The notes beneath the pieces were generated by a model. The model was not told the origin of the DNA and made no database searches. It saw only the letters and a program-made list of their open reading frames with translations. This document shows positions 1-40,351 of a stretch of DNA of 40,351 bases, one piece after another. The DNA comes from Nitrososphaerota archaeon (GTDB taxonomy: Archaea; Thermoproteota; Nitrososphaeria; Conexivisphaerales; UBA164). A program made the translations under genes and the position numbers. The stretch covers positions 1 to 40,351 of the forward strand of contig WYER01000004.1 in NCBI GenBank assembly GCA_009903795.1. Direction: 5' to 3'. Numbering within the stretch: position 1 is the stretch's first letter; each line of letters opens with the position of its first letter.

Positions 1-1136
1 TTAATTTAGATCTTAACGCAAAGGTCAGCTCACTTTCAGCTGGCGAAAGGCAGAGGCTTGAAGTGTTAAGATTACTTTACTTTAATTTTAATATTCTTAT
101 ATTTGATGAACCCACTAGCGTTTTAACACCTATTGAAACTGATAATTTGTTAAAAGCTATACGTAAAATTGCTGCTGAAGGAAAAACAATATTTTTTATT
201 TCACATAAACTAAATGAAGTGAAAGCTGTAAGCGATAGGATAACGGTTCTGCGTAGAGGTAAAGTTACATTTAATGGTGTAACAAAAGAAATTTCTACAG
301 ATGAATTAATAAAATATATGATAGAGAAGCTTCCCAAAGTTGAGATTAAACGTGAGATAAAAAGCACGGAAGAAGTACTAAATGTATCAGGTTTAAAGGT
401 AAAGGGCAGTCGGGGTCATTTAGCTGTTAATCTTAATTCAAAAATAAATGTTTATAAAAACGAGATAGTAGGTATAGCTGGGATAGCAGGAAACGGTCAG
501 CGAGAATTATTTGACGCTATAATGGGGCTCAGAAAAATTGAAGAAGGAAAAATAATATTTAAAGGTAAAGACATTACTCACAGCCCAACGCATAAAAGGA
601 TAGAATTGGGTATAGGTTACATACCAGAAGATAGAATTTTAACTGGCTTAGCCCCTGATTTAAGCATAAAGGAAAACTTAATACTCAAATTATATGATAA
701 TCAACAATTTCGCAAATGGTACTTTATTGACAATAATAAAATCGATGCAATGGCGAATGCTTTACTAAAAGAATACGATATAAGAGCAGCTAATGTTGAA
801 GTACCTGTTAAAAATTTATCTGGCGGAAATCTGCAGAAAACGATTTTGGCTAGAGAGATTTCAATGAACCCTGATTTATTGCTTGCCTATGAGCCAACCA
901 AGGGGCTCGATATTGGTGCAACATACTTTATTAGAAACAAGCTGATTGACTATGCAAACAAAGGCGGTAGCATATTGCTATTTTCTGAGGACCTTGAGGA
1001 ATTATTATTTTTAAGCGACAGATTATATGTTATATACAATGGAGATATTGTTGCAGAATTTACTCGAGCACAATTTGATGAATATAAAATAGGCAAAGCA
1101 ATGAGCGGTATAAACTACTTAGAGGTGAGAAACTAA
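1..1136 (+). CDS. Nucleoside-type ABC importer, ATP-binding protein (5' end outside window)
   Basis: This is the ATPase of a BmpA/NupO-like importer, a tandem two-domain ATPase of the RbsA type that powers uptake through the two permeases that follow. The reading frame is open from base 3, so the gene continues upstream and a GTG at 63 is not its start. The visible part begins at the signature LSAGERQRLE and Walker B ILIFDEPTS of the first nucleotide-binding domain. A complete second domain follows, with P-loop-like GIAGNGQRELF, signature LSGGNLQK and the degenerate Walker B LLLAYEPTKGLDIG, which is typical of second domains in this family. The stop lies 1 bp before the first permease. The family imports nucleosides or purines in bacteria, but the substrate here is inferred. 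The substrate-binding lipoprotein is not in the window and is probably upstream. Confidence 0.9.
   Translation, partial: NLDLNAKVSSLSAGERQRLEVLRLLYFNFNILIFDEPTSVLTPIETDNLLKAIRKIAAEGKTIFFISHKLNEVKAVSDRITVLRRGKVTFNGVTKEISTDELIKYMIEKLPKVEIKREIKSTEEVLNVSGLKVKGSRGHLAVNLNSKINVYKNEIVGIAGIAGNGQRELFDAIMGLRKIEEGKIIFKGKDITHSPTHKRIELGIGYIPEDRILTGLAPDLSIKENLILKLYDNQQFRKWYFIDNNKIDAMANALLKEYDIRAANVEVPVKNLSGGNLQKTILAREISMNPDLLLAYEPTKGLDIGATYFIRNKLIDYANKGGSILLFSEDLEELLFLSDRLYVIYNGDIVAEFTRAQFDEYKIGKAMSGINYLEVRN
1122..1129 (+). promoter_or_regulatory. Shine-Dalgarno site deciding a TTG start
   Basis: GAGGTGAG sits 8 nt before the TTG at 1138. The same core and spacing recur before the TTG at 7576, which supports TTG as a genuine start codon in internal genes of this genome. 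Confidence 0.6.
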
Positions 1137-1137
1137 A

Positions 1138-2181
1138 TTGAAAATTACAAAAGAGAATTTAATATTAAATTTTATTGTATACACTACAGCATTTCTATTA
1201 GCTATTGGCTTTGGCGCTGTTCTTATTTGGACAATAATGAGAATAAACCCATTTAGCGCACTATCTTTAATTGTTTCAACTGCGCTTTTTACGCCATTTG
1301 GGAGAACTGCTACATTTTATTACTTAGTAGAGCTTACGTTAATATCACTCGGTCTTGCTATTTCTTATAGAGCAAAATATTGGAACATAGGAGGGGATGG
1401 GCAGTTAATATTTGGAGCCATATTTAGCATGCAGACAATATTTTCACTTGAACATTTGTTTTCTCCATGGTTGGTTATTGTGGCTACGCTTTTAATGGGA
1501 ATGCTTGGTGGGGCTATATATGGTGTAATACCCGCAATAATTAAAGTAAAATTGAATGTTAATGAAGTTTTATCTACACTGATGTTAAACTTTATAGCTA
1601 TATATTTTATGACTTGGCTTGTTGATGTCACTGGACCATGGAAGGATCCACATGCAGCAGAGCTAGAATCGTATCCTATTCCATATAGCCTTTATCTGGA
1701 AAATCCAATTATTTTAACATTAATAATGGTTTTTGCAATAGCAATTATATATATATTAGCAGAAAAGACGTTCTTTGGATTTAAGATTAAAGTCATAGGG
1801 TCAAGTCACTATGCTGCAGACTATGCTGGCATTGATAGAGGCAAAGTATATATCTACCTAGGTTTGATATCGGGCGCGCTTGCGGGATTAGCAGGCTCAA
1901 TCGAAATATTATCAGTATCACATATCTTATCTTCAACATTTGATAGCTTATATATGGGATATGTGGCAATATTTACCACTTGGCTAGCATCCCTTAATCC
2001 ACTTTTTGTAATTCTATCATCGCTTTTGATGTCTACACTTCTCAGCGGAGGGTATTTTATGGAAGCAGTAACCAGCGTATCAGTTTTATTTATTTATTAT
2101 TTTGAGGGAATAACGTTCATCAGCATTATAATATTTGAGGCAACAAAAAGTAAAATTAAAAGGGTGATGAAACTTGGCTAG
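1138..2181 (+). CDS. ABC importer permease, NupP/YufP-like (BPD_transp_2)
   Basis: First membrane subunit of the nucleoside-type importer. The 347-residue protein is mostly hydrophobic, with roughly eight to ten membrane segments. It carries the family stretch SYRAKYWNIGGDGQL after the early helices, where the BmpA-linked permeases have A-x-x-WNIGxEGQ. The TTG start is backed by GAGGTGAG 8 nt upstream. It is separated by 1 bp from the ATPase gene and overlaps the next permease by 8 bp, so the three are co-transcribed. Leucine is largely TTA and isoleucine largely ATA, giving a much more AT-rich look than the housekeeping genes after 13 kb. Substrate specificity cannot be read from the sequence. 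Confidence 0.88.
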   Translation: MKITKENLILNFIVYTTAFLLAIGFGAVLIWTIMRINPFSALSLIVSTALFTPFGRTATFYYLVELTLISLGLAISYRAKYWNIGGDGQLIFGAIFSMQTIFSLEHLFSPWLVIVATLLMGMLGGAIYGVIPAIIKVKLNVNEVLSTLMLNFIAIYFMTWLVDVTGPWKDPHAAELESYPIPYSLYLENPIILTLIMVFAIAIIYILAEKTFFGFKIKVIGSSHYAADYAGIDRGKVYIYLGLISGALAGLAGSIEILSVSHILSSTFDSLYMGYVAIFTTWLASLNPLFVILSSLLMSTLLSGGYFMEAVTSVSVLFIYYFEGITFISIIIFEATKSKIKRVMKLG

Positions 2182-3112
2182 CATACCCTTAATTCCATTT
2201 TTTATAGCTGTAATAAGCATAGGCATATCATATACCACGATTTATCTGATAGCTAGTTTAGGTGAAATATTTTCAGAAAAGGCCGGTGTATTGAACCTTT
2301 CACTAGAGGGCGTCATGACTATGGGAGCATTCCTAGGATACGTTTTTTCATTTATATCAGGTAATCCATATTTTGGTCTTGTAGGTGGATTGGTAGCAGG
2401 ACTTATATTAGGATTGCTTTTTGCATTTATTTCGATTACTATAGGAGTAAATCAAGTGTTGGCTGGTTTAAGCGTGTGGCTAGTTGGTATGGGATTATCA
2501 GATTTTATATACACAATATCATTTGGTAGAACATCATATTTAATTACTGTACCAAAATTACCTACTGTACCAGTACCATATCTCTCAGGCATACCAATTA
2601 TAGGGCAGATGCTTTTTGATCATACTTTGGTTGATTATGCCGCATACTTAAGTGTTCCACTTTTATGGTACGTAATGTTCAAAACAAATTTCGGGCTTAA
2701 AATTATAAGTGTAGGCGAAAATCCGCGTGCGGCAGATTCGCTGGGAATTAACGTGAACAGAATAAGATATATTATGGTGCTGTTTGACAGTTCTATGGCA
2801 GGATTATCTGGTAGCATGATTTCTCTTACTACTGGACTTTATCAGGTAGGTATGATAGCAGGGAGAGGGTGGATTGCTATAGGAATAGCGGCGTTTAGCG
2901 GCCTAAATCCTGCTTATGGACTTTTGGCTTCATTAATATTTGGCGTGGTTAGCGCGTTTGGCCCATCATTAATGATAGTTGGTTACAGAATACCCTATGA
3001 ATTTCTCGATATGACTCCTTTTATAGCTTTACTAGTAGTAGTAATGATGATCTCTAAAAGAATGTTAATGCCTTCAGCTCTTGGTAAACCATATAAAAGA
3101 GAGGAAAAGTGA
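2174..3112 (+). CDS. ABC importer permease, NupQ/YufQ-like (BPD_transp_2)
   Basis: Second membrane subunit of the importer, 312 residues and highly hydrophobic. The N-terminal stretch GEIFSEKAGVLNLSLEGVM matches the conserved S-E-(K/R)-x-G-V-x-N-(L/I)-x-x-E-G motif of this permease family. The TTG start overlaps the previous gene by 8 bp and follows GGTGAT at 2163-2168, indicating translational coupling. The pair of unlike permeases next to an RbsA-like ATPase is the standard layout of BmpA-family nucleoside importers. In an operon next to UbiD and Mo-hydroxylase genes it may instead take up another purine-like or N-heterocyclic compound. That last point is inference. Confidence 0.88.
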   Translation: MASIPLIPFFIAVISIGISYTTIYLIASLGEIFSEKAGVLNLSLEGVMTMGAFLGYVFSFISGNPYFGLVGGLVAGLILGLLFAFISITIGVNQVLAGLSVWLVGMGLSDFIYTISFGRTSYLITVPKLPTVPVPYLSGIPIIGQMLFDHTLVDYAAYLSVPLLWYVMFKTNFGLKIISVGENPRAADSLGINVNRIRYIMVLFDSSMAGLSGSMISLTTGLYQVGMIAGRGWIAIGIAAFSGLNPAYGLLASLIFGVVSAFGPSLMIVGYRIPYEFLDMTPFIALLVVVMMISKRMLMPSALGKPYKREEK

Positions 3113-3744
3113 AAAACAAAAAGATATTAGCAATTTTATTAATAGTTCTTATAACATCGTCATGCTATATTTATTTTAGTGAAAGTGAATATACACGCAA
3201 AAGCCCCTATGGTCATACTTATACTTACTTGATAAAACGGGATTTTGGGTTTAATGGAAAATTTGTAAACTATTCAGAATATATGGAATATAAATTTGGT
3301 TATCCTGTCAAAGGCTTACTAAACATAACGGTAACGGAGCCTGAGCAGCAATACATAGTTACAATATTCTTAAATAATTACTCTGTAAAATCAGTAGTTT
3401 ACATATATAATACTTCTATTGCATTAAATGCTAATGAAGGAGAACGTGAAAATATATATTTGCCATTTATTAGCAACTTAAATGTAACCACAATAAATTT
3501 ATTATCATACAATTTTACTAATTACGGAATTAGTGTAATAACTATACCTGCTTTTGGAAAAATAAAAACAATTCATCTTGGTTATAGAGGTACTGGTAAA
3601 ATAGGGCCTTCAAACTATAATCTATCAATTAATTACTTTTATTCGTTAAATGGTTTACTAGTAATGTCGCAATACATCTGGTCAAGTTCAGGCCCAACAG
3701 GAGAATATTATAGAAATATAACCTCTATTTTAATAAAAGGTTAG
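3109..3744 (+). CDS. Membrane-anchored protein of unknown function
   Basis: I do not recognise this 211-residue protein. Residues 5-24 form one hydrophobic segment after a basic start (MKNKKI), so it is an exported, N-terminally anchored protein. A Cys follows in TSSC, but the residue three before it is Thr, so it is not a canonical lipobox. The rest is rich in Asn, Tyr, Ser and Thr with several N-x-S/T sequons, typical of an archaeal extracytoplasmic domain. The GTG start overlaps the stop of the upstream permease by 4 bp (GTGA), placing it in the importer operon. It may assist the transporter at the cell surface. It does not resemble the usual BMP-family binding protein. It converges on the UbiD gene with a 4-bp overlap. 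Confidence 0.7.
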   Translation: MKNKKILAILLIVLITSSCYIYFSESEYTRKSPYGHTYTYLIKRDFGFNGKFVNYSEYMEYKFGYPVKGLLNITVTEPEQQYIVTIFLNNYSVKSVVYIYNTSIALNANEGERENIYLPFISNLNVTTINLLSYNFTNYGISVITIPAFGKIKTIHLGYRGTGKIGPSNYNLSINYFYSLNGLLVMSQYIWSSSGPTGEYYRNITSILIKG

Positions 3745-5087
3745 GCGTTCAGTTCATTTAAAATTTTACTGACAAGGTGTTGCGGTGCCCGAGCTACTGG
3801 CGGGAACTTAGAAATAGGTTTAGTAGCATCTATTATTATTTTGTTATCAAGAGTTCGTGGACTGCCTTCTATCGAATAATTTGCTGGATTTAAAATATTT
3901 CCGATCACTTCTGGTATTATGGTAAAACTGGTTTCCCTGGATGCCCTAGTTAAAACAGCCCACATAACTTCTTCATCGTTATAAATATCTACGTCTTCGT
4001 CTACAACTATTACAACCCTTATAGCAATTTCGCTTGATAAAGCTGCTAAAGCAGCCCTTTTAGCATCGCCTTCATTTACTTTTTTAATTTGAATGTAAAG
4101 CAACGGCGCAAAGTCATACCCAAACCTTATATTCTTAACATAGGGTGAAACGCTTTTTACATAATTATAAACCGCAGCAAGGTGAGGTAAATTCACTCCA
4201 AGGTTAAGATGATCTCTATATGCAGCGGCAATATCAAGATAAACTGAATCATGCCTTGATCTAACTCTCTTTACAGTTATTACTGGTGTCATCTGCGTTC
4301 CAGAATAATATTTTGGCCATTCACCAAAAGGCCCTTCTTTAACTAGATAGGAAGGATCTTCTATCAATCCCTCAATAACGATTTCGCTACGCGTTAAATA
4401 TGGAAGATCTAAATCATTGCTATATGTAATTTCTAATGGTTCCTGCAAAAATCCACCGGCCATATTAAGTTCGCCGCCGATACCTTTTGGTCTGGAAACA
4501 GCAGCAAAGTAAACTGCTGGATGATGACCTATGGATATGGTAATGGGAACAGGCTTTCCCATTTGCTTATATTTTTCAATTATGTATTGAGCGTCATGAC
4601 CTGGGTCAGTTAATATGCCTAAATGTTTATCGTCAAATATTTGATGCCTATAAATTCCCATATTAAGAGCGCCAGTGTCAGGATCTTTCAATATAGCTAA
4701 ACCACTATCTATGTATGGCCCTCCATCTAGCTCATTATGAACTATATGCGGCAATCCAGAAAGGTCTTCGGTATTTATGTCAAAATTGCTGTCTGGCACC
4801 TCTTTGGGGTTTAATTCCTTTTGTGAAAGTTCAAAAAATTTGTTAGCAATGGACGGAATATCACATTTATCACAATCAAGGGCTTTGCCCATTCTAAAAA
4901 TTGATGCAAACAAATTTGTCACAACAACTTTCCCGTTAACGTTGTTAAAATAAAGTACAGGATATTTTTTTAGCTTTTCATATGCATCAACGTAGGCATT
5001 TAGTTCGTATCTTTGATCTACAGGATGTTTTACATAAACTATCTCATTTTCAACGGCTTTTAGAAAGGATTTTAGATCCTTACTCAT
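3741..5087 (-). CDS. UbiD-family prenyl-FMN-dependent (de)carboxylase, copy A
   Basis: UbiD enzymes decarboxylate, or run in reverse on, aromatic and unsaturated acids using prenylated FMN. Counting from the chosen start, the 448-residue protein has NMGIYRHQ around residue 142-149 (cofactor/Arg region), EIVIEG at 235-240 and EGPFGEWPKYYS at 251-262. These carry the Glu and Arg positions expected of the R-E-E catalytic set. The frame is open up to 5249, but those 54 extra codons are Cys/His-rich and unlike UbiD. I start at the ATG at 5087 because a TATA-like element (TATAAATTATAAATT on the minus strand) ends about 15-25 nt upstream, fitting a leaderless message. The cofactor could come from UbiX at 18.1 kb. 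The substrate is unknown, and the neighbours suggest an aromatic or heteroaromatic acid. Confidence 0.85.
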   Translation of the reverse strand: MSKDLKSFLKAVENEIVYVKHPVDQRYELNAYVDAYEKLKKYPVLYFNNVNGKVVVTNLFASIFRMGKALDCDKCDIPSIANKFFELSQKELNPKEVPDSNFDINTEDLSGLPHIVHNELDGGPYIDSGLAILKDPDTGALNMGIYRHQIFDDKHLGILTDPGHDAQYIIEKYKQMGKPVPITISIGHHPAVYFAAVSRPKGIGGELNMAGGFLQEPLEITYSNDLDLPYLTRSEIVIEGLIEDPSYLVKEGPFGEWPKYYSGTQMTPVITVKRVRSRHDSVYLDIAAAYRDHLNLGVNLPHLAAVYNYVKSVSPYVKNIRFGYDFAPLLYIQIKKVNEGDAKRAALAALSSEIAIRVVIVVDEDVDIYNDEEVMWAVLTRASRETSFTIIPEVIGNILNPANYSIEGSPRTLDNKIIIDATKPISKFPPVARAPQHLVSKILNELNA

Positions 5088-5591
5088 TAAAATGAACTCG
5101 CATAATTTATAATTTATACCTTTTCTTTGTACTTGCGATGCTACTAGTAGTACACCAATAACCATAATGTCACCGTCTGAAGTATGGAGATGACATCGAT
5201 GATAAAGACAATAATGCGATGGATTTCGATGTTGCATAACTCTATTCACAAATTAACAAGTTAAAGAGGAAAAGCATGCGAAGTAGAGGTATTTTACGGC
5301 AACAAGCGCCAACTCTTTTAAGGATTACAAGAAATGAAGCTGCAGAAATGAATACTCTAAGCAAGAGACAGTTGGAGAGGATAATGAATAAGTTAAGAAG
5401 AAGATGGTTGAAATAATAAATGGATGGATTCATTGATAAACAATGACATACTAAGTTAAAAAGCTCGCGTCATTGCTTTTCATTATCATGTGCTAGAAGG
5501 TGTACATAAGTGTCTTGGCACAACAATTCAGTAACAGTAATTAATAACCAATAGTTTAAAAAATAAAAAACAAAACATAAGAATAAATGCA
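5088..5591. other. 504-bp gap with a basic 46-codon ORF, possible element relic
   Basis: This gap separates the divergent UbiD-A and enamidase-like genes. On the plus strand, ATG 5276 to stop 5416 encodes a 46-residue, strongly basic peptide (MRSRGILRQQ..., ending KLRRRWLK). The same frame stays open upstream to a stop at about 5238 and reads INKLKRKS before the ATG, so it may be an internal piece of a decayed transposase rather than a gene. The last 70 bp before 5592 are A/T-rich (TTTAAAAAATAA) and probably hold the promoter of the downstream gene. Confidence 0.4.
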
Positions 5592-6875
5592 ATGAAGGTA
5601 GCTATTTTTAACGCAGGAAAAATTGTCAGTGGAGATTGGAACAAAGGAATATTAAAAGCTGATTCAGTTTTGATAGAGGACGGAAAATTTAAGCAAATAG
5701 GTTACGAAAACGAAATACATCCTGAAAAGGCAGACATAAGGATCGACGCAAACGGTATGGTTTTAATACCAGGGTTGATAGACCCTCATACACACTTAGG
5801 TTTTGGAGAATGGGGTCCTGAAAACGGAATGATTGGAGTAGCACTTGAAGCACTGTATCAGGGCACAACTACAGCAATAGATGAATTCGCTAGGTATGAA
5901 GGTGAGCCAGATTTTTATCCACCAAATCCCAGTGGCGTTAAAGCTTCTTCAATAGTACATTATTTTGCTTGGAAAAACTATAGACCAGGGGGGTTGATGA
6001 AGGTTCACGGCGGCAGCATTGTTCTCGTTAAGGGGCTTAAAGAAAGTGACTTTAAGGAACTTGCAGAAATTGGGATATGGAAAGTGGCACAGATAGGCGG
6101 AAGCAGTGACCTAAGTCCTGATGAATTGCTTGAGATGGCTTCTTGGGCAAGAAAATATGGCATGTTTATACCAACCAATTTTGGGGCTGGGGTGTTAAAG
6201 ACTGCAGTTTACTTGGATGCAGATTTTGTTAAAAAGCTTCAACCAGACAAGCTTGCGCATGCAAACGGCGGAAGCACAGCAGCACCTTGGGACATGACGA
6301 GGGAAGTTATTGATGCTGCGCCGAAGGCGGCTGTTGAACTTGTGACCTACGGCAACCAGAAAATGTCATTAAGAATACTAGATTATTTAAAAAATAAGAA
6401 TCAATTAAACAGGGTTATTTTGGGCAGTGATACGCCAACCGGGCAAGGTTACTTTCCAATAGCGATGATGCAAGGTATAAAGTTCATCTCAAGTATAGGA
6501 AATGTCCCAGCAGAAAAGGCTATAGCTATGGCTACAGGAAATACTTATGACTACTACAAAAAGTGGATAAACACAGGCAAAATACAGGAAGGTCTTGAAG
6601 CCGACTGTGTTATAATTGATAAGCCGCCAGGAAGCGTTGGAACTGATGCGCTCGGAGCTATAGAAAATGGAGACTTAGTGGGTCCTGCAATGGTTATGGT
6701 AGATGGAAAAATAGCCGCTCTTAGGGGTCGTGATAGCAGGCCAACTACAAAATACATAAGGCTCAATGGAAAAGAACTCGGAGTAACCGATCCAAATGAG
6801 AGACAGTTTGATCCTCCAAGGTTTTACTGGAAGAGCACGGGAGAAACTTACTTGTTACTTTCAGATAATAAGTAA
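5592..6875 (+). CDS. Enamidase-like amidohydrolase
   Basis: An amidohydrolase-superfamily protein of 427 residues whose closest remembered relative is enamidase (Ena) of the nicotinate fermentation pathway, which hydrolyses 1,4,5,6-tetrahydro-6-oxonicotinate. Shared blocks from memory are the N-terminal NAGKIVSGD, KVHGG near 137-141, the ELAEIGIWKV region, MATGNT, and GSVGTDALGAI near the C-terminus. Metal-ligand positions visible are His66 and His68 (PHTHL), His223 (AHANGG) and Asp280 (LGSDTP). Where Ena, by recalled sequence, has Glu in GEVG and His in QMHTGG, this protein has Gln167 (VAQIGG) and Asn196 (PTNFGAG). The metal site may therefore be mononuclear or altered. The ATG start follows an A/T-rich promoter. 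It lies between two UbiD genes and upstream of a Mo-hydroxylase subunit, which fits an N-heterocycle pathway. Exact substrate unproven. Confidence 0.8.
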   Translation: MKVAIFNAGKIVSGDWNKGILKADSVLIEDGKFKQIGYENEIHPEKADIRIDANGMVLIPGLIDPHTHLGFGEWGPENGMIGVALEALYQGTTTAIDEFARYEGEPDFYPPNPSGVKASSIVHYFAWKNYRPGGLMKVHGGSIVLVKGLKESDFKELAEIGIWKVAQIGGSSDLSPDELLEMASWARKYGMFIPTNFGAGVLKTAVYLDADFVKKLQPDKLAHANGGSTAAPWDMTREVIDAAPKAAVELVTYGNQKMSLRILDYLKNKNQLNRVILGSDTPTGQGYFPIAMMQGIKFISSIGNVPAEKAIAMATGNTYDYYKKWINTGKIQEGLEADCVIIDKPPGSVGTDALGAIENGDLVGPAMVMVDGKIAALRGRDSRPTTKYIRLNGKELGVTDPNERQFDPPRFYWKSTGETYLLLSDNK

Positions 6876-7575
6876 CATCTTTAGACGACTAAAATTTTTG
6901 TCTTATCTTTTATTGTTTTTATGTTTCTTCTTTTCAACTAAGCTTAAATTAAAACATGGTGAAAAGCTCATTTTCTTATTTGTAAAAGTATAGAATAGCT
7001 TGCACGTTCTGAACTAGTTCTTTGCATTGTAAAAACTGAAGCTTCTGCAGGAGAATTAAACGCTTCTGTACTTTATGTATCATTTTTTTATTTTTTTATG
7101 GAGGTTTTTCAGGCTCCGAACATAGGCTTAAGATAAAAAATTAAATTAAAGTCTGTGCTATACTTCAAAAATTTGCTATATAAAAAATTAAAAGATATAT
7201 GATCTATCTATAGTATCAATAGTAAACTATCTTCGTTTAGACCAACTCCTATATAAAATAGCAACCAGATAGTTCTGATGCCAGCTAACGTTAAACAATA
7301 GTGCTGACTTATACAATTTTAACATAACATACATCAATGTAAGTTAAGTATAAATGAAAATTCTCTTCGATTTCTGCATTGCGTAATTATTTGCTTAATG
7401 ATATTATAGGCAAATACTAGGGAAATATTACGTAAGTTCTTTTGGTATCTTTTTCTATTTTGTATAATTATTTATTAGAAATACGGCGTTGTTAAAAATT
7501 AGCGAGAAGTAAATTCTTATACAAAATTTTTAATAAACTAAACGCTCTATTAAGTTATGTAGAGGTGTTGAGTTA
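6876..7575. other. 700-bp gap holding a TnpB 3'-end relic
   Basis: No complete gene. Bases 6999-7136 (plus strand) form an open frame without a start, whose peptide resembles the TnpB C-terminal relic at 37.1 kb. The rest is A/T-rich with scattered stops in all frames. The last 50 bp carry TTTTTAATAAACTA near 7528 and a GAGGTG ribosome binding site at 7562-7567, 8 nt before the TTG of the Mo-hydroxylase gene. The FAD and 2Fe-2S subunits that usually accompany that gene are not encoded here. Confidence 0.6.
6999..7136 (+). pseudogene. TnpB C-terminal relic (IS200/IS605 type)
   Basis: A 45-codon frame bounded by a stop upstream and lacking a start. It includes KTEASAGELNASVLYVSFF. The pseudogene at 37.1 kb reads RGDAGGENASVIVEYFS at the matching position, so both share an A-G-(G)E-N-A-S-V core. 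The nucleotide sequences align around it as well. I infer that both are C-terminal ends of the same TnpB family. No zinc-finger or RuvC block survives here. Confidence 0.4.
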
Positions 7576-9750
7576 TTGTATACCAATCTTGAGGTGAGAA
7601 ATAAGCTACTTACATCGATAGATAAGGTAGAGAAGGTTACTGGTGAATATAAATATGTAGACGATATTCGCTTGAATGAAGCGTATTACGGTGGCGTACT
7701 TAGGGCGGGGGTACCACATGGAATTATTAAGAAAATTGACATTAGCAACGCATTAAGGTCGCCTGGTGTAAAGGCCGTAATAACTGCTAAAGATGTTCCT
7801 GGGTTAAACGCATTCGGATACTTTATTCCTGAACAACCAGTTTTATGTTATGATAAAGTAAGATATGAAGGCGATGCTGTTGCGGCCGTTGCTGCAGATA
7901 CGCGTGAGCATCTTTTACAAGCGCTTGAAGAGATAAAGGTGGAAATAGATCCATTACCAGTCGTTGATTCAATAGATGAAGCATTATCAGAAGAAGCTCC
8001 CAAAATTCACGAAAAGGGAAATATAGCATATTCAGTAAACTACGAAAAGGGTAACTTTGATGTTACAAAATTTGACAAATACATTGAAGGCGTTTATGAA
8101 ACTCCGATGGTAAAACCAATGTACATAGAGTTGGAATCTACAATAGCTATGTATTCTAATAACAGGCTTGAATTAATAACAACAACACAAAGCCCCGAAC
8201 ATGATATCAAGCAGCTTGCCAGAAGTCTAAACCTGGACGAACGCAACATTCACATAAAGATGAAGGACCCCGGTGGGGCATTTGGTGGAAAGGAGGAAAT
8301 TCACACTCAAATTCTTGCATCACTGCTTTCAATAAAAAGCGGGGCACCTGTTAAAATGACATTTACGAGGGAAGAATCAAACATTGCAACCACGAGGAGG
8401 CAGGCTTTCAGATTTTACATTAAAACTGGTCTTTCATCTGATAATTATATTTTGGGAAATTATGTTAAGGCAATTGCTGATACTGGGGCATACCTGAGCC
8501 ACGGACCAGTAGTTCTTGAAGTAAGCGCTTCGCATGCTTCAGAACCTTACTTTATTCCAAACGTTAAGTTTGAGGGAATTCTTGTTTATACTAATCATCC
8601 GCCAGCCGGTGGGATGAGAGGTTATGGGGCTTCCGAAATAAACTTTGCACTTGAAAGGCACATAGATCACATATGTAGAGAACTGAACCTTGACCCAGTA
8701 GAATTTAGAGAAAAAAACATGATAAAAGAAGGTCAACAGAACGGCACTGGAATAGTTCCGATCTCAACAGTAAGAGCTAAAGAAACTCTGCAAAAAGCAA
8801 TGCACAGCAATTTATGGACAAATAGAAATAAAAGCCACCCAGACCCATATATAAGGGTAGGTTATGGTATAGCTTCTGGAGCAAAGAGCACAAGCTACGG
8901 GCAGAGCGGTGACTCAGCAAAGGTGAAAATGACAATTGAGGATGGCTTCATAAACATTTACTTTACCACTCCAGACATGGGTACTGGGGCAAGGTCTACT
9001 ATCAGATTAATAGCAGCAAGAGCTCTAAATATTGATGTTGTAAATATAAGGATATTTAACGATGATAGCGATTTTCCATCATCAGGAACATCGAATGCCT
9101 CAAGGACTACATTTATGATAGGAAATGCTGTTCTAAAATGCAGCAAAAAACTAGTTGAATATATAAGTAGCAAGCTTGGAACAGATTTTAATCTTAACAG
9201 TAGGGAATCGCTAGAGGAAATAAATCGTAAGATCGGAAAGGTAGAAGTTACAGAAGAATATAACTTACCTAAAGTTGAAGGCGGAAATTTTGCAAAGGGC
9301 GATTTTATATTTTCATATGCAACTGCTGTTGCAAGGGTTGAGGTTAACTTGCTTACAGGTAGATACCGTGTCACTGATATAGAGTTCTATCCAGAAGCAG
9401 GTAAAATACTTAATCCGGTTGCATTCATGAGCCAGATGGAGGGCGGTATAATAATGTCACTGGGTTATGCTACAATGGAAGAACTGAAGACTGCTAATGG
9501 ACATATTTTGTCAAAGAACTTTACCACTTATGTGGTTCCAACAGCAAAGGATATTCCAAGAATAAAGGTGGACCCAATAGATGACTATGATCCTCTGGGG
9601 CCCTTTGGGGCAAAGGGTGCAGGCGAATTGCCACTTGTTGCTGTAGTCCCTGCGATAGTCAACGCGCTTGTCGACGCAACTGGGAAGGAGCTGAACAGGA
9701 TACCCGTTAGGCTAGAAGACCTTATATTGTTAGAACAAACCATTAAATAA
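7576..9750 (+). CDS. Molybdopterin-binding subunit of a xanthine-dehydrogenase-family hydroxylase
   Basis: Large catalytic subunit (724 residues) of a molybdenum hydroxylase, which inserts water-derived oxygen into N-heterocycles, aldehydes or CO. Cofactor motifs are GGAFGGKE at 233-240, AGGMRGYG at 344-351, and GAKGAGE at 678-684, where Glu684 is the expected catalytic base. The lack of the CO-dehydrogenase CSFR-type loop argues against CoxL. The TTG start is chosen from GAGGTG 8 nt upstream. The medium FAD and small 2Fe-2S subunits normally encoded alongside are absent from this window, so they must be elsewhere. UbiD-B starts 21 bp downstream, so the two are probably one transcript. Next to an enamidase-like gene, a nicotinate-dehydrogenase-like role is attractive but unproven. 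Confidence 0.88.
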   Translation: MYTNLEVRNKLLTSIDKVEKVTGEYKYVDDIRLNEAYYGGVLRAGVPHGIIKKIDISNALRSPGVKAVITAKDVPGLNAFGYFIPEQPVLCYDKVRYEGDAVAAVAADTREHLLQALEEIKVEIDPLPVVDSIDEALSEEAPKIHEKGNIAYSVNYEKGNFDVTKFDKYIEGVYETPMVKPMYIELESTIAMYSNNRLELITTTQSPEHDIKQLARSLNLDERNIHIKMKDPGGAFGGKEEIHTQILASLLSIKSGAPVKMTFTREESNIATTRRQAFRFYIKTGLSSDNYILGNYVKAIADTGAYLSHGPVVLEVSASHASEPYFIPNVKFEGILVYTNHPPAGGMRGYGASEINFALERHIDHICRELNLDPVEFREKNMIKEGQQNGTGIVPISTVRAKETLQKAMHSNLWTNRNKSHPDPYIRVGYGIASGAKSTSYGQSGDSAKVKMTIEDGFINIYFTTPDMGTGARSTIRLIAARALNIDVVNIRIFNDDSDFPSSGTSNASRTTFMIGNAVLKCSKKLVEYISSKLGTDFNLNSRESLEEINRKIGKVEVTEEYNLPKVEGGNFAKGDFIFSYATAVARVEVNLLTGRYRVTDIEFYPEAGKILNPVAFMSQMEGGIIMSLGYATMEELKTANGHILSKNFTTYVVPTAKDIPRIKVDPIDDYDPLGPFGAKGAGELPLVAVVPAIVNALVDATGKELNRIPVRLEDLILLEQTIK

Positions 9751-9771
9751 AAAAAGTTCATCATTTAAACC

Positions 9772-11334
9772 ATGTCTCTTAGAAGAGCGTTAAGCGACCT
9801 AATGAAAGTTTTGCCTAATGAAGTTCTAGAAATAGATCGTGAGGTTAGCACAGAATATGAGATTACAGCCTTTGCAGAAGCGCTTTCCATTCAGAGCCCG
9901 GTTCTTGTTTTCAAGAGAGTAAAGAACTACCCTCAATTCACTGTTATTAGCAACATGTTCAGCTCCAGGGAAAAGATAGCCGTTTACCTTGGGGTTAAAA
10001 AGGAAGAACTCAATAAAAAGTGGGTTTCTATCATAAACCGTGATTATAATTACACTATAAGCGATGGTGATGGACCAGTAAGGGAGATTCAGTATATAGG
10101 AGAAAAAGTAGACATAACTGCACTTCCCGTGCTAACACATTATCCACAGGATGGCGGAAGGTACATAACCTCAGGAATAATAGTAGCTAGAAGCATAGAT
10201 GGCACAGTCAACTTGAGCTTTGCAAGGATCCAGATCGTAGACAAAAACAAAATTGCCCTGAGCATGCATTCGCGAGGCCACCTATGGAGCTATTACCTTA
10301 AATTCAGGGAAATGAAACGTGACATGCCGATCTCCATAGTAATAGGCGCTCATCCAATTTACTATTTAATGGCGGCCGCAAGAATAGATGAAGAATACAG
10401 GAAGGTTTACGGGCTGATCGATGACAAACTAATAGCAGGGATTACAAACGATTTGCCAGTTCCCGCAAATTCAGAAATTGTACTTGAAGGGAAGATATTG
10501 TGGGATAAATCATTTGACGAAGGTCCATTTACGGAATACACAGGATACCTTTCAAACAGGTCAACAAAGAATCTGGCACAGATAGACGCTATTTATATGA
10601 GAAGAAATCCAATATATTTGGAAATAAATCCTTCAAATTCCAAGGAGCACATACTGCTTTCTGGCATTGCAAAGGAACCTATAGTTGAATCAACCATAAG
10701 GAGCTTCCTTCCATCAGCCTACAGGTTCAGCGTGGATTGGCCATTAAAAGGTGTCCATTACGTTGCAATGGCTTATATAGAAAACCCCGAGATGGGGATA
10801 TCAAAGCAGCTTGGATTAATGCTGCTTGGGCTTGACCATTACCTTAAGATCGTTTTTGTTTCGGAAAACAAGGTGCAATTGAGCCTTTATGCTATGCTTT
10901 CTCAGATGCTTTGTTCATGGGACATTGAAATAATAAAGAACGTTTTCTGCAACAAGCTAGATCCCTCGGCTTCTCCTGACGGTACAAGCAGTAAAGTGAT
11001 TTTTACTTGCAAAGGCTCTGAGGAGCAACCTGTAACTGAAGTTAAAGAAAATGAAATAAACATTATCAAGTGCGGAAAGAAACTACACATTGGGCATGAA
11101 GCGGATAAAAGTGCACAGATAAACCTGGTAGTTGATAGTGACATTGATCCTAAAAATGAGGACGATGTTCTATGGGCAATGGCAACCAGGCTTCAGCCAG
11201 CGAACGGTATAAAAATTTCAGATAAGGGCATAATAATAGACACTCGGAGGCCAGGGCTAAGCAGGCCAAGGCTTCCTGAGGACGTAATTAAAAATGTTAT
11301 TCAATATCTCCAAAAAGTTTCAGCTCTTTCTTAA
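9772..11334 (+). CDS. UbiD-family prenyl-FMN-dependent (de)carboxylase, copy B
   Basis: A second UbiD-family enzyme, 520 residues and longer than copy A. It has NLSFARIQ around 147-154 (cofactor region), EIVLEG at 235-240 and EGPFTEYTGY at 250-259, preserving the two catalytic Glu positions with Thr in place of the usual Gly. DGGRYITSG at 127-135 matches the family pattern. The overall order is that of aromatic-acid decarboxylases and carboxylases such as the hydroxybenzoate, vanillate and phenylphosphate types. The ATG lies 21 bp after the Mo-hydroxylase subunit, so they are likely co-expressed. The 3' end overlaps the convergent ParB-like gene by 38 bp. Two distinct UbiD genes around an enamidase-like gene suggest sequential decarboxylations, or activities on different intermediates. 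Confidence 0.87.
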   Translation: MSLRRALSDLMKVLPNEVLEIDREVSTEYEITAFAEALSIQSPVLVFKRVKNYPQFTVISNMFSSREKIAVYLGVKKEELNKKWVSIINRDYNYTISDGDGPVREIQYIGEKVDITALPVLTHYPQDGGRYITSGIIVARSIDGTVNLSFARIQIVDKNKIALSMHSRGHLWSYYLKFREMKRDMPISIVIGAHPIYYLMAAARIDEEYRKVYGLIDDKLIAGITNDLPVPANSEIVLEGKILWDKSFDEGPFTEYTGYLSNRSTKNLAQIDAIYMRRNPIYLEINPSNSKEHILLSGIAKEPIVESTIRSFLPSAYRFSVDWPLKGVHYVAMAYIENPEMGISKQLGLMLLGLDHYLKIVFVSENKVQLSLYAMLSQMLCSWDIEIIKNVFCNKLDPSASPDGTSSKVIFTCKGSEEQPVTEVKENEINIIKCGKKLHIGHEADKSAQINLVVDSDIDPKNEDDVLWAMATRLQPANGIKISDKGIIIDTRRPGLSRPRLPEDVIKNVIQYLQKVSALS

Positions 11335-12148
11335 CCCTTGCCCTTTCGTTTATTAGCTGGTCCAAAAGCTGATGTAAATTGTACCTGAACCCAACAGCCT
11401 TAGCATAAAATTCATCATTGCCCTCGAGCTTTCCAATAGAAATATCATAGTTTATAAGACAGTTCCTTGTTGAAACTATCATTTCATCAATGACCTTCAA
11501 ATAGGCCACGCGCGGTGACATTGTATGCTCCCTTTCTTCCTTTATCATGAGCCTGAGCTGCCTCATTGTAGGCCTTTTCTCCTTAATTTTTCCTACAAGC
11601 TTCTTCATCTGATCTTCGTTCTTTACTTTGGTCAGTTCAGCCGCAACGAAAGGCTTTATTTCTCCCCGCGCAACCATCTCCTTTATTTCAGAAGGCAATT
11701 CAAGCAACTTCATCATCATGTATATGTACGCTGGACTCTTTCCAATGTTCCTGGCCAGTTCGCTAAGACCTCCCCAACCCTTCTTGTGAACATAGTTTGC
11801 ATAGGCCATGGCCTCTTCCAAAGGATTAAGGCTCTTTCTTTGGACGTTCTCAGATATTGCTATAAGGTAAGCATCCTTGTCAGTTACGTTAACTATTATT
11901 GATTTGGCAGTTTTCATACCAAGCAGCATGCATGCCCTGAACCTCCTGTGCCCAGCGAGCAGCTGGTATCTCTTCTGACCATTTGGCCTTTCCCTTACAA
12001 TCAGTGGTTCAAGGAGCCCAAGAGACCTTATCGATTCAGCAAGCTCTTGGAGGTTCCCGAAGTCGCTTCTTATTACAAATGATTCTGCATCTATTTCACT
12101 AAGTGGCAGCTCAACAGGTTCGCGGAGAACGCTTAACTGTTTAAGCAT
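11297..12148 (-). CDS. ParB/Spo0J-like partition protein
   Basis: A 283-residue ParB-family DNA-binding protein. The ParB/Srx N-terminal domain includes LLAGHRRFRACMLLG (about residues 63-77) with the GHRR nucleotide-binding motif (GERR in many bacteria). NVQRKSLNPLEEAMAY comes next, then a KorB-like helix-turn-helix region (GGLSELARNIGKSPAYIYMMM). The C-terminal 90 residues are not recognised. No ParA is encoded nearby, so it is an orphan. It may act in chromosome or element partition or as a CTP-dependent clamp-like regulator. A TATA-like TTATAAG lies about 25 nt before the ATG on the minus strand, so it has its own leaderless promoter. It overlaps the end of UbiD-B by 38 bp, tail to tail. 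Confidence 0.85.
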   Translation of the reverse strand: MLKQLSVLREPVELPLSEIDAESFVIRSDFGNLQELAESIRSLGLLEPLIVRERPNGQKRYQLLAGHRRFRACMLLGMKTAKSIIVNVTDKDAYLIAISENVQRKSLNPLEEAMAYANYVHKKGWGGLSELARNIGKSPAYIYMMMKLLELPSEIKEMVARGEIKPFVAAELTKVKNEDQMKKLVGKIKEKRPTMRQLRLMIKEEREHTMSPRVAYLKVIDEMIVSTRNCLINYDISIGKLEGNDEFYAKAVGFRYNLHQLLDQLINERARVKKELKLFGDIE

Positions 12149-12201
12149 ATTAAAGAATAGTAAGCAAGGAAGCTTATAATGGTATGATGTGGAAAGTATG
12201 T

Positions 12202-13023
12202 CTACAGTACCTCTTTAAGGTAGATACCTGCATCCTGAGAGCTTTCCAGTATAACGTCAAAGAGCTTTATAAAACCTTTTGCAAGGTTTCGGTCGTATAT
12301 CAGAATATAGCTGTCATCACTCCTGTTTAAGCTGAAATCTTCGTCATGCTGTATTGCCCCTAGCAGCACTCTATCCTGGTCAAATATGTTGAGCCTAATC
12401 TGCAGCCCTCCCTGATGCTTAAAGGGTATGTACTGGTAAAGCATTGCAGCTTCTCTTTTATTCTGTTCATTAACCTCACTGATAATCATGACCTTCACGC
12501 CACGCCTGAGCATCTCTATATAGTCCTCAAGTAACCCATGCCTTATGCTCCTGAGAAGACCATTTCCTGACATTATCAGTCTGTATTCTGAATGCGTTTC
12601 CTTGAACAGCTTCCTGAGCTCTTGGTATAGTCTCTTCCTTCCAAATATCATTGTATATTCACTCTTATAGTGTGTACCATAGGTGCCATTTATGCGCTCA
12701 AGCTCTTTGATTATGTTGTTTAAAGCTGTTCTTTCCTTAATGTACTGCTCCTCAAGTGATGCCTGCGCAATTTCCCTTAGCTTTTCAACTGGCCTTGCTA
12801 TGTAAACGTTGACATTTCCAAGACCCTTATCAACAAGCCCGAGCTTTGTTATTCTTTCTAGATGCTTGTATACAGCGGCCCTATCTTTCCTTAAAATACT
12901 ACTTATTTCACTTACAGTCTTTGGACCTTCCTTCAAGAGCAAAACATAAATTTTAAGCTGTTCTCTAGTAATGCCTACCTTGTTGAGCACAGCAACTGTT
13001 TCCTCAGAAACTGGTATATCCAT
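12202..13023 (-). CDS. TrmB-family transcriptional regulator
   Basis: 273 residues with an N-terminal winged helix of TrmB/MarR type. EQLKIYVLLLKEGPKTVSEI and AAVYKHLERITKLGLV form the DNA-binding part (about residues 19-65), followed by a coiled-coil linker. The C-terminal half resembles the phospholipase-D-like effector domain of TrmB proteins (RRGVKVMIISE, YILIYD). TrmB regulators usually sense sugars or other small ligands and control nearby transport and catabolic genes, so the importer and UbiD block to the left is a plausible target. The ATG is preceded on the minus strand by TTTAAATAAAAAT at the proper promoter distance. It lies 53 bp upstream of the ParB-like gene in the same direction. 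Confidence 0.82.
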   Translation of the reverse strand: MDIPVSEETVAVLNKVGITREQLKIYVLLLKEGPKTVSEISSILRKDRAAVYKHLERITKLGLVDKGLGNVNVYIARPVEKLREIAQASLEEQYIKERTALNNIIKELERINGTYGTHYKSEYTMIFGRKRLYQELRKLFKETHSEYRLIMSGNGLLRSIRHGLLEDYIEMLRRGVKVMIISEVNEQNKREAAMLYQYIPFKHQGGLQIRLNIFDQDRVLLGAIQHDEDFSLNRSDDSYILIYDRNLAKGFIKLFDVILESSQDAGIYLKEVL

Positions 13024-13400
13024 TAAGTAATTAATTTTTATTTAAAGTGAAATATAAATTTAGTGTACAAGCTTTAACCATAGAGATTATCATATGAAAA
13101 AAGTTATAATGCTGATCTTTTATCTCTTGCTCTTAACATTTTTTCTTGTTAAGATCAGTTCTCTATTAATATATCGCTCATGTGCGCTTCCTGCTTATTC
13201 CCCGAACTTTGCTACTATCCTAATTACGTAATATGTGGTTGTTGTCTCATCTGTTTTTGCTAAAGACCACGTCCGTAAGGTCAGGGTAATTTGCCAATCA
13301 GAACATTAATTACACATTAAAATCCGAAAAATAAGCGTAAAACAATATTTTATTTTTTTATCTGATCTTGATTAGTTTGTTAAGGGTTTGTAGCTTTATT
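13024..13400. other. 377-bp gap with divergent promoter and a hairpin-rich segment
   Basis: Between the TrmB start and the tRNA-Thr gene. TATA-like AAATATAAATTTA lies near 13049-13061. Nested inverted repeats follow: CTGATCTT near 13112 pairs with AAGATCAG near 13151, and CTTAACA with TGTTAAG inside them. A small hydrophobic ORF overlaps these repeats (13094-13231). The rest (13232-13400) shows no gene. Confidence 0.5.
13094..13231 (+). CDS. Possible small membrane peptide (45 aa)
   Basis: ATG to TAA, 45 codons. Residues 4-19 (VIMLIFYLLLLTFFLV) form one membrane-length hydrophobic segment after a basic MKK start. It runs divergently from the TrmB gene, with a TATA-like box about 40 nt upstream. 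The same bases form inverted repeats, so the ORF may be chance within a structured noncoding segment. No family recognised. Confidence 0.25.
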   Translation: MKKVIMLIFYLLLLTFFLVKISSLLIYRSCALPAYSPNFATILIT

Positions 13401-13474
13401 AGCCTCGGGCGGGATTTGAACCCGCGACCTTCGCCTTACCAAGGCGACGCTCTGACCAGCTGAGCTACCGAGGC
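13401..13474 (-). tRNA. tRNA-Thr (anticodon GGT)
   Basis: A complete 74-nt cloverleaf on the minus strand: acceptor GCCTCGG/CCGAGGC, D-arm GCTC...GAGC, anticodon stem TCGCC/GGCGA around loop TTGGTAA (anticodon GGT, threonine), 5-nt variable region AGGTC, T-arm GCGGG/CCCGC with loop TTCGAAT, discriminator T. No intron and no encoded CCA. It begins 27 nt after the end of valS in the same direction, so its promoter overlaps the end of valS or it is read through. Confidence 0.95.
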
Positions 13475-13501
13475 TACAAAAAATGTTATCCAAATATGTT
13501 T

Positions 13502-15865
13502 TTAAGCTTTTAGATCTTTCCCAGAACTTTTGATGTTGTGCATAGCTACAAGATCCTTTTCAAAAAGCTTAAGTTCTTCAGGAACTTTAACATCAATAGG
13601 GTCTTTAAGGCTCAGGCCCATGCTCTTCTTTGTGTTCCATACGTAATGGTTAAATTCAATGATCCTTTCAGTGTAGGCTGAAAGGTCTTCCTTTACCGGA
13701 ACCTCTGATTCTTCAGGGTAAGAAGACAGGTGAACGTTCCTCCCGTAGATGTTCTTGTAAATATAGTAAGTTACAAATGGTATGTATGGGGACATTAGCC
13801 TGATCAATACGTCAAGAACTTTACGCATTGTAAAATATGCTGATTGTTTTTCTTCTTCAGAATATTCAGGGTTGTAGATTCTGGGCTTGACCATTTCAAG
13901 GTAATGGTCAGCAAAAAGGAACCACGTAAAGTCCCTTATCTTTGTGAAGCTTTTGTTAAAATAATAGGAATCGTTTAGAGATCTGACGCTCTTTATGAGG
14001 GACCTTAACTCCCAAAGTATCCAGCGATCTGAGAAAGATATGTTTTCAGGCATGGGGGTTTCCTTTGTGTTCAGCTTTATGAACCTTGATATGTTCAGAA
14101 GCTTTGTGAGGAACTTTGACGCGCTCTCTATCCTGCTATATGAACACTTTACATCGTCCTTTGTTATATCGCCTTCGAGAAACACCCATGTCCTAAACGC
14201 TTCTGCGCCGTACTTCTTTATCACGTCCATAGGATCTATTACGTTACCAAGGCTCTTGCTCATCTTGTATCCTTTTTCGTCCACTACGTGCATATGTATC
14301 CACACGTCTTTAAAAGGCGGTTTGCCAGTAACAAGATAGGACTTTAGAAGTGTAAAGTAGAGCCAGCTCCTGACTATTTCTTTGCCCTGAGGCCTCAGGC
14401 TTACTGGGTAATTTTGACTAAAAAATTCTTTATCATGAGAATAACCTGCAATGTAAAGAGGCGTGTTGCTCGAATCAAACCATGTATCGAAGATTCTCGT
14501 TTCGCCCACAAATTCTGTTCCCCCGCACCTGGGACACTTATCTATAGGTGGTTTTTCTTTCCACGGCACATAGTACTTACCTTTGGGAGGCACGTAGACG
14601 TAACCGCAGTTCTTGCAGTACCACAGAGGTATCTCTGTCCCATAATACCTTCTTCTTGAGATAACCCAGTCGTCTGTAAGCGAATCTATCCAGCGAAAGA
14701 GAAGCTCAGCGCTTTCGGGAGCGTAAAACTTCATCTGTGCAGCGAGCTTCTTTAGCTCGTCCTTGAACTCAACTTGCTTGAGGTAGAGCTCCTTTCTAGG
14801 TATGAACTCAATTGGAGTTTTGCTTCTCCAGCATATGGGAGTTTCGTGCTTTATCTTTTCTTCTTTAACCAGGTAGCCCGCGTTTCTCAGGTCCTCTACT
14901 ATCTTTTTCCTCGCTTCTCTTACTTTGAGGCCGCTATACTTTCCCGCGTTCTCGTTCATGAGTCCGTTTTCGTCTATAAGAAAAGTCGGGGTGAGCCCTA
15001 GGTCTTTAAAGACCATAATGTCGCCTCTGTCGCCGTAGCTGCATATCATGACCAAGCCTGTGCCGAAGTCCTGTTTTGCGTATGGATGTGGCAGTATGGG
15101 TATCTCGTGACCGAACAAGGGGACCTTTGCTTTCTTCCCTTTAAGATTTCTATACCTTTCGTCTTCAGGGTTATAAATTATGGCCTTGCAGGCTTTGAGG
15201 AGCTCTGGCCTTGTTGTCGCAACTACTATATCAGAGCCATCCTCTAGCATGAATTTTATGTAGTAAAGGCTAGTAATCTCTTCTTCATACTCAACTTCGG
15301 CATCTGAAAGGGAGATCCTGCACTCCGGGCAGTAGTTTGAAACCTTCTCGCTTTCGTACACAAGGCCCCTGTTGTAAAGGTCTATAAAGATATCTTGGGT
15401 GAGCCTTCTGAAATCAGGGTCATCGGTTTCGTACATGTCGCCCAGCCCGTATCCCTTTTCATAAGAGCTGAAGCTTATGCCAAGAAGCTTGAAAGAGCTA
15501 GTGGAAGCTTTAGAGTATTCGTCAAGCTTCTCCCTGCATTTTTGGATAAAAATTTCCCTTGGTGTGTCCCTGATGCTCAGCTTTAGCTCTTTTTCTACTT
15601 GTACCTCTATTGGCAGGCCGTTTCTGTCGAGGCCCAGCGGAAAAAGAACGTTATAGCCGTTCATTCTTTTGTACCTTGCTATTGAGTCCATGTATACGTA
15701 GGTGTAGGCGTGACCTATGTGAACCGGTGAGTTAACGTAAGGAGGTGGAGTGTCTATGATATAAACTGGCCTGTTGTCCTTGACGAACCTGTAAAGCTTC
15801 TGTTCTTCCCATTCTCTAGCTATCTCTTTTTCAATATCTGGGTTCCATCTTGTTGGTATGCTCAT
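13502..15865 (-). CDS. valS: Valyl-tRNA synthetase
   Basis: Charges tRNA-Val, with editing of misactivated threonine. 787 residues, a compact archaeal-type class I synthetase. HIGH is at 49-52 (PVHIGHAYTY), VATTRPE in the CP1 editing domain at about 215-221, a zinc-ribbon pair (CKNC at 417-420 and CPRC at 444-447), the DDWVISRRRYYGTEIP block at 398-413, and KMSKS at 534-538, followed by the anticodon-binding helical domain. LeuRS and IleRS were considered. The HAYTYVYMDSIARYKRMNGY block and the architecture fit archaeal ValRS best. The ATG overlaps the aRF1 stop (ATGA), so the two form an operon with translational coupling. Confidence 0.92.
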   Translation of the reverse strand: MSIPTRWNPDIEKEIAREWEEQKLYRFVKDNRPVYIIDTPPPYVNSPVHIGHAYTYVYMDSIARYKRMNGYNVLFPLGLDRNGLPIEVQVEKELKLSIRDTPREIFIQKCREKLDEYSKASTSSFKLLGISFSSYEKGYGLGDMYETDDPDFRRLTQDIFIDLYNRGLVYESEKVSNYCPECRISLSDAEVEYEEEITSLYYIKFMLEDGSDIVVATTRPELLKACKAIIYNPEDERYRNLKGKKAKVPLFGHEIPILPHPYAKQDFGTGLVMICSYGDRGDIMVFKDLGLTPTFLIDENGLMNENAGKYSGLKVREARKKIVEDLRNAGYLVKEEKIKHETPICWRSKTPIEFIPRKELYLKQVEFKDELKKLAAQMKFYAPESAELLFRWIDSLTDDWVISRRRYYGTEIPLWYCKNCGYVYVPPKGKYYVPWKEKPPIDKCPRCGGTEFVGETRIFDTWFDSSNTPLYIAGYSHDKEFFSQNYPVSLRPQGKEIVRSWLYFTLLKSYLVTGKPPFKDVWIHMHVVDEKGYKMSKSLGNVIDPMDVIKKYGAEAFRTWVFLEGDITKDDVKCSYSRIESASKFLTKLLNISRFIKLNTKETPMPENISFSDRWILWELRSLIKSVRSLNDSYYFNKSFTKIRDFTWFLFADHYLEMVKPRIYNPEYSEEEKQSAYFTMRKVLDVLIRLMSPYIPFVTYYIYKNIYGRNVHLSSYPEESEVPVKEDLSAYTERIIEFNHYVWNTKKSMGLSLKDPIDVKVPEELKLFEKDLVAMHNIKSSGKDLKA

Positions 15866-17115
15866 TTTTTCTGATACCTTAATATCACAGCAATGCCGCC
15901 GAAGTTCTTAAACATCACGCCTGCCTCTGAACGCGAAGAAACTACCTCGACCTTTGCGCCAACTTGGTTTGCAAGGTCTGAAACGTAGTCCACAACGTCC
16001 TGAACATTTATGCTCCAGAGGCTCTTGCCGCAAACTGGACATACCTGCTGAGACATGGTTGCCTTTTCTTTGTAAAGATCTGTGCTGTTCACAAATCTTT
16101 CATCAGTATAGCCGCAGTTCTTGCAAACAGCTTCCAGCCTTAAAGTGTTGATGTCTTCTGATATTATTACTGTGTCAGCGTTGCCTTCTTTCAAAGCCTG
16201 TAAAGATGGCTGAAGCCCATAAACAGCAAGCCCATCCTTCTTTGAAACTTCAGAAAGAAACTTATCTATTATCTTCTTTTCCTCTATAAGCCTGACACCC
16301 TCTATCAGCTCTTCACCTCTTTCGAGCGTTTCCCTTATGCCCTCTTCTCCTGCATAGCCTGTATCGACGAGACCTATGGTAGCCTGCTTTAACCTGTAAT
16401 CTAGGTAGTCTCCCTTGTAGAAGTCTTCCTTGGACATGCCCGGACCGCTGATTATCAGCCTTTTTACCCTGTAGGTATCTATGAAGATCTCCTTTGCGTG
16501 CTGAGCAACCCTGTGAAAGAACTCGTTTATTTCGTTCTCCCTGATCCTTTCGAACCTCCTTGCAGATTGCCCTCCCTGCCTGTGTTTGCTTCCAACTCCG
16601 CTGGTTATAACTTCAATTACCTCAACCCTGTCGCCTGAGATTATCCCGAAACCAGCCTCAGAGAGGTCTATCGATATTACGCCTATAAGGTCTTCTTCTT
16701 TTAAAAGCGATTTTAAGATGTCTAAATGAAAGTGATCGTCGCACCTGTAAAGGTAGGTTGGAACTGGTTTGGGAGGCACTATCTCATAGTACTTTAACTC
16801 TTCGTCTGCCGGATTTTCAGGTGATGGAACGTATCCACAGAAAACTATAAGGCCGTTTTCTGGGAACTGTTTGTAAAGCTTTAACTTCTGCATTATGTGA
16901 GTAAGGGCGTCCTGAACGTGTGTCCTAGTCTGATCGCTCTTTATGTTTGAAGCGGTGCCGTATTCGTCCCTGAGCTGGTTTATTACATCATAAGGAGGTC
17001 GCTTTGGCGGTATGTAAAGTGAGATAAGCTCCGTCCCTCGACCTGTGATGTTAGACAGCTCGTTAAGTAGCCTTTTAACTCTATAAATTTCAACTGAATC
17101 ATACTGTTGTTGCAT
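15862..17115 (-). CDS. prf1: Peptide chain release factor aRF1
   Basis: Recognises all three stop codons and triggers peptide release in archaea. 417 residues, the usual length. Stop-codon recognition motifs NIKS (57-60) and Y-x-C-x-x-x-F (YRCDDHF, 123-129) are in the N domain. The catalytic GGQ (181-183, RQGGQSARR) is in the M domain. The C domain carries a zinc-ribbon-like CKNCGY...CPVCG insert. The ATG start lies at a divergent promoter shared with pyrH, where an inverted repeat is present. It is followed directly by valS with a 4-bp overlap. Confidence 0.96.
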   Translation of the reverse strand: MQQQYDSVEIYRVKRLLNELSNITGRGTELISLYIPPKRPPYDVINQLRDEYGTASNIKSDQTRTHVQDALTHIMQKLKLYKQFPENGLIVFCGYVPSPENPADEELKYYEIVPPKPVPTYLYRCDDHFHLDILKSLLKEEDLIGVISIDLSEAGFGIISGDRVEVIEVITSGVGSKHRQGGQSARRFERIRENEINEFFHRVAQHAKEIFIDTYRVKRLIISGPGMSKEDFYKGDYLDYRLKQATIGLVDTGYAGEEGIRETLERGEELIEGVRLIEEKKIIDKFLSEVSKKDGLAVYGLQPSLQALKEGNADTVIISEDINTLRLEAVCKNCGYTDERFVNSTDLYKEKATMSQQVCPVCGKSLWSINVQDVVDYVSDLANQVGAKVEVVSSRSEAGVMFKNFGGIAVILRYQKK

Positions 17116-17137
17116 CAGTTATCCTGATAAAATACAG

Positions 17138-17159
17138 AAACGTTAATTTTAAAACGTTT
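17138..17159. promoter_or_regulatory. Perfect inverted repeat in the prf1/pyrH divergent promoter
   Basis: AAACGTT at 17138-17144 and AACGTTT at 17153-17159 are perfect inverted arms with an 8-bp A/T spacer. They lie between the starts of prf1 (minus) and pyrH (plus), overlapping the TATA-like elements of both. Candidate operator; the binding protein is unknown. Confidence 0.4.
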
Positions 17160-17180
17160 TTATACATTCTACTATGGCAG

Positions 17181-17858
17181 ATGAAGACAGTAGTTAAAAT
17201 TTCAGGAAGCATTTTTGACGAGGTAGGAGCTGAAGAAAGGATTAAAGAGCTTGCCTCTGTTTTCGAAAAGTACGTGCAAGATGGGAACAGCTTAGCAATA
17301 GTCGTTGGAGGGGGCAAAAGGTCAAGGGAGCTCATAGAGCTCGGCAGGAAGCTGGGGGCAACAGAAGATGTGCTTGACGAAATAGGGATAGACATTACAA
17401 GGATCAACGCAAAGTTGCTGATATCTTGTATAAAGGATTCTTACCCGCAGGTTATAACAGATCTCAGAGAAGCCGACATAGCGTGGTCAGTAAAAAAGAT
17501 ACCAGTTGCTGGAGGTCTATCGCCTGGGCATAGCACAAACGCGGTTGCCGCCCTTTTAGCTGAACACCTCAAGGCTGACCTTTTTATAAATTCAACAAAA
17601 GCTGGAGGAGTCTATGATAGGGACCCAAAGAAGTATCCTGATGCAAGGTTTATGGAAAGGGTTAGCATCGAAGAACTGAAAAAAATAATAAAGGGGTCCT
17701 CCGAAGCCGGGACATACGAGCTTCTTGACGAAGTTTCTATAGGGATAATCCAAAGGTCTAAGATCAGAACGCTGGTAACTGGAACAGGAACGGCAGAAAT
17801 CAAGAAAGCCTTATATGGCGAGAATGTCGGAACTATGATCGTATTTGAGCGAATCTGA
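17181..17858 (+). CDS. pyrH: UMP kinase (archaeal type)
   Basis: Phosphorylates UMP to UDP with ATP in pyrimidine synthesis. 225 residues with the amino-acid-kinase fold. Visible are VKISGSIFD at the N-terminus, the glycine-rich VVGGGKRSRELIELGR loop, GLSPGHSTNAVAALLA in the middle, NSTKAGGVYDRDPKKYPDA, and a closing VTGTG. These are the hallmarks of the archaeal PyrH branch. A TATA-like TTTTTATAC ends 16 nt before the ATG, so the message is leaderless or nearly so. An out-of-frame ATG at 17174 is rejected. The 3' end overlaps the next ORF by 14 bp. Confidence 0.93.
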   Translation: MKTVVKISGSIFDEVGAEERIKELASVFEKYVQDGNSLAIVVGGGKRSRELIELGRKLGATEDVLDEIGIDITRINAKLLISCIKDSYPQVITDLREADIAWSVKKIPVAGGLSPGHSTNAVAALLAEHLKADLFINSTKAGGVYDRDPKKYPDARFMERVSIEELKKIIKGSSEAGTYELLDEVSIGIIQRSKIRTLVTGTGTAEIKKALYGENVGTMIVFERI

Positions 17859-18078
17859 GGAAAAAAGAAAAAGGGCAAAGGATTTTTACATTCCGCCGCA
17901 TTCTCACTGCAAGGTTTGCGGAAAGGCTATACCTGAAGGGCAGATATACTGTAGCAAGGAATGTAGGGACAAGGATCTGAAGGCACAAAGCAGAGAAAGG
18001 AAGATGCTGTGGGCGTTTTACGGAGTGTTCATGGCGCTCCTTGTGATTCTTCTTGTGGTAAGCTACATTTTAAAGTGA
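17845..18078 (+). CDS. Zinc-ribbon protein with C-terminal membrane anchor (DUF2116-like)
   Basis: 77 residues. A zinc-binding CKVCGKAIPEGQIYCSKEC motif lies at about 22-40, with a single hydrophobic segment at 54-75 (AFYGVFMALLVILLVVSYIL) ending the protein. This layout matches the archaeal DUF2116 family, sometimes annotated as a nucleic-acid-binding zinc ribbon. The role is unknown. The TTG start lies inside the end of pyrH (14-bp overlap), so translation is coupled. The tail anchor suggests a cytoplasmic metal-binding head at the membrane. Confidence 0.75.
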   Translation: MSESEEKRKRAKDFYIPPHSHCKVCGKAIPEGQIYCSKECRDKDLKAQSRERKMLWAFYGVFMALLVILLVVSYILK

Positions 18079-18116
18079 AAAACGTTTAATTTTTACTTTG
18101 CTATAAAGCTATTAGA

Positions 18117-18683
18117 TTGAAAGGCGTTGTAGGAATAACAGGAGCTAGCGGGATAATTTATGGTGTAAGGCTTGCCGAAGAGCTTAACAGAAGCGGAGTT
18201 GAGGTTCACACCATATTTACGGAAGCGGCAAAGAAGACATCAGAGTACGAGCTTAAAGATGCATACGAGAGGGTTAAAAAAGCTTCAAAAAAGGTCTACG
18301 AAGAAGAGGATATTGATGAAGCTCCGGCAAGCGGCTCGAGTGGTTTCAACTTTATGGTAATTGCTCCATGTAGCATAAGGACTCTGGGTTCAGTTGCAAA
18401 CGGTATAGCTGACAACCTGTTGACGAGGGCTGCAATGGTAAATCTGAAGGAGAGAAAAAAGCTGTTGCTAGTTATTAGGGAAACACCGTTATCTACGATA
18501 GATATAATGAACATGCTGAAGGTTTCGATCGCGGGGGCCATTGTCATGCCAGCATCACCAGCGTTCTATTCGAAACCTAAAAGCGTTGAAGACATGGTTA
18601 ACTTTATAGTGGGAAAAGCACTTGACATTCTTGAGATAAAGCACAACCTTTACAAAAGGTGGAAGGCTGACGAGCTGCCTTAG
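18117..18683 (+). CDS. ubiX: Flavin prenyltransferase UbiX
   Basis: Makes prenyl-FMN, the cofactor of UbiD enzymes, from FMN and dimethylallyl phosphate. 188 residues. Family motifs are GITGASGIIYGVRLAEEL at the N-terminus (flavin-binding), APCSIRTLGSVANGIADNLL in the middle, RETPLS, and MPASPAFYSKP near the end. The TTG start follows TTTAATTTTT at a typical archaeal promoter distance. It lies 1 bp ahead of the DUF429 gene. It is the only UbiX in the window and would activate the two UbiD enzymes at 3.7 kb and 9.8 kb, although it is not adjacent to them. Confidence 0.93.
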   Translation: MKGVVGITGASGIIYGVRLAEELNRSGVEVHTIFTEAAKKTSEYELKDAYERVKKASKKVYEEEDIDEAPASGSSGFNFMVIAPCSIRTLGSVANGIADNLLTRAAMVNLKERKKLLLVIRETPLSTIDIMNMLKVSIAGAIVMPASPAFYSKPKSVEDMVNFIVGKALDILEIKHNLYKRWKADELP

Positions 18684-18684
18684 C

Positions 18685-19269
18685 ATGGGAGTGGACCTTG
18701 CGGGGTCTGTAAAGAGAAAAACGGGTTTGGCTATTTTAGACGGGCTTCTTAACTGCAGGTACTTTACTGTTTATACTGATGAAGACATAATAAAGATAGC
18801 ACTGGAAGAAAAGCCTGAAGTAATAGTTATCGATGCGCCATTAAGCATACCCCGCGGTAGGAAGGATATAAACGACAGGAACGGGCCGCACTTTAGAGCG
18901 TGTGACGTTGAGCTCAGGAAGATGGGGATAAAGTTCTTTCCTATTACCCTCGGGCCGATAAGGATGCTCACTGAAAGGGGCATAAAGCTGTCGAAGAAAC
19001 TCAGCTCTATTGGTTTCAGAGTTATTGAATCATACCCTGGAGGCGTTCAGGATGTCCTTAAGATACCAAGGAAGAAGAACATAAAAGGACTGATTGATGG
19101 GCTCAAAAGACTTGGAATAAAAGGATGCATGGATGATATGAATGACCATGAAGCAGATGCCGCAACAATAGCATACCTAGGGTTTCTCTTCGTAAAGGGT
19201 TTAGCTGTTCCTCTTGGAGATCCAGATGAAGGGCTCCTTTATCTTCCTAAAAAATTAATACAATCCTAG
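18685..19269 (+). CDS. DUF429 family protein (predicted RNase-H-fold nuclease)
   Basis: 194 residues. The start GVDLAGSVKRKTG is the typical DUF429 opening with an RNase-H-like first strand and Asp. VIVIDAPLSIP and RACDVELRKMGI follow, with MNDHEADAATIAYLG near the end (a conserved D-x-x-D-A pattern). The family is predicted to be a nuclease, but activity is unproven. It starts 1 bp after ubiX and converges on dnaG with a 15-bp overlap. Confidence 0.78.
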   Translation: MGVDLAGSVKRKTGLAILDGLLNCRYFTVYTDEDIIKIALEEKPEVIVIDAPLSIPRGRKDINDRNGPHFRACDVELRKMGIKFFPITLGPIRMLTERGIKLSKKLSSIGFRVIESYPGGVQDVLKIPRKKNIKGLIDGLKRLGIKGCMDDMNDHEADAATIAYLGFLFVKGLAVPLGDPDEGLLYLPKKLIQS

Positions 19270-20376
19270 CTGGGAAAAAGTATAAACTTTTATTCCTTCA
19301 GGTACGTTGATTCCTTCTGCCTGTTTAAAGGCGACTATTGTAACGAAACCAAGGTTTTTTGCGCTGTCGACGAGCCTTTGTGTAGCTATACCATCAAGGA
19401 TAATGTGCTTTCCATCAGTCAGCTTTTCAAGAGCTGGCATGAGCTCGTTTATTGGAAGCCTTGCTATTTCGTTAAGGTCTTTATCCAAAACTACAGCCTC
19501 TAACGTTTCCTTTATTGTAGGGTATATTGACTTTATTTTTTCGAGGAGAGAAGCATCTATCTCCGGCAGAACAACTTCTTTAGCTGGCTTCCCTTCAAGT
19601 ATGCTCTTTATTTCAGCAGGCGTAAGTTCTTCGACCTCCCTGCCTGGCGGAGCCCTATAAATTGGTATGTTGCCCAGCATCTGTTCCAGCTCTTTCTGAA
19701 TGAGGTCCCCTCCCCTGTCGCCATCAAGAAAAGCTATTAAGTTCTTCTTGCCCCTAAGCTGAACGACGCTTTCAGGAACCTTAACCCCGTTGAGCGCCAG
19801 CGTGTTATAGTAACCCGCCCTCTGGAGGTTTATGACGTCGGCCCTTCCCTCAACCAGAATTATTGTGTCGCTGTTGTTCACATCAGGACCGGCTGGAAGC
19901 TTTTCAGGCCCCCATTCCAGGACTTTGTATGGCTTAAGGACTTCATATATTTCGTTCTGAATCTTTTCTCCCTCGCTTGTGGACTTTATGTACCATTCCT
20001 TGAGTATTTCTTTGGCCCTTTCGGCTACCTGCTTTCTTTTTGTTTCCCTTACATCCTGTATTTCTTGTAGCTGAATCTTTGCATCGCACGGGCCAACCTT
20101 TTCTACGCTTTCAACCATAGCAGCTATGAGCGCGGTAGTTACTATATCGGTAGAAGAGGGAATTATGATCTCGCCAAAAACCTTGTCATTTTTTGATTGC
20201 ATATTTATCTCAATTCTTCCTATCTTCCAGTTTTTCTGAAGCTCATTGAGGTTAAGCTCTGCGCCAAAAAGACCCTCAGTCTGTCCAAATATGGCGCCTA
20301 TAATGTCAGCCTTTTCAACTATGCCATCTATTGTAAACTTTAGCTTTATCAGGTACTTGACAGTTCCGTCGGGCAA
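19255..20376 (-). CDS. dnaG: Archaeal DnaG (exosome-associated, Toprim domain)
   Basis: Bacterial-type primase homologue of archaea, known mainly as a subunit that links poly(A)-rich RNA to the exosome. 373 residues. An N-terminal archaeal DnaG domain with DGIVEKADIIGAIFGQTEGL is followed by a Toprim domain with the catalytic Glu in VEGRADV (Glu176) and the DxD in FLDGDRGG (Asp218, Asp220). No N-terminal zinc-binding domain, as expected for archaea. The start is a TTG with GTGAG just upstream and a TATA-like TTTTAAG further up. The last 15 bp overlap the convergent DUF429 gene. Confidence 0.94.
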   Translation of the reverse strand: MPDGTVKYLIKLKFTIDGIVEKADIIGAIFGQTEGLFGAELNLNELQKNWKIGRIEINMQSKNDKVFGEIIIPSSTDIVTTALIAAMVESVEKVGPCDAKIQLQEIQDVRETKRKQVAERAKEILKEWYIKSTSEGEKIQNEIYEVLKPYKVLEWGPEKLPAGPDVNNSDTIILVEGRADVINLQRAGYYNTLALNGVKVPESVVQLRGKKNLIAFLDGDRGGDLIQKELEQMLGNIPIYRAPPGREVEELTPAEIKSILEGKPAKEVVLPEIDASLLEKIKSIYPTIKETLEAVVLDKDLNEIARLPINELMPALEKLTDGKHIILDGIATQRLVDSAKNLGFVTIVAFKQAEGINVPEGIKVYTFSQLGLY

Positions 20377-20438
20377 CTTTTCTCACGTATTGAAAGAATA
20401 GTTACTTACTTAAAAGCCTTTATGAATTTTATAGATAA

Positions 20439-21791
20439 TCAGAGACCCAAGACCTCTACCTTTTCAGATGCATTTTCGAGCCTTCTCCAGTAGTCCGCAA
20501 CCATTTTTTCCGCTTTTTTGTTTATCTCTTCTATGTTTATCTTTACGAACTTCCCGCCTTTAAGAAGGACTTCGCCGTTCACTATTACTGTGTCTACGTC
20601 TTTGCCGTTAACTGAGTTTACGAGGTAACCGTAAGCAGAACCAGAGTTAAGAGGCGTCGGCCTTACTGCAGGCCTAATTATGACTACATCAGCAAGCTTT
20701 CCAGCTTCTATCGAACCAAGCCTATCAGCTATGCCAAGCGCTTTTGCAGCATTAATTGTGCTCATTTCAAGAACCTGCTGAAAGCTCATGACCCTGGGAT
20801 CAAGCTTGTTAACCTTGTGTATCAGGTATGTTGCCCTAATGTTTTCAAACGTATCAAATACATAACCGTCGTTGCCTATGCTTACGTTAATCCCCATGCT
20901 GAGCATCTCAGGCACCGGCGCTATTCCAACGGCATTAAGCATGTTACTTAGCGCGTTATGAGCTACAGAAGTTCTTGTACTAGCTATTAACCTGAGCTCA
21001 TCTTCGTTTACCTGGACGGCGTGAGCTACGAGCGTTCTTTCGCCAAGTATTCCTAGATCGTAAAGCCTTTCAAAAGTCCTCTTGCCGTACCTTTCAAGGT
21101 TATGATAAAGGTCCCATTTTCCCTCTGAAGTATGTATTGTTATTGGAACAGAGTATTTATCAGAAAGCTCTTTTCCGGCTTTCAGAAGATCGTCGTGAAC
21201 TGTAAAAGAGGCATGGATGCTTACCATACCGTTCATCCTCTCATCTTTGCTTTTCTTTATGTACCTCTCGTTCTCTTTCAGACCTTCAAACCCTTCTTCA
21301 TTGCTTCTTCTCTGTGTGGCTTCAAAAGATATGAAACCCCTTATGCCGGCTTCAAGCACGCCTTTCTCAATCATGTCGAGCACTCCTTTTATTGCGTTAG
21401 GCCCAGAGAACGTGTCAGCAAACGTAGTAGTTCCGCTTCTCAGAAGCTCGAGCGAAGCTGTAAGCGCGCTGATGTAAGCGTCGTCTTCGTTCATGGTTTC
21501 GTCCATTGGCCACCATATTCTCTGAAGGTTCTGGGTAAAATCGCTCGGGGGTTTAAGCTTTAACGGAGCACCTCTCAGAAGTATTCCATAAAGGTGAGTG
21601 TGAGAACAAACAAAACCAGGGGTAACTATGCTGCCCGAAGCATCTATCTCCTCATCTGCCTTTAACCTAGAAACACCCTTTTCAACCTGGACTATTCTGT
21701 TATTTTCTATGAGGATTGAACCGTTGAAAACCTCCCTTTTATTGTTCATCGTAACAATTATACCGTTGTTAACAGAAACTGTCTTGTTCAT
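20439..21791 (-). CDS. SsnA-like aminohydrolase (amidohydrolase superfamily)
   Basis: 450 residues. Metal ligands are visible as SHTHLYG (HxH, about residues 63-65), TIHTSEG and VAHAVQ (two single His), and GNDGY (the Asp). The GFVCSHTHLYG, RIWWPMDETM and ISFEATQRR blocks, plus the C-terminal DYWRRLE, closely resemble SsnA, a putative aminohydrolase. In enteric bacteria ssnA is encoded beside an xdhD-type molybdenum hydroxylase and purine or hypoxanthine genes. The wider relatives are methylthioadenosine, S-adenosylhomocysteine and chlorohydrolase-type deaminases. The substrate is therefore probably an amino- or oxo-heterocycle such as a purine or a deaminated nucleoside. It sits alone on the minus strand, with its promoter region in the following gap. 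Confidence 0.8.
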   Translation of the reverse strand: MNKTVSVNNGIIVTMNNKREVFNGSILIENNRIVQVEKGVSRLKADEEIDASGSIVTPGFVCSHTHLYGILLRGAPLKLKPPSDFTQNLQRIWWPMDETMNEDDAYISALTASLELLRSGTTTFADTFSGPNAIKGVLDMIEKGVLEAGIRGFISFEATQRRSNEEGFEGLKENERYIKKSKDERMNGMVSIHASFTVHDDLLKAGKELSDKYSVPITIHTSEGKWDLYHNLERYGKRTFERLYDLGILGERTLVAHAVQVNEDELRLIASTRTSVAHNALSNMLNAVGIAPVPEMLSMGINVSIGNDGYVFDTFENIRATYLIHKVNKLDPRVMSFQQVLEMSTINAAKALGIADRLGSIEAGKLADVVIIRPAVRPTPLNSGSAYGYLVNSVNGKDVDTVIVNGEVLLKGGKFVKINIEEINKKAEKMVADYWRRLENASEKVEVLGL

Positions 21792-22282
21792 CTTACCAAA
21801 TACTTACAAATCTTGGCAAAATAAACTTTTAATTTTTATTTTTTAAAAAGTTACATTTAATTGAGAAAAGTATAATCAGTATAGCTACACCATCCTTAGA
21901 CATGGATTGGTTTACAGCGGACTTCACGACGCACTTTCATCCCCCTTTAGGGTTGTTTACCTACCTTAAGCACTTACCTATCATTAAGAAGCAGATCAAA
22001 ACTTTTGTTAATTTTATGATGCTTTTGCTGTTATACCAAATTTTAAGATTTTTGTTCAAAAAATTTAGGTAAGCAAGCTATTAAATTGTGTTGATTAATC
22101 TAAAATTATCAAATTATAAATATAAAAAATTACTTGTTACCAATGCTATATCGTAGGATCATTTATGGTTTGCATAAACGTTAAAACGTCATCTTTGCTC
22201 AAAAAGTTTTAAACTACTGTCATATACAGGGCTTTCCCATTAAACTCCTAAAGGTTAAATCTTCATATTTCAATAATTTGGT
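21792..22282. other. 491-bp gap with a dispersed-repeat copy and a 56-codon ORF
   Basis: Separates the divergent SsnA-like and thioesterase genes. Bases 21902-22072 encode a 56-residue ORF (starts MDWFTADFTTHFHP, then basic and hydrophobic) with no recognised family. About 22000-22165 is a diverged copy of a repeat also found at 36235-36415. The final 30 bp carry TTAAATC about 27 nt before the ATG at 22283, the likely promoter of the thioesterase gene. Confidence 0.55.
22000..22165 (+). repeat. Dispersed degenerate repeat, copy 1
   Basis: Aligns with 36235-36415 along most of its length. Shared words include AAAACTTTTGTT, AATTTTAAG against GATTTTAAAC, GCAAGCTAT against GGCAAGCTATC, TTGATTAA against CTGATTAA, and ATCGTAGGAT against ATCGCAGGAT. 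Diverged by substitutions and small gaps. Origin not identified; probably the end of a decayed mobile element. Confidence 0.55.
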
Positions 22283-22627
22283 ATGCTTGAAGATACGCTT
22301 AAAATAAAGTTTGATAAAGGAATTGCCGAAACTGAGTGTGACGATAGCGTCACAAACGTCCTGGGAATAGTCCACGGGGGTTTTATAGCTGCGCTTCTTG
22401 ACACCGCCATGGGCTCGCTGCTCGAGAAGAAAGCTGTAACTGTTAACCTTAACGTGGAATTTATTGAACCAGCATTTAAGGGCAAGCTCAGGGCCGAAGG
22501 CAAGGTAGTAAGGTACGGTAACGACCTTGTATTTACTGAAGGTAAAGTCTATCAGCAAAACAGGCTGGTTGCAAGGGGCTCGGCCATATATTTTTTACTA
22601 AAAGAAGGTCAGCTCATACAAAAATAA
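22283..22627 (+). CDS. Hotdog-fold thioesterase (PaaI-like)
   Basis: 114 residues, a complete single hotdog domain. VLGIVHGGFIAALLDTAMG at about 26-44 is the PaaI/4HBT motif with the HGG turn and the downstream acidic residue. The closing VYQQNRLVARGSAIYFL is the last strand pair. PaaI-like enzymes hydrolyse aryl- or acyl-CoA thioesters as salvage or proofreading enzymes. Specificity is unknown. The ATG is about 27 nt after TTAAATC, fitting a leaderless message. It is not obviously linked to the GINS operon 92 bp downstream. Confidence 0.82.
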   Translation: MLEDTLKIKFDKGIAETECDDSVTNVLGIVHGGFIAALLDTAMGSLLEKKAVTVNLNVEFIEPAFKGKLRAEGKVVRYGNDLVFTEGKVYQQNRLVARGSAIYFLLKEGQLIQK

Positions 22628-22718
22628 ATAAATGAGGAAAAGCTCCGATATTTTGTATAATGATGGAATGTCATTCTGCTTCAAAAAGTTTTTTTAAAAG
22701 CTTTCTCAATGATTAATC

Positions 22719-23276
22719 ATGCAGGATATAATCAGCCTGTTGAACCAGGCTGTTACAAACGAGCTAAAGAATGAAGAAAAGCTCGGGCAGCTTCCTGCTG
22801 CCTTTTACGGCATAATATCTTTAAGGCTTAAGCAGCTCAAAGTTATGGAGCTTACAGCTTCAACCGAGGAAGCAAAGCTTGCCGCAAAGGAGCTGAGGAA
22901 AAACATAACAGAGCTCGTAAACGCGCTCATGCAGATAAGGGTCAGAAAGATGTTCAACACGCTGCTTAAAGGTGGTACAATAGAAGTCGATGAATACGAA
23001 AAACCGGTAGTTCCTCTCCTCGTTAAGTTCGTCTCTCAATTCAATGAGTTAAGATTTTATATCGTTGAAGGTAAGACAAAAGAGCTTGAACATTTTTACA
23101 AGGATGCCCCAACTGTATACTACCTTGTGCAGTTCCTCAGCCCAACAGATAAGTTCATGGGATCTGATCTAATTGAATACGGTCCGTTTGAAGCTGGTGA
23201 CATAGCAACGTTGCCTCAAGAAAATGCAAAAATATTAATAGAGAAGAATATAGTGAAGAAGGTGGGAGAGATATGA
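22719..23276 (+). CDS. GINS complex subunit (Gins15/51-like)
   Basis: Part of the archaeal CMG-like replicative helicase assembly with MCM and RecJ/GAN. 185 residues. An alpha-helical GINS A domain (LGQLPAAFYGIISLRLKQLK, then KELRKNITELVNAL and RKMFNTLLKGG) is followed by a small C-terminal B domain (GPFEAGDIATLPQENAKILIEKNIVKKV). The A-then-B order indicates Gins15/51 rather than Gins23. TTTTTTAAAAGC lies about 25 nt before the ATG, a leaderless promoter. It overlaps the L44e gene by 4 bp and leads the operon L44e-S27e-aIF2alpha-Nop10, a gene neighbourhood conserved in many archaea. Confidence 0.87.
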   Translation: MQDIISLLNQAVTNELKNEEKLGQLPAAFYGIISLRLKQLKVMELTASTEEAKLAAKELRKNITELVNALMQIRVRKMFNTLLKGGTIEVDEYEKPVVPLLVKFVSQFNELRFYIVEGKTKELEHFYKDAPTVYYLVQFLSPTDKFMGSDLIEYGPFEAGDIATLPQENAKILIEKNIVKKVGEI

Positions 23277-23566
23277 AGATACCAAACATAATAGTAACTT
23301 ACTGTCCCAGATGCAAAAAACACACTGAGCATGAAGTATCCATCTACAAGAAAGGTAAGGAAAGGTCAATGAGCTACGGTGCAAGGTATCACGAAGAAGT
23401 TAAGCACGGCTACGGTGGTCAGAAATACCCCGAGCTCAAAAGGACTGCAAAGACGACAAAAAAGGTAAGCCTCAAGCTCAAGTGCAAAAAATGCGGGTAC
23501 ATTATAGTAAAGGAAGGAATACGCTTGAGAAAAGCCGAAATAGTTGAGGTAGTAAAGAAAGGGTGA
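23273..23566 (+). CDS. rpl44e: Large ribosomal subunit protein L44e
   Basis: 97 residues, normal length. Zinc-binding CPRCKKHTEHEVS at the N-terminus and CKKCGYIIVKEGIRLRKAE at the C-terminus are diagnostic. The middle is basic, with the expected GYGGQKYPELKRTAKTTKK stretch. The start overlaps the GINS stop by 4 bp and is preceded by GGTGGGAG, so it is translated in the operon. S27e follows after 6 bp. Confidence 0.96.
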   Translation: MKIPNIIVTYCPRCKKHTEHEVSIYKKGKERSMSYGARYHEEVKHGYGGQKYPELKRTAKTTKKVSLKLKCKKCGYIIVKEGIRLRKAEIVEVVKKG

Positions 23567-23572
23567 TAGAAA

Positions 23573-23773
23573 ATGCCGCAGATTAAACAGCTTATACTGA
23601 CTCCTAGGAGTGCTTTCCTGAAGATTAAGTGTCCAAAGTGCGGTATGGAAAGAATAGTTTTTTCGCATTCAACACATAAGGTTTATTGTGAAGGCTGTGG
23701 AGAACTTCTCGTGATCCCTACTGGGGGTAAAGCAATAATAAACAGCAAAGAGATCAAAAGAGTAGACTTATGA
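23573..23773 (+). CDS. rps27e: Small ribosomal subunit protein S27e
   Basis: 66 residues. The zinc ribbon CPKCGMERIVFSHSTHKVYC and CEGCGELLVIPTGGKA matches S27e. GGTGATAG precedes the ATG by a few bases. It overlaps the start of aIF2-alpha by 4 bp (ATGA). Confidence 0.95.
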   Translation: MPQIKQLILTPRSAFLKIKCPKCGMERIVFSHSTHKVYCEGCGELLVIPTGGKAIINSKEIKRVDL

Positions 23774-24534
23774 GCGTACAGGATTTTCCAGAGGTTGGGG
23801 AGATAGTTTTAGTAACAGTCGAAAGTATCTCCCCGTCGGGCGCCTGGGTAACGCTTGATGAATACAACAACTTAAGGGCGTTCCTTCCTGAGAGTGAAAT
23901 AACAAGAGGTACCATTAAGAACCTTGAAAAGACTATAAAGCCAAAACAGAAACTTATTGCAAAGGTCATAAAGGCTGATAAGCAGAAGCTCGACGTTGAC
24001 GTATCTATAAAGCAGGTAACTCAGGAGGAGCAGAAGCTCAAGAGAATAGAAATAAAAAAGTCAAAGTGGGCTGAAAGCGTTTTTAACATAGTAGCTAAAA
24101 AGCTGAACATGCCAAATGCCGAAAAGGAAACAAAACTTATATCACAGAAGTACGAAAGCCTGTATGCCGGACTTGAAGAGCTCGTAAAGGAAGGCCCTGA
24201 AACTTTTGTAAAGCTTGGTATAGACGAAAATTTTGCAAAGGAGCTTTACAAGCTTGCGTCAGAAAAGGTTAAACCTCCAGTTGTATCTATAACAAAAACG
24301 CTTGAAATTTATAGCCCCGAGCCCAATGGAATAGAAGTTATAAAGAATGCATTAACTGACGCTATAAGCGAATTAAAAAATGGAAAAATGGAAATAAAGT
24401 ACATAGGTGCGCCAAGGTACATGATAACCTATTATGCTGAAAATTATAAAGAAGCAGAAAAAGGGCTGAAAAAGTTCGCTTCGGTTCTATCAAAAAAGCT
24501 TGAGGGTAAAGGTTCTTTCAGGCTGGTAGAGTGA
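23770..24534 (+). CDS. eif2a: Translation initiation factor aIF2 subunit alpha
   Basis: Alpha subunit of the heterotrimeric factor that brings initiator tRNA to the ribosome. 254 residues. The S1 domain (GEIVLVTVESISPSGAWVTL through KQKLDVDVSIKQVT) spans about 10-85. The helical domain contains KWAESVFNIVAKKLNM, and the alpha-beta C-terminal domain contains NGIEVIKNALTDAI and GAPRYMITYYAENYKEAEK. It is flanked by S27e and Nop10, overlapping each by 4 and 3 bp. Confidence 0.95.
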   Translation: MSVQDFPEVGEIVLVTVESISPSGAWVTLDEYNNLRAFLPESEITRGTIKNLEKTIKPKQKLIAKVIKADKQKLDVDVSIKQVTQEEQKLKRIEIKKSKWAESVFNIVAKKLNMPNAEKETKLISQKYESLYAGLEELVKEGPETFVKLGIDENFAKELYKLASEKVKPPVVSITKTLEIYSPEPNGIEVIKNALTDAISELKNGKMEIKYIGAPRYMITYYAENYKEAEKGLKKFASVLSKKLEGKGSFRLVE

Positions 24535-24686
24535 TGAAAAAGTACATAAAAAAATGCCAGGTATGCGGCACCTATACTCTTAAAGAAATATGTCCCAAAT
24601 GCGGTAATCAGACGAAGACCGCCCATCCACCTCCTTTTTCTCTAGAGGATAAGTACATGGAGCTAAAAATAAAAGGTAGTTCATAG
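24534..24686 (+). CDS. nop10: H/ACA RNP protein Nop10
   Basis: A 50-residue gene, the last of the operon. ATG 24534-24536 overlaps the aIF2-alpha stop, and TAG ends at 24686. The peptide has CQVCGTY and CPKCGNQTKTAHPPPFS, the diagnostic Nop10 zinc ribbon plus the PPPFS(P) box that contacts Cbf5, then EDKYMELKIKGSS. It is slightly shorter than most Nop10 proteins at the C-terminus. It works in pseudouridine guide RNPs with Cbf5, Gar1 and L7Ae. The PAC2-family gene often found next in this operon is missing, and a TnpB left-end relic lies there instead. Confidence 0.92.
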   Translation: MKKYIKKCQVCGTYTLKEICPKCGNQTKTAHPPPFSLEDKYMELKIKGSS

Positions 24687-24710
24687 CTGACCAAATTTTC
24701 ACTTGAATTG

Positions 24711-24864
24711 CTTAAGGGGTGAAAGTCCCCTTTTGTGCAGGATGAATAACTCTTATAGAAAAATTATTGTTTTATGTAAAAAAATCTCATATTGTTAGTG
24801 TCCAAGATCAAGAAGAAGCAAACATTGCTTAGAAGGAAGGCGAACACTCATGTTAAGGTTTGAT
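24711..24864 (+). mobile_element. IS200/IS605-type left end with truncated tnpB start
   Basis: Begins with hairpin AAGGGG (24714-24719) and CCCCTT (24727-24732) around a 7-nt loop. ATTGTTAGTG follows 77 bp after the hairpin start, at 24791. From the TTG at 24793 a 23-codon frame contains KKKQTLLRRKA. The element at 39.94 kb has the matching hairpin region and ATTGTTAGTG 74 bp later, followed by KRKQTLLRRKS. The frame ends in TGA within about 70 bp and no further TnpB sequence follows. A truncated relic placed just after nop10. Confidence 0.6.
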
Positions 24865-24873
24865 TTTTTATTA

Positions 24874-25503
24874 TTAAAGGTTTTTTATTTTCATTCCTGA
24901 TTTCTGTGCCAGCAAAATTGCTGCTGCAAAAGCTCCTCTTTCTGCGTTAAGCTTACTTTCGCTCCATGCGGCTATTATGACGTCCCCCTCTTCCAGCTTT
25001 TTTATGCTTTTTCTGAAAGCACTATCTATCTCTGGGTACTTATCAGTTATGCACTCTATTGAGGGAAACCAGAGCTTTCCATTCTCATATGTCAGTACCA
25101 TTGCACCCTTGGCCCCTAATCTTATGGCTTCATCCCTTTCTTCAAGCCCTTTGTAAACCATTCTTGAAGCATTCTTTACTATAACCCCATACAGGTTTTC
25201 ATAACTCTTAAGGTCTATGTTTCCTGCAGCGTACAGTACTTTTTTTATTTCGTTTAAAACCCTCTTACCCTTTTCAGTAAGCTCTGTTCCTTTTCTGCTC
25301 CTCTTAATCAAACGTTTCTGCTCAAGCCTAGTTAGCAACTTTCTCACATACCCTTCACCCAGCGATAGGTTTTTCGAAATGCTCTTCCTTCCAAACGTTC
25401 CCTTTTCCAGCGTGAACAGTACCCTTAACGTGTCAACATTCTCGACAATTTTTGATAAAGATTCTATCCCTTTTTGCAAATCCTGTATTTTATTTTTAAA
25501 CAA
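24874..25503 (-). CDS. DUF4443 family protein with winged helix
   Basis: 209 residues. An N-terminal winged-helix domain (KSISKNLSLGEGYVRKLLTRLEQKRLIKRS, about 38-70, then TELTEKGKRVL) precedes an alpha-beta domain with GAKGAMVLTYENGKLWFPS and EGDVIIAAWS. This is the layout of the archaeal DUF4443 family. Probably a DNA-binding regulator with a ligand domain. The TTG start lies about 25 nt after a TATA-like TTTTTATAATTAAAA. It follows the 79-residue winged-helix gene by 36 bp on the same strand. Confidence 0.72.
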   Translation of the reverse strand: MFKNKIQDLQKGIESLSKIVENVDTLRVLFTLEKGTFGRKSISKNLSLGEGYVRKLLTRLEQKRLIKRSRKGTELTEKGKRVLNEIKKVLYAAGNIDLKSYENLYGVIVKNASRMVYKGLEERDEAIRLGAKGAMVLTYENGKLWFPSIECITDKYPEIDSAFRKSIKKLEEGDVIIAAWSESKLNAERGAFAAAILLAQKSGMKIKNL

Positions 25504-25539
25504 GGAAATATATAGTTTTTTAATTATAAAAAGGCTTTT

Positions 25540-25779
25540 TCAGTAATCAAACTCTCCGATCATCTCAGAAGATCCGCTTGCTAACTCGATCCTCTTTTTA
25601 CCCTTACCTATCTCATAAACTCTGACCACTCCAAGTATTTCTAGCTTCATCAGCTCCTGGTAAAGCTTTTCCTTTGTAAGTTCGTTGTACCTTTTCTGAA
25701 GCTCAGCAAGCAGTTCATCATCTGTCAACACCGTGTTCTTTCTCATTGTTTCCACGATGGCGTTCCTGAGCGGAATCAT
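25540..25779 (-). CDS. Small winged-helix protein
   Basis: 79 residues. The predicted fold is a single winged helix: LRNAIVETMRKNTVLTDDEL, then TKEKLYQELMKLEILGVVRVYEIGKGKKRIEL as recognition helix and wing. The acidic tail is SSEMIGEFDY. Archaeal proteins of this kind are DNA-binding regulators or small transcription-associated factors. No closer family is recognised. The start codon is ATG, and it is divergent from the PadR gene across a 93-bp promoter region. Confidence 0.65.
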   Translation of the reverse strand: MIPLRNAIVETMRKNTVLTDDELLAELQKRYNELTKEKLYQELMKLEILGVVRVYEIGKGKKRIELASGSSEMIGEFDY

Positions 25780-25849
25780 ATTATACGTTTAAGAAAATAA
25801 TATAAAAGCTTATTTTATAAAGTTTCAAAAAACAGGAAACGCTTTTAAA

Positions 25850-25874
25850 TATCGAAATCGATAACGCTTTCGAT
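25850..25874. promoter_or_regulatory. Nested inverted repeats at the PadR promoter (candidate operator)
   Basis: TATCGA (25850-25855) and TCGATA (25858-25863) form a perfect palindrome with a 2-bp spacer. ATCGAAA (25851-25857) and TTTCGAT (25868-25874) form a second one overlapping it. They lie between TTTTAAATA (25843-25851) and the ATG at 25873. PadR proteins typically bind such repeats to repress their own operon. Confidence 0.55.
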
Positions 25875-26292
25875 GTGGAACTTTATGTTTTATAAATATA
25901 AGATTAAAAAATTTGGAGGGTCGAAATGGATAATTCTGATGCTCCTTGCCAATGGAGAAAAAACTGGGGCTGAACTCATGAAGGAGATAGAAAAGCTTTC
26001 TTTCGGGTTTTGGCGTCCTTCCCCTGGTACCATTTACCCTACTCTTTACAAACTTATAAAAGAAGGTTACATAGTAAGGCTTGAAAACGGAAAATATGCT
26101 CTGAGCGAAAAGGGTAAGAATGAGGTAAAGGGCTTTGAACCTATAACTGCAGAAAGCTTTACAATAGATCATACCTTGGAAATTCTTGAAAGTTACGTTT
26201 ACTACCTGAAGGATCTAGATAAACAAGAGATAGCGAAAAGAAGGGATAAAATTAAGGAGATAGCAAAGAGCCTGGAGGCTATAGCAGAATGA
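25873..26292 (+). CDS. PadR-family repressor of the ABC exporter
   Basis: 139 residues. The winged helix has the PadR hallmark KWIILMLLANGEKTGAELMKEIEKL, then WRPSPGTIYPTLYKLIKEGYI (about 20-65), followed by a helical dimerisation tail (LEILESYVYYLKDLDKQEIAKRR). PadR proteins repress multidrug exporters and are released by ligand. The start overlaps the inverted repeats, and TTTTAAATA lies about 25 nt upstream, so the message is leaderless. It overlaps the ATPase gene by 4 bp. Operon with an ABC exporter, hence likely its own and the exporter's regulator. Confidence 0.88.
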   Translation: MWNFMFYKYKIKKFGGSKWIILMLLANGEKTGAELMKEIEKLSFGFWRPSPGTIYPTLYKLIKEGYIVRLENGKYALSEKGKNEVKGFEPITAESFTIDHTLEILESYVYYLKDLDKQEIAKRRDKIKEIAKSLEAIAE

Positions 26293-27293
26293 ACGAACCT
26301 GTGATAAAGGTAAGCGGGCTTACAAAAATTTACCCTGGCGGCGTGCTTGCAGTAGATCACATAAGCTTTGAAGTTCATGAAGGAGAAATATTTGCGTTGC
26401 TTGGACCAAACGGGGCAGGAAAGAGCACCACTATAGGAATGCTTACAACATCCCTAAGGCCAACTGAAGGCGAAGCCATCATAGCTGGTTATAGCATAAA
26501 TAGAGAGCCATCTAAGGTTAGGTCAGTTATAGGCGTTGTCCCCCAGGAGTTCTCTGCCGACGAAGACCTCACAGGCTGGGAGAACATAATGCTGATAGGC
26601 TACCTTTACGGGCTTCCAAAAGATACAGTTAAAAAGAGAGCTGCAGAACTTCTTCAGACGGTTGGGCTTTATAACGTAAAGGACAAAAAAGTAGAAACTT
26701 ATTCTGGAGGAATGAGGAGAAGGCTAGAAATAGCGATGGGGCTTATAAACAGGCCGCGTGTCCTCTTCCTGGACGAACCCACGCTAGGCCTTGACGTTCA
26801 GACAAGAGCAGCTATATGGGAGTATATCCTGAAGCTAAAAAAAGATTATAACATGACCATCTTCCTGACAACTCACTACCTTGAAGAGGCCGACGCATAC
26901 GGAGACAGGGTCGCAATCATAGATCGCGGCAAGATACTCGTGATAGGTAAACCTGATGAGCTCAAAAGAAACGTCACCTGGGATACGCTTTTCATAGAGG
27001 TTAGCGGATCATACGATTCAGCAAAACAGGCCCTCTCAATATTACCTCAGGTAAAGGAGGTGAGCTTTGTTAATGGTCAGATTGTTATAAAGGTTGCAGA
27101 TGGACCTTCAGCAATACCCCTTGTCGTCAGTGCAATAAACTCGACAGGACAGGAGGTAAAAAGGCTCTCCCTTAACAGGCCATCTCTTGATGAAGTTTAC
27201 ATGTATTATACTGGAAAGAGCTTGAGGGAAGAGTCTATGTCAAAGGAAGAGGCTTTTGCTCTTAGAAGGACTCTCAGGAGGGCAAGATCATGA
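26289..27293 (+). CDS. ABC exporter ATP-binding protein (DrrA-like)
   Basis: 334 residues. Walker A GPNGAGKST (about 37-45), signature YSGGMRRRLEIAMG, Walker B VLFLDEPTLGLD, and switch His in FLTTHYLEEAD. The C-terminal 90 residues form the DrrA/CcmA-type extension (SLDEVYMYYTGKSLRE). With the membrane partner it probably exports a drug, antibiotic or lipid. It overlaps padR by 4 bp and the permease by 4 bp. Confidence 0.93.
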   Translation: MNEPVIKVSGLTKIYPGGVLAVDHISFEVHEGEIFALLGPNGAGKSTTIGMLTTSLRPTEGEAIIAGYSINREPSKVRSVIGVVPQEFSADEDLTGWENIMLIGYLYGLPKDTVKKRAAELLQTVGLYNVKDKKVETYSGGMRRRLEIAMGLINRPRVLFLDEPTLGLDVQTRAAIWEYILKLKKDYNMTIFLTTHYLEEADAYGDRVAIIDRGKILVIGKPDELKRNVTWDTLFIEVSGSYDSAKQALSILPQVKEVSFVNGQIVIKVADGPSAIPLVVSAINSTGQEVKRLSLNRPSLDEVYMYYTGKSLREESMSKEEAFALRRTLRRARS

Positions 27294-28162
27294 GCGAAGG
27301 CAGGTTGTCCCCATTTCATGGGCTTTGGGCTCTTACAAACAGAGAGCTCAAAAAGTGGTACAAGGAACCGGTCATACTTTTGCTAAGCCTTGTGCAGCCA
27401 ATTCTTTGGATAGGAATTTTTGGGAAGGCCATGAACTTTGCAAGCATGTTCAAGAGCGCGTCCATCGAGATCCCTGGGTTAACAGTGCCAAAGCAGATAA
27501 TAGACGAGATAGGTTCCCTTGTTCTTAAGCAGACCTTTGGAACGACAGATTACTTTTCCTTCCTTGCAGTAGGCATGCTCAGCTTTATAGTCCTTTTTAC
27601 TTCGATGAGCAGCGGAATGACCATAGTATGGGACAGGAGGCTCGGCTTTCTTGGAAAGCTCCTTACTACTCCTGTTCCCCGCGGGTCGATAATAGTATCG
27701 AAGGTAATTGCTTCAATAATTAAATCATTAGTTCAGGCAACTATAATACTTCTAATTGGTGTCTTGCTCGGCCTTAGGTTTTCTTTTGGACTGTTTGCGC
27801 CCATGGCGTTCGTCATAACTTATCTTTCGCTTTTTCTCCTGTCGTTTGGTTTTTCTTCTCTATTTCTTATGCTGGCTTTAAGGTCAACCAGGTGGGAGAC
27901 GCAAATGGCCATAATGAACCTGCTCAACATGCCGTTGCTTTTCTCCAGCAACTCTTTCTATCCAATATCATCAATGCCATGGTGGCTCAAACCAATAGCT
28001 CTTGCCAACCCCCTTACATACGCTAACGCTATATCTAGGTGGGCCCTGCTCGGAATAACTCCTCAGGTCAGTGTGATTCTCTCCATGCTTTACCTCGTTG
28101 CTTTCGCAGCAATATTCACAACCCTTGGTATAACGCTTTCCTGGCGTTATCTTTCGCTCTGA
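27290..28162 (+). CDS. ABC exporter permease (ABC-2 type, DrrB-like)
   Basis: 290 residues. An N-terminal amphipathic helix (LTNRELKKWYKEPVI) precedes about six membrane segments, with the extracytoplasmic loop FASMFKSASIEIPG between the first two. The conserved WDRRLGFLGKLLTTPVPRGSIIVSK and SNSFYPISSMPWWLKPIALANPLTY blocks are typical ABC2_membrane signatures. Pairs with the DrrA-like ATPase. The 3' end overlaps the convergent CofE-like gene by 47 bp. Confidence 0.92.
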   Translation: MSEGRLSPFHGLWALTNRELKKWYKEPVILLLSLVQPILWIGIFGKAMNFASMFKSASIEIPGLTVPKQIIDEIGSLVLKQTFGTTDYFSFLAVGMLSFIVLFTSMSSGMTIVWDRRLGFLGKLLTTPVPRGSIIVSKVIASIIKSLVQATIILLIGVLLGLRFSFGLFAPMAFVITYLSLFLLSFGFSSLFLMLALRSTRWETQMAIMNLLNMPLLFSSNSFYPISSMPWWLKPIALANPLTYANAISRWALLGITPQVSVILSMLYLVAFAAIFTTLGITLSWRYLSL

Positions 28163-28958
28163 CCTGCTTTTTTGGATAAAATTTTCCCTGCAGATAATTC
28201 TTTATTGCGGCAAAGTATATATCCTCTTCATAACTTACAGATAGTTCAGCTTCAACGTCTCCGTCAACTACATATTCTGAGAGCCCTCTAATCAGAACTA
28301 TCGGCCTGCTTTCGTTTGATTCCCCCATTATCGGCTGAACCATAGTGGCTAGCTGGTCAGCTATCGCTCTTTTTGTAACCTTCAGCTTTTTACCGAAAAG
28401 GTCTTTAGAGCCCCTTTCGTCAACGATCGGCAAGATTCCACTATAACCTATTGCTATGCCAGTTGTCCCCTTTCTCGTTGGATATATCCTGCTGTCGGTA
28501 ACAACTACACCAACCTTTACCCCGTATCTGTCCAAGACAAAAAGTCTGATCTTTCTTGCAGAAGCGTTAGGGTCCTGTGGATAAAGCACAACGTAGCCTT
28601 CCTTTATGTTAGACTTGTCTATGCCTGCGTTTGGCTGCAGCATTCCTTTTACGCTTGCCATAAATATTCCTGCGAAGCTTGGCATCACAGCTTCGCTTTC
28701 CCTTAGCACAAGCTCAGCTATTCTAGGGTCGCCATCGTTGGCTTTTGCCAGTTCATAAGCTTCGTCGGTAGGAACAACATCTTCTAGCTTATAGAACCTG
28801 CCTTCTGAGATCGCCAGATACTTGCCCGATAATGCTAGCACGTCTCCGTTCTCAGGGTTCAAACCAACTTTTTTAAAAAAAGTTTCAATTCTGCTATAAA
28901 TGTTGAACTTTTTGATTTCTTTTTTCATACTGCAGGAAATCAGCTCTACCTTTATCAC
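28116..28958 (-). CDS. cofE: CofE-like coenzyme F420-0:L-glutamate ligase
   Basis: 280 residues. GDVLALSGKYLAISEGR near 40-55, VVVTDSRIYPTRKGTTGIAIGYSGI in the middle, and AIADQLATMVQPIMGES match the CofE/FbiB fold. The enzyme adds glutamates to F420-0 with GTP. Other F420 genes such as cofD and cofC are not in the window, so a related function on another lactyl or glutamyl acceptor is possible. The GTG start lies about 25 nt after TTTTAAAC, and an internal Met at residue 11 is less likely. The last 47 bp overlap the convergent permease gene. Confidence 0.85.
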   Translation of the reverse strand: MIKVELISCSMKKEIKKFNIYSRIETFFKKVGLNPENGDVLALSGKYLAISEGRFYKLEDVVPTDEAYELAKANDGDPRIAELVLRESEAVMPSFAGIFMASVKGMLQPNAGIDKSNIKEGYVVLYPQDPNASARKIRLFVLDRYGVKVGVVVTDSRIYPTRKGTTGIAIGYSGILPIVDERGSKDLFGKKLKVTKRAIADQLATMVQPIMGESNESRPIVLIRGLSEYVVDGDVEAELSVSYEEDIYFAAIKNYLQGKFYPKKQVRAKDNARKALYQGL

Positions 28959-29174
28959 ATTCTATCCGAATCTACGTTGTTTAAAAGCGTATTCGTTCAT
29001 TTTTCTTTTGCAACTATAAACATAAAATTGTTTTGTAAAGGCTAAAACGCAATAAGTAAGTTAACAGCTGTAAATGTTAAGCATAAAAAATGGAAATATT
29101 TGTTTGATTTTTTTAAATTATTTTTAAAAAATATTTGAGCAATCTTTAAAAAAATAAACATATGTTCAATACTT

Positions 29175-29591
29175 ATGACTTCGGTTGACGAAGAAGAACT
29201 GATAAAGCAGAAGTTATTAAGGCAATTGCTCTCTCAAAAATCTGCAGCGCAGAAATCTCAGGCTTATGAAGGTCCTGTTGTTTTAACTGATGAAACTTTT
29301 AAAGATTTTATATCAAAGAATGAAAACGTTGTCGTTGATTGCTGGGCAGAATGGTGCTACCCTTGCAGAGTAGTCTCGCCAATAGTTGACGAACTGGCTA
29401 AAAAGTACAGAGGAAAGATAGCCTTCGGAAAGCTAAACGTTGACGAAAACCAGATTACTGCAATGGAATACGGCATAATGAGCATCCCGACTCTCTTGAT
29501 ATTCAAGAACGGTCAGCTCGTGGATCAGATAGTTGGAGCGCTTCCAAAAAAGTTGATAGAAGTTAATATACTACGAGCTTTAGGTGTATGA
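29175..29591 (+). CDS. Thioredoxin with N-terminal extension
   Basis: 138 residues. A thioredoxin fold with active site WCYPCR (Cys61, Cys64; the usual loop is WCGPC) and the cis-Pro in MSIPTLLIF. The first 35 residues are a charged helical extension absent from minimal thioredoxins. A TATA-like TTAAAAAAATA lies about 25 nt before the ATG. It overlaps the next gene by 4 bp, forming a redox pair with the protein disulfide oxidoreductase. Confidence 0.92.
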   Translation: MTSVDEEELIKQKLLRQLLSQKSAAQKSQAYEGPVVLTDETFKDFISKNENVVVDCWAEWCYPCRVVSPIVDELAKKYRGKIAFGKLNVDENQITAMEYGIMSIPTLLIFKNGQLVDQIVGALPKKLIEVNILRALGV

Positions 29592-30286
29592 ATATGAGCT
29601 TAATCTCAGAAGAAGATCAGGCAGTACTGAAAGAAGTTTTCTCTAAGAGGCTCCAGAACCACGTAACTCTGGCGGTGTTTACAAAAAAAGAGAACTGCGA
29701 ATACTGCAATGAGCTTGTTGAGCTTGCAAAAGAAGTTACATCTTTAGATCAAAGGCTCAGCTACGAGGTTTATGACTTTTATGAAAACCCTGAAAAAGCG
29801 AAAGAATACAACGTTGAAATGGCCCCAGCCTTGGGTTTTTCTGATGGAACAAAATATAACTTTCACTTTTACGGCATACCGGCAGGATATGAGTTTAACG
29901 CTTTCATAGATGACATAATAGACGTAAGCAGGAATTCAACTAGGCTTGCTCCAAGCACGATAAACAAGCTAAAGACTATAGAACAGGATGTAAAGATCCA
30001 AGTTTTTGTTACTCCTTCATGTCCTTATTGCCCAAGGGCAGTAAGGATAGCCCATCAGTTCTCTATGGTAAACCCTCGGATAAGGAGTGATATGATTGAA
30101 GCCCTTGAATTTGAAGAGCTTGCAAACGAATATGGGGTTATGTCAGTTCCTCACATCGTGATAAACGGCTCCTACGTTTTTATTGGAGCTGTTCCAGAGG
30201 CCCAGTTCCTGAACTATCTGTTTGAAGCGCTTGAAGGGAAAGAAACCCAGGGACCTATTGAAGGCGGAGAGGTCTCAGGGCTCTAA
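29588..30286 (+). CDS. Protein disulfide oxidoreductase (two thioredoxin folds)
   Basis: 232 residues with two thioredoxin-like domains, each with a CXXC: ENCEYCNE (Cys37, Cys40) and PSCPYCPR (Cys145, Cys148). The cis-Pro of the second domain is in VMSVPHIV. This is the PDO/glutaredoxin-like family of thermophilic archaea and bacteria, which forms and reshuffles cytoplasmic disulfides. It is translationally coupled to the thioredoxin gene (ATGA). An alternative Met lies two codons in. It converges with mobA (12-bp overlap). Confidence 0.92.
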   Translation: MNMSLISEEDQAVLKEVFSKRLQNHVTLAVFTKKENCEYCNELVELAKEVTSLDQRLSYEVYDFYENPEKAKEYNVEMAPALGFSDGTKYNFHFYGIPAGYEFNAFIDDIIDVSRNSTRLAPSTINKLKTIEQDVKIQVFVTPSCPYCPRAVRIAHQFSMVNPRIRSDMIEALEFEELANEYGVMSVPHIVINGSYVFIGAVPEAQFLNYLFEALEGKETQGPIEGGEVSGL

Positions 30287-30868
30287 ATTTTTAAGATCAT
30301 CAAGAGAATCTACATCGAGAAGAGAATTTTTATCAACCTGTTCTACAGGCACAAAATAAACGCTCTTAATGTAGAGTAGAACCCTTTTTACTTCATAATC
30401 TCCAGCTTTAATCATTCTTTTGCATGCATCTAACAGCGGTTCTTTTTTGTACCCCGCATGTATTACTTCAACTCTTCCATCAGGCCAAAGCGGAACTGCC
30501 GCGTTTGTCCATATTTTTTCAAGATAAGAGTTCATCGTTCTAAAAAACTCAGGGGAAACCAGAGGCGAATCTCCTGATATTACTATCACGTTAGGGCTTT
30601 TTGCAGCTTCGGCACCCCTGCATAAACCTGCAAGAGGAGTAAATTCCTTTAAACTATCCATTACAACTTTGATTCCTAACTTTTTAGCAATCTTCTCATA
30701 ATCATCTTTTAGCTCCTTAACCGTCATTATTACTTCTTCTGCACCGCTTTTTACTGCAGCTTCAGCGACCCTTTCTAACATGCTTTTTCCCTTATATTCG
30801 TAAAGGAGCTTATCGCTCCCGAACCTGCTGGCCCTTCCCCCAGCAAGTATTATTACAGAAAACTGCAT
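30275..30868 (-). CDS. mobA: Molybdenum cofactor guanylyltransferase (MobA-like)
   Basis: 197 residues. The nucleotide-binding start is SVIILAGGRASRFGSDKLL, then KGKSMLERVAEA. EFTPLAGLCRGAEAA and VISGDSPLVSPEF follow in the MobA order. It attaches GMP (or CMP in MocA enzymes) to molybdopterin. CofC and other nucleotidyltransferases share the fold, so MobA is the best but not the only reading. The cofactor could serve a Mo enzyme, although XDH-family hydroxylases like the one at 7.6 kb usually use the CMP or unmodified form. An imperfect inverted repeat (AAGGCTTTT and AAAACCTT) lies just upstream of the ATG. Confidence 0.83.
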   Translation of the reverse strand: MQFSVIILAGGRASRFGSDKLLYEYKGKSMLERVAEAAVKSGAEEVIMTVKELKDDYEKIAKKLGIKVVMDSLKEFTPLAGLCRGAEAAKSPNVIVISGDSPLVSPEFFRTMNSYLEKIWTNAAVPLWPDGRVEVIHAGYKKEPLLDACKRMIKAGDYEVKRVLLYIKSVYFVPVEQVDKNSLLDVDSLDDLKNLEP

Positions 30869-31336
30869 AAGATTAATACAAGGCTTTTCTGCTAAAACCT
30901 TTTCTATTACGTCATCTGGTTAACTATAATGTGTTTACTCATAAACAAATTCATCAAAAACCTTTTGTTACATTTGCTCCTGTTCGTCATAGTACAACAT
31001 GCTTAAATAAGTACGAAGCCAAAACTATGATTCAAAGCAATATTATACAATAAAGTACAATTATGAAAAAATGCTTTTAAAGGATTTCAGCGCAAAATCT
31101 TTTAGTTCTCATCAGGTCAATAAAAAAATGCAAGAACAAAAACTCCTAGCATGATAAACTTCATGATAAACTTTTAGAAAACCATAAAATTATCTAAAAG
31201 TTTGCACAATCAAGACTTCAAAGAGCAGGCCAGTGTAAAAGTTGGTGCATAGTTGACCGGTAAACTCATAATAAAAGGAAAGATTGGACAGTATCCGGAT
31301 TTAAAGGATAAATCTTAGGTCGTTTAAATTATAAAC
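30869..31336. other. 468-bp gap with inverted and tandem repeats
   Basis: No ORF of note. The middle holds a tandem duplication CATGATAAACTT at 31150-31161 and 31162-31173. It runs into a perfect inverted repeat AAACTTTTAGA (31168-31178) and TCTAAAAGTTT (31193-31203). The last 30 bp (TTTAAATTATAAAC) belong to the fen promoter. Confidence 0.6.
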
Positions 31337-32368
31337 ATGGGAGTAGACCTATCCCCTCTGATAGAAGAGGGTTTAAAACAAGATATACAGCTGGATAACC
31401 TTAACGGTAAGAAACTTTCGATAGATGCCTACAACGCAATCTACCAGTTTCTCACGACGATTAGGGGCGAAGATGGGTCCCCGCTCATGGATTCTCATGG
31501 GAGGATAACTAGTCATTTGAGCGGTCTTTTTTACAGGACGGTTAACTTTATTGAAAAGGGGCTCAAGGTTGTTTACGTTTTTGACGGAAAGCCTCCAGAA
31601 CTTAAAGCAAAGGAGATAGAGGAAAGGAGAAAAATAAGGGAGGAGGCCTTGAAGATGTACGAAGAAGCAAAAGCACAAGGAAACGAAGAACTGATGAAAA
31701 AATTTGCTACAAGAGCCGCTTTCCTTAAAAACTACATGGTAGAGGATTCAAAGATGTTGCTAGATCTAATGGGGGTGCCATGGGTTGAAGCCCCTTCCGA
31801 AGGCGAGGCTCAGGCAGCTTACATGGCAGCTCGCGGAATAACGTGGGGATCTGTGTCGCAGGACTATGATTCTTTGCTATTTGGATCCCCAAGGCTTGTA
31901 CGAAACCTTACTGTATCAGGAAAGAGAAAGCTGCCGAACAAAGATGTATACGTTGATATATCCCCTGAGATGATAGAAACAGAAAAGCTTCTAAAATTTT
32001 ATGGCATAACGAGGGAACAGCTCGTTGACATCGGAATACTTGTTGGTACTGACTTTAACATAGGAATAAAGGGAATAGGTCCAAAGACTGCGCTCAAACT
32101 GATAAAGAAATATGGAAAGATAGAAAACATAAAGGAGGTTCCCAACCTCCAAGAACTTCTTCCTCAGGAAATTCTGTCTGAGGTAAGAAAGATATTCTTG
32201 GAACCCCAGGTAAAGGATATTCAGGGACTTGAATGGAGGCAGCCTGACGAAGAAGGCATTATAAAATTTCTCTGTGATGAAAGGAACTTTTCTGTTGAAA
32301 GGGTTAAGAATGCGCTTGCAAGAATAAAGAAGAGACCGGCCGCGAGCTCTCTTGATCAATGGTTTTAG
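31337..32368 (+). CDS. fen: Flap endonuclease FEN-1
   Basis: Structure-specific nuclease that removes 5' flaps in Okazaki processing and repair. 343 residues. The XPG-N domain includes KKLSIDAYNAIYQF (Asp27, metal ligand) and VYVFDGKPPELK. The XPG-I domain includes EAPSEGEAQAAYMA and VSQDYDSLLFGSPRLV (acidic metal ligands). A helix-hairpin-helix follows (GTDFNIGIKGIGPKTALKLI). The end SSLDQWF is a PCNA-binding box with the first Gln of QxxLxxWF missing. The TATA element TTTAAATTATAAAC lies just before the ATG. It overlaps pcm by 17 bp. Confidence 0.96.
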   Translation: MGVDLSPLIEEGLKQDIQLDNLNGKKLSIDAYNAIYQFLTTIRGEDGSPLMDSHGRITSHLSGLFYRTVNFIEKGLKVVYVFDGKPPELKAKEIEERRKIREEALKMYEEAKAQGNEELMKKFATRAAFLKNYMVEDSKMLLDLMGVPWVEAPSEGEAQAAYMAARGITWGSVSQDYDSLLFGSPRLVRNLTVSGKRKLPNKDVYVDISPEMIETEKLLKFYGITREQLVDIGILVGTDFNIGIKGIGPKTALKLIKKYGKIENIKEVPNLQELLPQEILSEVRKIFLEPQVKDIQGLEWRQPDEEGIIKFLCDERNFSVERVKNALARIKKRPAASSLDQWF

Positions 32369-32984
32369 TTCTAATACTGAGCTGGTTCAATATCTGATAA
32401 AAGATGGATACATAAAAAGCCAAGCAGTAGCCAGAGCCTTCCTTGAAGTGGACAGGGCTGACTTTGTATGGCCTGGAAGTGAAAAGCTAGCGTATGTTGA
32501 TGAACCTCTGGCTTTGGGTGATACAGGGCAGACGATTTCGGCCCCCAGCATGATCGCAATAATGCTCGAAGCGCTTGAGCTAAAGAGGTACGAGCATGTT
32601 CTTGAAATAGGAACAGGAAGCGGCTACAGCGCTGCGCTAATATCTAGGATAATAAACCCAGGTTCAGTTGTAACTGTTGAACTTAACTATAAGCTTTACC
32701 TGTTCGCACGCAAAAACTTGGAAAGGTACAACAACATAATCCCGGTACTAGGTGATGGAAGCAAGGGCTTTCCGCCTTACTCAAAAGAAGAGCTTTACGA
32801 TAAAGCTGTCATCATGGCAGCAGCGCAGAAAATACCGGATGAACTGCTTGCGCAGGTAATGAAGGACGGCTTTGTTCTTGCGCCTGTAGGAGGAAGAGGT
32901 TATCAGAACCTGGTAAAAAAGTGGAAAAATGGAAAGGAGGAGAATTACGGGGGCTGTATATTTGTGCCTTTAAGGTCTTTGTAA
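32352..32984 (+). CDS. pcm: Protein-L-isoaspartate O-methyltransferase
   Basis: Repairs isoaspartyl residues in aged proteins by SAM-dependent methylation. 210 residues. QTISAPSMIAIMLEAL and VLEIGTGSGYSAALIS (SAM-binding motif I) are diagnostic, with PVGGRGYQNLVKK near the end. The TTG start (or a nearby alternative) overlaps fen by 17 bp, so translation is coupled. Repair functions cluster here with fen. Confidence 0.92.
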   Translation: MINGFSSNTELVQYLIKDGYIKSQAVARAFLEVDRADFVWPGSEKLAYVDEPLALGDTGQTISAPSMIAIMLEALELKRYEHVLEIGTGSGYSAALISRIINPGSVVTVELNYKLYLFARKNLERYNNIIPVLGDGSKGFPPYSKEELYDKAVIMAAAQKIPDELLAQVMKDGFVLAPVGGRGYQNLVKKWKNGKEENYGGCIFVPLRSL

Positions 32985-33040
32985 ACACTATGTTCTTATA
33001 GAGGACTTGGAGTTTTAATTTGACTTATGCAGCTTCATTC
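32981..33040 (+). repeat. Diverged copy of the sequence upstream of the 37.1-kb TnpB relic
   Basis: From GTAAACACTATGTTCTTATA onwards, about 60 bp match 37031-37090 (GTAAACTATGCTCTTATAGA, then AGGACTT, GAAGTTTT, TTGACTTA, AGCTTCA) with small gaps. It starts at the end of pcm. Since the 37-kb copy leads into a TnpB C-terminal relic, this is probably a fragment of the same element. Confidence 0.5.
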
Positions 33041-33283
33041 CCTTTAAGGTATTTACCTTTTACTTAGCGGTACTTCTAGTTTATGCATGGCTTTTTGCAT
33101 TATTAATTTTATTTCTGCTTTAAAGGAAGATCTACTAGATTTTTTATATTTTTAACTTAACTCTTCTTGAAAGCGTCTCAAGTGATAAAGATGAGAGCAA
33201 AAAGGCTAATCTTTATATTTTTAGCATTATTTACTTTACTTAAATGCGCGTTGCAGAAATACGGATCTTTTATTTTAAAGGTG

Positions 33284-33643
33284 ATGAGAAGAGTGCCTAG
33301 GCTGTCTATTGTTCATAATGGGAAAGAGATAATTTCTGCAACGCTCGACATTGCAAACCATCCAAAAACGATCAATGAGCTTCTTAGAGCAAACAAGGTT
33401 AAGGCTTTAACCATAAACAGGGGTGACTACTACATGTTCAAAGTGCCTGTAAGGGTGGGGGCTGAAAAGCCTGAAGCTTCGTTTAAAGAAGGGGACATAG
33501 CTTTTGATTATATGGGAGGGTGGCTTATTGTTTTTCTAAAAAATGCAACTTATCCAGTAAAAGCCAACTTTATCGGCAAGGTTGAAAGCAAGGTAGCTGA
33601 ATTAAAACCCGGTACAGAAACAATTATCCTGTTTTTACCTTAG
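33284..33643 (+). CDS. Cyclophilin-like fold protein (cyclophilin_like2-type)
   Basis: 119 residues from ATG 33284. Sequence order: PRLSIVHNGKEIISATLDIANHPKTINEL, then KVPVRVGA, EASFKEGDIAFDYMGGWLIVFL and NFIGKVE. This fits the small cyclophilin-like fold family (formerly DUF369/cyclophilin_like2), whose function is unproven. The frame is open 39 codons upstream (to 33167), but that part reads as a hydrophobic stretch, and AAAGGTG directly precedes the chosen ATG. A GTG at 33281 is an equal alternative. The gene converges on the TrmB gene with a 4-bp overlap. Confidence 0.6.
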   Translation: MRRVPRLSIVHNGKEIISATLDIANHPKTINELLRANKVKALTINRGDYYMFKVPVRVGAEKPEASFKEGDIAFDYMGGWLIVFLKNATYPVKANFIGKVESKVAELKPGTETIILFLP

Positions 33644-34383
33644 ACTATTGTTTCTGCACCTTCCCAGAGGTAGTTAAAATAGCTGTCAGCAAGCATAGCA
33701 AGATAAGGATGGTTTGAAGCTATAGCTGTATAGTCACCTTCGGGCATTGAAAGCATAAGGACAACTGTCCTGGAATCTGATATGACGCCTCCACCAAACA
33801 TCGAATCCCTGGCCCTTACCTCTGCTTTAGGTATCTCTTTTTTTATATAACTTAAAGATTTTGACGAAACGAGTACCTTAACTTTCAGGTCTTTTTTATC
33901 TGAAAGAGAATCTTTCAAACCTTTAAAAAAGCTTTGCGTAGGTTCAAAAGGTAATGCTATTTTCGCTTCTTCTTTTGCAAGCTTAACCGCTTCGATTACT
34001 GTTTCCATAACAGCCATGTAGCCGTTAACAAGCCAGACATCTGACTTCTCAGTTATCCCCCTTGAATTGTAAACCGGTCTAACCGAGCTTTCTATAAAAG
34101 ATTCAAACTCTTCTAAGTCGCTTTTAACCTTCTCTTTGAACCTCATAAGTATCTCATCAGGAGAAGCGAGGTAGTATCTAGAAGGCCAAGATTTTTCTTC
34201 TTTTATCCACTTCATTTCTGCTAGCTTCTTTAAAGAAATGTAAATCTTTGGATAAGGGACATGAGAGTACCTAGAGATCTCCTTAGCAGTCATTAAACCG
34301 CCGTTCAAAAGAGCCTGAAATACCTTGACATCATATGAAGTAAGCCCAAGCTTCAAAAGAACTCGAAAACGGTCCTCCACCAT
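33640..34383 (-). CDS. TrmB-family transcriptional regulator
   Basis: 247 residues. The winged helix comprises YDVKVFQALLNGGLMTAKEISRYSHVPYPKIYISLKKLAEMKWIKEE (about 18-65). A C-terminal domain includes VMETVIEAVKLAKEEAKIALPF and SRTVVLMLSM, like the effector half of TrmB. The start follows the stop of the upstream gene with no gap (TAAATG), so the two are co-translated. Target unknown. Confidence 0.8.
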   Translation of the reverse strand: MVEDRFRVLLKLGLTSYDVKVFQALLNGGLMTAKEISRYSHVPYPKIYISLKKLAEMKWIKEEKSWPSRYYLASPDEILMRFKEKVKSDLEEFESFIESSVRPVYNSRGITEKSDVWLVNGYMAVMETVIEAVKLAKEEAKIALPFEPTQSFFKGLKDSLSDKKDLKVKVLVSSKSLSYIKKEIPKAEVRARDSMFGGGVISDSRTVVLMLSMPEGDYTAIASNHPYLAMLADSYFNYLWEGAETIV

Positions 34384-34935
34384 TTATCTTAGTTTTTCGA
34401 TCACGCTTAAAGCTTTTACCGAATCTTTTCTGGGCATTATAAAGTAAACGTTCCTATCAAACCTGAATGCGTGAAGAAGGTTGACATTAAGTGCGTTGAA
34501 CACCATTATCAGAGGATGATATGGCACTTCGTGCTTTGCTCCAACGAACTTGACCTTGAGAAGTACAAGCTCGCTCGTTGAGTTGCCCCCTTTGACTATT
34601 GCTTTGATCTTTCCTTCATCCATGACGGCCATTATCAGCCTTGTAAAATCCACACTACTGAACTCATCCGGAGTGTATGTGACCTCGCTTATGCCGGTTT
34701 CAAGCTCAACTTCCGTACCTGACGTCGATACTGTGTAAGATTCTTTTTTTCTTGCGCTAAGCTTGGTCAGAGCTTTTTCGATCGTGTTAAGCTTTACATC
34801 TTTTCCGGTCATCGAATCCACTGCGCTCTTTATTTCTCTGGCCATGGCGTTGAGGTTGGCGAGGCCGCTCGAAAGGAGTATTTGGTAAAGGACGTTTTCA
34901 TCCACTATCTTTTTTACAGCTTCTGTTACTTTCAC
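34384..34935 (-). CDS. Conserved-looking archaeal protein of unknown function
   Basis: I do not recognise this 183-residue protein. The N-terminal half is helical (NLNAMAREIKSAVDSMTGKDVKLNTIEKAL), resembling a helix-turn-helix. The C-terminal half has FTRLIMAVMDEGKIKAIVKGG and ALNVNLLHAFRFDRNVYFIM, which look like repeated beta-alpha units of an ACT-like domain. This matches some archaeal HTH plus ligand-domain regulators. A GTG start with ATTATATAAAT about 25 nt upstream suggests a leaderless promoter. It is the first gene of a two-gene operon with the TrmB-like regulator. Confidence 0.6.
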   Translation of the reverse strand: MKVTEAVKKIVDENVLYQILLSSGLANLNAMAREIKSAVDSMTGKDVKLNTIEKALTKLSARKKESYTVSTSGTEVELETGISEVTYTPDEFSSVDFTRLIMAVMDEGKIKAIVKGGNSTSELVLLKVKFVGAKHEVPYHPLIMVFNALNVNLLHAFRFDRNVYFIMPRKDSVKALSVIEKLR

Positions 34936-35013
34936 AAAAATGATATGAGTGATGATTTATATAATTTTTTTGAAATTTTTTCTAAAAATTTATTTATTTT
35001 CAAAGTAATCCAT

Positions 35014-36069
35014 TTATGAAAGGTAATCGAGAAGACTTCCTTCTTTCTTTTCAAAACGGGAAACCTTAACAGCGACCCTCCTGATCTTTTTCCCTCCAGA
35101 GACAGCTTCTATAGATCTGAGGAGCTCTAAAGCTGAAGAAAGCAGCTCTTCAAATGAGCTAACATGATACTTAAAAGTTTTTGACCTTGTCCTCGCAGTA
35201 AGGTCATCAAAGACTACTATTACGCCAACTTCTCTGAAAGATTTACCTCCAAGCCTTTCGTAAAGCTTTCTCGCAGCTTCAGCAAGGGCTTCTTCTGGAG
35301 TCTTTCCCTTAAGGGAAACGAACTTTTCGAACTCTTTCCTTTTCCTTTCAAGCTCGAGCTTTCTTTCATCTATGCCTCTCAGAAAGTTGTATATCATGAT
35401 GCCTTTCTTTTCTCCGAAGAGCTTTATCAGGTCTTCTACCCTAAGCCTCCTTGCCTCGATTATAGTTTTTATGCCAAGGGAGCCAAGCTTTTCTGCAGTC
35501 TTGCGACCGATGTAGGGAATCTCTTCCAGCTTTGAAGACTCAAGAAAGGAATCAACCTCTTCAGGAGCAACTACCATAAGACCATCTGGTTTGGCTTTAT
35601 CGGAAGCCATCTTGGCAATTAGTTTGTTGGGGCCTATTCCCACAGTGCACTTTATTCCTCCCGCCTCCTTTACTATCTGTTTAATTCTGATCCCTGCCGT
35701 TTCAGCTTCTGCTTTACCCAGCTCGCCTAAATCAATATAAGCTTCGTCTATGCTTGCCTGCTCAACAGCCCTGAACTCTTCCCTTAGCTTGTTCATTATT
35801 GAACTGCTTACCTGTTGGTAATGAGATATATCGACAGGAAGGATGACGATATCAGGCGCTAAAGATTTTGCCTTTGAAACTGACATGCCAGATTTTATGC
35901 CGAACTTCCTGGCAACATAGTTTGCAGAAGCAACAGCGCCTGAACCCTCGCCTGTAAGCATGCAGACCGCTATCGGCCTGCCTCTATATTCAGGATGCCT
36001 TAGCTCTTCACACTGAGCGTAAAAGTAATCAAAATCGACAAGAGCTATAGCCTTGAACCTTTCAGCCAA
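35014..36069 (-). CDS. dinB: Y-family DNA polymerase IV (Dpo4/Dbh-like)
   Basis: Translesion polymerase, 351 residues. Catalytic carboxylates are in VDFDYFYAQCEE (Asp12, Asp14) and QASIDEAYID (Asp108, Glu109). Palm, fingers, thumb (GIGPNKLIAKMASD, PYIGRKTAEKLGSLGI helix-hairpin-helix) and little-finger domains are all in order. The C-terminal EGSLLDYLS may be a degenerate PCNA box. The TTG start lies about 25 nt after TTTTTATAC on the minus strand, a leaderless promoter. Confidence 0.95.
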   Translation of the reverse strand: MAERFKAIALVDFDYFYAQCEELRHPEYRGRPIAVCMLTGEGSGAVASANYVARKFGIKSGMSVSKAKSLAPDIVILPVDISHYQQVSSSIMNKLREEFRAVEQASIDEAYIDLGELGKAEAETAGIRIKQIVKEAGGIKCTVGIGPNKLIAKMASDKAKPDGLMVVAPEEVDSFLESSKLEEIPYIGRKTAEKLGSLGIKTIIEARRLRVEDLIKLFGEKKGIMIYNFLRGIDERKLELERKRKEFEKFVSLKGKTPEEALAEAARKLYERLGGKSFREVGVIVVFDDLTARTRSKTFKYHVSSFEELLSSALELLRSIEAVSGGKKIRRVAVKVSRFEKKEGSLLDYLS

Positions 36070-36487
36070 TCTATATTTATTTGTGTACGCATGTATAAAA
36101 ACAAAACCAGGAAAGTTAACAAGTTAATTTGTCATAGTCAGCAGTTTCAAAATAAGTAGGTTTATACATATTACTGGGTGTGAACGCTTTGGTTTGCACA
36201 AGCAGTAAGGTGGCAACAAAGTCTCCTTCCATAACAGTAGATTAAAACTTTTGTTTATGTTTATGATTTGCTATTACAACAGATTTTAAACGCTATGTTT
36301 GCCCAAAAACTTTAGGCAAGCTATCAAATTGTTCTGATTAACTTAAATTATCCTTAATGTGTAATAAGTATTTTTTTACTAATGTTAGATCGCAGGATTG
36401 TTTAATGGTTTTTTATAAAATTAAAGGCAATTCTTGCAATAAAAAGTTTTGATCTACAAGTGCAGGCAAGACTTGTCGCTCTCTTTA
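36070..36487. other. 418-bp gap with a dispersed-repeat copy
   Basis: Contains the dinB promoter at its left edge and, at about 36235-36415, the second copy of the repeat seen at 22000-22165. The right edge, downstream of nob1, has a short inverted repeat (ACAAGT and ACTTGT near 36456-36476) that could act in termination. No plausible gene. Confidence 0.6.
36235..36415 (+). repeat. Dispersed degenerate repeat, copy 2
   Basis: Diverged match to 22000-22165 in the same orientation. Shared order: AAAACTTTTGTT, TTTATGAT, GATTTTAAA, TTAGGCAAGCTATC, TGATTAA, TTACTAATG, ATCGCAGGAT, TTTAATGGTTTT. Neither copy has terminal repeats that I can define. Confidence 0.55.
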
Positions 36488-36970
36488 TCAAACCTGAGAG
36501 GCACTTTTGAGCTTTCTTTTTACTTTACCACCACATACTGGACACACTTCAAGCCTTATTTTATAGACCCGACCGCAGGAAGCGCACCTGTAAACCCAAG
36601 TGTACTTTTTCTTTATACTTTTAACTTTAACACCCTCAAAATTTATTCCAATGTTGCTGAGCACGTTTTGAAGCTCATAGTCATCAGTGTAAACTATAGA
36701 ATCATTGCCAAGCTTTTTCACGAGTGCAATAATAGAGATATCAGCTTCTGAGAGCTTTTCAGAATTGTTGATTTCTTTTCTTTCTTTTTTTATTTCTTCC
36801 TCACTTATTTCTATTACTTTAAGCTTCCCAGATCTGATAAAGCTGTTAACTATCTCCCTCTCTACAGGAGATTTTACCTCATCGAGAACGTTATATGTTG
36901 TGTAAAAAGTCTCGCCATTTATTATTGTTATCCTGAAAAGGCCTGCTGCGTCTAAAACCCTTTTTACCAT
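36488..36970 (-). CDS. nob1: Endoribonuclease Nob1 (PIN domain plus zinc ribbon)
   Basis: Cuts the 3' end of pre-16S rRNA in small-subunit maturation. 160 residues. The PIN domain opens with VLDAAGLFR (first acidic Asp), has KLSEADISIIALVKKLG and VYTDDYELQNVL (the other acidic residues). A zinc ribbon then closes the protein: YRCASCGRVYKI and EVCPVCGGKV. This order and length match archaeal Nob1. The neighbouring gap to the right is full of element debris. It is transcribed in the same direction as dinB but has its own upstream region. Confidence 0.9.
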   Translation of the reverse strand: MVKRVLDAAGLFRITIINGETFYTTYNVLDEVKSPVEREIVNSFIRSGKLKVIEISEEEIKKERKEINNSEKLSEADISIIALVKKLGNDSIVYTDDYELQNVLSNIGINFEGVKVKSIKKKYTWVYRCASCGRVYKIRLEVCPVCGGKVKRKLKSASQV

Positions 36971-37402
36971 TGATAAAAATTCTATTCATGATGTTCAAAA
37001 ATGCTGCGCTTTTTTTAAACGATAATAAAGGTAAACTATGCTCTTATAGAGGACTTTGAAGTTTTCAGTTGACTTAAGATGTAGCTTCAGCAATCGTAAT
37101 ATTGAAGGAGGGGCTTTCCCTATGGAACGTAGGGGAGACGCCGGGGGTGAAAACGCCTCTGTGATTGTGGAATACTTTTCAAGTATTCCACACGTAAGCG
37201 TATCGATGAACCGGGAAAACCCAACCGCGAGGGCGTGGTAGTTTACCGCTCTTGACATCTGATTTTTGGGATTTCAAATCCTCGTGCCGGCACCTTAACT
37301 ACATTTGCTAATAATTTCGGACATTTTTCTGGATAAGAATAACTACCAAAAGAGTAAGGATTTGCTAACAATAATTACTATAAATCATGTATGTTTAAGC
37401 TT
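36971..37402. other. 432-bp gap: TnpB 3'-end relic and tRNA-like fragment
   Basis: Between nob1 and the two-TM gene. From 37031 the plus strand carries a decayed TnpB 3' end, a perfect 12-bp hairpin (37166-37192), and an element-end-like sequence up to about 37247. A 22-base tRNA 3'-end-like fragment follows at 37273-37294. The last 100 bp show nothing recognisable. Confidence 0.6.
37031..37247 (+). mobile_element. Decayed IS200/IS605 element, 3' end of tnpB and right end
   Basis: Frame 37056-37241 reads CSFSNRNIEGGAFPMERRGD, then GENASVIVEYFS, and ends TARAW just before TAG. The N-x-x-IxxGG-x-PMERR pattern resembles the region after the zinc finger in TnpB proteins. The DNA just past the stop (GGTAGTTTACC) resembles the right-end hairpin of these elements. 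The hairpin at 37166-37192 falls in the tnpB 3' part from which the omega RNA guide is made. No start and no RuvC motif, so it is a relic. Confidence 0.5.
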
Positions 37403-37951
37403 TTATATTTCTCCGAAACGATACTTATGTGTCTCTATCTTACTCCTTAAATTGTCAACCAACATTTTAGTCTCAAAGCTTATACTTTCCTCCTCCATAG
37501 CCTCCTCAGCCCTTGCCAGATACTCCTTAGCCCTCAAGTAGAGCTCTTTGTTATCATAAGCTACAGCGTTTTGCAAATACATCATGCCTAGCATGGCCAA
37601 CTGCTTAATATATTCCTCACCCTTAACAAACTTGAGATTAGCCTCAAAGCTCCTTATATATTTTTCATCGATAGGCTGCCCACTATCTGTTAAGATTGTA
37701 ATTGTGATTGATCTCCTTTTCATGAAGGGAGTGATAAGATTGCGACTCTGAAGATATTTCCTAAAGTATATTCCTGTGATTATAAATACTACTATTGGAA
37801 TTATCGTACTCAGGGTATTAGCTAAAGTTACATTGTACAATAAATAGTAAGGGATCGAAAAAGACACTACAACAGCTATGGCTGTAGGGAAACCTATAAA
37901 CAGCAATGCTAAACCAAGCCATTTCAAAAAAGATAACTTCTTTCCCTCCAT
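37403..37951 (-). CDS. Two-TM protein with helical cytoplasmic domain
   Basis: 182 residues, function unknown. Two membrane segments at about 11-33 (LGLALLFIGFPTAIAVVVSFSI, partly) and 42-61 (LANTLSTIIPIVVFIITGIY) precede a soluble domain. That domain has helical repeats (EEYIKQLAMLGMMYLQNAVAYDN and ELYLRAKEYLARAEEAMEEE) resembling a short TPR-like pair. A TATA-like TTATAAATAAATTT lies about 25 nt before the ATG on the minus strand. Flanked by gaps of 400-500 bp on both sides, so it is monocistronic. Confidence 0.6.
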   Translation of the reverse strand: MEGKKLSFLKWLGLALLFIGFPTAIAVVVSFSIPYYLLYNVTLANTLSTIIPIVVFIITGIYFRKYLQSRNLITPFMKRRSITITILTDSGQPIDEKYIRSFEANLKFVKGEEYIKQLAMLGMMYLQNAVAYDNKELYLRAKEYLARAEEAMEEESISFETKMLVDNLRSKIETHKYRFGEI

Positions 37952-38483
37952 AAATCTTCTATTTGTTAAATTTATTTATAAAGTATAAAATTTTATTATA
38001 TTAGCAACATAAACCAGATTTCTGGCGTATATATTCACTACCTAATCCGCAAGCACTTGCTACTCTTAATGGTATAATTCATTGTAGTGAAAGTTAATTC
38101 ATCACAAGAAGGTATGCATATCATTATACAAACACAGTAGATAATGGATTCTCAATAAATATTAAACAAACACCACTATAAGCTTTATCGCATGCCACGC
38201 CTTCAGCTAGCAATCCACATAGTACCAAAATTATTGCTTTATATATTTCGCATTCTATCGGATTTGGGTCCTTTCCTTCTTCACTCTTTTGTTGCAAAGG
38301 GTAAGGTTAGTATAGCTTATCTGGTAAAGTTTTAATAATGCTCTTCTATGTTAGGATACAGAAAGATTTATGTTAAATGTGAAACTTGTTATTTTCAAAA
38401 TATTAAATAAGTTAATAAATTGACTGCATTTGTTTGACAAAATGCGAAGTCTTTATTAATTGTTTTATTTAAATGATTATTAT
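37952..38483. other. 532-bp gap, mostly without recognisable content
   Basis: On the minus strand a 57-codon frame (TTG at 38297 to stop at 38124) reads PNPIECEIYKAIILVLCGLLAEG. It has a hydrophobic centre, but without a start-region signal it is only a weak candidate. The right edge holds TTTATTAA (about 38452-38459), the probable promoter of the tRNA-binding-domain gene. Otherwise A/T-rich with nothing identified. Confidence 0.4.
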
Positions 38484-38813
38484 ATGGAAAGGATTAGCTT
38501 CGATGAATTTCAAAAGATCTCAATCAAAGTTGGAAAGGTAAAGGAAGCTTTCCGGATAGAAAATTCGAAAAAGCTGCTGAGGGTCCTGATAGATCTTGGA
38601 GAAGAGGGAACAAAACAAGCCGTTGCTGGCATAAGCAAATACTATACGCCTGAAAGCCTTGTAGGCAAAACTGTAATTGTTGTAACAAACCTCGAACCAA
38701 AAACTATAGCGGGATATACCTCAGAAGTAATGCTGCTGGCCGCTTTTAACGATATAGACCTTTCTCTTTTGACGACTGACAAAGAGATGCCCCCCGGAAC
38801 AAAGGTTTCGTAG
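38484..38813 (+). CDS. tRNA-binding (EMAP/MetRS-beta-like) domain protein
   Basis: 109 residues from ATG 38484. One OB-fold tRNA-binding domain: FDEFQKISIKVGKVKEAFRIENSKKLLRVLIDLG, then QAVAGISKYYTPESLVGKTVIVVTNLEP, and TSEVMLLAA. This is the standalone Trbp111/MetRS C-terminal domain, which binds tRNA as a dimer and may assist MetRS in trans. The frame extends eight codons upstream to 38460, but the later ATG is placed about 25 nt after TTTATTAA, as in other leaderless genes here. Confidence 0.85.
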   Translation: MERISFDEFQKISIKVGKVKEAFRIENSKKLLRVLIDLGEEGTKQAVAGISKYYTPESLVGKTVIVVTNLEPKTIAGYTSEVMLLAAFNDIDLSLLTTDKEMPPGTKVS

Positions 38814-38858
38814 GAAACAGGAAAAATTTAATAAACAGCTCTATATTTTTATTTCAAG

Positions 38859-39305
38859 ATGGTAAAAACTGGCAAAAACTTTCTGAACAAAGGAGTGATA
38901 AAGCTGCTGATTCTTGACTCTTTATACGATAAAGAAGCTCATGGTTATGAAATAATAAAGAAGATAGGGCAAAAGTTTCACGGTATTTATGAACCGAGCC
39001 CTGGCATTATCTATCCTACACTTGAACTTCTTGTAGATCAGGAGCTCGTTAAAGAAAAAGTGGTTAACGGTAAAAAAATATACTCTATTACTGAAAAAGG
39101 AAAGAAGATGAGGGATGATGGCCTTCAGGCGCTCAACTCCTTTTTGAATAAGAAAATTACTCCAAACGAAAGAGTTAAGGTTATCGAGATGATTTTAAAG
39201 TTAAGGCACGCGATTTACGAAAAGCTTTATACGATTGACGATAAAAAGCTGAAAGAGCTTTATGCAGCTCTCCAAGAACTTTACGATAAGATAAAAGAGT
39301 TGTAA
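38859..39305 (+). CDS. PadR-family transcriptional regulator
   Basis: 148 residues. The winged helix has KLLILDSLYDKEAHGYEIIKKI and YEPSPGIIYPTLELLVDQELVKEK (about 13-60), the PadR signature, plus a helical tail (ELYAALQELYDKIKEL). The ATG lies about 25 nt after AAATTTAATAAAC, a leaderless promoter. No exporter follows. The next gene on the right is convergent, so its target is elsewhere or it regulates itself only. Confidence 0.85.
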   Translation: MVKTGKNFLNKGVIKLLILDSLYDKEAHGYEIIKKIGQKFHGIYEPSPGIIYPTLELLVDQELVKEKVVNGKKIYSITEKGKKMRDDGLQALNSFLNKKITPNERVKVIEMILKLRHAIYEKLYTIDDKKLKELYAALQELYDKIKEL

Positions 39306-39352
39306 AAAGCGCGTTAATTTATAAAAACCAGATTTGGCCTAACCTGCTTAGG

Positions 39353-39889
39353 TTAAGAGGATTTTTCAAGCATTCTTGAAAAAGTCCAGATAACGGCATG
39401 TATTATTTCGTTAAGCCTTGTTTGTGTCCTGTAATTTTTTATGATAATCTGTTGTATTATCCCGTCTTTGATCTCAATAGTATAATCAAGTGATTTGCCC
39501 TGTTCAAGAGAACCGCTACTCTCTTCAGCTTTGTCTTTCTGCTTTATCTGTTCAAGGATTTTATTTATAAAAAAGGACCTAAAAGGTGGGACATCAACTC
39601 TTAAGTTAAGCTCAGGGTTTGGTTTTATGATTGCCGTATCTTTCGTTATCATTACTTGTCCAAGGAGTTGCCCATCTTTTGGCCGCCTGAGCTCCCTTAC
39701 TTCTGCCTCCTGTTCCTTTTTGCCCTCAATGGGCATCTGCACAGCTTTAACAAAAGATTCTTTCTTGAGTATGCTGTCTATTACGTTAAGAATATCCGTG
39801 TAAAAAGTTTCTTCTTCTTTAAGCTCTTCTAGCTTTTCCTCTACCCTTGACCTTAAATTAGCAATTTTTTCTAAATCTTCAGAGCTCAC
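39353..39889 (-). CDS. Hypothetical protein with N-terminal coiled coil
   Basis: 178 residues, family not recognised. Residues 1-45 are a heptad-like coiled coil (LEKIANLRSRVEEKLEELKEEETFY). The middle has VMITKDTAIIKPNPELNLRVDVPPFRSFFINKIL, and the end is an amphipathic alpha-beta region (IIKNYRTQTRLNEIIHAVIWTFSRML). A GTG start. It lies between the convergent PadR gene and the element relic at 39.94 kb. Confidence 0.6.
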   Translation of the reverse strand: MSSEDLEKIANLRSRVEEKLEELKEEETFYTDILNVIDSILKKESFVKAVQMPIEGKKEQEAEVRELRRPKDGQLLGQVMITKDTAIIKPNPELNLRVDVPPFRSFFINKILEQIKQKDKAEESSGSLEQGKSLDYTIEIKDGIIQQIIIKNYRTQTRLNEIIHAVIWTFSRMLEKSS

Positions 39890-39942
39890 GTTTTTTGAGT
39901 TTATAGCTTCTAACTAATAACTCTTTTTATTTTTAACGTATC

Positions 39943-40351
39943 GGGGTTAAGGAGCAAAATCCCCTTCGGTGAGCTTTAGATAGCCCCTTACAACAGGTTT
40001 TTATATAAAGAGAAAATATTACATTGTTAGTGCCAACTTAGAGAAGAATGCCAAGCTCAGGGAGAAGAGGAAGCAAACCTTGCTTAGGAGAAAGTCTCAA
40101 GAAGCAAAAACTTTTGAGCTGAAATTTGAAAAAGCAAGATCTCCAAAGCCAAGCTTGCTATCCTTAACCGACTCTTTCTTGAAGCTAAATGGTTTACTAA
40201 TTACATCATAGCAAACGGAATACTTTAAATCACATGCGGACTACAAGGTAAAAACGGTTCCTGTCAAGGTAGGCAATACGTTTTAGGAAAGAGAAAATCA
40301 AGTGCTTTCATCTCAGATGAAATAAGCCCTGATAAAAAGGCTTCAGGACAA
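39943..40351 (+). pseudogene. Decayed tnpB with left end (continues past window)
   Basis: The left end has AAGGAGCAAAATCCCCTT, matching the hairpin at 24.71 kb, and ATTGTTAGTG 74 bp later. The coding part then shifts between frames. Frame pieces read LREKRKQTLLRRKS, then KTFELKFEKA, then KLAILNRLFLEAKWFTNYI, then KTVPVKVGNTF, a stop, VLSSQMK, a stop, and ALIKRLQD. These match the conserved N-terminus of archaeal TnpB (LNRLFLEAKWFYNYI and LSSQMKQ blocks). At least two frame changes and in-frame stops make it a pseudogene. It runs out of the window at 40351. Confidence 0.85.

Follow-up and report, generated by a model that had tools for sequence, protein, structure and literature searches.

In a contig of 40,351 nucleotides from a Nitrososphaerota archaeon, four enzyme genes lie together: two UbiD-family genes (UbiD-A and UbiD-B), an enamidase-family amidohydrolase of a subfamily we call c1, and the large subunit of a molybdenum (Mo) hydroxylase. 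The association recurs in two archaeal classes. We read the cluster as archaeal catabolism of an N-heteroaromatic carboxylic acid, leaving the identity of the substrate general, and give this reading about an even chance. Most likely, the cluster is a variant of the Mo-hydroxylase/enamidase scheme that is new by its prFMN decarboxylases.

Gene content and recurrence of the cluster

The window, the whole stretch that we analysed, is the entire contig; the gene for the importer ATPase is therefore truncated at the contig end (Table 1). The four enzyme genes named in the preliminary description are real and correctly placed according to open reading frame and domain calls, and so are the importer genes. 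The open reading frame of UbiD-A runs further upstream, to 5249, but the start common to its relatives lies at about 5087. Only 21 bp separate the Mo subunit gene from UbiD-B, and UbiD-A lies on the opposite strand. Four random genes would fall inside 7.6 kb with a probability of about 7e-7, hence the co-location exceeds chance.

Table 1. Genes of the cluster and other genes of the window discussed in the text
Feature	Position	Strand	Evidence or remark
Bmp/Nup-type ABC importer ATPase	63..1136	+	ABC_tran; N-terminus missing at contig end
Importer permease 1 (BPD_transp_2)	1138..2181	+	domain match; kept beside cluster in L047, L049, L158
Importer permease 2	2174..3112	+	65-70% identical relatives adjoin cluster in L047, L048, L049, L158
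Small protein, function unassigned, travels with importer	3109..3744	+	follows permease 2 in L047, L048, L049, L158; no match in Pfam and NCBIfam searches
UbiD-A, prFMN-dependent (de)carboxylase family	3741..5087	-	PF01977, 8.9e-48; open reading frame 3741-5249
Enamidase-family amidohydrolase, subfamily c1	5592..6875	+	2VUN match; altered metal site (Q167, N196)
Molybdenum hydroxylase large (molybdopterin) subunit	7576..9750	+	MoCoBD_1/MoCoBD_2/Ald_Xan_dh_C; 724 aa
UbiD-B, prFMN-dependent (de)carboxylase family	9772..11334	+	UbiD domain, 6.4e-50
ParB-N/HTH protein, probable regulator	11297..12148	-	adjoins UbiD-B in L045, L046, L050, L052
TrmB-type transcription regulator	12202..13023	-	within cluster in L045, L046, L050, L052
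UbiX	18117..18683		single copy in the genome
SsnA-like gene	20439..21791

Seven of the 11 host-family genomes (Nitrososphaeria MAGs) carry both the hydrolase and the Mo subunit; the other four lack both. The conserved set comprises the four enzymes, the Bmp/Nup-type ABC importer and the ParB- and TrmB-type proteins, and its gene order is rearranged among the relatives that carry it. In L047, a full-length relative of the ATPase (65% identical) adjoins a Bmp substrate-binding protein (L047:11359-12432).

The c1 hydrolase is also found in a distant class of the phylum (L155-L157). There its neighbours are a relative of UbiD-B, a Mo large subunit that is not orthologous to ours, LLM oxidoreductases, SsnA-type hydrolases and an ECF-type importer. 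In the host family, LLM genes are scattered, and we do not count an LLM oxidoreductase among the regular members of the cluster. G047 has one LLM gene close to a second copy of the hydrolase, and G035 has one on the contig that carries the cluster. Among the bacterial matches of our collection scan, the only full-length one comes from a Rhizobium MAG (L069), with no homologue of the window UbiDs or of the Mo subunit nearby.

This recurrence bears on whether the genes are merely neighbours. Anhydromevalonate phosphate decarboxylase is a UbiD-family enzyme, so one UbiD could belong to the archaeal mevalonate pathway and the other genes be unrelated. The use of this decarboxylase by archaea is mentioned in one paper (PMC9385802). 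We consider such a chance assembly highly improbable. The cluster recurs in scrambled orders and in another class. Moreover, a shorter UbiD (C8, 435 aa) fits the mevalonate role, and UbiDs of similar length (430-440 aa) occur in most family members, including those without the cluster. UbiD-A and UbiD-B instead follow the cluster: UbiDs additional to the family-wide one occur in six of the seven genomes with hydrolase and Mo subunit. Hence we disfavour either window UbiD as a mevalonate-pathway enzyme.

UbiX and the SsnA-like gene exist as first described, yet they do not belong to the cluster, since both are also found in family members that lack it. Orthologues of the SsnA-like gene (61-88% identical) occur in 10 of the 11 family genomes, often near UbiX.

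Enzyme families and catalytic residues

Among solved structures, the hydrolase has only one strong relative, the enamidase of Eubacterium barkeri (2VUN), which it matches with E=2.8e-71 over residues 2-387 and, in the alignment, at 37% identity; the next match reaches 3e-6. In our tree, c1 is monophyletic. By analogy with the amidohydrolase superfamily, we take the six metal-site ligands of enamidase to be H67, H69, E164, H193, H220 and D276. In all c1 members seen, Gln stands in place of E164 and Asn in place of H193, and the other four aligned residues are kept. Because the metal site has changed, the c1 reaction may differ from amide hydrolysis. An AlphaFold model of the hydrolase (pLDDT 45.9) was too poor to use.

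For the Mo subunit, the highest combined score is to the L and M fragments of nicotinate dehydrogenase (251.5+111.7 bits); 4-hydroxybenzoyl-CoA reductase scores 273.6 bits. A tree with few references places it on the nicotinate and xanthine dehydrogenase side (support 91/90), and a 100/99 branch separates it from the CO/glyceraldehyde type. The catalytic Glu684 and the molybdopterin motifs are retained. Thus the proposed grouping with the xanthine dehydrogenase family stands, but partner subunits are not linked: in a search with a positive control, no homologue of the Fe-S or FAD subunits was found in the window or in any enamidase-linked locus examined. The gap at 6876-7575 holds no open reading frame of at least 100 aa and no homology match, which argues against overlooked subunits there.

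These two enzymes recall nicotinate fermentation as in E. barkeri, where hydroxylation is followed by ring reduction and enamidase; the UbiDs would then act on pyridine dicarboxylates feeding in. The enamidase homology and the proximity to nicotinate dehydrogenase favour this scheme, and the LLM (F420-type) oxidoreductases of the distant operons could provide the reduction. However, two of the metal-site residues are missing from c1, and the distant genomes encode, in a gene of its own, an archaeal enamidase (c2) with the full set of ligands. We recognised no 6-hydroxynicotinate reductase or other linked reductase in the cluster, and in the host family the LLM genes are dispersed. We therefore regard this scheme as very doubtful. 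Taken literally, the nicotinate-type chemistry first proposed is not supported, given the two missing residues of six and the lack of a linked Fe-S or FAD subunit.

Purine-type catabolism, with chemistry like that of purinolytic clostridia, is an unlikely alternative in which the Mo subunit hydroxylates a xanthine-like ring, the hydrolase opens it and a UbiD decarboxylates an imidazole carboxylate. Against NCBIfam, the Mo subunit scores best with pucD, although the 520 bits lie under the cut-off of 784. The importer is of the nucleoside type, the distant c1 operons contain SsnA-type deaminases, and the genome has a further unpaired Mo subunit next to an NCS1 nucleobase/allantoin-type permease. 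Yet the SsnA-like gene of the window belongs to the family core and is unlinked to the cluster, and the hydrolase resembles enamidase, not dihydroorotase or allantoinase. With the tools used, neither UbiD matches a named aminoimidazole decarboxylase.

Both UbiDs keep the catalytic Arg/Glu/Glu positions and a prFMN-binding Glu in our alignment; the C-terminal segment of UbiD-B is partly duplicated. The closest solved relative of both is 6h6v, which we take to be the furan-2,5-dicarboxylate decarboxylase HmfF. The specificity histidine of HmfF is H297 (PMC7976604). The aligned His is invariant in UbiD-A and UbiD-B, but may be common among UbiDs and is thus a weak indicator. Both points would suit a ring without nitrogen, such as a furan or phenolic carboxylate, degraded by an Hmf-like pair of UbiD and Mo-hydroxylase. 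We think this improbable, since a CoA ligase is absent among the cluster genes examined and the family of the hydrolase acts on C-N bonds.

A candidate pathway

In our preferred reading, the breakdown of an N-heteroaromatic acid, the Bmp/Nup-type importer would take up the compound. One or both UbiDs would strip the ring carboxylate or carboxylates, using prenylated FMN from the cell's single UbiX. The Mo large subunit, together with Fe-S and FAD partners encoded elsewhere, would then hydroxylate the carbon beside the ring nitrogen, yielding a lactam, and the enamidase-family hydrolase would open the ring at the amide. The genome holds four Fe-S/FAD pairs that may provide the partner. We infer the order and direction of these steps, a Mo subunit that pairs in trans and, from homology, a nitrogen in the ring; nicotinate is not specifically indicated. 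One concrete route, which would do without a ring reductase, could lead from pyrrole-2-carboxylate through pyrrole and pyrrolin-2-one to succinic semialdehyde and ammonia.

Several points count against this pathway. Among the cluster genes we recognised neither a ring reductase nor an enzyme for later steps, the metal site is changed, the Fe-S and FAD genes lie outside the cluster, and against models of the vitamin B6 type the importer scores far under the cut-off.

More tentatively, the cluster may encode an undescribed pathway. The UbiDs would feed a Mo large subunit that lacks dedicated Fe-S and FAD partners. The amidohydrolase, its metal centre rebuilt with Gln and Asn and no bridging carboxylate, would open a ring substrate outside the range of known enamidases.

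The preliminary description of an N-heterocyclic acid island thus holds in part. Conserved synteny is found in the host family and in a distant class, the Mo subunit groups apart from the CO/glyceraldehyde type, and the hydrolase is an enamidase homologue, not an unrelated deaminase. The membership of UbiX and the SsnA-like gene and the literal nicotinate chemistry are not supported.

Archaeal degradation of N-heteroaromatic acids is poorly known, and our literature search found nothing on archaeal enamidases, on a link between enamidase and UbiD, or on the present cluster. The cluster is a small, expressible enzyme set with a clear assay route. It brings to light a subfamily of metal-dependent hydrolases in which two substitutions at the metal site are invariant, and it shows catalytic subunits of Mo-hydroxylases recurring with no electron-transfer partner encoded nearby.

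Comparison with known systems

The c1 hydrolase is homologous to the E. barkeri enamidase over its full length and shares the HxH, His and Asp residues of the metal site. It differs by its Gln and Asn, by a conserved C-terminal tail specific to c1, which reads FDPPRFYWKSTGETYLL in the family of the window, and by partner genes that include UbiDs. The Mo subunit shares its family side, catalytic Glu and molybdopterin motifs with nicotinate dehydrogenase (3HRD) and pucD/XdhA. Unlike nicotinate dehydrogenase, which is split into L and M and encoded together with its FAD and Fe-S subunits, it is a single large subunit of 724 aa, with no linked Fe-S or FAD subunits.

The Hmf pathway is a catabolic pathway that also pairs a UbiD with a Mo-hydroxylase, and HmfF is the nearest solved UbiD, with His at the specificity position. 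However, where 6h6v has Arg at position 304, UbiD-B has Lys, and in UbiD-A a His aligns near this position. The present cluster has two UbiDs instead of one and an amidohydrolase, and no CoA ligase was seen.

The archaeal c2 operons come from eight examined loci (L178-L185), in all of which the enamidase adjoins a Mo large subunit. Like our cluster, they combine the enamidase family, a Mo large subunit whose Fe-S and FAD subunits are unlinked, and an importer. In contrast to our cluster, the c2 enamidases keep all six metal-site residues, no UbiD was seen, the importer is of the LIV type, and an LLM enzyme directly follows the enamidase (confirmed in L178).

The island and its conservation in the host family

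The window is the complete contig C32 of the host archaeal genome (1.36 Mb, 33 contigs), whose closest named relatives are Nitrososphaeria/Nitrososphaerales MAGs. All four enzyme genes claimed in the preliminary description are found there, at 3741-11334. A Bmp/Nup-type ABC importer, truncated at the contig end, lies upstream of them, in line with the nucleoside-type importer claimed at this place; in relatives a Bmp binding protein adjoins it. ParB-type and TrmB-type DNA-binding proteins follow downstream. The Mo subunit (the molybdenum-hydroxylase large subunit) and UbiD-B are separated by 21 bp and are probably co-transcribed. Between the hydrolase and the Mo subunit (6876-7575) there are 700 bp without an ORF of at least 100 aa; the corresponding gap in locus L045 is about 70 bp.

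Enzyme genes of the island in the window
Gene	Position	Strand	Basis
UbiD-A	3741-5087	-	prFMN decarboxylase family
Amidohydrolase, enamidase family	5592-6875	+	homology to 2VUN
Molybdenum-hydroxylase large subunit	7576-9750	+	family motifs kept
UbiD-B	9772-11334	+	prFMN decarboxylase family

The island genes are one unit. Co-occurrence was assessed in incomplete genomes, 11 from the host family and three distant ones; the one contig scan was pattern-limited, so remote members may have escaped it. The amidohydrolase and a Mo-subunit orthologue (52-74% identical within the family) occur jointly in seven of the 11 (the host genome G000, G035, G041, G043, G047, G049, G053) and are jointly absent in four (G020, G029, G032, G051). 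UbiDs additional to a family-wide third UbiD are present in six of the seven island-bearing genomes; the exception, G047, is 74% complete and shows zero UbiD genes. Cluster contents are constant while gene order varies: locus L050 reads TrmB, ParB, UbiD-B, UbiD-A, hydrolase, Bmp, and locus L047 reads Mo subunit, hydrolase, Bmp, importer, UbiD-A. Hence the conserved archaeal synteny that the preliminary description proposed to look for does exist, in rearranged orders within the host family. Random placement would bring four genes within 7.6 kb with P ~7e-7.

Several family members carry a second, more divergent hydrolase gene of the same subfamily, c1 (L045 544-1824, L047 9664-10938, L050 8885-10150, L051 1126-2391); the host genome has only a two-piece fragment of it, at the end of a contig (G000 C5:2-452). 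An alcohol-dehydrogenase-family gene occurs near the Mo subunit (L047 5682-7444, L052 11841-13597), accompanied in L047 by an MptE-like gene.

UbiX and the SsnA-like gene, initially counted among the island's associates, do not belong to it. Because each is found in 10 of the 11 family genomes, the SsnA-like orthologue also where the island is absent, they are core family genes independent of the island (window 17100-21800). The two commonly share a contig, a few kb or less apart. Although it serves the UbiDs, UbiX is not specific to the island.

UbiD enzymes, hydroxylase and a possible pathway

UbiD-A and UbiD-B retain the catalytic Arg/Glu/Glu, and their nearest solved relative is 6h6v (HmfF). 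Both carry a His aligned with HmfF H297, a residue key to furan specificity (PMC7976604). Position 304, an Arg in 6h6v, is Lys in UbiD-B and in the alignment falls near a His in UbiD-A. Catabolism of furan or phenol acids is an improbable role for the island. The third UbiD (contig C8) fits a mevalonate-pathway role; most family members carry a relative close to it in length.

In the host family, the C-terminal segment of UbiD-B appears to be partly duplicated, and distant relatives are without this duplication. Residues ~370-490 show an apparent partial duplication with complementary loss, and NxLDPSxxxxGTSSKV precedes, rather than follows, VDxDID...WAxATR, an arrangement absent in distant relatives.

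The Mo subunit keeps the catalytic Glu684 and the molybdopterin motifs. Among solved structures nicotinate dehydrogenase has the top combined score (L+M, 251.5+111.7 bits), followed by 4-hydroxybenzoyl-CoA reductase (273.6 bits). In a tree with a small reference set the subunit groups with nicotinate dehydrogenase and with pucD-like paralogues (support 91/90), and the CO/glyceraldehyde type is set apart (100/99), which upholds the xanthine-dehydrogenase-family assignment. Purine-type catabolism, which would go with a pucD-like enzyme, we consider unlikely.

Homologues of the small (Fe-S) and medium (FAD) subunits were detected neither in the window nor in 22 further loci. The identical search retrieves four of four Fe-S/FAD pairs elsewhere in the host genome, where the preliminary description had suggested looking; the genome holds four Fe-S and six large subunits. 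Since Fe-S subunits exist there and in the other family genomes tested, the Mo subunit may share its partners in trans. A second large subunit without linked Fe-S/FAD genes lies on contig C11 of the host genome, adjoining an NCS1 nucleobase/allantoin-type permease (L058 6576-8819, 8910-10598).

Homologies, residues and co-location are direct observations; the order of steps and the substrate are inferred. A substrate would be imported, decarboxylated by UbiD, hydroxylated beside the ring nitrogen to a lactam, and finally opened by hydrolysis. Because no ring reductase is linked to the cluster in the window, we predict that substrates forming enamide-like lactams without reduction are favoured, for example, pyrrole or imidazole acids. 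Nicotinate fermentation, for all the likeness to nicotinate dehydrogenase, is very unlikely.

Related loci in a distant class

A phylum-wide search with UbiD-B yielded a 40% identical UbiD in G214, G242 and G398, three genomes that belong to another class. Downstream of this UbiD and on its strand, each of the three has two ECF-type ATPases and an amidohydrolase with 53% identity to the window hydrolase; an ECF T component adjoins this set, as does a probable S component. The Mo large subunit at these loci is of a different subfamily, the CO/glyceraldehyde type. SsnA-type aminohydrolases come next in the two loci extending further, and LLM (F420-type) oxidoreductases are confirmed in one locus (L155). 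Locus L159 (G398 contig C176, 2756-7032) has three adjacent UbiD genes, one 41% identical to UbiD-A, next to genes for an aminohydrolase and an ABC ATPase.

An enamidase-family hydrolase with a probably altered metal site

The window hydrolase had been called enamidase-like. Its ancestry stands: 2VUN, the E. barkeri enamidase, is the sole strong homologue among solved structures (E=2.8e-71, full length; runner-up 3e-6). The metal site agrees only in part, with two of six residues replaced. A phylum search and tree divide archaeal enamidase-family members into two groups, c1 and c2.

Clade c2 retains H67, H69, E164, H193, H220 and D276. In eight loci (L178-L185), of which several are partial contigs, its gene directly adjoins that of a Mo large subunit; in L186 it lacks this neighbour. 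The gene directly after the c2 enamidase encodes 315-339 aa across loci and is an LLM enzyme in L178. We regard L178-L185 as candidate archaeal nicotinate-type operons. L178 also encodes, close by, a LIV-type importer together with an aldehyde dehydrogenase and a protein of PF06684. A literature search covering few subscription papers found no archaeal enamidases with UbiD.

Clade c1 comprises the window's sequence, those of its host family and those from the three genomes of the distant class (support 100/100). Every sequence has E164 replaced by Gln and H193 by Asn, with the remaining four residues retained, and a conserved C-terminal tail is particular to the clade. In the amidohydrolase superfamily, Glu or a modified Lys at the place of E164 bridges two metals, and H193 holds the second. 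These replacements suggest that the c1 site is probably single-metal or otherwise altered. In a bacterial homologue (L069) the residue at E164 appears to be Lys, in a locally uncertain alignment. Judged by sequence, c1 is an enamidase-family enzyme for which, given its replaced residues and distinct tail, the enamidase reaction should not be assumed. Compared with the E. barkeri enamidase, c1 thus differs at E164 and H193, whereas c2 resembles 2VUN at all six positions.

Follow-up and report, generated by a model that had tools for sequence, protein, structure and literature searches.

A perfect 12-bp hairpin in a decayed IS200/IS605-type right end, one of about 45 right ends in an archaeal genome

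The hairpin described here lies in the window, the whole 40,351-bp stretch of DNA that was analysed, between two genes that are both located on the minus strand. The left neighbour encodes a protein with a PIN domain and a zinc ribbon and is probably nob1, the domains being taken from Pfam. No tnpB adjoining the hairpin was found by Pfam. For the DinB-type protein at 35014-36069, the nearest named relatives were Conexivisphaerales archaeon 4229S_bin6 (78%) and Thaumarchaeota archaeon UBA160 (75%). The following features are referred to below.

36488-36970, minus strand: gene for a protein with a PIN domain and a zinc ribbon (Pfam PIN_6, E 1.1e-8), not tnpB
37078-37246, plus strand: what is left of an IS200/IS605-type element, comprising the tnpB 3' part and the right end, from homology and the covariance model
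37118-37134, plus strand: stem H1, 5 bp (37118-37122 with 37130-37134), intact, from covariation
about 37143, plus strand: 1-nt deletion, a frameshift in the former tnpB, placed at column 33 of alignment A1 against the two closest long copies
37166-37192, plus strand: H2, the 12-bp hairpin of the first-pass annotation, with its loop at 37178-37180, inside the former codons VEYFSSIPH
37219-37238, plus strand: site of H3, the right-end hairpin, which is broken in the window copy, from the model pairs
37237-37246, plus strand: terminal motif of the right end, GGTAGTTTAC (consensus GGTAGTTCAC), from the aligned ends of 45 copies
37247-37266, plus strand: flanking DNA at the omegaRNA/reRNA guide position, placed from the end of homology
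37403-37951, minus strand: open reading frame without a Pfam match, the right neighbour

The remnant starts at 37078 and lies upstream of nob1, at a distance of about 110 bp. We considered conservation at this locus and rejected it, since no homologous right end was present upstream of nob1 in genomes G003 and G004 and the open reading frame at 37403-37951 had no match in the four other genomes searched.

The perfect 12-bp hairpin reported by the first-pass annotation was confirmed, with TGTGGAATACTT (37166-37177) being fully complementary to AAGTATTCCACA (37181-37192) around a 3-nt loop. Nowhere else in the 40,351 bp of the window is there a perfect hairpin whose arms have 12 or more nucleotides and whose loop measures 3-8 nt, and in 40 dinucleotide shuffles the average number of such hairpins was 0.025. 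The perfect arms show a genuine hairpin, and the lack of a second one in the window and the low shuffle average make a chance origin unlikely. Its core of 6 pairs is common to other copies of the family, and the two outermost of the 12 pairs are hardly seen outside the window copy. Because H2 overlaps the old codons VEYFSSIPH, coding constraint while the gene was still alive can explain part of its conservation. The stretch 37031-37320 has a folding energy somewhat below that of shuffled sequences (z -2.33, with 5 of 200 shuffles as low). Rfam gave no family at gathering score there. An RNase P RNA, suspected from a GC-rich fold, was discarded on this ground and because the RNase P RNA of the genome sits elsewhere. 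A tRNA fragment downstream was discarded as well, as ARAGORN gave only a tRNA-Thr at 13400.

A BLAST search with 37031-37320 found seven places in the own genome including the query itself, the other six at 74-91% identity, and matches in 4 of 100 other genomes, of which the one in G052 is a match of 21 nt located past the right end. The stretch 37078-37246 shared 85-91% identity over 155-173 nt with three further genomic sites, of which two are tnpB 3' ends. Two of the own-genome BLAST places were 3' ends of tnpB genes with a PF07282 domain, both frameshifted. The window copy begins within the zinc-finger region of the former TnpB protein, and its coding match is split across two frames (37072-37155 and 37140-37235) owing to the 1-nt deletion near 37143. 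From the homology, the start inside the zinc-finger region and the split frames, we conclude that 37078-37246 combines the end of a defunct tnpB with an IS200/IS605-type right end. The interval 37031-37247, which had been given as a TnpB right end, thus holds a tnpB 3' part and a right end, but the element-derived part is restricted to 37078-37246, and the first 47 bases of the wider interval matched no other copy. The description of a decayed gene was correct, given that the tnpB body is gone and the remainder is broken by a 1-bp frameshift. The same is true of the proposed position at the site where omegaRNA arises, as the window copy combines a tnpB 3' part with a right end as in known systems (PMC8612924).

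Covariance model R1 rests on 13 right ends including the window copy. It matched 45 places in the own genome (G000, 1.36 Mb), 39 in G001, 14 in G003, 6 in G004 and none in G002. The match to the window copy spans 37111-37246 and reached 137.7 bits, the second-best score among the 45 own-genome copies, a value favoured by the presence of the window copy among the 13 sequences used for building. Alignment A1 excluded the BLAST right ends that were truncated or failed the end pattern (L011, L014 and L016) as well as weak matches in L001 and L006, the latter falling past the right end. Most right ends terminate in a GTAGTTYAC-like motif, and the terminal motif had 40 genome matches against 14 for the reversed pattern.

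No intact cognate tnpB was found beside any of the 45 own-genome copies, and the longest open frame of the cognate tnpB group in this genome was 216 aa. The assembly, 92% complete and in 33 contigs, may however not include an existing intact tnpB or tnpA of this group. Matches to tnpB upstream of and near the right end were seen for 18 of the 45 copies, a loose figure because the 38 open reading frames used for this count were picked by length or cysteine pattern and some may not be TnpB. Among the 23 PF07282 matches in the own genome are intact TnpBs from two other groups, whose right ends differ from those of the family and are of the GGGGAGGATGTCAG or GGGGAGGAGGTCAG types. A Y1 transposase was not found in the own genome and was found in 9 of the 21 genomes searched, including G003 of the same genus. 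In G016, a genome of the same order, a longer and apparently open relative of the lost TnpB was present (frame of 412 aa, 58% identity over the compared part), and an R1 match overlaps its 3' end.

The fold of the family was assessed from two sets of sequences. In the 13-sequence alignment, which was made without structure, the proportion of paired cells was 92.3% for H1, 71.9% for H2 (all 12 pairs) and about 65% for H3. The covariation score and the double-change count exceeded all 500 shuffles, but two of the five measures did not stand out from the shuffles (pairs with a double change, 83/500; pair types, 349/500). Among the 45 own-genome copies, all five measures were above all 500 shuffles and all slid versions, with 85 cells changed on both sides compared to 47.9 in shuffles and 14-32 in slid versions, where the pair counts lean towards the model structure because the copies were aligned to it, and related copies are not independent. 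Changes on both sides of H1 affected 3 of its 5 pairs among the 13 sequences and all 5 among the 45 copies. Since the stems covary across copies, the family most likely had a structured RNA here of the omegaRNA/reRNA kind, in agreement with what is described for such RNAs (PMC8612924, PMC12558985).

The covariance comparison of right ends, proposed in the first-pass annotation as a check, therefore favoured a structured RNA through compensatory changes at the family level only, and gave a different outcome for the hairpin itself, as H2 was at least half gapped in 19/45 copies. Stems with no more than one pair missing were counted in 24 of the 45 copies for H1, 16 for H2 and 14 for H3, and all three were near-intact together in 3 copies. 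With 16 near-intact and 19 half-gapped or worse cases, H2 is among the more easily lost parts of the family. In the window copy, H1 retains 5/5 pairs and the H2 core 6/6. H3 retains 3 of 6 model core pairs, or 4 of 8 when the outer positions are counted, and so the right-end hairpin expected beside the guide of an omegaRNA/reRNA is broken. The presumed guide at 37247-37266 matched nothing but itself when the genome was searched at up to 3 mismatches. As a separate observation, seven short copies (L140, L143, L144, L147, L148, L153 and L159) carry nearly the same deletion removing H2, which suggests a sub-lineage that spread without it.

Left ends were searched with a profile that was iterated once. 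With it, 24/45 copies at E<=1e-4 and 28/45 at E<0.05 proved to have a same-strand left end ahead of their right end. Of the 24, 22 had it within about 650 bp, and two were full-length copies of ~1.35 kb that are broken. The short copies are non-autonomous elements that fit the description of PATEs (PMC3119063). In 18 of 22 aligned copies, TTTAA is found next to the left end, compared to 6.5% of 26-nt background windows, and it is presumably the target motif. An empty insertion site was seen for none of the copies. Two further left ends of the family occur in the window on the plus strand. At 39927-40351, a strong one (79.9 bits) is followed by a broken tnpB 5' part reaching the contig end, and the one at 24691-24805 (51.5 bits) has no nearby right end found in the window and is directly preceded by a GGTAGTTCAT motif resembling the end of another copy.

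With a probability of about 0.85, we consider the window copy to be a dead right-end fragment of an IS200/IS605-type element whose tnpB was cut to its last codons. In the living lineage, a structured guide RNA (omegaRNA/reRNA) would have arisen from the tnpB 3' end and the right end, with its last ~16-20 nt drawn from flanking DNA, and a Y1 transposase would have acted on the end hairpins. The 12-bp stem would be inherited from the family fold, being only slightly longer than that of its relatives, and would need no present function. We infer that the element family once made a guide RNA and that the window copy is now inactive; production of a working guide RNA from it has most likely ceased. 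It looks like one of dozens of relics at differing stages of decay, with one key hairpin lost. The idea that a perfect stem means a retained RNA was hence not supported, considering the broken H3 (3/6 pairs), the frequent loss of H2, the scarcity of copies with three near-intact stems, the lack of an intact tnpB of this group and a guide that matches only itself. Two perfect stems out of three and the second-best score also fit a recent insertion or a retained RNA. The somewhat low folding energy of 37031-37320 and the incompleteness of the assembly likewise weigh against the preferred reading.

The mode of arrival could have been different. A complete PATE-like element with both ends may have inserted upstream of nob1 and its left end may have decayed past recognition, in which case the element would be equally dead. 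Such an event is favoured by the family, in which at least 22 of the 45 right ends are accompanied on the same strand by a left end no more than about 650 bp away, and by a TTTAAAC followed by AATAAAGG at about 37012-37030, which by eye is like the starts of left ends. The window copy is also too short to code for a transposase, as PATEs are. Of the two ends with near-terminal palindromes that PATEs possess, however, the left one was not found, since the profile reported no match at 36971-37078, where shuffles of the stretch reach 1.6 bits. In earlier pairwise comparisons, most left-end scores at the window copy stayed within those of 100 shuffles each, and one with a segment of L035 on the opposite strand reached 33 against a shuffle maximum of 29; the later profile search also covered this stretch and supported no left end. 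We therefore regard insertion as a complete element as unlikely, though worth keeping in mind. Very unlikely, in our view, is a stand-alone guide RNA, which after loss of the protein part would continue to be transcribed from the right end and would load a TnpB supplied in trans. It would be in line with the intact H1 and H2, the family-wide covariation of H1 and the intact TnpBs of other groups in the own genome, but these TnpBs carry right ends of the GGGGAGGATGTCAG or GGGGAGGAGGTCAG types, H3 is broken, the presumed guide has no second genome match and nob1 of G003 and G004 lacks such an upstream element. An even more remote version treats the scattered right ends as a reservoir of trans-acting guide RNAs, in which short elements lost tnpB, retained the fold of the guide RNA and borrow TnpB from another source, with the window copy as one living member. 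Finally, the position between two genes might suggest a transcription terminator or another signal of a flanking gene, unlinked to a mobile element. This is hardly credible, as both flanking genes are on the minus strand, no T-run follows the hairpin and the stem is part of a 138-position model with 45 genome matches.

The preferred reading of a dead right-end fragment can be compared with several known systems. The reRNA/omegaRNA of the IS200/IS605 element ISDra2 overlaps the tnpB 3' end and the right end (PMC8612924), and the window copy likewise ends at the element boundary with flanking DNA at the guide position; unlike ISDra2, its tnpB is reduced to its end, its right-end hairpin is broken and its RNA is hypothetical. 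The PATEs of Haloquadratum walsbyi share the mostly broken parent transposase genes (PMC3119063) but belong to another archaeal lineage, are likened here by description, and differ from the window copy, which has no recognisable left end. A PATE-like element of Halanaerobium hydrogeniformans combines a 28-nt left end with the final 58 nt of tnpB and a right end that is complete (PMC7290912). By this description, its anatomy is nearly identical to that of the short copies, whereas it is bacterial and single-copy, in contrast to the archaeal family. The omegaRNAs/sotRNAs of Halobacterium salinarum are archaeal RNAs from the tnpB 3' end with a right-end hairpin (PMC12558985) and are expressed from tnpB loci, while the RNA of the family described here is predicted from sequence.

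Taken by itself, the hairpin spot is ordinary. As a set, about 45 right ends that outlasted every findable intact tnpB illustrate the extent to which non-autonomous IS605 derivatives can build up in a small archaeal genome, and they are numerous enough for the structure of a vanished guide RNA to be read from them. Any that still had a transcript would be a natural guide acting in trans. Some minor observations concern related elements. The intact or long TnpBs of the two other groups at L033-L036 and L037-L040, with right ends GGGGAGGATGTCAG and GGGGAGGAGGTCAG, are apparently the live TnpB population of the own genome. G009, from a relative in the same taxonomic family, contains 39 matches to the lost TnpB, many of them broken, and is a possible place for a living copy of the element. 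On the minus strand of L035, at about 405-457, a fusion of left end and right end of ~50 nt was found, resembling the 52-bp terminal-only PATE of Haloquadratum (PMC3119063).
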